Origin: Photorhabdus noenieputensis
GTDB taxonomy: Bacteria > Pseudomonadota > Gammaproteobacteria > Enterobacterales > Enterobacteriaceae
Assembly (NCBI RefSeq): GCF_018448935.1
Contig: NZ_RCWC01000042.1
Coordinates: forward strand, 1 to 50,211
Length of the DNA stretch: 50,211 bases
Direction of reading: 5' to 3'
Below the pieces are notes generated by a model. The model was given only the letters and a program-made list of their open reading frames with translations. It did not search any database and was not told the origin of the DNA. Below, one piece after another: positions 1 to 50,211 of the stretch (position 1 is its first letter; every line of letters begins with the position of its first letter). Position numbers and translations under genes: made by a program.

Positions 1-168
1 AACAGGCTTATTGTGACCGTAATGTTGTCGAACGCTGTTTTGGTTTTTTGAAAGGTAATAGACGTATTGCAACACGCTATGAAAAAACAGCACGAAACTA
101 TCTGTCGATGGTGAAATTAGGCTGTATCCGACTCTTTTGCCGGAGATTATATAATTAAGGGACACTAC
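1..168 (+). mobile_element. 3' end of an IS5-family-like insertion sequence
   Basis: This is the right end of an IS whose transposase reads into the window. The terminal sequence GGGACACTAC is followed by CTAG, and the same arrangement occurs inverted at the right edge of the window. CTAG fits the YTAR target preference known for the IS5 group, but TAG (TNA, IS1031 group) is an alternative reading, so the exact last base is uncertain. The rest of the element lies outside the window. Confidence 0.75.
3..158 (+). CDS. IS5-family-like transposase, C-terminal fragment (5' end outside window)
   Basis: This is the last 51 codons of a DDE transposase, ending in TAA. Visible motifs are RNVVERCFGFLKGNRRIATR and the RYEKTARNYLSM segment, typical of IS5-family C-termini where the catalytic Glu (VVER) and a following Arg/Lys sit. 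The N-terminal DDE residues are outside the window, so activity cannot be judged. An almost identical copy reads inward from the other end (stop at 50098), with about two mismatches over 115 bases, which implies recent duplication. Confidence 0.75.
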   Translation, partial: QAYCDRNVVERCFGFLKGNRRIATRYEKTARNYLSMVKLGCIRLFCRRLYN

Positions 169-172
169 CTAG

Positions 173-358
173 TAGTAAATAAGTATCAAGGCGTTATCTG
201 TCATTCCGCAGCTATATCTGTAATATACTGATTTAAAATCGTTTGTATAAAATTTATGCATTTGTTAATTCTTAATTAAAACAACAAATTATGAATGCGG
301 TGCGGAATGTCGGGTTATAACTTGGAACATCTAATATTAATGTTTAAGGATACCTCCG
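173..358 (+). promoter_or_regulatory. Leader/promoter region of the biosynthetic cluster
   Basis: This very AT-rich spacer between the IS end and the first NRPS gene is the only long upstream region in the cluster, so the operon promoter most likely lies here. A 9-bp inverted repeat is visible (CATTCCGCA at 202-210, TGCGGAATG at 301-309) and could be a regulator site. A Shine-Dalgarno AAGGA at 346-350 lies 8 bases before the ATG at 359. I could not pick a convincing -35/-10 pair by eye. The IS insertion 190 bp upstream may have changed expression. Confidence 0.4.
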
Positions 359-3300
359 ATGCCAATGTTATTATCAAATACCCAAGAACGATTTTTTTTT
401 GAATGGAAACTAACTCCCAATAGCCCTGCATTTAATACTCCTTTAGTATTCAAAATACAAGGTAATATAAATGTTAGTGCATTAAATTCAGCTTTGGCTT
501 CAGTAGTGAAAAGACACAACACATTGAGAACAGTTTTTATAGAAGTCAATGATAAAGTTTTTCAAAAGATTCTGGATGATTTAGTTCCGGAAATGGAATT
601 GGTGGATTTAACAGACATTCCTTCATATAAACAAAACGAAGTTAAAATAGACACCATAAATAAAATTATTAGTAAACCATTTGATTTAACAAAAGCACCC
701 TTATTTAAATTTTGCCTAATTAAACTCTCATCAGAAAAATTTTATTTAGTTTTTAACTTGCATCATATTATTACCGATGGATATTCTGCAAACTTTATTC
801 TACAAGATTTATCTTTCCATTATAATCAATTCATTATAAAAAATAGTGTCATTTTGCCAAATATAAATATCTCAATTAATGATTACCTAGATTATGAAGA
901 GAATCTTATTAATAAATCTGAAGGATTTAAAGAAGGAATCAAATTTTGGCTTTCTGAATTAAAAGGGACTGAATTACTTATCAATCTACATGATAAAATT
1001 GCCGAAGAAACAACATATGATTTCAATGGAAAAAGATATTATTTTGATATTTCAGACGAATTAACCCATAGAATAAAAATTATTTCTAAAAAAGTAGGAG
1101 TAACTACTTTTATTTTATTAACTGGTCTTTTTAGCATATTAATTCGTTACTATACCGGGCAAGATAACATAACGTTAGGTTATACAAAATCAAATAGAAA
1201 TAAAATGTTTAGCAATCTATTTGCCTGTCTTTTAAACCAATTGCCAATGCGTATAAAACTCAATGGTGATCTAACTTTTTCACAATTACTTGAACGTATA
1301 AAAAAGAACCGTAAGAATGCTCGTCAATATGAGAATGTTCCTACTAATATAATTCTAAGGTCGCTTAGAAAACAAGAAAATGCCTCCATACTCAGATTAT
1401 ATAATGTATCTATTTTAAGGACAAATTTTGTAACTTCAGGCCTTAATTTCACCAATGCCTGTTCTGAGTCTATTCTTATTGATACAAAAACCTCCAAGGA
1501 CGATCTTACTTTCATCTATGACGAAGGTGATTCTCTTCAGTTTGCATTTGAGTATAAAACCGCTCTATTTAGCGACGAATATATTATTGAGATGGCACAT
1601 AATTTCACTACTTTGCTCGAAAATATGCTCAAAAATCCAGATAGTAAAATCAGAAACATGCAAATTCTCGAAGATCAGAGATTAAAAGAAAAAATTCAAA
1701 TAAATATAGAGCCTAGGATAGATAGATTACCTAACTTAACAATTTATGATCTATTTAATAAGCAAGTGTCGTTGGTACCAAATCATGTTGCGATAGAAAC
1801 AAGCCATATAAAATTAACCTATGCAGAGTTGAATCAAGAAATAAATTCCCTAACAAATTTCTTAAAAGAAAAATTGATAAAATCCAATATAAATAAAAAG
1901 TTAATTGGATTATGCTTTGATCGTAATTATTACATGGTTGTTTCCATATTAACAGTATTAAGATTGGGTATAGGATATTTACCCCTTGATCCAGGATATC
2001 CAGAAGAAAGATTAAAATATATCAGCCAAGATGCTGATTTAGAATTGATTCTCACAAATACAAACGTGTTTAATAATAATAATTCGCTAAAATCAATTAA
2101 CTGTGACTTAATTTGTGTGGATTCAATAGAATCCCAAGTAAAAAATGCAGTGATTAATTATCCAATATCACCGGATAATTTAGCATATGTCATTTATACA
2201 TCTGGTTCTACAGGGAAGCCAAAAGGTGTAAAAATCACCCAAACGAATATAATAAGCTTTGTTCTCAGTGCTATTATAGAATTTAATTTTCAAAAAGAAG
2301 ATAGTTTCTTGGGTATAACTTCATGGAGCTTTGATATTTTTCTTTTAGAAATATTATTACCTTTATTGACCGGAGGGAAATACATACTTTATGACCAATC
2401 CGATAAAAATGACTTTAAAAAAATAAGTGAATTTATAAAGCAAAAGAAACCTACGTTCGTGCAAGCAACGCCCACCTTTTGGGAAAGCATTCTAACTTTT
2501 CTAACTGGTTACAAAAATAAAATAAAAATCTTATGCGGTGGGGAACCTCTTACCACAAGTGTGAAAAATGGTTTGCTTAACATCAGCCAAAATGTTTGGA
2601 ATGTTTACGGCCCTACAGAAACTACGATCTGGTCTACTGTTTATAAACTATCAAACGATCAAGCAATTAAAATAGGTTATCCTTTTAATAATACTGAATT
2701 ATACGTCCTCAATAAAGACCTTAACCTCCTACCCACTGGCGTTATAGGAGAGTTATATATTGGAGGGCTAGGCGTTGGTCAAGGTTATCTCAATCAGGGG
2801 ATTTTAACGAAGAAACATTTTCTACAAAATCCTTTTTCAAACTATAGCAATAAACTCTCATCAATAATATATAAAACCGGTGATTTAGTTAAATCAGGAA
2901 AAAATGGAGTGCTAGAGTATATAAGTCGCTGTGATTCTCAAGTAAAAGTCCGGGGGCATAGAATAGAGTTAGGTGAGATAGAAAAAGCGATTGAGCTTGA
3001 AGAGAAAATTGCTAAAGCAATCGTTGTTGTGGTTGAAACTAATAATGGGAAACAACTATTTGCCTATTATATAACTAAAAATAAGAATATCGTAGATCCA
3101 ACAATAATACGTCAGCAAGTACAGCTTCATCTTCCATATTATATGGTACCTACACACTTTATTGCCTTACAACAATTTCCTACATTACCAAGTGGAAAAA
3201 TAGACAGAAAAAAAATATCAATATTGAAACCCCAAAGTGGAGTTGTTGAAAAATATGATGAAGAGAGTTTCACAGAAACTGAAAAGCAAGTAGCTAATAT

Positions 3301-6300
3301 TTGGAAGAATATACTGGACATATCCAGCCTAACTCATGAACAAACTTTTTTCGAACTAGGCGGTGATTCTATAACGGCAACAAAAATTATTTATCGTATA
3401 GAAGACTGTTTAAAAATCACCCTATCAATTCGTTCTATTTTTGAACACTCTACAATAAAAAGCCTATCAGAATTTATTGATAATAACATAATTAAAAATA
3501 CTCATGCTATAAGTATTAAGCCAACACCATCACATATTAAATTATTGTCATTAAAATCCCCACTCTCAGATGCCCAAAAAAGACTTTGGTTTCTATATAA
3601 GTTAAATAAGCAAAGCCCTGTTTATAATATCTCTGAGGCCTTTATGCTTAACGGAGAAGTTAACGTTATTGCTATCAAATATGCTTTAGAACAGCTGACT
3701 AAACGACATGAAACACTACAAGGAAGATTTATTGATACTGACGGAGTAACTATTCAGCAATATGATAAAGATCCCCATTTGAATTTCCAGGTTATAGACC
3801 TTTCTACTTCAGAGAACCTAAAGAGAGAGAGTATTTCAGATATAATTTCAAATGAAAGTAATAAATATTTCAAGTTGGAAGAAGAATCTCCATTTAGAGC
3901 TTTATTAATTAGTATCAAGAAAAAAAAACATATACTGGTTGTTTCTCTACACCATATCATTTCAGACGGATGGTCTATGGGAATTCTTTTAAAAGAATTT
4001 GCCATATTATATAAAAATTATGTAGTACAAGATTCTGGAATCCTACCGCCTTTGAAATATAAATTCAGCGATTATGTTGTTTGGCGAAATGAAAGATTAA
4101 ACTCATCATATATAAAAGAAGGAATTAATTATTGGAAAAAACGCCTCGAAGGATCACCTGCACTTCTCTCATTACCAACAGATTATCCTAGACCCTCCAT
4201 CTTCAGTCACCAGGGTAAAAGAGCAAGTTTATCCATATCCAAACAGCTAAGTGATAGATTAAATCTATTATGCAATGAACATAACGTGACGTTATTTATG
4301 CTATTATTAGCGGCTCTAAAAACCCTCCTGTTCCGGTATACTGGTCAAAAAGATATTGTTGTAGGAACACTTGTTGCCAATAGAAGTCACCCAGATTTTG
4401 AAGATATTGTTGGGTTCTTTGTTAACACGCTCGCTATTAGAACAGAGTTGGACGAGAAATTTACTTTCCATGAAACTCTAAACATTATTAAAAATAATAC
4501 ATTAAAAGATTTTTCAAACCAAGAAGTACCTTTTGAATCTATTATTGAAGCTATCAACCCGACACGTTCTTTAAGTTATACTCCTTTATTTCAGGTATTA
4601 TTTGTTCTACAAAACACACTACCAAGAAACATAGATTTAAGTCCCCTAAAAATAGAATTAATTGATCCTCAATTGAATGTTGCAAAATATGATCTAACGC
4701 TTTCATTAAATCCGACAATACAAGGGTTACGAGGATACATTGAATATAGTACCGATCTTTTTACTGAAGAAAGCATCATTAATATTATTGATAATTATAA
4801 AAACTTATTGGAAAAACTTACTCAAAATATTGATAAAAAACTAAGTTCAATAGATTTTATTTGTTCTAAACAAAAAAGTAATATATTAACTGAATATAGC
4901 GGCAGCAATAAAAAATATAATCTTAAAAAAGATATTATTCAAAGATTTGAAGAGCAGGCTACCCAATACCCTAACAATACTGCAATTATTGACAATAAGG
5001 CACACACTTCAATTGATTATCAAACATTAGCCAAAGAAGTCGAAATATTAGCTAGATATTTACAGTCATTAGGAATAAAAAAGCAAGACAAGGTTGCAAT
5101 TTGTCTTCAACGTTCTGAATCACAAATTAAAATTATATTAGCTGTATTAAAAATTGGTGCTATATGTGTTCCTATTGATAACGCCATGCCTAAAAATAGG
5201 ATTTTATCAATCTTACATGATGTCACTCCTGCTATTCTTATTAGCGAACAGATTGGCGAAATTGAGAGTTATGACTATTCTAATATACAATGCTGTCAAG
5301 TGGCCGAGCTTCTTCACAGTGCATTTAATCTTAATATAAGTAACGGTTATATAGAAAGAAATAATAATTTTAATACAACTGATTTAGCCTATATTATTTA
5401 TACTTCTGGATCGACCGGCGAACCTAAAGGTGTTGGCATAACTAGAGGATGTCTATCAAATTTAATTGATTATCATATTGCTGATTTGAAACAAGACACA
5501 CCGATATCAACACTCTATTATTCACCTCTAACATTTGATGTCTCTTTTCAAGAGTTATTTAGCACCTTATCTTGTGGTGGTACATTGCATATCATTCATG
5601 AAGATCAGAGAAGTGATTTTAGATGGCTATCATCGTATATTGATAACAAAAAAATAGAGCGAATTTTCTTACCTTATGTAGCACTAAATATTTTATCTGA
5701 AACAGCAACAAGTATTAATATATTTCCTAAACAGCTAAAGCATGTCATTACAGCAGGTGAAAAATTAGTCGTCACACCAGCAATAAGGACTTTCTTTTCT
5801 AAATTACCAGGTGCAAACCTTCATAACCACTACGGTCCAGCAGAAACGCATGTTGTAACAGAATTTATCCTAACCGGACAGCCAGAAACATGGCCTGATT
5901 CTCCGCCAATTGGTCAGCCAATAAGAAATGCTGAGATATATATCTTAGACTCAAATCTTCAGCCATTACCTATAGGAGGAATCGGTGAAATTTTTATTGG
6001 AGGTATACCTGTTTCGCCTGGCTATATAAATAAAGTAGATGAAACCGTTGCTAGATTCCTTTTTAATCCGTATTCCAATGATGATTTTAATTTATACCGC
6101 ACCGGTGATATGGGATATTGGAGATTTGACGGTAATATTCAATATATCGGTCGGCAGGATTATCAAATAAAGAACAGAGGATTTAGAATTGAATTAGGGG
6201 AAATAGAATCAGCATTAGATAAATCTAAGCATATAAAAAAAGCTGCGGTTATTAATAAGCCTTTAGGTCAGGAAAAAGTAAGAATTGTCGCTTTTTGTAT

Positions 6301-6814
6301 AGTGAATGAAACTAATTTATCCAGTGAAAATTATATAGAAATTATATTTAACGACTTAAAAGAATCCTTACCAGATTATATGCTTCCGGCAAAAATATTT
6401 ATAGTTAAAGAATTACCAATCACGGCCAATGGTAAGGTTAACAGAAAAAAACTACTAAGTGTCAAAGAAGAAAATGAAGTTAAAAAGGTTAATAACAAAA
6501 ACCTTAATGAGTATGAAAGGAAAGTATTCCTTATCTGGCAAGAAGTATTAGGTCATGATAAATTCAGTATAACCGATAATTTTTTTGATGTTGGCGGTAA
6601 CTCCCTAGCGATGGTTCGAGTACAAAATGCTTTATCTAAAGAATTTAATAAAGAAATTAACTTAATTGAAATGTTCAAATACACAACCGTATCTTCAATA
6701 AGTAAATATTTAAACACACCACACATAGAAACAAATAAAAACCAAAGCATTGCAAGTGAAAAATTAATATTACGTAAACAGTTTCTCCTGCGAAAGCAGA
6801 AGAATAAATCCTAA
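359..6814 (+). CDS. Two-module NRPS, C-A-T-C-A-T, predicted Gly then Pro
   Basis: This 2151-residue non-ribosomal peptide synthetase starts the assembly line. Domains in order are: C1 (HHIITDG near 136-142), A1 (YTSGSTGKPKG near 612), T1 (FFELGGDS, Ser1004), C2 (HHIISDG near 1198), A2 (YTSGSTGEPKG near 1682), T2 (FFDVGGNS, Ser near 2082). Aligned by eye to GrsA, the A1 pocket reads D-I-L-Q-L-G-V-I-W-K, one change from the published glycine code DILQLGLIWK. A2 reads D-V-Q-F-I-A-H-V-V-K, the published proline type. An N-terminal C domain with no upstream module suggests that Gly is N-acylated (lipo-initiation) or receives a unit from elsewhere. There is no epimerase and no TE, so the chain passes to the PKS that follows 15 bases later. 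All core motifs look intact. Domain calls are sure; substrates are inference. Confidence 0.93.
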   Translation: MPMLLSNTQERFFFEWKLTPNSPAFNTPLVFKIQGNINVSALNSALASVVKRHNTLRTVFIEVNDKVFQKILDDLVPEMELVDLTDIPSYKQNEVKIDTINKIISKPFDLTKAPLFKFCLIKLSSEKFYLVFNLHHIITDGYSANFILQDLSFHYNQFIIKNSVILPNINISINDYLDYEENLINKSEGFKEGIKFWLSELKGTELLINLHDKIAEETTYDFNGKRYYFDISDELTHRIKIISKKVGVTTFILLTGLFSILIRYYTGQDNITLGYTKSNRNKMFSNLFACLLNQLPMRIKLNGDLTFSQLLERIKKNRKNARQYENVPTNIILRSLRKQENASILRLYNVSILRTNFVTSGLNFTNACSESILIDTKTSKDDLTFIYDEGDSLQFAFEYKTALFSDEYIIEMAHNFTTLLENMLKNPDSKIRNMQILEDQRLKEKIQINIEPRIDRLPNLTIYDLFNKQVSLVPNHVAIETSHIKLTYAELNQEINSLTNFLKEKLIKSNINKKLIGLCFDRNYYMVVSILTVLRLGIGYLPLDPGYPEERLKYISQDADLELILTNTNVFNNNNSLKSINCDLICVDSIESQVKNAVINYPISPDNLAYVIYTSGSTGKPKGVKITQTNIISFVLSAIIEFNFQKEDSFLGITSWSFDIFLLEILLPLLTGGKYILYDQSDKNDFKKISEFIKQKKPTFVQATPTFWESILTFLTGYKNKIKILCGGEPLTTSVKNGLLNISQNVWNVYGPTETTIWSTVYKLSNDQAIKIGYPFNNTELYVLNKDLNLLPTGVIGELYIGGLGVGQGYLNQGILTKKHFLQNPFSNYSNKLSSIIYKTGDLVKSGKNGVLEYISRCDSQVKVRGHRIELGEIEKAIELEEKIAKAIVVVVETNNGKQLFAYYITKNKNIVDPTIIRQQVQLHLPYYMVPTHFIALQQFPTLPSGKIDRKKISILKPQSGVVEKYDEESFTETEKQVANIWKNILDISSLTHEQTFFELGGDSITATKIIYRIEDCLKITLSIRSIFEHSTIKSLSEFIDNNIIKNTHAISIKPTPSHIKLLSLKSPLSDAQKRLWFLYKLNKQSPVYNISEAFMLNGEVNVIAIKYALEQLTKRHETLQGRFIDTDGVTIQQYDKDPHLNFQVIDLSTSENLKRESISDIISNESNKYFKLEEESPFRALLISIKKKKHILVVSLHHIISDGWSMGILLKEFAILYKNYVVQDSGILPPLKYKFSDYVVWRNERLNSSYIKEGINYWKKRLEGSPALLSLPTDYPRPSIFSHQGKRASLSISKQLSDRLNLLCNEHNVTLFMLLLAALKTLLFRYTGQKDIVVGTLVANRSHPDFEDIVGFFVNTLAIRTELDEKFTFHETLNIIKNNTLKDFSNQEVPFESIIEAINPTRSLSYTPLFQVLFVLQNTLPRNIDLSPLKIELIDPQLNVAKYDLTLSLNPTIQGLRGYIEYSTDLFTEESIINIIDNYKNLLEKLTQNIDKKLSSIDFICSKQKSNILTEYSGSNKKYNLKKDIIQRFEEQATQYPNNTAIIDNKAHTSIDYQTLAKEVEILARYLQSLGIKKQDKVAICLQRSESQIKIILAVLKIGAICVPIDNAMPKNRILSILHDVTPAILISEQIGEIESYDYSNIQCCQVAELLHSAFNLNISNGYIERNNNFNTTDLAYIIYTSGSTGEPKGVGITRGCLSNLIDYHIADLKQDTPISTLYYSPLTFDVSFQELFSTLSCGGTLHIIHEDQRSDFRWLSSYIDNKKIERIFLPYVALNILSETATSINIFPKQLKHVITAGEKLVVTPAIRTFFSKLPGANLHNHYGPAETHVVTEFILTGQPETWPDSPPIGQPIRNAEIYILDSNLQPLPIGGIGEIFIGGIPVSPGYINKVDETVARFLFNPYSNDDFNLYRTGDMGYWRFDGNIQYIGRQDYQIKNRGFRIELGEIESALDKSKHIKKAAVINKPLGQEKVRIVAFCIVNETNLSSENYIEIIFNDLKESLPDYMLPAKIFIVKELPITANGKVNRKKLLSVKEENEVKKVNNKNLNEYERKVFLIWQEVLGHDKFSITDNFFDVGGNSLAMVRVQNALSKEFNKEINLIEMFKYTTVSSISKYLNTPHIETNKNQSIASEKLILRKQFLLRKQKNKS

Positions 6815-6829
6815 TTGGAGCATGGCAAC

Positions 6830-9800
6830 ATGAATATTGAAAATGAATTAACGTGTGATGATATGCTTAATGATGTAGCTATTATAGGAATGGCAGGACG
6901 ATTTCCGGAAGCTGACAATATCGATCAGTTCTGGTCTAATTTATGTGAAGGGAAAGAGTCTATAAAATTCTTTTCCGAAGACGAATTATTGGCACTCGGC
7001 GTTAAAAAACAAGTTATAAAGCAATCTAATTATGTACCTGCAAAAGGTAGTATTGAAAATTCTGAGTTTTTTGATGCAGAATTTTTTGGGTATACTCCTT
7101 ATGAAGCCGAATTACTCGATCCTCAACACCGGTTATTTTTAGAAACGGCCTTTCATGCATTAGAAGATGCCGGATATGACACTCTAAGATACAACGGTAA
7201 TATTGGCGTGTTTGCTGGTGCTGCAATGAACACTTACTTAATAGATCTGTATTCGAATCCAGGAGATATCGACCCGGTCGGCGGTCTACATCTAATGTTG
7301 TCAAACGATAAAGATTATTTACCTACTCGCGTATCATATAAACTCAATTTAACTGGACCAAGTGTTAATATTCAAACAGCTTGTTCGACCTCTTTAGTTG
7401 CTGTCCATATGGCATGTCAAAGTGTTCTAAGCGGAGAGTCTGATATAGCTCTCGCAGGTGGTGTTTCGATTTCTATCCCTTCACAAACCGGTTACCTCTA
7501 TCAAGAAGGCGGTTTTTTCTCTCCTGATGGACATTGCCGAGCTTTTGATGAAAAAGCCCAAGGGACAACTGACGGTAATGGGTTAGGCATTGTAGTATTA
7601 AAAAGATTGGCTTCTGCAATTGAAGATAAAGATCATATCTATTGCATTATCAAAGGATCATGTATCAATAATGATGGCAGTGGTAAAATTGGATACACTG
7701 CACCAAGTGAAGAAGGACAATTTACAGCAATTAATACTGCATTGAACATATCTGGTGTCAACCCAGAAGACGTCACTTATATCGAAACGCATGGAACAGG
7801 AACAATATTAGGCGATCCAATTGAGTTATCTGCCTTAAAAAGAGCTTACGCAAGCAAGAATAGAATTTCTCCTTGTCTGATCGGTTCCGTAAAAACAAAT
7901 ATCGGTCATCTTGGCATCGCCGCTGGAATAGCCGGTTTAATTAAAACTTCTCTTTCCCTAAATAAAGGAATAATACCATCATCGCTTAACTTTGATAAAC
8001 CAAATCCAAAATTAAGACTTGAAGAAAATATATTTTATGTCAATACAAAGCTAACATCATGGAATACCATCTGTGCTAGGGAAAAGTATGCCGGCATTAG
8101 TGCTTTTGGCATAGGTGGAACTAATGCACATATTGTTCTAAAGGAGTACCAAGACCATAATATAAACTCAACCAATAATAAAAAAAATCCACACCTAATT
8201 ATTTTGTCTGCTAAACGTGCTACCGATCTGGCTGTAATGTGTCAAGAATTATGCCATTTTCTAGAAAAAGAGAACTCTCCTAACTTAGCAAATATTGCTT
8301 ATACTTATCAAATTGGCCGGAGTCAATTTGACTCAAGAGTTTCATTAGTATGTCATAATAAAACCGAGGCCATTAAACGTTTGCAGGAACTTCTTCATTC
8401 AACATCTGCCACAAAGGAAATTAACAACGACAAAGTGGTTTTCATGTTTCCTGGTGGTGGCACACATTATCTAAGAATCGGACAAGAGCTGTTTGAAACT
8501 CTCCCCATATTTCAAAAAACATTTAAACAATGTTCAGATCTATTATTAACTCAACTAAAATTAGATTTATGTTCAGCACTATACTCAGGGGACCTCCCAT
8601 CTGAAGAAATAGAAACGTTACTAGAAAAAACATCTATTTCATTGCCATTAATTTTTTCAATCGAATACTCTTTGGCCTGTCAATTAATGCACTGGGGGAT
8701 TCAACCGCATTCTATGATAGGTCATAGCCTAGGAGAGTATGTAGCTGCATGTATTTCAGGTATTTTCTCACTTGAAGACGCAATTTATTTAGTTGCATGT
8801 CGTTCTCGCTTATTAGAAGAAATCTCAGGTGAAGGTGCTATGCTATGCATTATGTGTAGTGCCGAAAAAACATTAGAATACCTAGACGGAACCGAGCTAT
8901 CTTTAGCTGTTATCAATAGTCCTAATCAAACTGTCGTGTCTGGCCGTCCTGAAGAAGTACAAAAGCTTGTAGCTCGTTTAGATAAAAATAGAATCGCATA
9001 TTACAAAATTCCTATCCATACAGCTGGCCACTCTCATCTCGTTGAGCCTGTCCTTAAATCATTTGAAGAGGTTCTGCAAACAATAAAGTTTGGTTTACTA
9101 ACTATTCCATACGTTTCCAATGTAACCGGTACATGGATAACACAAGAAGAAGCACAGAGTAAAAAATATTGGTTAGAGCATTTAAAAAATACTGTAAATT
9201 TCAGTGCCGGGATAAGTAAGCTACTAAAAGATGACTATCAAATATTTCTAGAAGTAGGGCCGGGTAGGGCTTTAACAACGCTTATCAAGGACCATAATCC
9301 TATCAGCCCGATATTAGCAATAAATTGTATGAAACGAGCTAAAAGTAATGATTCTGACTCATCAATTTTATTAAATGCAGTTGGAAAATTATGGGAGACT
9401 GGCGTTACTGTAGACTGGTCTAAGTTTAATGAAGAAAACAAATTTAGTCGGGTTAGCTTGCCTAAGTACCCATTTCAGAGAAAATATTTTTCAAGAGCAA
9501 GAAAGCCAGAGCTTCCGGCTCTACTAAATGATCAACTATCTTCATCAATTGCAATTGAAAAAAGTAAAAATATTGATAGGTGGTTGAATATTCCAATTTG
9601 GAAAGAAGCTATTTTATTGTCGCAAGAAAAAAAACCTGAATGTGTACTCGTTTTCCTTCATAAGGAAGATAGCATCTCTTGCCAGCTTTTAAGCAAGATT
9701 CAGCGCATAGCTGAAAATACTATTATTGTTTATTCCGGAGCTGAACCATACGAAAAAGCAGAAAATACTTTTTATATCAATCCTGGCGATCACTCACACT

Positions 9801-11461
9801 ATGATAAACTCTTTTCAGAGCTTGATAAAGAAGGGAAGACTCCAGACGTCATAGTTAATTTATGGCTCATACCTAATTATACATTTAACGAAAAAGTTGA
9901 TACCGTACTTATTGATTATTCTTTTTATAGCATATTATATATAGCGAAATGTTTGTCACAATACGCGATTGGTAAAGATATAGCGCTGTATTACTTCACC
10001 TGCCAGTTAGCTACTTTTAACATATATGATATCCCGAATGCTCTTAAGTCACTCATTCTTGGACCGAGCAAATCAATCTCTCAAGAATATCCCAACATTA
10101 CCGTTCAATGCGTAGATATACCCACTGAATCAGAAGATCCTCAATATTATTTAGATGCTTTAATTAAAGAGGTTTTTTCTGAACCAGAAAACTCTAATTT
10201 TATTTACCGTCAAGGAAAACGTTGGAAACAAAATTATATAACTTTACCGACAACAGACGCTATAAAAAACACTTCTGCGTTGAAATATAAAGGAGTCTAT
10301 TTTATCACCGGTGGCTTAGGGCGTGTAGGTTTAATCCTGGCTGAATATCTAGCTACTCATTTTAATGCCAAATTAGTCTTGTTAACGCATTCAGATTTTC
10401 CTCCCGAAGAGGAATGGGATCGTATTGTTTCGCAAGTAGAAAGTAATCCAAAAATTATAAATTGCATAAATAAACTTTCCCAATTCAAAAAATTAGGCTC
10501 AGAAATAATGGTAATAAAAGCAGATGTTGCCAGTAAAGAGCAAATGAGTGAAGCGATCAACCAAACCTTAGCAAAATTTGGAAAAATTAATGGTGTTATC
10601 CATGGCGCAGCTACGGTGGGGGAAAGAGCGGTTAGGTCTGTAACTGAATTAAATAGGAATGATCTTGAATTACAGTTAAATACAAAAATATATGGAACGT
10701 TGGCGCTTGCCAATGCTTTGGATAACGTTGAATTAGACTTTTGTATTTTAATGTCATCACTATCCGCAATTTTAGGGGGATTAGGGTATTCAGCATATGC
10801 CTCGGCCAATGCCTTCATGGACGCTTATAGCCATAATAAGGGTAGGCCGTGGGTTAGCATAAACTGGGATCTTTGGGATACAAATGATGGGAAGGTTTTT
10901 GGTAAAAGTTTATCAAAACTACCTATGTCTCCTTCTGAGGGGGCGGAAGTTTTTCATAGAATTACAGGTTTAGCTACCTTTTCTCAAATTGCGGTTTCAA
11001 CCGGTAATTTGAATTCTCGTATCAACCAATGGGTAAATAGAGAAGGTCTGCAATTACATGATAAAATAGCTGGAAATGATGTTTCCTGTCTAACAACTTA
11101 TCCTCAATATACATCACAATATGTTATCCCGGCCAATTCACTAGAAACTGTTATCGTCAATATATGGCAAGAATTATTTGGTATAGCCGAGATTGGTGTA
11201 GAAACAGATTTTTTTGAAATAGGTGGGCATTCCTTATTAGCTGTACGTCTAGTTTCCCGAGTTCGAGATGTACTTAAGATTGACTTTCCACTACGTGAAT
11301 TATTTAAAGAGCCGACTGTTAGAGCAATGAGTGGAAAATTAGAAGCAATTGGTCATGAAAATGGTATTAATATTCATGAAATCTCAGATCTTTTAATTAG
11401 GATAAGTGGCCTATCCGAAGATGAAGTAAAAAAGGAAATATGGAAGGAATTAAATGATTAA
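6830..11461 (+). CDS. Type I modular PKS, KS-AT-KR-ACP
   Basis: This single polyketide extension module of 1543 residues probably adds one malonate to the prolyl chain and reduces the ketone. KS has Cys185 in TACSTS, with the two catalytic His in ETHGTG and KTNIGHLG. AT has Ser633 in GHSLGEY, with an unusual HTAGHS where malonyl ATs usually carry HAFHS. KR has TGGLGRVG near 1160, catalytic SSLSA and YSAYASANAF, and no LDD motif that I can see. ACP has Ser1468 in GGHSLL. No DH or ER is present, so the product unit should be a beta-hydroxy acid, statine-like if the previous residue is proline. I chose ATG 6830, preceded by GGAG, over the upstream TTG at 6815, which sits on the ribosome site. 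The gene overlaps the next one by 8 bases, implying translational coupling. Confidence 0.92.
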   Translation: MNIENELTCDDMLNDVAIIGMAGRFPEADNIDQFWSNLCEGKESIKFFSEDELLALGVKKQVIKQSNYVPAKGSIENSEFFDAEFFGYTPYEAELLDPQHRLFLETAFHALEDAGYDTLRYNGNIGVFAGAAMNTYLIDLYSNPGDIDPVGGLHLMLSNDKDYLPTRVSYKLNLTGPSVNIQTACSTSLVAVHMACQSVLSGESDIALAGGVSISIPSQTGYLYQEGGFFSPDGHCRAFDEKAQGTTDGNGLGIVVLKRLASAIEDKDHIYCIIKGSCINNDGSGKIGYTAPSEEGQFTAINTALNISGVNPEDVTYIETHGTGTILGDPIELSALKRAYASKNRISPCLIGSVKTNIGHLGIAAGIAGLIKTSLSLNKGIIPSSLNFDKPNPKLRLEENIFYVNTKLTSWNTICAREKYAGISAFGIGGTNAHIVLKEYQDHNINSTNNKKNPHLIILSAKRATDLAVMCQELCHFLEKENSPNLANIAYTYQIGRSQFDSRVSLVCHNKTEAIKRLQELLHSTSATKEINNDKVVFMFPGGGTHYLRIGQELFETLPIFQKTFKQCSDLLLTQLKLDLCSALYSGDLPSEEIETLLEKTSISLPLIFSIEYSLACQLMHWGIQPHSMIGHSLGEYVAACISGIFSLEDAIYLVACRSRLLEEISGEGAMLCIMCSAEKTLEYLDGTELSLAVINSPNQTVVSGRPEEVQKLVARLDKNRIAYYKIPIHTAGHSHLVEPVLKSFEEVLQTIKFGLLTIPYVSNVTGTWITQEEAQSKKYWLEHLKNTVNFSAGISKLLKDDYQIFLEVGPGRALTTLIKDHNPISPILAINCMKRAKSNDSDSSILLNAVGKLWETGVTVDWSKFNEENKFSRVSLPKYPFQRKYFSRARKPELPALLNDQLSSSIAIEKSKNIDRWLNIPIWKEAILLSQEKKPECVLVFLHKEDSISCQLLSKIQRIAENTIIVYSGAEPYEKAENTFYINPGDHSHYDKLFSELDKEGKTPDVIVNLWLIPNYTFNEKVDTVLIDYSFYSILYIAKCLSQYAIGKDIALYYFTCQLATFNIYDIPNALKSLILGPSKSISQEYPNITVQCVDIPTESEDPQYYLDALIKEVFSEPENSNFIYRQGKRWKQNYITLPTTDAIKNTSALKYKGVYFITGGLGRVGLILAEYLATHFNAKLVLLTHSDFPPEEEWDRIVSQVESNPKIINCINKLSQFKKLGSEIMVIKADVASKEQMSEAINQTLAKFGKINGVIHGAATVGERAVRSVTELNRNDLELQLNTKIYGTLALANALDNVELDFCILMSSLSAILGGLGYSAYASANAFMDAYSHNKGRPWVSINWDLWDTNDGKVFGKSLSKLPMSPSEGAEVFHRITGLATFSQIAVSTGNLNSRINQWVNREGLQLHDKIAGNDVSCLTTYPQYTSQYVIPANSLETVIVNIWQELFGIAEIGVETDFFEIGGHSLLAVRLVSRVRDVLKIDFPLRELFKEPTVRAMSGKLEAIGHENGINIHEISDLLIRISGLSEDEVKKEIWKELND

Positions 11462-12776
11462 CTCTATATCACAACAACAATCATCTTGTTTATTGGAAAG
11501 CGAAGATCCTTTATTAAGTTCATTGATAAACAAAGAATCTAAGCGCCAAAAAAATGCTCTATCAATGGTAGCATCGGCAAGTGTTGCCCTACCAAGCGTT
11601 ATTGCTTGTGAAAATACGACATTAATCAATGTTACAACAGAAGGTTATCCGAATTCACGTTATCATGGAGGTTGTAGGTTTGTTGACCAAATTGAAGAAT
11701 TAGCTGTTGAAAGAGCAAAAAGCGCATTTAGCGCCAAATATGCAAATGTCCAACCTCATTCAGGTTCCTCCAGTAATGAAATTGTAATCTTTGGCTTGCT
11801 AAATCCAGGAGATCGCATTTTGGGGATGGATATTTGTAGCGGTGGTCACTTAACTCACGGTGCTCCGGTTTCTGCTATTGCTAAATATTTTGAAGTCTAC
11901 TCTTATGGAGTTGATCCAAAAGGATATATTGACTATGAACAAATAGAAGATATAGCTTTACATTGCAAACCAAAACTTATTATTTGTGGTGCAAGCTCAT
12001 ATCCGAGGAAAATAGATTTTGCCAAATTCAGAAAGATAGCAGATAAGATCAACGCCTTTTTATTAGCTGATATTTCTCATATAGCCGGCCTTGTTGCTTC
12101 CGGGCTACACATGAGTCCAATAGACCATGCCCATATCACAACAACTAGTACATATAAGCAATTATACGGCCCTAGGGGAGGATTGATTTTATGTGGTAAA
12201 GATTATGATATCTGCGTAGAAAAAAACGTCACATTATCCCAAAAACTGCAAAAAGCAGTATTTCCGTTTTATCAAGGGACGCCGATCTTAAATGCTATTG
12301 CAGGAAAGGCAAGGGCTTTGGATTTTGTTAATAGTAAAGAATTCGCTTTGTTAATGAAAAACGTTATCTTGCATTCTAATACATTAGCCAATAATTTAAT
12401 CGAATTAGGGTACAACGTTATTACTCAAGGCACGGATAATCATATGGTTTTAGTTAATCTGCTTGACAGAGGAATTACAGGATATTGCGCAGAAAAATCA
12501 TTGGAAAAATGTAACATCATTGTTAATAGAAACCGTATTGCCGGAGATAATAAATCATCAATGATAGCAAGTGGGTTACGTTTTGGTACAAATTCCTTAG
12601 CTTTTAGAGGACTTGGTCAACCAGAATTAAAACAATGCACTGAAATTATTAATGAGATTCTAACCCACACAACCGTAATATCCGATACACAATTCCGATT
12701 GGATGAAAGTATAAAGAACAAAGCTGTTAACCAAGTAAAAGCTCTGTGCGATCAATTTCCACTATATCACGTATAG
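11454..12776 (+). CDS. Serine hydroxymethyltransferase-like PLP enzyme (candidate threonine transaldolase/aldolase)
   Basis: This fold-type I PLP enzyme of 440 residues follows GlyA along its whole length (EGYP, NVQPHSGS, GGHLTHG, YKQLYGPRGG with the Schiff-base Lys235). Compared by eye with E. coli GlyA, several active-site positions differ. The Tyr55 equivalent is Thr (TTEGYP), the Tyr65 equivalent is His (RYHGG), the His before the PLP lysine is Tyr, and D-x-AH has become DISH. The Glu57 equivalent is kept. A housekeeping GlyA would not normally sit in an NRPS operon, so I infer a specialised aldol or transaldol reaction making or trimming a beta-hydroxy-alpha-amino acid, as shown for ObiH in obafluorin. 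It starts inside the PKS stop, after AAGGAA. The exact substrate is unknown. Confidence 0.85.
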   Translation: MINSISQQQSSCLLESEDPLLSSLINKESKRQKNALSMVASASVALPSVIACENTTLINVTTEGYPNSRYHGGCRFVDQIEELAVERAKSAFSAKYANVQPHSGSSSNEIVIFGLLNPGDRILGMDICSGGHLTHGAPVSAIAKYFEVYSYGVDPKGYIDYEQIEDIALHCKPKLIICGASSYPRKIDFAKFRKIADKINAFLLADISHIAGLVASGLHMSPIDHAHITTTSTYKQLYGPRGGLILCGKDYDICVEKNVTLSQKLQKAVFPFYQGTPILNAIAGKARALDFVNSKEFALLMKNVILHSNTLANNLIELGYNVITQGTDNHMVLVNLLDRGITGYCAEKSLEKCNIIVNRNRIAGDNKSSMIASGLRFGTNSLAFRGLGQPELKQCTEIINEILTHTTVISDTQFRLDESIKNKAVNQVKALCDQFPLYHV

Positions 12777-12839
12777 CATGTTGCTGATTTTAGTAATTAG
12801 AGTTAAATGATGTTTAGATCATAATATTTGGAGCGATTT

Positions 12840-15800
12840 ATGGCAGTAAAACTATCTAAAGGGTTCCCCATTCTTTCTGAACAGCAAAAAGAACTGTTTG
12901 ATCTACTACTTAAAAAAAAGGGCATTCAACTGGCAGAAAAGGAAAAAATACAACCAACGACCCAAAGTGAAATCCCTTTGTCTCTTGCTCAAGAGAGGAT
13001 TTGGTTTTTACATCAATTAGAGCCTAACAGTGCATTTTACAACACTCCTTTTGTCATTAAATTAAAAGGGCAACTGGATTATTCTGCACTGGAAATGGCG
13101 GTACAAACGGTTATTGATAGGCATGAAATATTACGAACCATTTTCCCTACCGAAAATAACATGCCACTCCAAAAGATAATGCCATCTCTTAGTATAAAGC
13201 TGCCTATCATTGATCTCAGTAATTATGATGATATTGGTGACAGAGAAGCAAAAGCGCACGAAATTACAGATGAATCAGTACAGGATATCTTTAATTTAGA
13301 AAAAGGGCCATTAGTTAAAACCAAGCTAATTAAATTAAGTAATGTTGAACATTGGTTTATATTCTTAACACACCATATGGTATTTGATGGGTGGTCTGTA
13401 CCTGTTTTAGGGCGAGAACTAACTATTGCATATAATGCTTACCTTGAAGGCGTTAAGCCAAATTTGGATGTATTATCAATACAATACAAGGATTTCTCTG
13501 TTTGGCAAAGGGAGCGATTAACGACAAAAGAACACTCAGAAAAACTATTAAACTACTGGAAAAAAGAATTAAATAATTTTATCCCTAATTTAACCATTGA
13601 TGGGGACTATTCAAGACCTTCTATTCAGAGGTATAATGGAGCCTCTATATTTTTCGATATATCCCAAGAAAAAGTTAAAATATTGGACAAAATTTGTCAG
13701 GAAAATCATGTAACCTTATTTGTCGGTCTATTAACAGTTTTTAAATTACTAGTTTATATTTATACGGAAGAAACAGATATTACGATTAGTACAGGGATAG
13801 CTAATCGTAATAGAGCGGAAATAGAACCACTAATAGGATGTTTTATTAATATATTGCTATTACGTAGCGATCTTTCGAACAATCCTACATTTATTGAGCT
13901 AATCCGAAGAATAGGTAATAAGACAAGTGAAGCTTTCTCACACCAAGATCTTCCTTTTGAACTATTAGTTTCAGAGTTACAACCGAAACGTGATTCTAGT
14001 TTTAGCCCTTTAGTACAAATGATGATCGTATTCCACAATGCAGACTTAGAAGTTGATACAATGAATAATCTTTTTTCAGAAATGATTTCACCTGAAAAAA
14101 ACATTGCACAATATGATTTGTTATTACATTTAATTAAATCAGATAACGGCGTTAAAGCTGTATTAGAATACAATACTGATCTTTATAAAAAAGAAACGGC
14201 AAGAAGTATTACCCAACGTTTTAATATTTTATTAGAAAAAATAATCACAAATCCGGCAATAAATATCAATAGATTGAATTTACTTAATCAAGGTGACGAG
14301 TATTTCCTAGCAAAAGTCAATAATACAACAATACCGATAGAAAATATTCAACTGCATGAACTTTTTGAAAGGCAGGTAGCCAATAACCCACAAGCAGTTG
14401 CCGTTTATGACGGGGAACAGGTTATAACTTATTCTGAGCTGTCTCATAAAGTTAATCTGACTGTACAAGCTCTTTATCAGTTTGGTGTAAAGCCTGGAGC
14501 GATAGTAGCAATCTGTGTAGATCCTTCCACAGAATTAATTCAATATATGCTTGCTATTTTAAAAATAGGCGCTGCTTATCTTCCTCTAGACTCTAGTTAT
14601 CCTGAAGAAAGATTACAATACATGCTAGATAATGCAGAGGTAGCAACGATAGTTACTCAGAAAAAGTATGTTAAAAATATCAATACCGAAGAAAATAATA
14701 GACAATTACTTATTGTAGAAGAAGTAAACAATAATAGTCTACCGACCGACTCTAAACTCTCTTATCATGCGGATCCTGAAAGTTTGGCCTATGTAATTTA
14801 TACATCAGGTTCGACAGGAAGACCTAAAGGAATTGCAATCAAACATCGAGGAATTGTAAATAACCTGCTCGACTTAAACTTAAATTTTTCTCTCAAACCA
14901 AGCGATCGGCTAATATTAATTTCATCAACAAGCTTCGATATGTCTGTCTATGAAATTTTTGGTACTCTAGCTGCCGGTGCGGCTGTAGTTATACCAGAAA
15001 GAAGTAAACATAAAGATCCGCGTCACTGGGTTGAACTAATTGAAAAATTTAACATAAGTGTCTGGAATTCAGCTCCAGCAATATTGTCTCTGTTAATAGA
15101 ATCAATAAAAATCGTAGATAAATATAAAATTCAATCAATTAGATTGATAATTTTAGGTGGTGATTGGGCCCCTATACCATTGTTAAAGAATATTAAAGAA
15201 GAGGTGATACCTAACTCAGAGATCGTAGTCCTCGGTGGTGCTACAGAAGCCTCTATCCACTCCATAATCTACCCAGTGAAGTCTATTCAAGACCACTGGA
15301 AGAGTATCCCTTATGGACATCCAATGAAAAATCAAACGGCCTATATATTGTCAAAAACATTGCAGCCGCTACCAATGGGTATGCAAGGTGAACTATATAT
15401 AGGCGGAATAGGGTTAGCCAAAGAATACATAAACAACTCCTCTTTAACAGCAGAGAAATTTATACCTAATCCTTTTTCTAACATTACTGGAGAGCGACTT
15501 TATAGAACTGGAGATTTAGCTCGTTGGATGCCAGATGGGAATATTGAATTAATTGGCCGTATAGATACCAGCCAAGTAAAAATTCATGGCCTAAGAATTG
15601 AGTTGGAAGAAATTGCCAACGTTATAAAAAAAATACCTGGTGTTTTAGATTCGCTAGTAATTACTCTCAATAATGAGAATACTTCGAAGAGTTTAGCTGC
15701 ATTTATTATTATGGCTCCAAAAGTGGAAACTACAGTTACACAAATTAAAAGCCATATTAGTGATTACCTTCCTACATTCATGGTACCTTCTCATATAGTT

Positions 15801-16913
15801 TTTATCGAAAAAATCCCTCTTTCGCCTAACGGTAAGGTTGACAGACGGCAATTACAAGAGTATTGCTATTCAAAAATTGAGTTACGTCAAGATATTACTC
15901 TTCCTATAACTCAAACAGAAAAAATGCTCACCGCAATTTGGAAAGAAATCTTAGATGTTGAAACAATATCTATAGATGATGATTTTTTTGAGATCGGAGG
16001 CAACTCTTTAAAATTAATCAGAGTAATACAAAAACTACCTATTAATATTAATGTGATCGATTTAATGCGAAATCCAACTATTTCTCAGCTAGCTACTAAG
16101 ATTGATAATTATAACTCTTACCAAAAAGATGAAAAGCTCATATATCAGTTCTCAACCAATGCTAATCATGTTGAAGAAAAGAAAACGATTGTATGTGTAC
16201 CTTATGGTGGAGGGAGTGCAGTTATTTATCAATATTTAGCAAAGTTAATCGAACATAAGTTTAATGTATACGCAGTAGCAATTCCAGATACTCAAAATAA
16301 CAACAAGTCTATAGAAAGCATAGCCGAACAGTGCACAAATGAGTTAAAAACTGTTTTTGGGGAAACAATATCTCTTTATCTTTACGGGCATTGTGCCGGC
16401 GTTGCTTTGGCTCTTGAAATTGCTAAGAAATTGGAAAAAAATGGTTTTAAGGTTGAAAGAACATTTGTTGGTGCCGCATTGCCATGGGCAAGAAACAAAT
16501 TATTAAAAGCAATAGGTAATATTCAACTAGTTAATCCTTTTAGGAACCAACAAGCTATATTGAATTACATACAAAAGTTAGGGGGAATTGAAGAGATAGA
16601 AGATCCAACAAAATTATCTTTTGTGACAGAAGCATTTGTTCGTGATGCTAATTTGGCTGAAGACTATATATATAATCACCTTAAATCAAAGGAAAAATTA
16701 AAATCTCCAATTACGTGTATTATTGGAGGAAATGACCCATTGACACCAAATTATATGAAAAAATATAAAGAATGGAGCGCTTTTAGTGACCAAGTTGATT
16801 TAGTTGTAATAGAAAATGCTGGTCATTATTTCCTAAAAGATAAAGTTACAGAGTTAAGCCGTATTCTAATCGAGAGTACTAGTAATATATCATCTGCTAC
16901 TAATGGAGAATAA
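12840..16913 (+). CDS. Terminal NRPS module C-A-T-TE with a cysteine thioesterase
   Basis: This is the final module of the line, 1357 residues. C carries HHMVFDGWS. A carries YTSGSTGRPKG and the GGATEAS form of core A5. T carries FFEIGGNS. A C-terminal thioesterase follows. The A pocket reads D-M-Y-N-I-G-L-I-H-K by eye, closest to the cysteine code DLYNLSLIWK but different at four positions, so the substrate is uncertain; a beta-hydroxy amino acid made by the neighbouring SHMT homologue is possible. The TE nucleophile motif is GHCAG (Cys1185) instead of GHSxG, with plausible Asp (GGNDPLTP) and His (NAGHYF) partners. Cys-TEs are known to make beta-lactone (obafluorin) and beta-lactam (sulfazecin) products. 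ATG 12840 has GGAG about 7 bases upstream and is preferred over the TTG at 12828. Confidence 0.92.
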   Translation: MAVKLSKGFPILSEQQKELFDLLLKKKGIQLAEKEKIQPTTQSEIPLSLAQERIWFLHQLEPNSAFYNTPFVIKLKGQLDYSALEMAVQTVIDRHEILRTIFPTENNMPLQKIMPSLSIKLPIIDLSNYDDIGDREAKAHEITDESVQDIFNLEKGPLVKTKLIKLSNVEHWFIFLTHHMVFDGWSVPVLGRELTIAYNAYLEGVKPNLDVLSIQYKDFSVWQRERLTTKEHSEKLLNYWKKELNNFIPNLTIDGDYSRPSIQRYNGASIFFDISQEKVKILDKICQENHVTLFVGLLTVFKLLVYIYTEETDITISTGIANRNRAEIEPLIGCFINILLLRSDLSNNPTFIELIRRIGNKTSEAFSHQDLPFELLVSELQPKRDSSFSPLVQMMIVFHNADLEVDTMNNLFSEMISPEKNIAQYDLLLHLIKSDNGVKAVLEYNTDLYKKETARSITQRFNILLEKIITNPAININRLNLLNQGDEYFLAKVNNTTIPIENIQLHELFERQVANNPQAVAVYDGEQVITYSELSHKVNLTVQALYQFGVKPGAIVAICVDPSTELIQYMLAILKIGAAYLPLDSSYPEERLQYMLDNAEVATIVTQKKYVKNINTEENNRQLLIVEEVNNNSLPTDSKLSYHADPESLAYVIYTSGSTGRPKGIAIKHRGIVNNLLDLNLNFSLKPSDRLILISSTSFDMSVYEIFGTLAAGAAVVIPERSKHKDPRHWVELIEKFNISVWNSAPAILSLLIESIKIVDKYKIQSIRLIILGGDWAPIPLLKNIKEEVIPNSEIVVLGGATEASIHSIIYPVKSIQDHWKSIPYGHPMKNQTAYILSKTLQPLPMGMQGELYIGGIGLAKEYINNSSLTAEKFIPNPFSNITGERLYRTGDLARWMPDGNIELIGRIDTSQVKIHGLRIELEEIANVIKKIPGVLDSLVITLNNENTSKSLAAFIIMAPKVETTVTQIKSHISDYLPTFMVPSHIVFIEKIPLSPNGKVDRRQLQEYCYSKIELRQDITLPITQTEKMLTAIWKEILDVETISIDDDFFEIGGNSLKLIRVIQKLPININVIDLMRNPTISQLATKIDNYNSYQKDEKLIYQFSTNANHVEEKKTIVCVPYGGGSAVIYQYLAKLIEHKFNVYAVAIPDTQNNNKSIESIAEQCTNELKTVFGETISLYLYGHCAGVALALEIAKKLEKNGFKVERTFVGAALPWARNKLLKAIGNIQLVNPFRNQQAILNYIQKLGGIEEIEDPTKLSFVTEAFVRDANLAEDYIYNHLKSKEKLKSPITCIIGGNDPLTPNYMKKYKEWSAFSDQVDLVVIENAGHYFLKDKVTELSRILIESTSNISSATNGE

Positions 16914-16914
16914 C

Positions 16915-18063
16915 ATGGAACAAGTAGAAGTATGGATGTTATACAAGGGGCTTGAAAGGAAAAATCTTGAAAGAGAAATGATCTATATTAAAGATATTGA
17001 GCCGGAGGAAGTGTTAGCTGAACCTCTTTATGGATGCTGGGAAGGTAATATGGAACACGCTTTAGAACGCCAACCAATTGACATCTGTAAAGAAAGAAAG
17101 GAGGACAAAGTTGTTATTGGTAATTCAGGTGTTGTTCGCATTCTCAAGGTTGGTAATACTATAAAACATTTACGAGAAGGTATGATCTGTATTTTATTTT
17201 GTGGTGAAAATACAAGAAATGATAAATTTCCGCAAAAAATTTATGCCTATGATCAACCTAATACAATAGGATTATTATCGAAAAAAGTTAAGTTACATCA
17301 TAAATATCTTATTCCAATACCTGAAAACTCAAAATATACGCTACCACAGTGGGCTGCTTTTTCTTTACGTTATATTACAGCCTGGTCAAATTGGCAAGTA
17401 TCTTATAACTGTTGGCTAGCTAACATTAAAAACAATAAAGCTGCATATTCTGATGCCTATGTATGTGCTTGGGGAGGCGGAGTTTCATTTGCCTTTGTCA
17501 CTCTAGCAAAAATTCATGGTTTTAATGCAGGACTTATCTCATCGAAAAAAACGATGTTAAAATATATTACAGATGTCGGTCTTGACTCAATCGATAGGAA
17601 CTTATTCCGCGATCTGGCTTATAATGAGGAACTTTATAACACGGATAAAAATTTCAAAAAAAATTATCGGCAAGCTGAAAAAACCTTCTTAAATATTATT
17701 AACGAAAAAACTTCTGAAAAAGGCGTTGCTATTTTCATGGATCTAGTAGGTTTTCCAGTGTTCAGGGCAACATTAAAGGCATTAGCTTCTCCAGGCGTAA
17801 TAACAACGTCCGGTTGGAAAAAAGGAATGCATCTGACCTCTTCCCGGGCTGTGGAGTGTATTAAGCGCCACACTCATGTTCACACACATTATGCTTCTTA
17901 TGAAGAAGGCCTAGACGCTGTTACCTTTGCAGAAACAAATGGTTGGCTCCCCCCTATAACCGATAAAATATGGCAGTGGGATGACATCCCTCATCTTTCT
18001 AAGCTCGGTTTATATGAAAGTTTAGACACTTATTTTCCAATATACCAAATTAATCCTATCTAA
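16915..18063 (+). CDS. MDR-superfamily (zinc-type alcohol dehydrogenase/quinone reductase-like) oxidoreductase
   Basis: This 382-residue protein has the medium-chain dehydrogenase layout. An N-terminal GroES-like half (EPLYGCWEGNMEHAL, VVIGNSGVVRILKVG) is followed by a nucleotide-binding half with a glycine-rich turn (WGGGVSFAFVTLAK) after the usual TAW segment. The opening EPLYGCWE recalls crotonyl-CoA carboxylase/reductase-type members, but length and context argue against a true CCR. It starts 1 base after the NRPS stop, with GGAG at 16905-16908 serving ATG 16915. A role as a stand-alone reductase on the carrier-bound chain, or as a dehydrogenase on a released alcohol or aldehyde, is plausible. 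It could also supply the aldehyde used by an SHMT-like aldolase. No substrate can be read from the sequence. Confidence 0.75.
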   Translation: MEQVEVWMLYKGLERKNLEREMIYIKDIEPEEVLAEPLYGCWEGNMEHALERQPIDICKERKEDKVVIGNSGVVRILKVGNTIKHLREGMICILFCGENTRNDKFPQKIYAYDQPNTIGLLSKKVKLHHKYLIPIPENSKYTLPQWAAFSLRYITAWSNWQVSYNCWLANIKNNKAAYSDAYVCAWGGGVSFAFVTLAKIHGFNAGLISSKKTMLKYITDVGLDSIDRNLFRDLAYNEELYNTDKNFKKNYRQAEKTFLNIINEKTSEKGVAIFMDLVGFPVFRATLKALASPGVITTSGWKKGMHLTSSRAVECIKRHTHVHTHYASYEEGLDAVTFAETNGWLPPITDKIWQWDDIPHLSKLGLYESLDTYFPIYQINPI

Positions 18064-18084
18064 TAATTCAGGAAATAGACTTTT

Positions 18085-20418
18085 ATGAAAAAATTGTTTA
18101 AATATTTTTTTTTCCTGTTCTGTTTCTCAACTTTCGGTTTTATTGCCTTAGTCGGCTATCTGTACAACTCGACCAGTCCAAAACATGACGGGCAGATTAA
18201 ATTCAAAGGGTTATATGGAAAAGTTACTATTGCGCGCGATGAACTAGGTATTCCTCGCATAAAAGCCGAATCAAACGATTTAGATGCCTACTTCGCTTTA
18301 GGATTTACTCATGCACAAGATAGATTTTGGCAAATGGAGGTCCAGCGGCGTATCGTTCAGGGTAGGCTCAGTGAAATCTTCGGGGAGGAAGCGCTTGATA
18401 ATGACAAGATTCTTAGAACCTGGCAATTTCAACGAGCGGCCAAGTCGTCACTCGATGTTTTGAATGATAATACTCAAAAAATTATAGAAAGTTATACTGC
18501 TGGCGTTAATGAATTTTTAAAGTTAAAAAAGTACCCTATCGAAATTTTACTATTAGGATATGAGCCAGAACCCTGGACGAATATTGATACTATATCCTGG
18601 CAAAAAATGTTAGCTTGGAATTTAGATCGTGCCTGGGAGGAAAAATTAAAGAACTATCTTGTGATAACACAACTTGGCCAAGAAAAATTTAATCTTGCAA
18701 GCATAAGCTACCCCAAAGATGCGCCTATCACACTTTCTGATAGTGATTGGACTTCTTCTATAAGGGAAAGCAATAAGTTAAATCATAGTGTTAGTACTAA
18801 TATATCTACAATAAAGAATATTAAGAAGAAAGATCTGTTTGATGGAAAAATTAGTTCTTATATTAGATCCGTGGAGTCTTATGGTCTTGGTTCTAATGCT
18901 TGGGTTATCTCTGGGCAACATACAGAAACAGGGAAACCAATATTAGCAAACGATCCTCATTTATCTTTTTCTGCACCTAATTTATGGTACTTAGCTACCA
19001 TGCAAGGACCTAATTTAAACGTAACCGGAGCAACAATTCCCGGTTTCCCATCGATAGTAATTGGACACAATAAAAATATTACTTGGGGAGTTACTGCCGC
19101 AGTCATTGACAATCAAGATTTATTCATTAATCCTTCAAACCAAGTGATAATTGAAGAAAGAATCAAGGTAAAAAACAAACAGGACGTACTCTATTCTGTA
19201 AAATTAAGTGATGAAGGCCCTGTTATTAGTAGCATAGAACCTATAAATAGGATTGGAAAAGATATTGCAATAAAGTGGCCAGCGCTTATGCCTAGTGATA
19301 AATCTGTGCAAGCACTAATAGCATTAGGGTATGCAAATAACTGGGAAGAATTTAAATTATCTTTAAGCGAATATGTTGCACCCGCACAAAATTTTCTCTA
19401 TGCAGATATAAAAGGTAACATTGGGTATTATCTGGCTGCAAGGATACCAATTAGGAACAATATCGACCCGAGATTTCCAGTAAATAGCGGTAGTTGGACA
19501 GAATATATTCCCTTCAATGAAATGCCCCATGTTTTAAATCCAGAAAAGGGTTATATTATATCAGCAAATAACAAAATTATTTCTGAACAATATCCGTTTT
19601 CACTCACCAGCAGCTGGAATGTTCCCCCCTACCGCGCAAAACGTATTACCGATACAATCATCAATAGTCAAAAAATCAATATTGAAGATACAAAGAAGCT
19701 TCAAAATGATGTAAAAAGTTATTTATGGTTAGATTTTATGCCTATCTTATTGGAAAAAACTAAACCAAATGACGATCTTAGTGAAGTCGCCCTTGAAAAA
19801 TTACAAAAATGGGATGGTGAAATGGTTAGGGATAGAATTGAACCTACAATCTGGTCATATTGGTACGAAGAATTATCCAAAATGAATAATATAATTGATA
19901 CGCCCTTTAAGTGGTCCGAATCATTATTCCTTAAAAAACAGCTAAGCTCTGAAGGCTCTTTTTGTCTTACAGAATTTACACAAAATTGTTCAGATTATTT
20001 ATCTAAATCACTTCATGCGGCGATGACTAGGCTTAAATCAGATAATGGAGATAATTTATCGAAATGGCAATGGGGAAGGGTACACCAAGCCCAATTTAAA
20101 GGATTAGTCATTGGTGAATCGCCATGGCTAGGTTGGTTATGGAACAGGAATATTGCCACTAGTGGCGGGAAGTATACAGTAAATGTTGGAATATATGATG
20201 ATGACTTCAAAAACACCGTTGGTCCAGGTTATAAACAAATTATAGACCTAGCAGATATAGATAATAATAGCCTGTTTATTTTATCACTAGGTCAGTCAGG
20301 AAATACTTTACATAAAAATTATGATGATATGTTACAATTATGGCAAACGGGCGATTATATTAAATTATACAATAATAATTTTATAAAAAAACTTTCTTTT
20401 GAACCATCATCTAAATAG
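18085..20418 (+). CDS. Penicillin acylase-family Ntn hydrolase with N-terminal membrane anchor
   Basis: This 777-residue precursor of the penicillin G acylase/PvdQ family is autocatalytically cut into alpha and beta chains in that family. The new beta-chain N-terminal nucleophile would be Ser270 in GLGSNAWV. Other family marks are the alpha-chain stretch GFTHAQDRFWQMEVQRR, the beta-chain NDPHL, and PGFPSIVIGHN followed by ITWG. An uncleaved signal anchor or signal peptide (about residues 5-27, very hydrophobic) places it in the periplasm or on the inner membrane. As fourth gene after the assembly line it most simply removes an N-acyl cap from the exported product (prodrug activation, as for PvdQ in pyoverdine maturation). 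Quenching of a foreign amide antibiotic or AHL is an alternative. Family call is firm; role is inference. Confidence 0.9.
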   Translation: MKKLFKYFFFLFCFSTFGFIALVGYLYNSTSPKHDGQIKFKGLYGKVTIARDELGIPRIKAESNDLDAYFALGFTHAQDRFWQMEVQRRIVQGRLSEIFGEEALDNDKILRTWQFQRAAKSSLDVLNDNTQKIIESYTAGVNEFLKLKKYPIEILLLGYEPEPWTNIDTISWQKMLAWNLDRAWEEKLKNYLVITQLGQEKFNLASISYPKDAPITLSDSDWTSSIRESNKLNHSVSTNISTIKNIKKKDLFDGKISSYIRSVESYGLGSNAWVISGQHTETGKPILANDPHLSFSAPNLWYLATMQGPNLNVTGATIPGFPSIVIGHNKNITWGVTAAVIDNQDLFINPSNQVIIEERIKVKNKQDVLYSVKLSDEGPVISSIEPINRIGKDIAIKWPALMPSDKSVQALIALGYANNWEEFKLSLSEYVAPAQNFLYADIKGNIGYYLAARIPIRNNIDPRFPVNSGSWTEYIPFNEMPHVLNPEKGYIISANNKIISEQYPFSLTSSWNVPPYRAKRITDTIINSQKINIEDTKKLQNDVKSYLWLDFMPILLEKTKPNDDLSEVALEKLQKWDGEMVRDRIEPTIWSYWYEELSKMNNIIDTPFKWSESLFLKKQLSSEGSFCLTEFTQNCSDYLSKSLHAAMTRLKSDNGDNLSKWQWGRVHQAQFKGLVIGESPWLGWLWNRNIATSGGKYTVNVGIYDDDFKNTVGPGYKQIIDLADIDNNSLFILSLGQSGNTLHKNYDDMLQLWQTGDYIKLYNNNFIKKLSFEPSSK

Positions 20419-20452
20419 ATTGTTATTAACAACCATATAAGGATTTCACATT

Positions 20453-20983
20453 ATGAAATCAGGCTTGCTTATTATAGATATGCAAAAAGGCTTGTTTATG
20501 TTAGATAAGCCAATTTATGATGAAGTACGATTGATCAAAAATATAAGCTCTCTTATTAGTCAGGCTAGAAAAGCTGGAATACCAATTATATATATGCAAC
20601 ATTGTGGTGGTGAATGTCATCCGTTGGAAACAAATAATATTGGCTATCAATTTGTTGATCAGATAAACGTAACGCCCAATGACATAATAATTCAAAAAAA
20701 ACACCCGGATTCCTTCCAGTCAACAGAATTACATAGCGTTCTTAGTGAGTTAGCTATTAATAACATTATACTTGTTGGAATGCAGACTGAATATTGCATT
20801 GATTCTACTTGCCGCCGAGCATACTCATTAGGCTATAATGTTACGCTAGTTGGGGATGCCCATAGTACTTGTGATGGCGATGTATTAGATGCTAAACAAA
20901 TTGTTGCTCATCATAATGAAATTCTTGGTGCGCTATTTGCGTCGGTCATCTTAACTGACAAAGTCATATTTAATAATAATTAG
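20453..20983 (+). CDS. Isochorismatase-like cysteine hydrolase
   Basis: This compact alpha/beta enzyme of 176 residues belongs to the isochorismatase/nicotinamidase superfamily. The triad is visible as Asp9 (LLIIDMQ), a Lys in IIQKKHPDSF (about 82-84) and Cys115 (QTEYCIDST). Family members hydrolyse amides or enol ethers such as nicotinamide, N-carbamoylsarcosine, oxamate or isochorismate; nothing here identifies the substrate. It lies 34 bases after the acylase with its own AAGGA site and is the last gene of the cluster. It could be a tailoring amidase or a self-protection enzyme that opens the product. Isochorismate-based chemistry is unlikely, because no dihydroxybenzoate genes are nearby. 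Confidence 0.85.
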   Translation: MKSGLLIIDMQKGLFMLDKPIYDEVRLIKNISSLISQARKAGIPIIYMQHCGGECHPLETNNIGYQFVDQINVTPNDIIIQKKHPDSFQSTELHSVLSELAINNIILVGMQTEYCIDSTCRRAYSLGYNVTLVGDAHSTCDGDVLDAKQIVAHHNEILGALFASVILTDKVIFNNN

Positions 20984-21449
20984 AATCCCATCATCAGCTA
21001 TACCTGTGTTCAATGAAGATACTTGATTTCCCCCAAGAAAGTGATCATGCAGGGAAAGATCACTGAAAGTGTATTTTTCGAATATAAATCGCATGTTTCC
21101 GTAACTAAAATGCAATACATCCATCAATCAGATATCCAACTAACCATAAATATGATTTGATATTATCCATTTGACATAAAATGGAAACGACATAATGAAT
21201 CTGTAGAACCAATTTAGTAATGTCACTTTTTATGGCATAAAGGATAAAACCCTTATTGCCATAAGAAGGACATTCGGATGTTGGTAATTATGTCAGATAA
21301 AGCATTAAACCGAGTTAGCGTTATTCAGATCATGATTAGAGTCTAATCATATGATTACCCGATACAGAAAAGCATACTGGGCAAAACCAGAAAGAATGAC
21401 GATAAAAAATTCAGCATGAAAAAATGAAAATTACACACCATATAAAGTG
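20984..21449. other. Gene-free junction between the biosynthetic cluster and the ICE pilus operon
   Basis: No convincing gene is present. A short stem (GTGATC at 21041-21046 with GATCAC at 21058-21063) lies after the last biosynthetic gene but has no T-run. An imperfect hairpin spans about 21231-21263 (TATGGCA with TTGCCATA). The palindrome at 21333-21349 matches two sites in the ICE backbone, so ICE-derived DNA reaches at least to here. The switch from very AT-rich to more balanced composition falls in this stretch. The two gene sets converge on it (plus strand from the left, minus strand from the right). Confidence 0.6.
21333..21349. promoter_or_regulatory. Palindromic operator-like site, copy 1
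   Basis: TGATTAGAGTCTAATCA is an 8-bp inverted repeat around one central base. The same palindrome (central base on the other strand) occurs twice near 42.2 kb. It lies about 100 bases beyond the last pilus-operon gene. It may be a binding site for an ICE-encoded regulator whose next operon originally lay to the left. The protein that binds it is unknown. Confidence 0.55.
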
Positions 21450-21905
21450 TTATTTTTCCTGTTTCACCACCACCATAACACCACAGGCAGCCGTCGGAAC
21501 ATAACGCCACTCATACAGTAAGTTTTGTAATGTAATTCCTGTTCGCTCCCAGCGAGGGATAACCACGTTAACCATCCGGTAACGCCATGTTGGATAACGT
21601 GCCAGAACCGAACAGGCCAGCTGTATCTGAGCCGGCCGCATCAAATGAGAACGAAACAGAATATCCCTGTCTGCCCGCAAAAATGCCCCCTCAAGTTCGC
21701 GAACAAATGCCGCATGAAAACACCGGGTTCGGCTTCGCGTCAGACGCCCTATCCTGTCAGTCGGGGACAGATGAATGACGTAATACCGTTTTTTCCTGTG
21801 CCGGAAACCCAAACAGATAAATCCCCGCCAGGGCGTTAATCTACTCACCAGTGCAAAGCAAGGACAACACAAAACCACCAAAATAAAAATCAGATATACG
21901 CACAT
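21450..21905 (-). CDS. Small hypothetical protein at the end of the pilus operon
   Basis: I do not recognise this 151-residue protein. It starts with a hydrophobic segment (about residues 3-20, Cys-rich) that looks like a membrane anchor or signal, followed by a soluble part unusually rich in Arg. It starts 9 bases after pilV and runs in the same direction, so it is probably the last gene of the pilus operon. Several plus-strand frames are open across it, so the coding claim rests on position and on uninterrupted length. In related operons this spot may hold a shufflon recombinase, but no integrase motif is present here. Confidence 0.5.
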   Translation of the reverse strand: MCVYLIFILVVLCCPCFALVSRLTPWRGFICLGFRHRKKRYYVIHLSPTDRIGRLTRSRTRCFHAAFVRELEGAFLRADRDILFRSHLMRPAQIQLACSVLARYPTWRYRMVNVVIPRWERTGITLQNLLYEWRYVPTAACGVMVVVKQEK

Positions 21906-21914
21906 GTTACGTTT

Positions 21915-23156
21915 TTATTTACAGCAGGTAATGACATAGGCTGATTCGCTGCTTTGGTGACCCACAAATTTAAGTCCCGCCGCATAATATCCGGGCTTAC
22001 ATCGGTGTTCAGCGAAATCACGTCCGCCCCAGTTTCCATCCCGATAACATTGATTCTGCTGCAAGGTGGCTTCTGCTTTTGTCCACAGACCGGACTGGCA
22101 GGACAGTATAGCGCCTTTGCTGTCGCGGCTAATCAATCCGTTGGGTAAACAGGCCGTACCCGCCACAGCCACTTTATCAAGTTGTAAAAACTCCCCTGTC
22201 GACAGACGACCATCAGCCCGAAGGGTGCCGCTTTTGATTTGTCCCTCAGTATAAACGCTTTTATTATTGACACTGCGAAGCCAGTTGCTGTCTGACATCA
22301 TCCAACCACCACCATAGGTTTCATTTAACCAGCCTTTATTCTTTGTCGTCACAATCCAGCCATCGTGGCTACGAATATCCCCCTGAAACTGGCCGGCATT
22401 CGCCCGGATATCACCACTAAAATGTCCAGCCTGTGCATTCACAGTCGCCGTATTGTTCAGGTTGTTGCCTCCCATGTTAATGTCAGTATGCATTTTGTTC
22501 AGCTCCGGACGACCGGGAATAGCAAAACGGTACAATCGGTCACTCTCCTCACGAGCAGTGGATAACTCATCTGCGCTCAATAACACGGCCAGGTGACCTT
22601 CACCACTGTTTATCCCAAAATCCAAAGGCACCGTCCATGAACTCATTGCGCCAGTAGCCGTCTTTCCATCCCGAATATATCCCCCCAATCCGCTAGAGAT
22701 ATCCATCGATATCAGGCGCAGGGCTTTATAAGGTAATGGACTCCCTTCTTGTGTCACTACTATTGCCTGCAATAGTGCCGGATCCTGGGTATTGCGCACT
22801 ACAGCGGTCTGATAGCGCTGTCCTGAACTGTTGGTGTCTTTGAATCCGGATGGCAACAGCCCCGTTTTTCTCAACATATCCGGGGTGATCATCACCGGTT
22901 GGGTTGTCGTTGCTGAATTCCGTAACCTATCATAATAACGGCCAATATAAGCTTTCGACGCGGCACTGAAACGACTGCTTTGCGCCGCCATGACCTGCCA
23001 GGACTTCTCTGTCAGATAATCGTTGTAAATGCGGGTTCCCAACGCCGCCAGTACCAGCAATATCATGAGTCCGGCAGCAGTGCCCAGCATCATATATCCC
23101 CGGTCAGGTTCACTGTCGTTACAGCCATTTCTTTCTGTCATTACTAGATTACCCAT
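21915..23156 (-). CDS. pilV: Type IVB pilus minor pilin/tip adhesin PilV
   Basis: This 413-residue minor pilin has a prepilin-like N-terminus. DRG precedes the hydrophobic stretch [20 protein letters not shown], with Gly rather than Glu at mature position 5, and an extended secreted part follows. In R64/SPI-7-type pili PilV is the tip adhesin that selects recipients during liquid mating. The middle has the [19 protein letters not shown] repeats common to PilV tips, and the Cys-rich C-terminus ([22 protein letters not shown]) is the variable adhesin part. Only one C-terminal version is visible, with no alternative shufflon cassettes nearby. The start overlaps pilU by 13 bases; an internal ATG at 23141 is also possible. 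Confidence 0.82.
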
Positions 23157-23809
23157 ATTGGCTGATATAATCGCTCCAACAACATGACCACACTCCCCAA
23201 ACTAAGCCAAGGCCCCAGCGGCCCGCCTTTCGTACCTTGATGAGGTAATTGTGCCAAATGCCACAACACGAAACCGGATAAACCCATCAAGCAACCTATC
23301 AGTGCCGGTAACCCTGTCAGCCAGGCACACAGTGCTCCCATCAGCCAGACATCCCCCATCCCCAGCACTTCACATTGAGAGTGCCAGTTCATCAGCTCGC
23401 GTAACACTCCCATCCCAGCAAGCATAAGCACCGTAGCCAAAAGAGTTATTGATACTGACGGCAACGAAATATTGATCAATACACCGGACACCAGACAAGC
23501 CAATGTAAACTGACGAGGAAGCCAGCCACTCAAAACATCCATAACCGATAATTGCAGCAAAAAACTCAGCAGCAACAGTGCGGCTATCCGCTCCATCAGC
23601 GGCGCTGGTGATAACAACATCAATGTGCCCGACACCACATACAAACAGATAGCTATTCTTGGTGCCGGATGCACTGAACACATCAACAGACCGTATTCCT
23701 GCAAAAATTTACTCACCGGACTAAGCAACACGCATCCGATGACAAATAACGTTATCATAACCAGAGGGGTATATTCTGTAGGAAAGCTAACCGCAATCAG
23801 TGTCTTCAT
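23144..23809 (-). CDS. pilU: Type IV prepilin peptidase PilU
   Basis: This polytopic inner-membrane aspartic protease of the A24 family has 221 residues and many hydrophobic helices. The two catalytic Asp motifs are visible as [11 protein letters not shown] and [10 protein letters not shown]. It is of the short type without the N-terminal methylase zinc domain of PilD, as expected for IncI1/SPI-7 PilU. It should cleave the leaders of PilS and PilV. It begins directly after the pilS stop codon. No pilT lies between pilS and pilU, unlike the SPI-7 order. Confidence 0.82.
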
Positions 23810-24412
23810 TTAACCGTTAATCGTAAAGATCAGTTTATTGGTACCGGTACGACCGTTGTTCCTTGTGCATTCTGTACTGGCACTTTCCAGTGTCACCTTG
23901 CCATCAGCGTGATGAGTATTATTAATAGTAATCTCTGACGCACTTCCTCCCCGGCTCATCCCAGTCGCTAATGAAACACAGGCAGACTGCGGGACTCTCT
24001 CGTAAGTTACCGTGAACCCATTATTAAATCCCCCCGTGCTGCTCGGTCCGACCTTAACCTGACCACCCCATGTATTCCACAGCGTGGCATTACCGACAGT
24101 TGTATCTCCGCGAACCGTCATACTCTTCGGCACGCCACCCAACTGAATCAGGACACCGGTCATCTTGTCTGCATGACTAAATTCATACCCGCCGCTTCCT
24201 TTCATTAACCCCTGAGTACTGGAGATGATAGTTTGCAGATTCGTTGTTTCCACAACCGCATCCTTACGGTCATACAACATATAAATTCCCCCCAAAACCA
24301 CAGTAATCACGGCAATCACAACCAGAGCAACCGCACCATTTTCCAAAATAGCCCAACCCCGTTCAGGGGAACGGACCATTCGGTCTTGTTTCTGTATCAC
24401 CATGTACTGCAT
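23810..24412 (-). CDS. pilS: Major type IVB prepilin PilS
   Basis: This 200-residue prepilin carries the leader sequence SPERG followed by WAILENGAVALVVIAVI, with Glu at mature position 5. This is the classic cleavage and assembly signature, in which the peptidase PilU cuts after Gly. The mature protein has one long N-terminal hydrophobic helix, then a globular head with two Cys (SACVSL, TECTRN) placed to form the C-terminal disulphide loop of type IVB pilins. AAGGAA precedes the start. A 68-base spacer separates it from pilR. Confidence 0.87.
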   Translation of the reverse strand: MQYMVIQKQDRMVRSPERGWAILENGAVALVVIAVITVVLGGIYMLYDRKDAVVETTNLQTIISSTQGLMKGSGGYEFSHADKMTGVLIQLGGVPKSMTVRGDTTVGNATLWNTWGGQVKVGPSSTGGFNNGFTVTYERVPQSACVSLATGMSRGGSASEITINNTHHADGKVTLESASTECTRNNGRTGTNKLIFTING

Positions 24413-24480
24413 TGATTTATTCCTTATATGAAGTGTTCTTTACGGAGAAAGTCGTTAAAAGGAGGTTTAATTTAAAGGGA

Positions 24481-25569
24481 TTACGGCATGATGTTAGCCA
24501 TATTCTGTATTTCCATGACGGCCAGCAAAATCAACATAAATGCCCCGACAACCAGCAACAGTGAACACAACATGACCAAATTGGCCCGCCTGTTCACCCG
24601 AACGATGGTTTGGTCCAGCCACCGCTCACCATAGCGTCCAATCATGTCAGGAGTGCCATCACCTTCCGTCAATAATGACAGAAAATTCACCGCTTCCTTT
24701 GACGGAAAGTCATAGCCACAGTGATGCAATGCCCGGCCAAAGTGATCCCCTTCGCGGACACAATCAGCAATAGACTCCAGACGAATCTGTAACCAGGGAG
24801 ATGCAAAGCGTTGCAGGATAATTAACGCATCCAGCGTCTGAACCTGGGCACGCAAAAGGGAAGCCATGTTCAGTAAAAAAATGGCACCCTGAATATCGCT
24901 ATAGATCGACCAGGGGATAAAATGATCCGCTATGCGGCGCAGACGGTTGACCCACTGCGGTAGCGAATACGCCACGCCCACAATAAAAGAGAGCAGTAAG
25001 ACACCACACCACAGAAAAGCATGCTCAAAGAATGTCGCCACCCCGTTCAGCCATGCCAGCACACCCGGCCAGTTTTCCGGATCGGCAATATTTTTTAGCG
25101 TTGGTACCAATTCTGTTGCGGTGATCACCAGTAATCCCGCCATCAGTAGCACCAACAGCAAGGGATAAACCATCATTCTGAGCGACACCATCAGAATACG
25201 CTGACGGCAACCTATCAGTGTAATAGCCTGACTCAACGCTTCAGGCAAATGACCGCTGCGCATACCCGCACTAATTAACGCCGCCTCTTCTACCGGTCCC
25301 CAAACAGCCAGCACATGTTCCAAAGTATTCGTTTGACTGTTATCAGTGAGCGCCGAGATGCAATCGTCAATGAGTTCAGCAAACGGATGCCAATGGGTAT
25401 CGAAATGAGTATACACATCACGTATCTGCCGCAACGCTTTCAATAACGGTATCTTGTTTTCCAGTAAAAAACGCAACGCCTCATAAAAAATGATGCGATA
25501 ACTCGGTAAGAAAGTGTGGCGAACTAACACATAGCGCAGACGCCTGCCCGATGACATTTCACGCATCAC
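24481..25569 (-). CDS. pilR: Type IVB pilus inner-membrane platform protein PilR (GspF-like)
   Basis: This 362-residue protein has two GspF/T2SSF-type repeats and three strong membrane segments (VSLRMMVYPLLLVLLMAGLL, CGVLLLSFIVGVAYSL and the C-terminal LVMLCSLLLVVGAFMLILL). It should form the inner-membrane base that couples the PilQ ATPase to pilus growth. Its start overlaps the end of pilQ by 11 bases, as in a tightly coupled operon. Length agrees with PilR of R64 and SPI-7. Confidence 0.85.
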   Translation of the reverse strand: MMREMSSGRRLRYVLVRHTFLPSYRIIFYEALRFLLENKIPLLKALRQIRDVYTHFDTHWHPFAELIDDCISALTDNSQTNTLEHVLAVWGPVEEAALISAGMRSGHLPEALSQAITLIGCRQRILMVSLRMMVYPLLLVLLMAGLLVITATELVPTLKNIADPENWPGVLAWLNGVATFFEHAFLWCGVLLLSFIVGVAYSLPQWVNRLRRIADHFIPWSIYSDIQGAIFLLNMASLLRAQVQTLDALIILQRFASPWLQIRLESIADCVREGDHFGRALHHCGYDFPSKEAVNFLSLLTEGDGTPDMIGRYGERWLDQTIVRVNRRANLVMLCSLLLVVGAFMLILLAVMEIQNMANIMP

Positions 25570-27112
25570 ACGGCTCCATCAGCAAATAATCATCTTCATC
25601 CAGCGGACAAACTAAGTCGGCTTCCAATGGATCAATCAGCCCGGCATTCAGCTTATGCAGTAGATGCTGGCAACGAGTTATTCCACTTAAATTCGATACC
25701 CAGTGTTGTCTCGCGGCCTCTTTGCCCTCAGTCATCAACAAGGTAAAAAATCGGGCATCTGGCCTAATGACTTCTGCCACCACGCTACGACCGGTCACTC
25801 CCCGGTTAACAATCCGTCCGCTCAGGGTAATCGTCTGGCAACAATGTTCACATCCTTCGGGATGACGAAAATACAAATTCTCTATGCAACAGGTACCGGG
25901 AGCATGGCAATAACGCATCAGATAAGCCCGTTGTTCCTCATCCAGTACCGCCTGTTTCTGTGCCCAAGGTACTCGACAGTACGGACATAATGTCTGTACT
26001 AAACGCTGACTAATCAACGCAATCAAAAGCTGTGCATCGGCAATCAACCCCGCATTCACCCCCATGGTTATCATGCGTTCAGGAATACCGACTGCGCTAT
26101 TGGTATGCAGCGTCGTCATGACACTATGTCCCGTTTGCGCAGCATAAATTGCCGTTAGCATGGAAGTCAGGTCTCGCATTTCGCCTGGCATAACGGCATC
26201 AGGATCAAGACGCAGCGCAGAGGTGAGCGCCCGGTGCCAGGCAAGCCTGACCGCCTCTTCATCACTTTTGTCACACACGATGGGCGTTTGAATCGCACCG
26301 GCAATCCTCCCCTCCGGAGGGTCTTCAACGGTCAATAACCGCTTTTTACCTCTTGTCCTGTCAAGATACTGGCGACAAAAAGTGCGTAATGTCGTGGACT
26401 TCCCAGAACCGGTTGGTCCCGATAACACAATCAGGCCCTCGGGCAGTCGCAAAATACGGGAAACCAGTTTGATTTGCTGCGGCAAAAAACCTAATTGTGT
26501 CAGTGTAGGCACTTTGTCACCATCATCAGCAATCACACGCATCACAACATACAAACCATCTGCGGTTGGCGTATGGCTGTACCGGGCACCATACAAATGT
26601 ACCCGACGCAGAAAATCCGCTTTAATCCTCCCGTCCTGCTGACGGCCGGGAAAAAATTGCGTTTCAGTGACATCACACATCGACAGGATGATTGTGGATG
26701 CGAGTGCCATTCCCTCCTCTTCCGACAGTTCATTGACAACTTCCAGCTCACCGTGAATACGCATTTCAATTCGGGTTAACCCTGGACTGATAGTCAGGTG
26801 AATATCTGACGCATTCAGTTTTTTTGCCAGTTCAAAACAGGTCAGTACCTGCTTCTGGCGTTCACTCACATCAGTTAGGTCCGACAGACACACGCCCTGT
26901 TCATTCGTCCGCTGATTTTGTTTCTGGCGGTTCGCCTGCAATTCTGACAAATTGACAAAGCGAATTTCTGCTTCTGGCATGGCTTCAAGTAATTGCATGA
27001 CCCGGGTCTGGACCTGTGGATCGCCCCGACGATTGTTGTCAATTAATACCGTAGCCTGCTGTTCTTCACATAACAGCAACACAGCATCATTAACCTGGAT
27101 GTTTTCTTTCAT
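25559..27112 (-). CDS. pilQ: Type IVB pilus assembly ATPase PilQ
   Basis: This secretion ATPase of the GspE/PilB superfamily powers pilus extension. It has a Walker A VLSGPTGSGKSTTLRTF near the middle, the Asp-box and Walker B-like DPDAVMPGEMRD (most homologues read DPDxIMxGEIRD), and a His-box TLHTNSA. C-terminal Cys pairs (LCPYCRVPW, GCEHCCQT) could bind zinc. The ATG at 27112 is preceded by GAGGGAAG just after the pilP stop, so I prefer it to the in-frame ATG at 27151; it gives 517 residues. Confidence 0.87.
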   Translation of the reverse strand: MKENIQVNDAVLLLCEEQQATVLIDNNRRGDPQVQTRVMQLLEAMPEAEIRFVNLSELQANRQKQNQRTNEQGVCLSDLTDVSERQKQVLTCFELAKKLNASDIHLTISPGLTRIEMRIHGELEVVNELSEEEGMALASTIILSMCDVTETQFFPGRQQDGRIKADFLRRVHLYGARYSHTPTADGLYVVMRVIADDGDKVPTLTQLGFLPQQIKLVSRILRLPEGLIVLSGPTGSGKSTTLRTFCRQYLDRTRGKKRLLTVEDPPEGRIAGAIQTPIVCDKSDEEAVRLAWHRALTSALRLDPDAVMPGEMRDLTSMLTAIYAAQTGHSVMTTLHTNSAVGIPERMITMGVNAGLIADAQLLIALISQRLVQTLCPYCRVPWAQKQAVLDEEQRAYLMRYCHAPGTCCIENLYFRHPEGCEHCCQTITLSGRIVNRGVTGRSVVAEVIRPDARFFTLLMTEGKEAARQHWVSNLSGITRCQHLLHKLNAGLIDPLEADLVCPLDEDDYLLMEPCDA

Positions 27113-27125
27113 TCCCTGTCTTCCC

Positions 27126-27611
27126 TCAGAACGTGAGTACCGAACCATCACTTAGCGTAACCGCAGAAAGCGTGATCACCTTAACTTTGAACTGAGTGCC
27201 AGGCACTGCGTCACCGACAGCTAATTCCATCACACCGCGGCCCGGCAGGCTTACGCTAGCCCGCAATGCCTTCCCCCGACCATAAATCTCCTGAACCACC
27301 GGACGGGTCACAGGTTGTCCCGCCGTTATCACAGGCGATACGGTCACCGGCAGACCAATATCATTACTGCCCGTCAACCCCAAAGGCTGACTTTCTGTCA
27401 GTTGGCGTTGTAATTTAGCCCGCTGCAATTCCGCTTCCAGCAACAAATTTTTCGCGTGTAAATGCTCTAACTGCCCCACAGTCACACCCGCAGATGCTTC
27501 TGTCATCCCTGTTACCGAAAGAGCGCTATCCTCTGTTGCCCATACGGGTGAACTGATAAAAATTAGCCCACTTAACACACTGATACACAAGGCAGTATTA
27601 TTTCCGGGCAT
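27126..27611 (-). CDS. pilP: Type IVB pilus biogenesis protein PilP
   Basis: This 161-residue periplasmic protein has a cleavable-looking signal peptide (about 1-25, ending PVWA) and a short coiled stretch (EHLHAKNLLLEAELQRAKL). A compact C-terminal domain, EIYGRGKALRASVSLPGRG onward, is typical of PilP, which links the secretin PilN to the inner-membrane PilO. Both ends overlap or abut neighbours, consistent with operon order pilO-pilP-pilQ. Confidence 0.8.
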   Translation of the reverse strand: MPGNNTALCISVLSGLIFISSPVWATEDSALSVTGMTEASAGVTVGQLEHLHAKNLLLEAELQRAKLQRQLTESQPLGLTGSNDIGLPVTVSPVITAGQPVTRPVVQEIYGRGKALRASVSLPGRGVMELAVGDAVPGTQFKVKVITLSAVTLSDGSVLTF

Positions 27612-28941
27612 AAATGTATCCCTCAGTCTGATAGGTTAACTGTCCCTGTGAGGTCAGGGTAAACGTGAGGCTGTTCAGTCGCAGCCCTGTATCATCCAGT
27701 TCAGCAAATAGCCATGCTGGCATCACCCGACTACTGAAGCTGAACAGGTATTCTCGCCAATCCTGGGAAGGTATAGATTGCCCGTCTCCCGGTAATGCCG
27801 ATGCGGGAGTCAGTTCATTTAACGTCAGAGGGATCTGCCATTGCTGGAAATTCGAAACCATCTTCATCAACTGTACTGAAACAGCAGGCACCGCTTCATT
27901 GCGAACCGGCAAAGGTTTCCACGGCAGGAATACCCGGCCTTCTTTTGCGCCCTGAACCAGGTCAAAAACCGGTGACTGCTTAAATACACTCTGTACACGC
28001 TGAACAAAATGCGCTGCTGTACCGCCAGGCATAATCTCGTAGTGAAGGCGGACGCCATCTTTTCGGCATGAACCTGCCGTCAAGCGCCAACCCGCCAATA
28101 ACACAGGGATCGTCCGACTGGTCATGACACAACGTGCCAAAAACGCGGGTAACAACGGCTTATCGGCCCACGGATGAGGTAAGTCAACCGGTTTTGGCGT
28201 TTCTTCAAACAATCGTGATGCCCTGACTTGAACGGTTTCAGTCATCGGTAATCTCTCATCGGGAGATTTTCCTGACTGCAATAACCCCCATACGACAATC
28301 AACAACATGATAAATACGGCCATCAACAATAATGGTGTCCGCCACCGCCGTTGCAGGCGACACATCCGATACTGATGAGCAGACAAAGCAGAAGTTATTG
28401 AGCGCCAATGCGCCGGATTATCAGGGTCAGATACTACCCGCCAGCTTTTATCTGGAGCCAGGTTAAAAGTTAAAAAACGGGACAGTGCTGCATTGACACT
28501 CTCGCGAGTTCCAACAATATCGGCCATTACGGACGGCAAACCATTCTGCGTCGCCAAAAATAACCATTGCCCCTCGCCCAAATCGTAAATCCCGTACCCG
28601 TTTGGGCCGGAATGCGATAAAAAAGCGATGGCTAAAGAATACGGTGTGTGACGGCAATACAATTTCCTGATTATTCCCGTTCCCATCATGCGTGTAGTCT
28701 GCTGACGTCTCCCCGAACGATTGCCCACGACCCGATGTACATCGGCGTATTGAGATCGACTGGCTACCGGACGAACACGTTGCCTTCTGCGGGGTCCCCG
28801 TTTCACCTTCATGTACGGTGACCAGCGTAGGCCACCGATCCAACAATGGCGCTCGGCCTTTACAACCGTGACTTCGGGTATCTCACCGGGTATTTCTAAA
28901 TCGATGCTTTTCATTGATTCATGCAGCCTTTCATTCCTCAA
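27598..28941 (-). CDS. pilO: Type IVB pilus assembly protein PilO
   Basis: This 447-residue bitopic protein has a large cytoplasmic N-terminal part, one membrane helix near residues 200-220 (LLLMAVFIMLLIVVWGLL), and a periplasmic C-terminal part. It belongs to the PilO2 family of conjugative type IVB pili, an inner-membrane partner of PilP and PilR. The start overlaps the pilN stop by 4 bases. Assignment rests on topology, length and position rather than on a single diagnostic motif. Confidence 0.8.
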   Translation of the reverse strand: MRNERLHESMKSIDLEIPGEIPEVTVVKAERHCWIGGLRWSPYMKVKRGPRRRQRVRPVASRSQYADVHRVVGNRSGRRQQTTRMMGTGIIRKLYCRHTPYSLAIAFLSHSGPNGYGIYDLGEGQWLFLATQNGLPSVMADIVGTRESVNAALSRFLTFNLAPDKSWRVVSDPDNPAHWRSITSALSAHQYRMCRLQRRWRTPLLLMAVFIMLLIVVWGLLQSGKSPDERLPMTETVQVRASRLFEETPKPVDLPHPWADKPLLPAFLARCVMTSRTIPVLLAGWRLTAGSCRKDGVRLHYEIMPGGTAAHFVQRVQSVFKQSPVFDLVQGAKEGRVFLPWKPLPVRNEAVPAVSVQLMKMVSNFQQWQIPLTLNELTPASALPGDGQSIPSQDWREYLFSFSSRVMPAWLFAELDDTGLRLNSLTFTLTSQGQLTYQTEGYIYARK

Positions 28942-30641
28942 TCCAGTAATACGGGGGTGATCAAAATAACCAACGTGCTGCGCTGATTCTCTCCGGACTG
29001 TCCTCCCCCAAGCAGGAAATTACCTGGTGTAAAGGTTCCCGTCTTAGTCACCCGAGTATCAGCCTGTTCAAATCCGGTGAGTACCAGGGCCTGCCCGGCA
29101 CGTAGATTCACTTTCTGACTCAGTGAACGTAACCGGGTATACGGCATCTCGATATAAGAATTGCCTTCTTTAGATGTGAATGAACGGATAGTCGGCGGAT
29201 CAGACAGGTTAAAAGCCACTTGTAACTGAACATCACCATTACGCTGTATCAACGGCAATAAGGTCATATTAAACCCGGTAGTAATCATCCCGGGTGTCAG
29301 AGCTGTGGTCGAGCCCACATCTGCGGCAGTCGTTGTACTGCTTTGAGCCACATACACCGTCTGATCAGCCATCTGTATCGGAATGGGGGTCAAATTAGTG
29401 GTCGCACTTCCTTGAGAGGTCACCACACTGACATTACCTTGCTCGCTCAACGCCTTTATCAGCAGGCTGGAACCGGAGAGTTTTGCCGCTTTCCCTGTGG
29501 CACTTTCCAAAATACTGACACCCGCAGACGTTGCCCCACTGCCCATACCGCTAAAACTGCCAGACAGCGTAGCCCCCAAATTGTGCAATGAGTTATAAAC
29601 TAATCCCCAGTCCAACCCCATTTGCTCTTTACGGGTAGTGCTGACACTCAGCACCTGAACATTCAACAAAACCTGACGGTTGAGAACAGTATTTTGCTCT
29701 TCCACATAACGGGATACCGAATCGAGTACCGCCGGCGTGTCTGTTACCATCAGCGTTCCACTGGAGCTTGACAACCAAAAACGACCACGCTCAGGCGTCA
29801 GCATATTCTCTACCGTCTTACGGATGTCTTCATATAAATCACTGTTCAGATCAACCGTCGTTTTCTGTGAAGAACTGGCATCCCCAGAGACAGAATTGTT
29901 GACATTACCACTGCCCCCTGATGTCCCCATACTACTGGTTGACCCTGAGGCAACACTGGCATTACTGCTGGTACGGGTGTTGAGAACATTTAACTGAAAT
30001 GTCCGGGTTTCAAATCGATAAAACACGACGGCCCTGTTATCCCTCTTCCATGCAATCCCTAACCGGCTGGCAATATTGTCTAAAAGCCCCGTCAGCTCCC
30101 CTTGCCAATTGAGACCCGTGAGGACTTCTGGCTCTCGACGCTCATCAGCATCAATTGAGTGTATATCGCGATCATCCAGCCAATCCAATGGCATACGTCC
30201 CTTATCATCAGCTGTCGGTAATGCCCTATTCATCTGGCGCGTCAACCCACCGGCAGTGGTTGATACTCGTGATAAAACATCGGGCGCTACCGTGACCCGA
30301 ATACCACAAAGTTGGGTAATGCGTTGTCCCAGTTCAGGTAATGTCAGCCCGACTTTACTGTTAATCGTTATCTGACAGGACGGTAACTTTACCGATGCGA
30401 CAGGCTGAACTACCGGTTTCAGATTCACCCAGGGTTTATCTACCCAGGTTACCCCCGGTTGTTTCAGGCTATGCTGTTGGTGCAAATGTTGTTGTACTAC
30501 CCGACTTTGCACACTGGCCTCACGCGCCATATTATCCACTGCCGGCAAGGTACAACCGGACATCAGCGCCATGCCTGTTACCGCCGCTAATGGAACAAGG
30601 CAAGTACAAAGCCTGAGTGAATACAGTTTATTTTTCATCAC
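28938..30641 (-). CDS. pilN: Type IVB pilus outer-membrane secretin lipoprotein PilN
   Basis: This 567-residue secretin has a lipoprotein signal peptide whose lipobox is LMSGC (Cys30). After N-domains comes a Ser/Gly/Thr-rich linker (about 225-265), then the C-terminal secretin domain. That domain has the VLLNVQVLSVSTTRKEQMGL strand and the closing GQSGENQRSTLVILITPVLL. It should form the outer-membrane pore for the pilus. It is the third gene of the operon and overlaps pilO by 4 bases. Confidence 0.88.
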   Translation of the reverse strand: MMKNKLYSLRLCTCLVPLAAVTGMALMSGCTLPAVDNMAREASVQSRVVQQHLHQQHSLKQPGVTWVDKPWVNLKPVVQPVASVKLPSCQITINSKVGLTLPELGQRITQLCGIRVTVAPDVLSRVSTTAGGLTRQMNRALPTADDKGRMPLDWLDDRDIHSIDADERREPEVLTGLNWQGELTGLLDNIASRLGIAWKRDNRAVVFYRFETRTFQLNVLNTRTSSNASVASGSTSSMGTSGGSGNVNNSVSGDASSSQKTTVDLNSDLYEDIRKTVENMLTPERGRFWLSSSSGTLMVTDTPAVLDSVSRYVEEQNTVLNRQVLLNVQVLSVSTTRKEQMGLDWGLVYNSLHNLGATLSGSFSGMGSGATSAGVSILESATGKAAKLSGSSLLIKALSEQGNVSVVTSQGSATTNLTPIPIQMADQTVYVAQSSTTTAADVGSTTALTPGMITTGFNMTLLPLIQRNGDVQLQVAFNLSDPPTIRSFTSKEGNSYIEMPYTRLRSLSQKVNLRAGQALVLTGFEQADTRVTKTGTFTPGNFLLGGGQSGENQRSTLVILITPVLLD

Positions 30642-30656
30642 ATCCTGTCCGTCTTT

Positions 30657-31091
30657 TCAGTTGAAATACACCACATCACCATCGCTAATCCCGTCAGGAA
30701 GAGTGAGTCCTACCTCTCGACCAGATAAGCCATACAACCGTCCCTGCCGGACTTCACCAATCAACATTGACCCCTTAGTGCGTTCGCGCAGAGCAGTTAC
30801 AAGACCGGGTATTTCCGGCATCCACACCCAGAGCCGGCCTTGACTGATAACATGCCGGATACGGGCATCAGGCTGAAAAGGCAGAATGAGCTTACGAAGA
30901 TCCACCGTGTCATTTTTAGATGAGCCGCCACGCCAGTGATTAATGGCACTGGCTAATAGCAACATTTGGTCTGCCAGTATTCGAGCCCTTGCGTTGTCAA
31001 GATTGACGTGCAATTGTTCTGCCTGCCTCATCTGTACACCACCTGCAATCAACAGAAAAACCAAAGCAAATGCACTAATGACGTACCCCAT
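30657..31091 (-). CDS. pilM: Type IVB pilus protein PilM
   Basis: This 144-residue protein has one N-terminal membrane helix (MGYVISAFALVFLLIAGGV) and a small periplasmic domain. Length, topology and position between pilL and pilN agree with PilM of R64/SPI-7-class pili. It is unrelated to the actin-like PilM of type IVa pili. Its precise biochemical role in the machine is not established. Confidence 0.8.
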   Translation of the reverse strand: MGYVISAFALVFLLIAGGVQMRQAEQLHVNLDNARARILADQMLLLASAINHWRGGSSKNDTVDLRKLILPFQPDARIRHVISQGRLWVWMPEIPGLVTALRERTKGSMLIGEVRQGRLYGLSGREVGLTLPDGISDGDVVYFN

Positions 31092-31097
31092 TATGGT

Positions 31098-32129
31098 TTA
31101 CCGTGCCACAGGTTTATCACTGACTGAAATCAGGCACTGAAAACGACTGACTTCGGCAAACAACGGCTTCTCAGCCTGGCGGTAAAGATCAAACACTTGT
31201 ACCAACAAGGACTCAAAGTTACCTTTGAACGTCAGCGGTGCATCAATGCGGTAATCCGTTGGTGACGACCACACCACTACCCAGTGTCCCCCTACCGGAC
31301 AATCAGTCGCGTTGGCCCACCGCTCCAAAGTTCTACGCAAAGTGGTTCCTGTTTCCGCATGCCAGATGTTTCCTACCGGTACCGTTGTCACTGGCGTACT
31401 ACCGCTGAGTAGGGATTTAACAGGCTGAGTGGGTAGTACAGAAGAAATGGCAGTAGGTTTCCCTCCTGTCACAGGAATTTTAGGGGTATCTGTTTTTGGT
31501 CTTTCAGTTATCGCTGGCTTCTCCGGTAACGGAGTAGCTAATGTGCTGTTGGACAATGTAAGTGCCGGTACCCGCATTTTTGGCGGTGCCATCCGGCCAA
31601 CCGTTGTCTCGGAAAATTGACGATATTCATCACGTAAAACAAAACACACTTCACGGTTCACCTCATCTACCCAGATACGCCATGCAGACCCGGCAACAAT
31701 CTGTAACGCTTCACTGAGCCGTATCGGCCCAATTTTGCGTTGAATAGCCGGTAATGGCCTGCCTATCAATTTAACGAAATGGGGTGCGGTGGTATCACAC
31801 AACGAATAACCGGTTCCAAATAGCAGATAGCGCAATCCATCACCAATGCGTTGTACCAACGGTACTTGCATGGTGATATTGATGATTTGATTTAGCGGTT
31901 CACGTTGTGCAGCCTGGCTGCCTACACCCACCAAGGTATAACGATCATAGCGTGTAACTTCCGGTGTCAGAGGATAAATATCGGATACGGCGGGACGTGT
32001 CTGATGAGAATGGTGAAAACTTACACCTGACGCGGTAGTCTCCTGAGCTTGTCCGGTACACCCAGCCAGCACAATGACGGACAACCAACTAAGTGAGAAA
32101 AAAACAGGGTTTTTCATGCGCATTCCCAT
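31098..32129 (-). CDS. pilL: Type IVB pilus lipoprotein PilL (PFGI-1/SPI-7 class)
   Basis: This 343-residue protein is the first gene of the pilus operon. A lipoprotein signal peptide ends in VLAGC. The N-terminal conserved region (RYTLVGVGSQAAQ to REVCFVL) is followed by a Pro/Thr-rich linker and a C-terminal TcpQ-like domain (WHAETGTTLRRTLERWA to YRIDAPLTFKG). In related pili this kind of protein stabilises the secretin. Three in-frame ATGs (32129, 32123, 32117) are possible. AGGA fits the first, GGGA the third, and only the signal-peptide length changes. Confidence 0.83.
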   Translation of the reverse strand: MGMRMKNPVFFSLSWLSVIVLAGCTGQAQETTASGVSFHHSHQTRPAVSDIYPLTPEVTRYDRYTLVGVGSQAAQREPLNQIINITMQVPLVQRIGDGLRYLLFGTGYSLCDTTAPHFVKLIGRPLPAIQRKIGPIRLSEALQIVAGSAWRIWVDEVNREVCFVLRDEYRQFSETTVGRMAPPKMRVPALTLSNSTLATPLPEKPAITERPKTDTPKIPVTGGKPTAISSVLPTQPVKSLLSGSTPVTTVPVGNIWHAETGTTLRRTLERWANATDCPVGGHWVVVWSSPTDYRIDAPLTFKGNFESLLVQVFDLYRQAEKPLFAEVSRFQCLISVSDKPVAR

Positions 32130-32264
32130 GCAGGTGATCCTAAATGCGGCTTACTGTGCGGGGATCCGGGACTGTGCTCAATGCAGAACTCTTTTTACAA
32201 AATCAAAAAAAACGCACCAATCGAAGTCAGTGCGTCAGATGAGTCAATTCGTCAGAGTGAAAAG

Positions 32265-32827
32265 TTAATGCCAGAACAGATCTGCCTGCCAGTTATGAGC
32301 AAACCCAGAGCTACGCAGATAAGGCTGAATCGCCGGATATCGCTGTATCAGATCATCAATCGTGTCAAAAAAGTTCAGGCTGGTAATACCGAGTGTTTTT
32401 ATCATCTGATTCATGATTACCAGAACATTATAAAGGCGATTCGTCTGTAGCGGCGCAACGGTAAGAAGATGCATACGTCCCGTTGAAATATTTAGCTTTA
32501 TAAATTACTGTGCGCGGCAAGTGTGTGATCGAGACGGCTGCGTAATTTAACTTCCAGTCCGACGATGACCTTAAAAAGGTAAGCTCGGAGCTCTTCATCA
32601 AACCGGTAAATCTGAACGCCATGCTCAAAGAACGCTGTCGGACGGTAATGCTTACCACCGGGGCTAGCCGGATCGAGGAACAGATGCAGGTAAATTTTGA
32701 AGTGGTGATAGCTTATCTGGCTAAGAATTTGTTCTGCATCGGCAGTATTCTGAAACTGAAGATACTTAGCCTGTAAATCGGCAACAAGATCCCCCCAGTG
32801 AGCGATACGGCTTTGGATAGAAGGCAT
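32265..32827 (-). pseudogene. Broken Abi_2 (AbiD/AbiF-like) abortive-infection gene
   Basis: The N-terminal half (32827 to 32498) reads in one frame and contains the family pattern QISYHHFKIYLHLFLDP, then FDEELRAYLFKVIVGLEVKL and RSRLDHTLA, before stopping. The C-terminal half continues in another frame (32474 to 32265) with NRLYNVLVIMNQMIK and the usual end IQRYPAIQPYLR, GFAHNWQADLFW. Together they give only about 170 residues against roughly 300 for the family, so a central deletion plus frameshift has killed the gene. Abi_2 proteins are phage-exclusion factors. This fits the defence/TA island that continues to the right. Confidence 0.7.
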
Positions 32828-33052
32828 AAGGCATGATTAGCAGTCATCCCTGAAGGGGAAAAAAGAGGCCAAAAAAAAGCCCACTAACATCCCCTAAGGG
32901 AACATTGCGAGCGTTGTTAAAGCTAATACTACGCCTGACGTAGATTTTGTCAACGCATTTTGACACTTTTGTCAGATTCGCATAGGGTTATTCTCGGTAT
33001 CTGTGAGTAACCAGGCTTTTGAATTGCCCTAGAATATTAAACTGCAACATAG

Positions 33053-33127
33053 TGTGGTGAAGATAAAGGCAACCAATCCCACGCTATTGAATTGGCAAAA
33101 ACCATTGCCACGCAATGGAAGGAGTAA
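33053..33127 (+). pseudogene. C-terminal remnant of a RelE/HigB-like toxin
   Basis: The frame CGEDKGNQSHAIELAKTI ... QWKE, ending TAA at 33125-33127, matches the end of addiction-module killer proteins (CGGDKxTQ ... DIxxAxxLAxxW). Only 24 codons survive; an in-frame TAG at 33050 and loss of frame lie just upstream. It stops 3 bases before the antitoxin start, the usual toxin-antitoxin spacing for this family. Confidence 0.55.
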
Positions 33128-33130
33128 CCG

Positions 33131-33448
33131 ATGAAAAGCCAAGAAGTAAAATTCAGCCACTACGATACTGCCGATTATCTCCAAACAGAAGAAGATACTG
33201 CGGCGTATCTGGAAGCTGTGATAGAAGATGGTGATCCTTCCCTTATTGCAGCTGCTTTGAGTGACATAGTACGAGCCCGTAACATCAGCCAACTAGCAAG
33301 AAATGTTGGAATGAACTGAGAAGGGCTTTACAAGGCCCTTTCTGGCAAGGGAAACCCTACATTCACAATAATCACAAAGGTTGCTAACGCCTTGGGGCTA
33401 CATTTTATTATGCAACCCATTAGAACACCGGCAACGCACACTCAATAG
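33131..33448 (+). pseudogene. HigA/COG3636-like antitoxin with premature stop
   Basis: The start MKSQEVKFSHYDTADYL and LARNVGMN, followed after a TGA at 33317-33319 by EGLYKALSGKGNPTF and VANALGLHF in the same frame, give a complete helix-turn-helix addiction antidote. Homologues normally read GMSREGLYKALS, so the TGA most simply replaces an Arg CGA by one transition. The frame then runs to TAG at 33446. The partner toxin upstream is reduced to its tail, so the module is dead. A 62-residue product could still be made but would lack the DNA-recognition helix. Confidence 0.75.
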
Positions 33449-33540
33449 GATCAAACCTTGTTTTTCTCCAACATATTGGACTAATTTTCGATCGAAGTAG
33501 AATAGGTGGAAAAGACGGACATAAAGCCTGTTTCTATCTA

Positions 33541-33580
33541 CACAAATTCCCTGTTGCAAAATAGGGAATCTTTTTGAACT
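33541..33580 (+). repeat. Dispersed hairpin repeat, copy 1
   Basis: CACAAATTCCCT, a short loop, ATAGGGAAT, then CTTTTTGAACT. The same layout is found on the minus strand at 49150-49188. It may be a small mobile hairpin (MITE/REP-like) or an IS end. Confidence 0.45.
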
Positions 33581-33700
33581 TATCGTAATAACAACAATCA
33601 ATCCCTTAAGACAAGAACATAGAGTAAGCCTCTGGTTTGAAGTCACCTCCCCAGCGGTTTCTCATCAAACCGTGCTTCCGATTACTCTACACACAGCCTT

Positions 33701-33885
33701 GCTGTGTGGTTAAGATTTACGGTTTATTCAGGTTCACTTTCGTTACAGTTTGCCCGCCCTGACAATCTGTGGTAGGAGGGAACTTGTTCGGCATTATTTC
33801 CATGCTTCAATCACCATCTACACATATGACATAGCTACATCGTTAAACTAACCAACTACGGCGACAGGACTATTACCTGCAAGAT
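33701..33885 (+). repeat. Diverged direct repeat, left copy
   Basis: Shared landmarks with 37443-37630, in the same order and orientation, are CTGTGTGG, AAATTTACG/AGATTTACGG, TTCA/TTCACTT, the GCTTCA(A/G)TCACC block, CATAGC, ACCAA(T/C)TAC and CCTGCAAGAT. The two copies are clearly related but only moderately similar. Together they flank the AbiE-PP2C genes. The parent element is unknown; a decayed group II intron or IS is possible. Confidence 0.5.
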
Positions 33886-34367
33886 ATCAAACAGTTTTTC
33901 AGTCCATTCAGAACGGCTATGAATACTAATGGATATCTAAAATCAAAAAGTACTAATATTTTCATTAGGTTAATGAAAGATCTTGAAACGTAAATTATTT
34001 TGTCAATTTAAAGTGAATTTTCTAAACAAAACTTACAAGTTCTGGTTGATGGGTTGATGGTCAGTAACCAACAATAGTGAATAAACTGCCCCCCAACATC
34101 ATGATAATAGATGACACCATTCCCTGAAAATTATTTCAGTGCGAGTAAATTGGCCCCTTCCCCAAATTTAATACCAAGCTCAATCAGAGAGCTTCGTCTT
34201 TCTGGTAAAGTTGGATAAATTCCACCGGTGTAATGATTTTTTAATGGTCATTTTTTCCTGCCGAAACAGTAATATCAAAACCATTTCAGCTCTTGGTTGT
34301 TGCAAGAGCGCTATAGTAACCACAATAAACCACTTTAGCTGACTGACAACGCTACAACCCCTATCAG

Positions 34368-34410
34368 CTATTACAACAATAATGTCCTTAGGACATTATT
34401 GTTGTAATAG
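34368..34410. promoter_or_regulatory. Long perfect palindrome IR1 upstream of abiEi-like gene
   Basis: The left arm CTATTACAACAATAATGTCC (34368-34387), the loop TTA and a perfectly complementary right arm (34391-34410) form a 20-bp inverted repeat. It shares the core GTCCTTAGGAC with IR2. It lies about 75 bases upstream of the -35 of the abiE promoter and is probably an AbiEi operator. AbiEi proteins are known to bind two inverted repeats to repress their own operon. No T-run follows, so it is not a normal terminator. Confidence 0.6.
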
Positions 34411-34484
34411 TAACATGTTGTCAAGCTGTTTTTTTGTTTCCCTTTAATTCATGCAGTTACAGTCTCATTTCGAAGTCTTAAAAC

Positions 34485-34513
34485 TTGACATTAAACATCT
34501 GTCAATGTATAAG
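34485..34513 (+). promoter_or_regulatory. Consensus sigma-70 promoter of the AbiE-PP2C operon
   Basis: TTGACA (34485-34490), a 17-base spacer and TATAAG (34508-34513) form a near-ideal promoter reading into the abiEi-like gene. The -10 lies wholly within the left arm of palindrome IR2, so a protein bound there would block RNA polymerase. Confidence 0.65.
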
Positions 34514-34537
34514 TCCTTAGGACTTATACATTGACAG
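34499..34537. promoter_or_regulatory. Long perfect palindrome IR2 overlapping the -10 region
   Basis: The left arm CTGTCAATGTATAAGTCC (34499-34516), the loop TTA and a perfectly complementary right arm (34520-34537) form an 18-bp inverted repeat. It has the same GTCCTTAGGAC core as IR1. It covers the promoter -10 and the probable transcription start and ends at the AGG of the ribosome site, so it could act as operator on DNA and as a hairpin at the mRNA 5' end. Confidence 0.6.
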
Positions 34538-34551
34538 GTATCATATTAAAT

Positions 34552-35445
34552 ATGAAGAAAACAACTTCACTGCGAGATGCACTAAGGCTCATAATTCTTA
34601 ACTATCATCCTAAACCGATAATTGCTCTTCATGAACTCAATATGTATATCTACATGCTCTACCGTGACAGGATGTTTGATGGTATCCGCATTGGCAAAAT
34701 CCAGGCAACTGAACCGGACAAACGAATCATGGATGATGCTCTGGAAGACATGGTTAATCAGGGAATTCTGTCACCCATTATTCCTAGTTTTATCTGGCAA
34801 ATCAGTAACAAAAACCAAGCGAGTGCTCAGCAGATTGCCTGCTGTCTCACACCTTACTCCCATCTTGCCTATCTGTCCGCAATGGAATGGCATGGCATCA
34901 CCGATCGTATTCCACATATTGTGCACCTGATCCAAGCACCTCTTAATACTGCCCGGAGCCTTTATCAGGAACATTTACTGAAGGATTTCCCCGCTATAAG
35001 CAACATGCAACCTCTGATGATCCGCGGGTTCACTCCATACGAAAAAATCGATGGCAAGGAGCTGATTTTCCATACCCATAGAAACTACAGAAAAAAGCAG
35101 GAACTCCATGACTCCGGTGGGATTCGGGTAAGTAACATAGGTGAAACCTTTCTGGATATGCTCAGGGAGCCGGATCTGTGTGGCGGTTTCTCGCATGTAC
35201 AGGATGTGTTCCGTGAATATGCTGGTGAATACCTGCCTGTAATCGTCAAAACAGTTGATAAAAATGGAAAAGGTATAGATAAAGCCAGGGTAGGTTACCT
35301 TCTGGAAGAAGTCTGTGGACTAACCCACCGCACGATTGAAACATGGAAGAAGACTGTTCAGCGTGGAGGAAGCCGTAAATTAATAGCATCAAACCCTTAC
35401 AAAAAGACATACTCCGAAGTATGGTGTATATCCATCAACAACTGA
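34552..35445 (+). CDS. AbiEi-like antitoxin/autorepressor
   Basis: This 297-residue protein follows the AbiEi type IV antitoxin plan. An N-terminal winged-helix part (RLIILNYHPKPIIALHELNMYI to DALEDMVNQGILSPI) precedes the AbiEi core (CCLTPYSHLAYLSAMEWHGITDRIP, GGIRVSNIGETFLDML). In known systems it represses its operon by binding inverted repeats and antagonises the AbiEii nucleotidyltransferase. I choose ATG 34552; the TTG at 34531 lies inside palindrome IR2. The toxin gene begins 12 bases after the stop. The function call follows from the family and the neighbour; sequence similarity to the classical streptococcal AbiEi is only structural in feel. Confidence 0.75.
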   Translation: MKKTTSLRDALRLIILNYHPKPIIALHELNMYIYMLYRDRMFDGIRIGKIQATEPDKRIMDDALEDMVNQGILSPIIPSFIWQISNKNQASAQQIACCLTPYSHLAYLSAMEWHGITDRIPHIVHLIQAPLNTARSLYQEHLLKDFPAISNMQPLMIRGFTPYEKIDGKELIFHTHRNYRKKQELHDSGGIRVSNIGETFLDMLREPDLCGGFSHVQDVFREYAGEYLPVIVKTVDKNGKGIDKARVGYLLEEVCGLTHRTIETWKKTVQRGGSRKLIASNPYKKTYSEVWCISINN

Positions 35446-35457
35446 TAAATACTCTAT

Positions 35458-36345
35458 ATGGAATACTTTATAGAAGACTGGATCGCCGATGCGCCACAGG
35501 ACCGCATCACCTTCCGCCAGGCCGTACATATAGTTCTACAGGCCATTGCCTCCAATGAATACCTGAAACCAAAAATGATAATGAAAGGCGGGATACTGCT
35601 TGGCCTGAGATATCAGAGTTCAAGATTTACTGAAGATATTGATTTCTCAACGAATATGCGACTTGCCGATATAGATCAGCAGACTTTCCATGAAGAGCTC
35701 GACGATGCCCTAGCCATTTCTTCCGCAGAATTGCCTTATCAAGTGACCTGTGCCGTTCAAAGTCTTTCCATTCAGCCAAGGAATACCGAAGAGGCAACCT
35801 TTCCGTCCTTCAGACTGAAAATAGGATATGCCAGGAACAACAATAACGGTGAAATGAGACGTCTGCGACAGGGACAATCTCCCCATACCGTCAAGATTGA
35901 TTACAGTCTGAATGAACACAGCCTGAATGTTGATCACATCACCCTAACAGATGACAACGATATCCAAGCTTACAGCTTCACGGATCTTGTGGCCGAGAAA
36001 ATTCGTTCAGTGATCCAGCAGATTGTCCGTAACCGTTCACGTCGTCAGGACATCTACGACCTCAATCTGCTTTTAGACAGCATCCAACCTGAAAACAAGG
36101 ACAAATTGGCTATACTGACCACACTACTGGAAAAATCCACCGGTCGCTTGGAAGACGGAATGGTCAACCCCGAAACCCTAGGCAGAGTGGATATACGTGA
36201 ACGATCCTCACGGGAATATGAACTCCTGAAAGACGAGGTCGAAGGGGAACTTATGGACTTTGATACCGCCTATACACGTATTGTGGATTTCTATAAATCC
36301 CTGCCTTGGGACTTAGTAACAGGTTGGCAGAATGTTGCAAAATAG
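35458..36345 (+). CDS. AbiEii-family nucleotidyltransferase toxin
   Basis: This 295-residue nucleotidyltransferase has the four AbiEii/AbiGii motifs. They are KGGILLGLRYQSSRFTEDID with DID (two metal-binding Asp), KIDYS, FTDLVAEKIRS with the conserved Lys, and RSRRQDIYDLNLL. AbiEii toxins stop growth of phage-infected cells; related MenT enzymes add nucleotides to tRNA. All catalytic residues are present, so the toxin should be active. It ends overlapping the start of the PP2C gene by 14 bases, which ties the phosphatase to the module. Confidence 0.85.
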   Translation: MEYFIEDWIADAPQDRITFRQAVHIVLQAIASNEYLKPKMIMKGGILLGLRYQSSRFTEDIDFSTNMRLADIDQQTFHEELDDALAISSAELPYQVTCAVQSLSIQPRNTEEATFPSFRLKIGYARNNNNGEMRRLRQGQSPHTVKIDYSLNEHSLNVDHITLTDDNDIQAYSFTDLVAEKIRSVIQQIVRNRSRRQDIYDLNLLLDSIQPENKDKLAILTTLLEKSTGRLEDGMVNPETLGRVDIRERSSREYELLKDEVEGELMDFDTAYTRIVDFYKSLPWDLVTGWQNVAK

Positions 36346-37000
36346 CCTGTATCTGTGTCATCAGGGGCAACGAGACGAGCAGCTGGATAGATTTTTCTTT
36401 ATCAACACTGGTGTATGTTCGGTCTCCGTGATGGCAGATGGATTCAGCCACTGCCATGCCAGTCCGCATTATGTTGACTGGCTGGGTGAACAACTTTATG
36501 CACTGGAAAATACCGGAAGTTGCTGCAACGAGCTGTGCGGAGAAGTCCTCCGGATCCTGAGCTGTAATGACTGTTATCCGGGAAAGGCTAGTATTGCGGT
36601 TATCGTGTCTGATCAAGAAAAATACCGCTATGCCACTCTGGGTGATACACGGATTTACTGGCCCTCACACAGCTTCAGAACCACCGACCATTCACTGGCC
36701 CAGCGCTGTATTGACCGAGGAAACTGCCCAGCAGAAAAACTTCGTGACCACCCGCTGCGTAACCAGCTCACTCAGTTTGCCGGTGCTGACAGCAAACATA
36801 CACTCACCTGGTCAGAACGGGAACGCACATATCATGATGCCATCATTATGTGTACTGATGGCTTCTGGTCCCATTTCGATGATAGGTTTATCCACGAAAT
36901 ACAGACCGAAGCCTCTCTCCACAACGCGTTCAGTGGGATGATAAACAAAAAGACAGTACCTGAAGATAATGTCTCCGTAGTCCTGCTCCGAGATCTGTGA
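36332..37000 (+). CDS. PP2C-family protein phosphatase co-operonic with AbiEi/AbiEii
   Basis: This 222-residue metal-dependent phosphatase has the PPM motifs in order. They are GQRDEQLDRFF (the usual G-R-xxNQDRF), MADGFS (Asp36), LGDTRIY, TDHSLAQ, CTDGFWSHF and PEDNVSVVLL. The metal-binding Asp residues are kept, so it should be active. PP2Cs remove phosphate from Ser/Thr, or from AMP-like and other ligands in signalling systems. Here the start lies within the last codons of the toxin gene, so translation is coupled. No kinase gene is present; the DNA just downstream is IS-damaged and could once have held one. A role in switching or reversing the toxin is inference. Confidence 0.82.
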   Translation: MLQNSLYLCHQGQRDEQLDRFFFINTGVCSVSVMADGFSHCHASPHYVDWLGEQLYALENTGSCCNELCGEVLRILSCNDCYPGKASIAVIVSDQEKYRYATLGDTRIYWPSHSFRTTDHSLAQRCIDRGNCPAEKLRDHPLRNQLTQFAGADSKHTLTWSERERTYHDAIIMCTDGFWSHFDDRFIHEIQTEASLHNAFSGMINKKTVPEDNVSVVLLRDL

Positions 37001-37040
37001 CACCCGTATCGGTTGTGATAAGGACCGACCAAGGGGCCTG

Positions 37041-37199
37041 ATTTTACCTTGCCGTACACCCGAACAATGGGCTTATCATAACAGTGCTGAACTGAGAATC
37101 ACTCAGCTGGGTAAGCTCACACAAAACAAATTTATTGAGAGTTTTAATAGCCATTTTCGTGACAAATGTCTTAATTCAATGATATTGAAAGATCTCTGA
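37041..37199 (+). pseudogene. IS3-family transposase C-terminal remnant
   Basis: The frame ending at TGA 37197 reads ...EQWAYHNSAEL, QLGKLTQNKFIESFNSHF, RDKCLN. This is the classic IS3-group end around the catalytic Glu (PGKPTQNAFIESFNGRFRDECLN). Only about 52 codons remain; the DDE domain start and the IS ends are gone. It follows the PP2C stop closely, so IS insertion or deletion may have trimmed the defence operon. Confidence 0.75.
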
Positions 37200-37654
37200 C
37201 TCCTCTATCCTGCATCTCTCAGAATTTCAGCGGTTACCTTATATCGTTGATTACGCGATAGGTTAGACCATGACAGGTAGAGGTCTCGTTCGTTCCATTC
37301 AGTGCTATATATGCATCCCATCCTCAATACCCCGGATCCCTGCCATGACTTCATTTGGTTGTTAATCCGTCATGATTCGCTGATCTTCGCCCCCGTTCTA
37401 CAGGCTCGACGGAACCACCCTACACCACACTTTCCCAGTATCACTGTGTGGCTGAAATTTACGAAGCTCGTTCAGATTCACTTGCTGCATACTTGCGTGC
37501 TCCCACTGTCTAGGTCTAGGGACACATTTATCCAACGTTGCTCCCGTGCTTCAGTCACCCTCCCATACGTACGCCATAGCCACACAATCAAACATACCAA
37601 TTACTGCGGCAAGACTTTCGCCTGCAAGATACTTTTACTTTTTACACAACTATA
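37200..37654. other. Gene-free stretch carrying the right repeat copy
   Basis: I see no supported gene here. The open frames across it have no recognisable protein. The stretch holds the diverged direct repeat (37443-37630) and ends at the ssb terminator. Its left part (37200-37440) shows only weak resemblance to DNA near 33.67-33.70 kb. Confidence 0.5.
37443..37630 (+). repeat. Diverged direct repeat, right copy
   Basis: This is the same orientation partner of 33701-33885. The best-conserved parts are CTGTGTGG at the start, CGTGCTTCAGTCACC in the middle and TTTCGCCTGCAAGAT at the end. The pair brackets the island that contains AbiEi, AbiEii, PP2C and the IS3 remnant. Confidence 0.5.
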
Positions 37655-37684
37655 AAAAACAAAAAAGCCCCGTATAATCGGGGC
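37655..37684 (-). terminator. Rho-independent terminator of ssb
   Basis: On the minus strand GCCCCG, loop ATTATA, CGGGGC is followed directly by TTTTTTG and further T-rich sequence. It lies about 40 bases downstream of the ssb stop and should end the STY4534-ssb transcript before it enters the defence island. Confidence 0.85.
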
Positions 37685-37724
37685 ATTACAGAAAAAAACT
37701 TACCTTTTAACTCTTAGGTGAACT

Positions 37725-38189
37725 CTAAAAAGGGATCAACTCGTCAAAATCGATTGGTGGTTCACTTCCTCGGGGCGGCACTGACGAAGAGGATTGCGAT
37801 TGTTCCCGACCACTTGAACGGGAAGGCTCACTTTGACTACGCCCCCCTAACATCTGCATCGTACCCTGCTGATTGAGCACGACCTCCGTGCTATACCGAT
37901 CTTGCCCACTCGCCTTGTCAAACCATTTACGGGTACGCAACTGACCTTCAATATATACTTGGCTGCCTTTTTTCAAATATTCACCAGCAATTTCGGCCAG
38001 TTTGCCGAAAATGACCACCCGATGCCATTCGGTACGCTCTTTCTGCTCACCCGTTTGTCTGTCCCGCCAGGTTTCCGATGTTGCCAGTGACAATACCGCC
38101 ACTGTATCACCCTCTGGCCGATAACGCACCTCTGGTTCTTGTCCCAATCGTCCAATAAGTATCACTTTATTCACGCCGCGTGAAGCCAT
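37725..38189 (-). CDS. ssb: Single-stranded DNA-binding protein
   Basis: This 154-residue SSB has an N-terminal OB fold ([55 protein letters not shown]), a Gly/Ser/Gln-rich linker and the acidic tip DFDELIPF that recruits partner proteins. It is shorter than chromosomal Ssb (about 178), as usual for ICE and plasmid copies. It should coat the single-stranded DNA made during element replication or transfer. It is followed by a strong terminator and preceded by the STY4534-type gene. Confidence 0.93.
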
Positions 38190-38262
38190 GTAACTTCCCT
38201 TTCAAAATGTAGATGAAAAAAATTCCCCGAAAAAATGCACTCCGGAGAGACTTCAGGGGCAG

Positions 38263-38721
38263 TCAAAATGAATTCTCTGCATAATGCTTTTGCGAAGACT
38301 TATTCTGTACAGGCGGCACGGATTCAGGTTTTTCAGCTTTATAAACCATCTCCTGCCCGATTTTGATCCAGTCAATTTTAATCAACCGCGCTCTTAAACT
38401 GACACGCTGTTCACCGGCATGCTCACCCTTGTTCAACGTAAAAATCCCGGTAGACGGCTGACTTAATGTGAAACCCAGTAAGACTTTTTTGTCCTCATCA
38501 ACCGCTTTCTGACAGCGGCTGATTAAGTCACTGTTTTCCTTACCGGCAACAGTGACATCAAAGCGAACATAAGACGGATTCTCTGTTGGTCCACTCAATG
38601 CATTGATGACCGCGCTGAAAAAACTGCCATTCGGACCATTCACCTTGCGGACATTGCTGAGATACCCCAATCCATTGATATTCAGGTTGAAATATTTATT
38701 TTCAGTGGTAATTGCAGACAT
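38263..38721 (-). CDS. STY4534-family (DUF3577) ICE replication-associated protein
   Basis: This 152-residue protein is of the kind found beside ssb and topB in SPI-7/PFGI-1-class elements. Typical stretches are the N-terminal FNLNINGLGYLSNVR, the middle SYVRFDVTVAG and RVSLRARLIKIDWIKIG. The name implies a role in element replication, but biochemistry is lacking. It reads into ssb 73 bases later. A long leader with three hairpins lies upstream. Confidence 0.78.
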   Translation of the reverse strand: MSAITTENKYFNLNINGLGYLSNVRKVNGPNGSFFSAVINALSGPTENPSYVRFDVTVAGKENSDLISRCQKAVDEDKKVLLGFTLSQPSTGIFTLNKGEHAGEQRVSLRARLIKIDWIKIGQEMVYKAEKPESVPPVQNKSSQKHYAENSF

Positions 38722-39380
38722 GATGTTCTCTCTATGAAGTGAAAAAAAGAAACGACGGAGAACACATCACCCAAGGCGGGAAGTGATGTTTCCCGCCGGG
38801 AAGCCAGTGTCAAACACAGGCTATCTGATAAGTTAAAAATACACCTTCATCACTGTTATCAGTGATACCCGTTTCCAAAGGATAAACGGGTTTACCGCCC
38901 GCAGGCGCCACCTCTCAGGCTACAATGGCTTTGTGACAGGTCACACGAAAGCGTCAGTCTCAGACCTTTCTGACATTGAGAGCAGTCACCCAAAGGCATT
39001 CCTCTCAGACTGCGGGAATATTGGCGATTGTCCGAAGACAACAAGTTATCCCACGCATTTTTGAATCAGGGGGCCAGACTGTCAACGAGGAAAATGATTT
39101 TTGGGAAGCGGTAAAAAATAGCGCCGCCCAAAGGACGGCAAGGAATCTGCACTGGCATATGGTACAAGGTTGGAAGCTAAGTAGTCTCAACAAACTCCAG
39201 GGACATTCAACTATCCCGGCGCGGCTATTTACCAACCCTTCAAAGGAAGCCGTTTACCGGACTGACAACAGAGAAAATCTATGCACGACTTGCCTGTCAA
39301 ACCGCAGTCGTGGGGTGCAATGTACCAAAGCCAGTTTACCTTCCCAGATCTCCAGCTTAGGTACACAACAAAAAATCAGC
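38722..39380. other. Untranslated stretch between topB and the STY4534-type gene, with three hairpins
   Basis: I see no supported gene here. A long plus-strand open frame starts inside but runs through topB in the wrong strand, so it is probably a shadow. The part nearest the STY4534-type gene has three stem-loops in a row: GGCGGGAA/TTCCCGCC at 38775-38797, ATCACTG/CAGTGAT at 38849-38866, ACCCGTTT/AAACGGGT at 38867-38891. Such spacing in a 5' leader suggests regulation at RNA level or a small RNA. The part from 38900 to 39380 shows nothing I recognise. Confidence 0.5.
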
Positions 39381-41411
39381 TCACCCTGTCATTGCCGGTT
39401 TTTTCGGTATGTTCTTATGCCGGGCAGATCTGGTTTTTCTTTTTCCATCGACGGTGCTGACTACCCCACTGCATTCCGGGTATTTTATACATCCCCAGAA
39501 AACACCGTTTTTTCCCTGGCGTTGACGCGTTACGCCTCCACACACCGGACAAGGCAATGAAGGCGGCGGCGTGATCACGACTTTCTGCGCCTGAACCTGC
39601 TCCACTAAATATTGGGTCCATTGTATCTGACGAGCCATAAAATCCGGCAACTCCGCCTGTCTCTGAGCAATATCATCCAACGCCTGTTCCCACAATGCAG
39701 TCAATCCAGGGTTGGTCAACGCGGTAGGCAACGCGGCTATCAACTCGCTGGCAATCTGCGTAGCGTGGATATACTTGCCCTTTTTCGTCAGATAACCCCG
39801 TTTAAACAACGTATCCAGTACCCCTGCCCGGGTAGCCTCCGTTCCCAGCCCGGCATTGTCCTTCAATACCTTCTTAAGTTGCGGGTCACTGACAAAAGCA
39901 GCGGCATTTTTCATCGCCGCAATCAGTGTACCCTCCGTGAAGTGAGCGGGTGGCTGAGTTTGCAACATTCGTAAAGTAGCCTCATTAACCTGACATGGAC
40001 TGCCTTTGACCATCGACGGCAAACTTTCTCCCAAAGAATCGTCTTTCCCGATGGATGCCGATTCATCTTTACCCGCTGAAAACAATACCCTCCAGCCAGG
40101 AACAATCACTACATTGCCCCGGGTACGAAACAATTGCCCACCGATATCAAAAGTCACTTCAGTTATATCCATTTCATGCAGAGGAAGGAACTGTGCCAAA
40201 TAATGTTGACGGATAAGCTGATACACTTTACGCTCATCATCCGTCATCTTCTTCATATCACAGGGCTGTTTTGTCGGAATGATACCGTGGTGCGCCGTAA
40301 TTTTTTTGTCATTCCAGATACGCGAAATCAATGTCCTGTCCAGACTATCCACCACAATCCGCATAGCCGGATCACTTTTAACCACAGCATCCAATACTTG
40401 AGGAATTTCCGCCTGCATAACCGTAGGCAAATAGCCACAATCTGTGCGGGGATAAGTGATAGCCTTATACGTCTCATACAAGTTTTGAGCAATGTTCAGT
40501 ACTTGTTGAGCTCCCATATCCCATTTTTTTGAGCACGTTTGCTGCAAACTGCCAAGATCGAATGCCAGAGGAGCCGCATGCTTTTCCCGTTTAGTGTTGA
40601 TTTCCAGGACCGTAGCCGTACCAGCTTGTTGGCATAACTTAACCACTGTCTGTGCCACATTCTGATGAATACAGCGTTTTTCTTCATCGCAATAGGTCGC
40701 AGCGGGTACCCAATCCGCCCGGAAAATTCGTCCGTCACACTGAAGGTCAGCCACCACCTGCCAATAAGGCTTAGCCGTAAAAGCGATAATCTCCTGATCT
40801 CGAAAGACAACCAGTGCCAAAGTTGGTGTCTGGACACGTCCAATAGACAAAATGTCACTATATCCGCCTTCACGGGCTTTCACGGTATAGAGTCGGGTAA
40901 GATTCATACCGATAAGCCAATCTGCTCTGGCTCGTCCCAGTCCCGCCAAATACAACGATGCCGTTCGTTCACCGGGCAAAATATTAGCAAGCGCCGCACG
41001 AATACTCACCTCATCCAGAGCAGACAGCCATAAGCGAGATATCTGTCCCTGAAACTGGCAATAATCCAGTAACTCTCGGGCAATCACTTCCCCCTCTCTA
41101 TCAGCATCAGTGGCAATCACCACTTCATCCGCTTGTTTCAACAGACAATTGATAACAGCAAACTGGTCAGCCGTCTCCTTTTTAACCACCATTTGCCAGG
41201 ACGTCGGCAATATCGGCAATACCGATACCCGCCAGGGAGCACCATATTGTTCACCGTAAACTTCTGGACTGGCAGTTTCCAATAAATGCCCAACTGCCCA
41301 AGTCACCGTCACCCCCGGCCCAGTTAAATACCCCTGCCCGCGCTTTGTTGCACCTAATACCGCCGCTATATCCCGCCCTTGAGACGGTTTTTCACACAGA
41401 AACAGTTTCAT
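39381..41411 (-). CDS. topB: DNA topoisomerase III
   Basis: This 676-residue type IA topoisomerase has an N-terminal TOPRIM domain (MKLFLCEKPSQGRDIA, Glu7; VIATDADREGEVIARELL), the active-site Tyr in AITYPRTDCGYLP near residue 320, and a C-terminal zinc ribbon (PCPVCGG, CIKYPECSG). It is slightly longer than E. coli TopB. ICEs of this class all carry a topB in this position, and it probably resolves replication or transfer intermediates. Only 3 bases separate it from the gene upstream. Confidence 0.95.
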   Translation of the reverse strand: MKLFLCEKPSQGRDIAAVLGATKRGQGYLTGPGVTVTWAVGHLLETASPEVYGEQYGAPWRVSVLPILPTSWQMVVKKETADQFAVINCLLKQADEVVIATDADREGEVIARELLDYCQFQGQISRLWLSALDEVSIRAALANILPGERTASLYLAGLGRARADWLIGMNLTRLYTVKAREGGYSDILSIGRVQTPTLALVVFRDQEIIAFTAKPYWQVVADLQCDGRIFRADWVPAATYCDEEKRCIHQNVAQTVVKLCQQAGTATVLEINTKREKHAAPLAFDLGSLQQTCSKKWDMGAQQVLNIAQNLYETYKAITYPRTDCGYLPTVMQAEIPQVLDAVVKSDPAMRIVVDSLDRTLISRIWNDKKITAHHGIIPTKQPCDMKKMTDDERKVYQLIRQHYLAQFLPLHEMDITEVTFDIGGQLFRTRGNVVIVPGWRVLFSAGKDESASIGKDDSLGESLPSMVKGSPCQVNEATLRMLQTQPPAHFTEGTLIAAMKNAAAFVSDPQLKKVLKDNAGLGTEATRAGVLDTLFKRGYLTKKGKYIHATQIASELIAALPTALTNPGLTALWEQALDDIAQRQAELPDFMARQIQWTQYLVEQVQAQKVVITPPPSLPCPVCGGVTRQRQGKNGVFWGCIKYPECSGVVSTVDGKRKTRSARHKNIPKKPAMTG

Positions 41412-41414
41412 CGC

Positions 41415-42113
41415 TTATTTCTGCTTTACCGTACTTTTTAATTCAGGAGAAAAAACAGAACGTTTTTCGCCCCGCATAACAGCCTCATCCGGTAGCCCCA
41501 AACGGGTAATAGCTTCCCTGCCGACAGGGGTTTGGGAAAGGATATCGTCACGAGTAACAGCAAAACTACGGTACGGCTGGACAACACCGTAGATTTGGCG
41601 TACCCAGTGTCCCCCTTTTTTTAAAAACCCGTCACATTGTTGACGGGAAATCAGCGCATAATGGTGCGCCTGCAAGGCTTTCATCACCAGTTGATCGTAA
41701 CCCACTAATAGCCAAACACAGCGGTAACCCAAAGGAGTGCGACTGTAAACACCAATATTGAGCGGAGCGACAGAGGCAATCTCAGATAAATGGATTTGAG
41801 CAGGTACCCCCGAGAGTGTAGCCGCCAGTTCCGCTAACGCCGCCTGCATCTGGTCATGAGCAGAAGCGAGCTTAGTTTCCAGTGCCAACATCGCCATATC
41901 GGCATACGGATTATCTATCAGGGAATCCTGACTGATCCGACCGGCTAGTGAGAAAAATCGCGGCATGCTAATAATCACCGGTTTATTCTTTTTGCTACTT
42001 TCATCCCGGCGGCCATTCCACAGGCTGATAGCGTAATGAGTATGCAACTCAATGGTAAGTGAGGAATGCAGTGCGCCTGAGCGAACAGCATGTGTCTCTT
42101 TAGTTTCAGTCAT
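41415..42113 (-). CDS. PFL_4669-family integrating conjugative element protein
   Basis: This 232-residue protein matches the TIGR03761-type ICE family. Characteristic stretches are SSLTIELHTHYAISLWNGRR, NPYADMAMLALE, GYDQLVMKALQAHHYALI and GREAITRLGLPD. Function is unknown; it always travels with topB and replication genes. I prefer ATG 42113, preceded by AGAGAGAA, to the in-frame ATG at 42134. Two operator-like palindromes lie 120-170 bases upstream. Confidence 0.78.
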   Translation of the reverse strand: MTETKETHAVRSGALHSSLTIELHTHYAISLWNGRRDESSKKNKPVIISMPRFFSLAGRISQDSLIDNPYADMAMLALETKLASAHDQMQAALAELAATLSGVPAQIHLSEIASVAPLNIGVYSRTPLGYRCVWLLVGYDQLVMKALQAHHYALISRQQCDGFLKKGGHWVRQIYGVVQPYRSFAVTRDDILSQTPVGREAITRLGLPDEAVMRGEKRSVFSPELKSTVKQK

Positions 42114-42233
42114 GGTACATTCTCTCTGTGACATAAGGATATCGCTGAGATAGTTGCGTTATCAGGCTGTGACCACAATTCAAAACTCTTTTTTGCTCAC
42201 CCCAAAAACCTGATTAACATCCCATAACCATAA

Positions 42234-42250
42234 TGATTAGACTCTAATCA
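42234..42250. promoter_or_regulatory. Palindromic operator-like site, copy 2
   Basis: TGATTAGACTCTAATCA is an 8-bp inverted repeat around one base. It is identical to the site 36 bases to the right and the reverse complement of the one at 21333. It lies upstream of the PFL_4669-topB genes. A spacing of 36 bases (about 3.4 turns) between the pair would suit cooperative binding. Confidence 0.6.
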
Positions 42251-42269
42251 CTGTATGTCTTTTGGCCCA

Positions 42270-42286
42270 TGATTAGACTCTAATCA
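42270..42286. promoter_or_regulatory. Palindromic operator-like site, copy 3
   Basis: This is a second copy of TGATTAGACTCTAATCA in the spacer between the STY4528-type gene and the PFL_4669-type gene. No other gene is in the spacer. A regulator encoded elsewhere on the element is the likely ligand. None of the proteins in this window is an obvious candidate except the ParB-type and STY4528-type proteins. Confidence 0.6.
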
Positions 42287-42381
42287 CCGTTTTTATCTAT
42301 TTGATGGCATTTAAAAATACCCATATACCTCGGAATGCCTGACTCTATAACCCCTTTAAGACTCATCCAAAGTGCCCCTAT

Positions 42382-43623
42382 TTATCTTTTCATCAAATTC
42401 TGCCGGATTTCAGCAATCACTTTTTTCATTACGGCAGGATTGGCCTTTCTTTGCACCTCTGGCAAAACAGGTCTGTCTTTCTGACGGCTGGCAGGCACAG
42501 GCTTTTTCATGCCGGGGTTTTCCCCCTGATTTGCTGTACCGGGGCTTCTCAACTCTCCCTGTCTGGCACGTTTCATCAGTGTCAGTAGGTAACCCACCGG
42601 ATTTTTTAACGAGCCATTTTCCAATGGAACTCGCAGGCTATCCAACACCAAATGCCTCTGATCAGACGGAAGTGCCTGGAGTTGTTCCGTCAGCATTCTG
42701 ATGTCGTCATCAGAAAGCTGATTTCGTAACGCTACAGGCAACAAATGCTCAACAATCGGGTTGTCGCCATCCGATGGGGCTACGTACGTATTTTTATTCA
42801 CACTCTGTGTGAAATGACGTACGTAACCGTTCGATTGCCGAACTCTGTCATAACTCGTTGATTTTAGACTGAGTTCGGTTGCCGAACTCGGATTACTATC
42901 CCCTGTTTTTGTATTGAATTCGGTTACCGAACTTGGCTGACTTATTGCTTGCAACGCCGCCATTTGCTGCGGCGTTTGTACCTGACCTAACCGATTTTCC
43001 AGTAAAGCAATGCGGGAACGGCGATGCCGCATCATCGGATCATCTTTAACTTCCATCAATACTGACCAGGCAGTCTGACTAATCACCCGGTTTTTGTGGC
43101 GACACGCCTCCCCCACCGTGTCCAGCCAGTTGGGATCAAGCGCTTCAGCATCATGAAATGTCAGAGGCTCATCATGCTGGGCGTAGATGTTTCCTTTTAC
43201 CCGCCCTTTTTCATCCCTGACGCGTTTGCACAAACTTAGCCAGCCGGTTATTCGCAACATCAACAATACCCGGCTGACGGTTTCCCGGGAGGCTTTACCG
43301 CTGTGTGGAGAGGCCAGTTGCAATTGCAGTTCATCATAGGTAGGGAAGACCGCTCCCGCATTTTGTTGTGCATACAGCCGTATCATTATCCAGGCCATCT
43401 TATCGAGCGGAGATAATCGGGTATCCAGAATTAACTGACGGGGAATAGCATCATGCACGTTCCCCAGATACAACAGCCCACTGCGCAACTGTTTTTTTTC
43501 ATCACCCTCAGCTTGCTCTGCCAGTCGTGCATTCATCTGCTCCAACGTAAAAGCAATGAGGCTATCAGAGGACAAAGGAGCCTTCCGTGTGTTATTTCCA
43601 GATTTCATTGTTGTACCGCTCAT
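42382..43623 (-). CDS. STY4528-family pathogenicity-island replication protein
   Basis: This 413-residue protein is placed as in SPI-7. The N-terminal half has a winged-helix DNA-binding look (LDKMAWIMIRLYAQ, FPTYDELQLQLA, SRETVSRVLLMLRITGWLSLC), as in replication initiators. The C-terminal part (LPSDQRHLVLDSLRVPLENG, NPVGYLLTLMKRA) recalls the DnaT/initiator tail that ends in a PVGYL-type motif. It probably helps start element replication together with DnaB, though this is inferred from family name and context. The start overlaps the preceding small gene by 32 bases; ATG 43608 is an alternative. Confidence 0.78.
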   Translation of the reverse strand: MSGTTMKSGNNTRKAPLSSDSLIAFTLEQMNARLAEQAEGDEKKQLRSGLLYLGNVHDAIPRQLILDTRLSPLDKMAWIMIRLYAQQNAGAVFPTYDELQLQLASPHSGKASRETVSRVLLMLRITGWLSLCKRVRDEKGRVKGNIYAQHDEPLTFHDAEALDPNWLDTVGEACRHKNRVISQTAWSVLMEVKDDPMMRHRRSRIALLENRLGQVQTPQQMAALQAISQPSSVTEFNTKTGDSNPSSATELSLKSTSYDRVRQSNGYVRHFTQSVNKNTYVAPSDGDNPIVEHLLPVALRNQLSDDDIRMLTEQLQALPSDQRHLVLDSLRVPLENGSLKNPVGYLLTLMKRARQGELRSPGTANQGENPGMKKPVPASRQKDRPVLPEVQRKANPAVMKKVIAEIRQNLMKR

Positions 43624-43855
43624 GTGTCATCATTTCCCAATCTCGTCCTCCGTTACGACTTAACAACCGCCAAAACATGCCAATATCAATTTTTAGGCAA
43701 CGATGAGAAACTTTACCTTTGCCTTTCGCCCTGATCCGAGTGTAATTTTTGCTACCCTGTCGATAACGTTTCAATTGTTCTACCGCTTTCTTTCTATAGA
43801 CAAGCGGTACAGAACAGGGGGCCAACAAACCCTGAGTGATCTCTGTCTTTTTCAC
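43592..43855 (-). CDS. Small ICE protein, ParE-like_toxin-domain type
   Basis: This is an 87-residue basic protein. The C-terminal half (LKIDIGMFWRLLSRNGG, WEMMTHERYN) resembles the ParE-like toxin domain seen in small ICE and plasmid proteins. I am only moderately sure of this. No separate antitoxin gene is next to it, so it may not be a toxin here. It overlaps the DUF2857 gene by 4 bases (ATGA) and the STY4528-type gene by 32, so it belongs to the replication operon. Confidence 0.6.
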   Translation of the reverse strand: MKKTEITQGLLAPCSVPLVYRKKAVEQLKRYRQGSKNYTRIRAKGKGKVSHRCLKIDIGMFWRLLSRNGGRDWEMMTHERYNNEIWK

Positions 43856-44442
43856 CGGTCTTGCCGTCCCTGGCCAACCTCAGGTTTCACCGTGTTCTTT
43901 TCGTCTTCACTCCAACCACGTACAGCATTCCAGACTGCCGTCAGTGACACAGCCAGCTGTTCAGCAGCCTGCATCATCACATCCAGCCCATCTGCACTAT
44001 CCAGATCAGTGACATTCGCTTTCCACAGTCGCCAGACCTCAGCACTGTCTTTATCTGTCAGCATCAGGCATCGACCCTGGCGAGCTTCAATCCCTAACAT
44101 ACGACGACGGGAACTCACCTCAACAGAAGTCAACCCAAAGTAGTGTTGCATCAATTCAATTGAGCCCCCTAACATCAGTGCCCGATCAAGACGTTGCAGA
44201 CGTTTTTGTTCACGTCGGGCTTGTTGCAGCATTAACGCAAAATTTTCATGATGGATACGCAGCGTAAGGACTGACACCGGGCTATTCATCAGATAATGCA
44301 AGTCTTCCACAGTCAAACTGTGTAACATCCGCATTTCTTCGTCCATCAAACCCAGTGCTTCACAGCGACGGAGATAACCCGATTTCAACTCCATGACCAG
44401 TTGAGTTAACAAGGCGTTGGTTACCTGGGATATCTGACTCAT
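43852..44442 (-). CDS. DUF2857 (STY4526-type) ICE protein
   Basis: This 196-residue protein is of the DUF2857 type. Visible traits are LGLMDEEMRMLHSLTVEDLHYL, the pattern RALMLGGSIELMQHYFGLTS and VSSRRRMLGIEARQGR. The last suggests a helix-turn-helix reading of a short motif. Function is unknown. It is conserved between parB and the replication protein in SPI-7-class elements. A GAGAGG site precedes the start. Confidence 0.75.
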   Translation of the reverse strand: MSQISQVTNALLTQLVMELKSGYLRRCEALGLMDEEMRMLHSLTVEDLHYLMNSPVSVLTLRIHHENFALMLQQARREQKRLQRLDRALMLGGSIELMQHYFGLTSVEVSSRRRMLGIEARQGRCLMLTDKDSAEVWRLWKANVTDLDSADGLDVMMQAAEQLAVSLTAVWNAVRGWSEDEKNTVKPEVGQGRQDR

Positions 44443-44508
44443 AAGGCACCTCTCTCAATGCAATACGATACGTCTGAACAAAATTGGAACATATAAGATC
44501 TGAACTTA

Positions 44509-44757
44509 CTAACCACGACGGCCTCCGATAACACGTCTGACCTGTTCCCAATGCTCAGCAATTTCCTGACATCCAACACACAACTGGACCCCCGGTAAAA
44601 TCTGCCGACGTTGCTCATCAATCCGATCACCACATTCTTCACAATATTTCAGTGACACCCCACCGGTATGCATCTCACGCCGTACAACAGCGATCTGCTC
44701 TTCCAGCCACATCGCGGTAACAGCCTGAGCCCTCGTGTCATCAATATCATCAGACAT
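44509..44757 (-). CDS. TraR/DksA-type C4 zinc-finger protein
   Basis: This 82-residue protein has a predicted helical N-terminal part (DDTRAQAVTAMWLEEQIAVVR) and a C4 zinc finger (CEECGDRIDEQRR, then LPGVQLCVGCQE). This is the TraR/DksA pattern of proteins that enter the RNA polymerase secondary channel. It probably tunes host transcription when the element is active. ATG 44757, with AAGGGAA 7 bases upstream, is preferred over a start 48 bases earlier inside parB; the gene then overlaps the parB stop by 8 bases. Confidence 0.83.
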   Translation of the reverse strand: MSDDIDDTRAQAVTAMWLEEQIAVVRREMHTGGVSLKYCEECGDRIDEQRRQILPGVQLCVGCQEIAEHWEQVRRVIGGRRG

Positions 44758-46471
44758 TGCAATTCCCTTCTGCTGAGACGACTGACAACTCACGTTGCAG
44801 TTCACGTAACCGGCGCAACACCCGAATAAGACGCATAAATTTCACTACCGCCACATCAGACAATACTGGCGCATCCTTGTCAGACCCTATAAACCAGGTT
44901 CCCAACATGTCTATATCTGATTCACCGTTATTGTCACTATCCCCCGTTAACGACAGCAGAACCTGTACAAAACGTGATGCCGTATGGGAATCAGCTAATC
45001 GATAACCCACTTCACAGGCCGTATCTTTAGCTTCCTCAAGTTCATCCGCTCCCCCCATTTCTTCGGCTAACTCGAATGCCAAACGAAACGCCATATCTTG
45101 TAAATGCTCAATATCATCTCGTACCGGTGAGATAGACCAGATATCACTGACCGGCTCCAGACCAGTCTGTGCAAAACTCAATCCATCAGATGGCGTAGGC
45201 TCTGTTAATAATGAAGTCTGTGGTGGTGTTGGAAGACAGTGATTAAATTCACTTAAAGTAGAAGGAACTATCTGCGATAAAGGTGCTGATACTAAAGGCG
45301 CAATATCTTCCTTATCCTGTATTGTCGATAACTCACTGGATAAAGTTGGCCGAGTTTCATACACATCAGGCTGAACTTCAACTTTGGGCGGACAAGCTTC
45401 ATATTCCTCGGTCTTTTTATCTTCCTGACATTCGATAACATCCCCATGCGACTCAGGTTCCACTGCCGAAACGCAGGCAGCGCTTTTAGTCACAAGAGGT
45501 ACCGACTTTTCAGGCACTTCAGCGGCTTGTCTATCCGCATCGCGCAAATGTTCAGCAATAGGAGGGGGCTCACCAAACAACTGACGACGGTTTCGCTCTT
45601 TCGGATCGAGCTCCAATAACCAGCGATCATAATTAAGGGCAGGATGTGGCAAAGCTTTTATTAATTCCCCAATCAGTTCATCCCGTAGCATGTCAAAAGA
45701 ATAGAGTTCAGGATTATCAAAGCGCTGACATACCTCACCAAAAACTGAATCGAAGTCCTTCCCACACGATGCCTCTGAAGAAAAACTATTCCAGGTTTTT
45801 TGAGCATCAATGCGTAAAGACAATATGTTTACTGCTTGCGGACGCCCCATACCCGATATCAACAAATTAGGCATATGAGGATATAAATATTGCACCGTGT
45901 TATGCATCTGACTGATGCTGGTTTGTGATATTGGAAACCCTTCTTGTTTTAATAAATCTGTCAATTCTCGTTGTGAGATCGGTCTTCCCAAACATTTCTC
46001 ATGCATAGAACTTGCGTTAAAAACACCAAGCGCTTTCTCTATAAACGTTAAATCCCCCCGAACATCATTTTCTGCCAGATGCCCAATGACACACTGCAAC
46101 CGACCAGGCCAGGGTTTAAACAAACAAGGGATTCGGAAAAAACGTTCCTCACCCGTTTCTTTCCATAATTCACATAGGATTTGGTAACGGGTATTGCCTC
46201 CATCACTGAAAATGTAAACATTTCCACTCTCTTCTGGATCTCGCGTCACTTTCGGTACAGAATCCAGTCCTCTGGCACGAACAGAAGCCTTAATATCGTC
46301 GAAACGGGGATTACGACTGAGGCGAGGGTTATCCGGGTTTGGCTGTAACTCATCCAACGTTAATACCATTGGCATTTCTGCCATAGGCAAAACAACAGTA
46401 CTGGTTGGTGATTGTGGTGTTTTGCCACGTTGAAGTATTGCATCGCTTAGAGAGGTTTTATACTTACTCAT
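44750..46471 (-). CDS. parB: ParB-family partition protein (SPI-7 class)
   Basis: This 573-residue protein has the ParB/Spo0J core. DNPRLSRNPRFDDIKASVRARG and FSDGGNTRYQILCELW form the ParB box. AENDVRGDLTFIEKALGV and the helix-turn-helix SQRELTDLLKQEGFPISQTS follow. The long C-terminal part (about 290-470) is Pro/Ser/Glu-rich and probably disordered, then a helical tail. With ParA it should stabilise the element as an excised circle. It starts 4 bases inside the dnaB stop. Confidence 0.88.
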   Translation of the reverse strand: MSKYKTSLSDAILQRGKTPQSPTSTVVLPMAEMPMVLTLDELQPNPDNPRLSRNPRFDDIKASVRARGLDSVPKVTRDPEESGNVYIFSDGGNTRYQILCELWKETGEERFFRIPCLFKPWPGRLQCVIGHLAENDVRGDLTFIEKALGVFNASSMHEKCLGRPISQRELTDLLKQEGFPISQTSISQMHNTVQYLYPHMPNLLISGMGRPQAVNILSLRIDAQKTWNSFSSEASCGKDFDSVFGEVCQRFDNPELYSFDMLRDELIGELIKALPHPALNYDRWLLELDPKERNRRQLFGEPPPIAEHLRDADRQAAEVPEKSVPLVTKSAACVSAVEPESHGDVIECQEDKKTEEYEACPPKVEVQPDVYETRPTLSSELSTIQDKEDIAPLVSAPLSQIVPSTLSEFNHCLPTPPQTSLLTEPTPSDGLSFAQTGLEPVSDIWSISPVRDDIEHLQDMAFRLAFELAEEMGGADELEEAKDTACEVGYRLADSHTASRFVQVLLSLTGDSDNNGESDIDMLGTWFIGSDKDAPVLSDVAVVKFMRLIRVLRRLRELQRELSVVSAEGNCNV

Positions 46472-47847
46472 ATATTTCCCCTTTCAGCACCAAGATCATA
46501 ATACTTCTCAGTAAGATCACTAAACCGGGTACAGGCACCATCAAACTGGATCTTGACTGTTCCAATCGATCCCTGGCGATGTTTACCAATAATGATTTCT
46601 GCTACCCCAATATCCGATGTATTGGCGTCATACACTTCATCTCGGTAAACAAACAAGATCAGATCAGCATCTTGCTCTAGCGCTCCCGATTCCCGTAAGT
46701 CCCCGTTATTAGGGCGTTTATCTGCACGTTGCTCTAGTTGACGATTAAGTTGTGAAAGCGCCAGTACTGGGCAACCCAATTCTTTACCCAGCGCTTTCAA
46801 GCTACGGGAAATTTCTGCAATTTCCTGGGTTCGGTTTTCCTGCTCCGGGCTTCGGATAAGTTGCAGATAATCCACCATAATCAATGAAGGTCGACCGTAT
46901 TTACGTACATTTCTGCGGGCACGTGCGCGTAATAAAGCCGGGGTCTGATAACTGCTGTCATCAATTATCAACCGGTTTTCCCACTGAATTAATGTCTCCA
47001 TTGCTCTGCTGAGCCGTGCCCAATCTTCATCATCCATTAATCCACTACGCAGACGTTCAAGCGGAACACGTTCCAACATGGATACCATACGCATCAGTAA
47101 TTGATCCATCGGCATTTCCAGACTAAAAATCTGAACAACAACATCAGGAGCACTCTCCAGTGCGCCCAGACAGAAAGCCAGTGCCAGTGCGGTTTTCCCC
47201 ATAGAAGGCCGACCAGCCAGCAGGATAAGATCACCCGGCTGAAGACCACAGGTTTTGGTATCCAGTTCACTAAAGCCTGTCGGAGTACCCGTTACCCCAT
47301 TACCGCCATTGGCCTGCTCCAATTTTTCAATCAGCAAACCCAGCCCTTCTTTCAAGCTAATATCTTGATGCGCAGCTCTCTGCTCAGACAGCGTATATAA
47401 ACGCTGCTCAGCCATTTCAGTAATGTCAGTAAACTCAGCACGGGGATGACTAGCCTGAGCACTCATCTCATTTCCCAGCGTTATCAATTGACGCAAGCGA
47501 CTTTTAGCCTGAACAATTTCCGCATAGGCAACAATATTTGCCGCACTCGGTGTGTTTTTGCCGAGTTCGGCTAAATAAGCAAATCCTCCAACCTGTTTTA
47601 GTTGCTCCTTTTGCTCTAAAATTTCAGACAACGTTAGTACGTCAACAGGCAAATTGGCCGCAAACATGGTTGCGACAGCGCCATAAATCCGTCGGTGAGC
47701 GGGCAGGAAAAAATCATCAGCATGTATCAGCGGTATGATTTCATCCCATCGATCATTGTCCAACATCAGTCCACCGAGAACAGCTTGCTCGGCATCACAA
47801 GAATACGGTTGCTCAATGCCATCCGGTAAAGAGAAAGGGTCACGCAT
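46468..47847 (-). CDS. dnaB: Replicative DNA helicase, DnaB family
   Basis: This 459-residue hexameric 5'-3' helicase has the N-terminal collar (DAEQAVLGGLMLDNDRWDEI), the RecA-like domain with Walker A (AGRPSMGKTALAL), Walker B (SLIMVDYLQLI), SLKALGKEL and DLRESGALEQDADLI. It should serve replication of the excised or transferring element. The ATG at 47847 has AGGGGG 8 bases upstream and overlaps the parA stop by 8 bases; an ATG at 47868 would overlap more and has no such site. Confidence 0.95.
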   Translation of the reverse strand: MRDPFSLPDGIEQPYSCDAEQAVLGGLMLDNDRWDEIIPLIHADDFFLPAHRRIYGAVATMFAANLPVDVLTLSEILEQKEQLKQVGGFAYLAELGKNTPSAANIVAYAEIVQAKSRLRQLITLGNEMSAQASHPRAEFTDITEMAEQRLYTLSEQRAAHQDISLKEGLGLLIEKLEQANGGNGVTGTPTGFSELDTKTCGLQPGDLILLAGRPSMGKTALALAFCLGALESAPDVVVQIFSLEMPMDQLLMRMVSMLERVPLERLRSGLMDDEDWARLSRAMETLIQWENRLIIDDSSYQTPALLRARARRNVRKYGRPSLIMVDYLQLIRSPEQENRTQEIAEISRSLKALGKELGCPVLALSQLNRQLEQRADKRPNNGDLRESGALEQDADLILFVYRDEVYDANTSDIGVAEIIIGKHRQGSIGTVKIQFDGACTRFSDLTEKYYDLGAERGNI

Positions 47848-48724
47848 TCTTTGCCCCCTTATTCGCAATCAACGCATCAAACTGTTCATACCATTCAGGA
47901 AACAATTCACAAGCCAGACAATGCATCGTTTGCGCAGCAGCAGGACTTTTACGGGTAGTTTTGTATTCAAGACGGTGAACAGGTTGAGCACGTACATGCC
48001 CCAGCTTATAAATATCAAGCAGATCGATGCGGGTTTTCAGCAGTTGGTATACTCTTCGCCCACCAAAAGAGGACGTATCGTAACGTTTATGCTCGATAAT
48101 ATGGGCCAGTTCATTCAACGTATCGCGGTCAAGATTAGTGCCTTCAATACCATTCGCCAATATCTGAATTAAAGGTAATCGAATACCATAATTTTCAAAC
48201 GGTTGCAGTCGCGTCAACATACGCAACGATCCCCGCAGGAATTCACGTACATCCGGTAGAATGGGCTTAATCACCCCCAATACAAATTCAGTAGCCGTCA
48301 GCACAACCAGCTCGGCCATCACACCAGTAGCGCCCTTTGAATCAATGATGATAGCGTCATACTGACTGAACAGGGGGTGCTGCAATATATTCCTCAGACG
48401 CAAACGTCCGTCAGGCGCATGAAGCATGGCCGTAGGCAGGAGTTCATCGGGATCATTGGAAATGATGACATCCAGATTATTTATAACAGAACGGGAAATA
48501 ATCTGGTCTTTCTGACCCAGGTCAGCAGTCTGCATAAGAAGTTCATACAAACCAGCTGGGGCTTCGTACTCAAGTGCAAAAATACTGCTTGAAGTAGGTT
48601 GAGAATAATCAGCGTCAAGAAGGAGAGTTTTGAATCCGGCATCTGCAAGAAAACCGGCTACATTGGCGGCATGTGTGGATTTACCTTCGCCACCTTTAGG
48701 CGAAATTACGGGAAGTATCTTCAT
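47840..48724 (-). CDS. parA: ParA/Soj-family ATPase
   Basis: This 294-residue deviant-Walker ATPase has PKGGEGKSTHAANVAGFLA at its N-terminus, LLLDADYSQP and DAIIIDSKG. It is the gene nearest the att site, as soj/parA is in PAPI-1 and SPI-7-type elements, where it is needed to keep the excised element. ATG 48724 gives the family N-terminus (MKILPVISPKGGEGKST); a GTG at 48733 is also possible. It heads the parA-dnaB-parB-traR operon, so its promoter lies in 48725-48803. Confidence 0.9.
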   Translation of the reverse strand: MKILPVISPKGGEGKSTHAANVAGFLADAGFKTLLLDADYSQPTSSSIFALEYEAPAGLYELLMQTADLGQKDQIISRSVINNLDVIISNDPDELLPTAMLHAPDGRLRLRNILQHPLFSQYDAIIIDSKGATGVMAELVVLTATEFVLGVIKPILPDVREFLRGSLRMLTRLQPFENYGIRLPLIQILANGIEGTNLDRDTLNELAHIIEHKRYDTSSFGGRRVYQLLKTRIDLLDIYKLGHVRAQPVHRLEYKTTRKSPAAAQTMHCLACELFPEWYEQFDALIANKGAKNA

Positions 48725-48803
48725 TTTGCACACTCGAATTTAAGTAATTTCAAGAGTACAAAACTGAATCAATTTTAGTTACAAAACATCAACATCTCAG
48801 CAA

Positions 48804-48853
48804 GAGGATTGAAAATCCTCGTGTCGGTGGTTCGATTCCGCCTCCGGGCACCA
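48804..48853 (+). other. Attachment site: 3' half of tRNA-Phe
   Basis: The anticodon stem-loop GAGGATTGAAAATCCTC (anticodon GAA), the variable loop, the T arm with TTCGATT and the acceptor strand TCCGGGCACCA match the 3' part of tRNA-Phe. The 5' half (acceptor, D arm) is absent, so this is the direct-repeat copy created when an element integrates into a tRNA gene, not a working tRNA. SPI-7 and YAPI use the same target. The other repeat, with the intact tRNA, is not in this window. Confidence 0.85.
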
Positions 48854-49195
48854 CTTCAAAGCGCGTTGATTGAGAGATGAAAGCTCGACGGGCGTTCGAT
48901 ACTGGGACCTAAGTATATCGTTACAGTTGACTTAATCTTGCATCGCTTAGATATAAAGTATAAAGGTTCTAGATTCAGGATATCTGAGAGATCAGACGTC
49001 CTTTTTTTCTTTTTAGCGCAATACTTACAAGTTCTATTGCAACTGTCAAACCATCCAAATCAAAATTAATGAATTAACACGATGTTGTATGTTAGTCATT
49101 CAACCTTCCTCATTGATCAGAAGAAAGTTAATTATAAGTGATTTGTATCAGTTCAAAAAATTCCCTATCTCACAATAGGGAATTTGTGAAGATAG
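48854..49195. other. Gene-free stretch beyond the att site
   Basis: I see no supported gene here. It contains decayed DNA outside the element and, at its right end, the second copy of the hairpin repeat (49150-49188). If the att call is right, this is chromosomal or previous-insertion DNA. Confidence 0.5.
49150..49188 (-). repeat. Dispersed hairpin repeat, copy 2
   Basis: AATTCCCTAT and ATAGGGAATT form a 10-bp stem. Read on the minus strand it matches 33541-33580 from CACAAATTCCCT to TTTTTTGAACT. Here it abuts an IS110-type transposase fragment. Confidence 0.45.
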
Positions 49196-49366
49196 CTTCG
49201 AGAGATGGGCTCACCCTTTTAACTGCCCTGATTCATGTAATTTGGGATTGAGTCCTGCATAAGCCACAACCTGCCTACTGTGATGAAATCGTGAACCATC
49301 ACCAATATATACCCTATGGATTTCAAGATACATCGCGACAGCAAGGGAGTGAATCCCCGGGAGTAT
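49196..49366 (-). pseudogene. IS110-family transposase C-terminal fragment
   Basis: The frame ILPGIHSLAVAMYLEI, GDGSRFHHSRQVVAYAGLNP, HESGQLKG, then a TGA followed by AHLSK, is the Transposase_20 end of IS110 elements (PGIGxxTAxxLLAEIGDxxRF, AYAGLxP, SGxxKGRxHLSK). The TGA most simply replaces an Arg CGA. An internal insertion of about four residues (RVYI) and the missing start confirm that it is dead. Confidence 0.72.
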
Positions 49367-49772
49367 AGCAAAGTATGTGACCGGGGTGAGCGAGTACAGC
49401 CAACAAAGAGGCAACTTGAAAAATGATGGGTATAAGCTAATAGATGAGTATAAGCTAATAATAGTTAATAACCTGTCGACCCGCTTTATTTTTAATCTGA
49501 GCCCGCCCCAGTAAAAATCGACCAATAAATACTGGTCAGTGTTAATGATGCCCCATTAATTAAAGCCGTGGTGGTATCTATTAAGGAGTTTTATCGGTAT
49601 TAGTGAAAGGGTGTTAAGGCATCCAAGAAGAAACTGTCGCATACTTTACATGCGGCATGGCAATGATCTCATTGAGTTGGTGGAACAATCTGTAGATCAC
49701 ATAACGCTATGCCTGTCTATTTTCTGGGGATTCCTCAGAGCTCAGCTAGGGTTCTATCCAAAATTTTATTGC

Positions 49773-50084
49773 TTACTTTTTTCTCAATGGATTTAATCGA
49801 CTGAAACATCCACCCCCCTTTCTTTTAAAATATGCGTTATCAAGCCGGTAAGCCTGTATCCCGATATTAATTAAAGCAGCCGCTTTAAGGGTGTATCCCA
49901 TATACATTGGAGGAAACAGAGCCATTAACACGTATAAGCATAACGCTAGCCCCACCCGTAGCCAAGCTTTCTGGCCCTCACTAATTAGTTTCTTGAAGTA
50001 TCGTGTTGCCAGAAAATTGATACTGAGCTCGGTAAGCCAACAGGTTGCAAATACCAGACAAACAACGATACACATCATTAACAC
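49773..50084 (-). CDS. Small hypothetical membrane protein, possibly 5'-truncated by the IS
   Basis: I do not recognise this 103-residue protein. It has two hydrophobic segments (MLMMCIVVCLVFATCWL near the N-terminus and VGLALCLYVLMALFPPMYMG in the middle) and a basic C-terminus. Its first codon lies directly at the CTAG next to the inserted IS, so the promoter and perhaps the real N-terminus have been cut away. It may be a remnant. Confidence 0.4.
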   Translation of the reverse strand: MLMMCIVVCLVFATCWLTELSINFLATRYFKKLISEGQKAWLRVGLALCLYVLMALFPPMYMGYTLKAAALINIGIQAYRLDNAYFKRKGGGCFSRLNPLRKK

Positions 50085-50087
50085 TAG

Positions 50088-50211
50088 GTAGTGTCCCTTA
50101 ATTATATAATCTCCGGCAAAAGAGTCGAATACAGCCTAATTTCACCATCGACAGATAGTTTCGTGCTGTTTTTTCATAGCGTGTTGCAATACGTCGATTA
50201 CCTTTCAAAAA
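50088..50211 (-). mobile_element. 3' end of the same IS5-family-like element, inverted
   Basis: The reverse complement of this end equals the left window edge (1-168) with about two differences over the shared 115 bases. It includes the terminal GGGACACTAC next to CTAG. The transposase reads inward from the right. Two nearly identical copies in opposite orientation bracket the whole window. Confidence 0.75.
50098..50211 (-). CDS. IS5-family-like transposase, C-terminal fragment (5' end outside window)
   Basis: This is the last 37 codons, ending TAA at 50098-50100. It has the same FLKGNRRIATRYEKTARN stretch and the LGCIRLFCRRLYN end as the left copy. The rest lies beyond the window. Confidence 0.72.
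   Translation of the reverse strand, partial: FLKGNRRIATRYEKTARNYLSMVKLGCIRLFCRRLYN

Follow-up and report, generated by a model that had tools for sequence, protein, structure and literature searches.

Beta-lactones are covalent warheads. Two ring-forming thioesterases (TEs) with a Cys nucleophile have been solved, those of ObiF1 (obafluorin; PDB 6n8e) and SulM (sulfazecin; PDB 8w2c). In ObiF1 the C1146S variant yields the beta-hydroxy acid only, G1173L is damaging and R1190A lowers the product about 10-fold (PMC6668435), and the SulM-type beta-lactam TE is marked by a Gln-Cys-Asn motif (PMC11298585). Among serine hydroxymethyltransferases (SHMTs), the meaning of a TxEG--RYH as opposed to a YAEG--RYY motif has been described (PMC10098953, PMC6411801) for enzymes such as PbzB of the benzobactin pathway (PDB 7qcw), whose T68Y H78Y double mutant is dead; the associated adenylation (A) domain PbzD-A2 takes 2-hydroxymethylserine and groups with Cys-type A domains, and the release of benzobactin B is reported to be independent of the PbzA TE (PMC10098953).

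Here we analyse a window of 50,211 nucleotides from Photorhabdus noenieputensis (contig NZ_RCWC01000042.1), for which an earlier note had proposed that a Cys TE and a neighbouring SHMT homologue together give a beta-lactone or a beta-lactam-like peptide.

Gene order and the Cys thioesterase

The cluster lies entirely on the forward strand and runs from NRPS 1 through a PKS module, the SHMT, NRPS 2, a dehydrogenase and an acylase to an isochorismatase-family hydrolase. By Pfam domains, NRPS 1 (359..6814) is C-A-T-C-A-T, with A codes DILQLGVIWK, which we take to be Gly-like by the Stachelhaus codes, and DVQFIAHVVK, which we likewise take to be Pro-like; the latter varies with the alignment, reading DVQFIAHV-K in one and DVQFTGHVVK in another. 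The PKS module (6815..11461) is KS-AT-KR-ACP by Pfam, with the KR catalytic residues recognized by eye; an ethylmalonyl-type AT motif is unproven, as is a crotonyl-CoA carboxylase/reductase role for the divergent dehydrogenase (16903..18063), which bears a weak likeness to that family (45.8 bits, cut-off 378.55) and matches neither a Pfam family at E 0.001 nor a PDB sequence at E 0.01. Downstream are a penicillin-amidase-family (Ntn) acylase (18085..20418; PF01804, E 3.4e-193) with an N-terminal hydrophobic segment seen by eye, which scores only 42.1 bits against the PvdQ model (cut-off 950), and the isochorismatase-family hydrolase (20453..20983; PF00857, E 1.3e-34). The host is an insect-pathogenic Photorhabdus, in which the cluster is sited on a mobile island; a search of the cluster DNA against plasmids gave no match.

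NRPS 2 (C-A-T-TE by Pfam) ends at 16913 and starts at TTG 12828 or, better, at ATG 12840, which has GGAG just upstream and from which residues are counted here. Its TE domain (16140..16910) has the nucleophile Cys1185 in GHCAG (codon TGT, nt 16392), at the residue that had been claimed, and the Asp and His that had been called plausible are Asp1299 in GGNDPLTP (nt 16734) and His1329 in AGHYF (nt 16824). Matches to PDB chains by phmmer are ObiF1 at 1.3e-26 (30% identity) and SulM at 7.8e-15, with the type II TE BorB (PDB 6vap) close behind at 2e-14; since the ObiF1 and SulM matches align all three triad residues, GHCAG is not a chance motif, and the triad is retained in the copy of Photorhabdus heterorhabditis SF41. 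Asp1299 aligns with ObiF1 Asp1254 and SulM Asp2926, that is, position II, while position I has no Asp but Ala1212, where ObiF1 has Gly1173; an Arg stands at the site of ObiF1 Arg1190. Among solved thioesterases, the predicted fold is closest to ObiF1 and next to SulM.

Phylogeny, which the earlier note had named as a check, agreed in part: the TE did not cluster with ordinary hydrolytic TEs, falling within a Cys-TE clade (100/100) against eight Ser-type TEs, but it lay outside the ObiF clade (100/100, four rows), beside the TEs of L048 and L092. The first tree kept 22 of 80 Cys-TEs after clustering at 62% identity, and a later one added three more of the 80 together with the Azospirillum and Caballeronia TEs; seven of 16 Ser-TE candidate loci gave a usable row, and 20 of the 80 entered the structure alignment. 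The assignment of the TE to the ObiF1/SulM kind is thus supported by the arrangement of its triad, by its sequence and predicted fold and by its place in the tree.

The 80 are the best of 258 stretches from a scan with two patterns, and the nucleophile Cys is part of just one of these; YGHCxG as written is lacking in 47 of the best 80, which were found by the other pattern, yet the nucleophile is Cys in all 80. Cys with a position-II Asp proved widespread in NRPS lines with Asp-, Ser- or Gly-like terminal A codes (Asp-like in 29 of 77 Cys-TE lines, Gly-like in six), and therefore the assumption that this triad means a beta-lactone or beta-lactam is directly testable.

The SHMT and the linked adenylation domain

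An SHMT homologue directly before the TE-bearing NRPS had been claimed and is indeed found there (11454..12776; PF00464, E 1.3e-125), with 446 bits as an SHMT (cut-off 335) and Lys235 as the PLP lysine by motif. The obafluorin parallel drawn for this gene did not hold: a threonine transaldolase reading was rejected at 80.2 bits against the fluorothreonine transaldolase model TIGR04506 (cut-off 650), and the protein shares about 23% identity with what is presumably the transaldolase adjoining an ObiF-like NRPS at two loci of Pseudomonas. Its motif reads TTEGYPNSRYH, with Thr61 and His71 in place of Tyr55 and Tyr65 of GlyA. Among SHMTs in the PDB its best match is PbzB (1.6e-117, 44% identity), with which it has 9-10 extra residues after GPRGGLIL in common, an insert absent from the other SHMTs aligned; by fold, PbzB was not the closest to its structure model. 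In the tree it forms one clade with PbzB (100/100; nine rows against 16 YAEG--RYY enzymes), in which L204 is exceptional in having RYY instead of RYH and a stretch from genome G959 lacks the motif region; the latter PbzB-like gene, with no NRPS A domain within the surrounding 40 kb, serves as a tree row only. Selected for the alignment were 15 of 46 viral loci with the window and L045; L140 (stop codon), L157 and L169 were omitted from it. A two-row SHMT profile failed to single out the PbzB type, matching 325 of 349 genomes at E 1e-115; all 13 genome SHMT loci read carry YAEG--RYY. By its sequence, then, the enzyme is a PbzB-type hydroxymethyltransferase, and therefore the building block expected is 2-methylserine or 2-hydroxymethylserine, made via methylene-THF, and not an aldehyde-derived beta-hydroxy amino acid. 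Inactivity on aldehydes, which the earlier note had named as a refutation, has no bearing on an enzyme of this type.

The aligned terminal A code of NRPS 2 is DMYNIGLIHK, and the best PDB matches of its pocket segment are BmdB and PchE, which we take to be Cys-type A domains, and 6lta, presumably the 2-methylserine domain of FmoA3. Codes of this kind are linked with PbzB-clade SHMTs: three plasmid clusters carry DMYNLGMIHK, DMYNLGMIHK and DMYNMGLIHK beside such enzymes, which are the sisters (92/90) of the Photorhabdus SHMT. One locus, L204, may be the gerumycin plasmid.

Release by the thioesterase

For a TE of this ObiF1/SulM-like type, strained-ring release is our leading hypothesis, and this part of the earlier proposal is supported. 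The hybrid NRPS-PKS line would build an N-acylated peptide, predicted to be acyl-Gly-Pro with one reduced polyketide extension and a last residue. For the latter, the SHMT would move a hydroxymethyl group from methylene-THF onto Ala or Ser/Gly, and the terminal A domain, with a Cys-type pocket also used for 2-methyl- and 2-hydroxymethylserine, would load the product. The chain would then pass to Cys1185 as a thioester, and the last residue's own CH2OH, activated by His1329 and Asp1299, would attack the carbonyl to release a peptide beta-lactone with a quaternary alpha carbon, from which the penicillin-amidase-family enzyme may later take off the N-acyl cap. To this full sequence of loading and lactone release we give about an even chance.

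It is less probable, if a serious alternative, that the Cys-TE only hydrolyses and the product is a linear peptide ending in free 2-methyl- or 2-hydroxymethylserine. The Gly-like and Asp-like lines of the survey, which could not, or would not be expected to, give a beta-lactone, argue for this, as do the type II hydrolases RifR and RedJ, which have the same triad layout (PMC11298585), and the nearness of BorB to SulM in score. A larger ring, or a dimer or oligomer, closed through the last residue's CH2OH or the polyketide OH, seems quite unlikely: 2-hydroxymethylserine offers two OH groups, and for the benzobactins a dimer has been tentatively described and larger 2-hydroxymethylserine ester forms have been proposed, but those forms needed the free-standing PbzA and PbzI (PMC10098953), to which none of the genes seen corresponds, and a constrained pocket has been described for ObiF1 and SulM (PMC11298585).

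The last residue might instead be ordinary Thr, Ser or Cys, with the SHMT acting in another step or in one-carbon supply and a Thr- or Ser-beta-lactone still to be had. DMYNIGLIHK resembles the codes for Thr (DFWNIGMVHK) and Cys (DLYNLSLIWK), and a Caballeronia Cys-TE line has DFWNVGMVHK; the similar codes that accompany PbzB-clade SHMTs in three further clusters, and a separate GlyA-type SHMT in the host genome (44% identical, motif YAEG--RYY), nevertheless make this improbable. Sulfazecin-like closure to a beta-lactam, the other product that had been suggested, is disfavoured, and we hold it very improbable: SulM is the second-closest solved TE, but the motif here is His-Cys-Ala and the reading was rejected for want of Gln-Cys-Asn, while the SHMT product would give an OH and no beta-amine. 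Neither a sulfotransferase nor a 2,3-diaminopropionate gene is among the annotated cluster genes, on a contig that begins 358 bases before NRPS 1.

If true, a beta-lactone closed by a TE at a fully substituted alpha carbon would be a new warhead geometry and a third substrate class beyond the two solved ring-forming Cys-TEs; in the literature searched, we found no strained four-membered ring of the predicted type. The combination also suggests a two-gene search rule, a PbzB-type SHMT beside C-A-T-Cys-TE.

Comparison with known systems

On plasmid pAB510a of Azospirillum sp. B510, a PbzB-type SHMT gene overlaps a C-A-T-Cys-TE gene (TE motifs GHCGG and DDPLT) in a cluster that, like that of Photorhabdus, has a two-module NRPS and a KS region. 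A fusion of the two genes was rejected, as the open reading frames overlap in different frames and are adjacent only. Its A code, DICHVDAIDK, is unlike DMYNIGLIHK, and its TE and SHMT are not sisters of the Photorhabdus pair in the trees, with weak support for the place of its own; therefore the pairing may have arisen twice. That nature has on more than one occasion, in the Photorhabdus island and on the Azospirillum plasmid, coupled a PbzB-type SHMT to an ObiF-like Cys-TE for quaternary-alpha-carbon peptide beta-lactones of 2-methyl- or 2-hydroxymethylserine is a tentative view, to which we give somewhat less than an even chance.

ObiF1, the best match of the Photorhabdus TE in both sequence and fold, shares the C-A-T-TE order, the GHCAG Cys, the position-II Asp and a small position-I residue, but differs in its A code, in its partner enzyme, a transaldolase, and in an MbtH-like domain behind the TE, of which Pfam finds none in NRPS 2, where the TE is C-terminal. 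SulM, second in both respects, shares the Cys nucleophile and the position-II Asp and differs in its motif and in the sulfotransferase, which is not seen among the annotated genes of the Photorhabdus cluster. PbzB shares the Thr/His motif and the insert, and is paired, as the SHMT here would be, with an NRPS bearing a Cys-type A domain (PMC10098953). Benzobactin biosynthesis differs in its benzoxazolinate genes, which are absent from the Photorhabdus cluster. In JBIR-34/35 biosynthesis, the A code of FmoA3 is unlike the terminal code here, and FmoA3 presumably makes a methyloxazoline, not a TE-formed ring. Like the present pair, however, FmoA3/FmoH joins a PbzB-type SHMT, giving 2-methylserine (PMC10098953), to a Cys-like A domain.

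Gene content and island setting

The window spans the entire contig C42, one of 233 in a 5.36 Mb genome, and the plus-strand genes of the cluster are arranged like an operon: an NRPS with C-A-T-C-A-T domains (359-6814), a KS-AT-KR-ACP PKS (6815-11461), the SHMT (11454-12776), a C-A-T-TE NRPS (12840-16913), a divergent, CCR-like dehydrogenase (16903-18063) and, 3′ of the latter, a penicillin-amidase-family protein followed by an isochorismatase-family protein. For the NRPS bearing the Cys thioesterase, the coordinates and residue number reported in an earlier note are exact, counting from the ATG at 12840. The AT motif of the PKS is HTAGHS, not HAFH or YASH; together with the CCR-like neighbour, it might indicate an alkylmalonyl extender.

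The cluster has a G+C content of 33.8% versus 47.1% in the flanking 21.4-50 kb, and this flank carries type IV pilus genes with a shufflon-type pilus protein and, by eye, proteins resembling a DnaB helicase and a topoisomerase; on these features, the setting is an ICE-like island. The island also holds an AbiEi/AbiEii toxin-antitoxin pair (34531-36345; PADLOC 5.1e-100 and 1.2e-109). The same cluster occurs in Photorhabdus heterorhabditis SF41 (99.2% DNA identity across the 20,771 bases compared), where the same pilus genes come after it; this identity makes a Photorhabdus the most likely host. At a threshold of E 1e-250, the NRPS was matched by the window's own genome alone out of 12 in the genus (own included); at E 1e-110, the same holds for the SHMT across 149 genomes in the family.

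The SHMT and the terminal A domain

Assignment of the SHMT to the PbzB subtype is very probably correct, and it is likely, if somewhat less secure, that A3, the terminal A domain of the second NRPS, takes the SHMT product. Plasmid similarity searches returned 167 and 207 records with SHMT, of which 20 and 10, respectively, were listed, and five PbzB-clade SHMTs among the listed matches were examined. The SHMTs of Pseudonocardia EC080625-04, Streptomyces NBC_01136 and Streptomyces BHT-5-2 are sisters of the window SHMT (92/90), and in each the following gene begins with an A domain, 41-42% identical to A3, whose code (DMYNLGMIHK in the first two, DMYNMGLIHK in BHT-5-2) resembles the DMYNIGLIHK of A3. 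In Azospirillum B510, the SHMT gene and a C-A-T-TE gene carrying GHCGG and DDPLT overlap; eight plasmid records had a TE match at E 1e-15, and among the SHMT matches listed this was the only one of the eight with an SHMT within 4 kb.

The A3 pocket segment best matched BmdB, PchE and 6lta (FmoA3); with the whole protein or a longer A segment as query, linear gramicidin synthetase (two A domains) scored top. The authors of the benzobactin study likewise group the domain PbzD-A2 with Cys-type A domains (PMC10098953). A benzobactin-like cluster on the 28 kb Staphylococcus epidermidis plasmid NZ_CP070059.1 has the code DMFAVACNWK; it includes a PbzB-type SHMT, a phenylacetate-CoA ligase family protein, components of anthranilate synthase and a free condensation protein. 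A further SHMT match (G482:C1:2798837-2799994) lies within an 11,085-residue open frame, where it may be an SHMT built into a megasynthase.

Relatives of the Cys thioesterase

A three-TE profile run against 398 genomes from the phylum had matches in 23 (E 1e-10). Leaving aside the window's own, the two strongest came from an ObiF-like NRPS (genome G686) and an NRPS in a member of the host's family (G177); each carries GHC, and everything below them was far weaker. The G177 match is the terminal Cys-TE (GHCVG, DPLT) of a KS-rich cluster whose A code, DVWHFSLIDK, is Ser-like; the 40 kb read there gave no SHMT match. Separately, an NRPS of Caballeronia sp. NK8 pNK81 combines a Cys-TE (GHCVG, DDPLT) with a Thr-like terminal A code (DFWNVGMVHK) and is a candidate threonine beta-lactone line.

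A four-TE scan of 84,980 species genomes gave 258 relatives, the best 80 of which (47 caught by a pattern without the nucleophile) were surveyed. Cys, a position-II Asp and His are present in all 80, and a position-I Asp in none of them. In 73 of the 80, at least 425 residues lie C-terminal to the TE; three of these long-tailed proteins are ObiF-like, with different tails. The tail of one relative (L054) is MFS_1 by Pfam, and four others resemble it by eye. Such a TE with an MFS tail, as in L054, makes the protein a synthetase-exporter fusion. Terminal A codes at 77 of the 80 loci comprised 29 Asp-like, 14 Ser-like, 6 Gly-like, 3 ObiF-like, 1 (L045) matching the window type and a further 24 of other kinds; this distribution weakens the inference from a Cys-TE to a beta-lactone.

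Proposed ring release and known beta-lactones

Sequence comparison shows the SHMT subtype, TE class, code linkage and gene order. The SHMT would make 2-methylserine or 2-hydroxymethylserine, A3 would load it, and the peptide chain, predicted from the A codes to start with Gly-Pro, would pass to Cys1185; the CH2OH of the last residue could then close a beta-lactone, with the acylase taking off an N-acyl cap. We regard this reading, which develops the strained-ring release proposed in the earlier note, as evenly balanced overall, the doubt beyond the SHMT subtype and A3 substrate lying in the release step. A TE-formed beta-lactone from either amino acid was not found in the parts examined of the literature on benzobactin/2-hydroxymethylserine, SHMT and obafluorin, and alpha-methylserine/beta-lactone natural products.

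In two trees the window TE falls inside the Cys clade, with 100/100 support against eight Ser-type rows. The first tree, with fewer rows, gave it no fixed place inside that clade; in the tree with more rows its nearest kin are two Bacillota TEs with Ser-like codes (90/83, or 93/91 once SulM and G177 were removed), and it falls outside the clade of ObiF, the obafluorin enzyme. The proposed route differs from that of the ioc/leu beta-lactone, which is common to all Xenorhabdus/Photorhabdus (PMC9177418).
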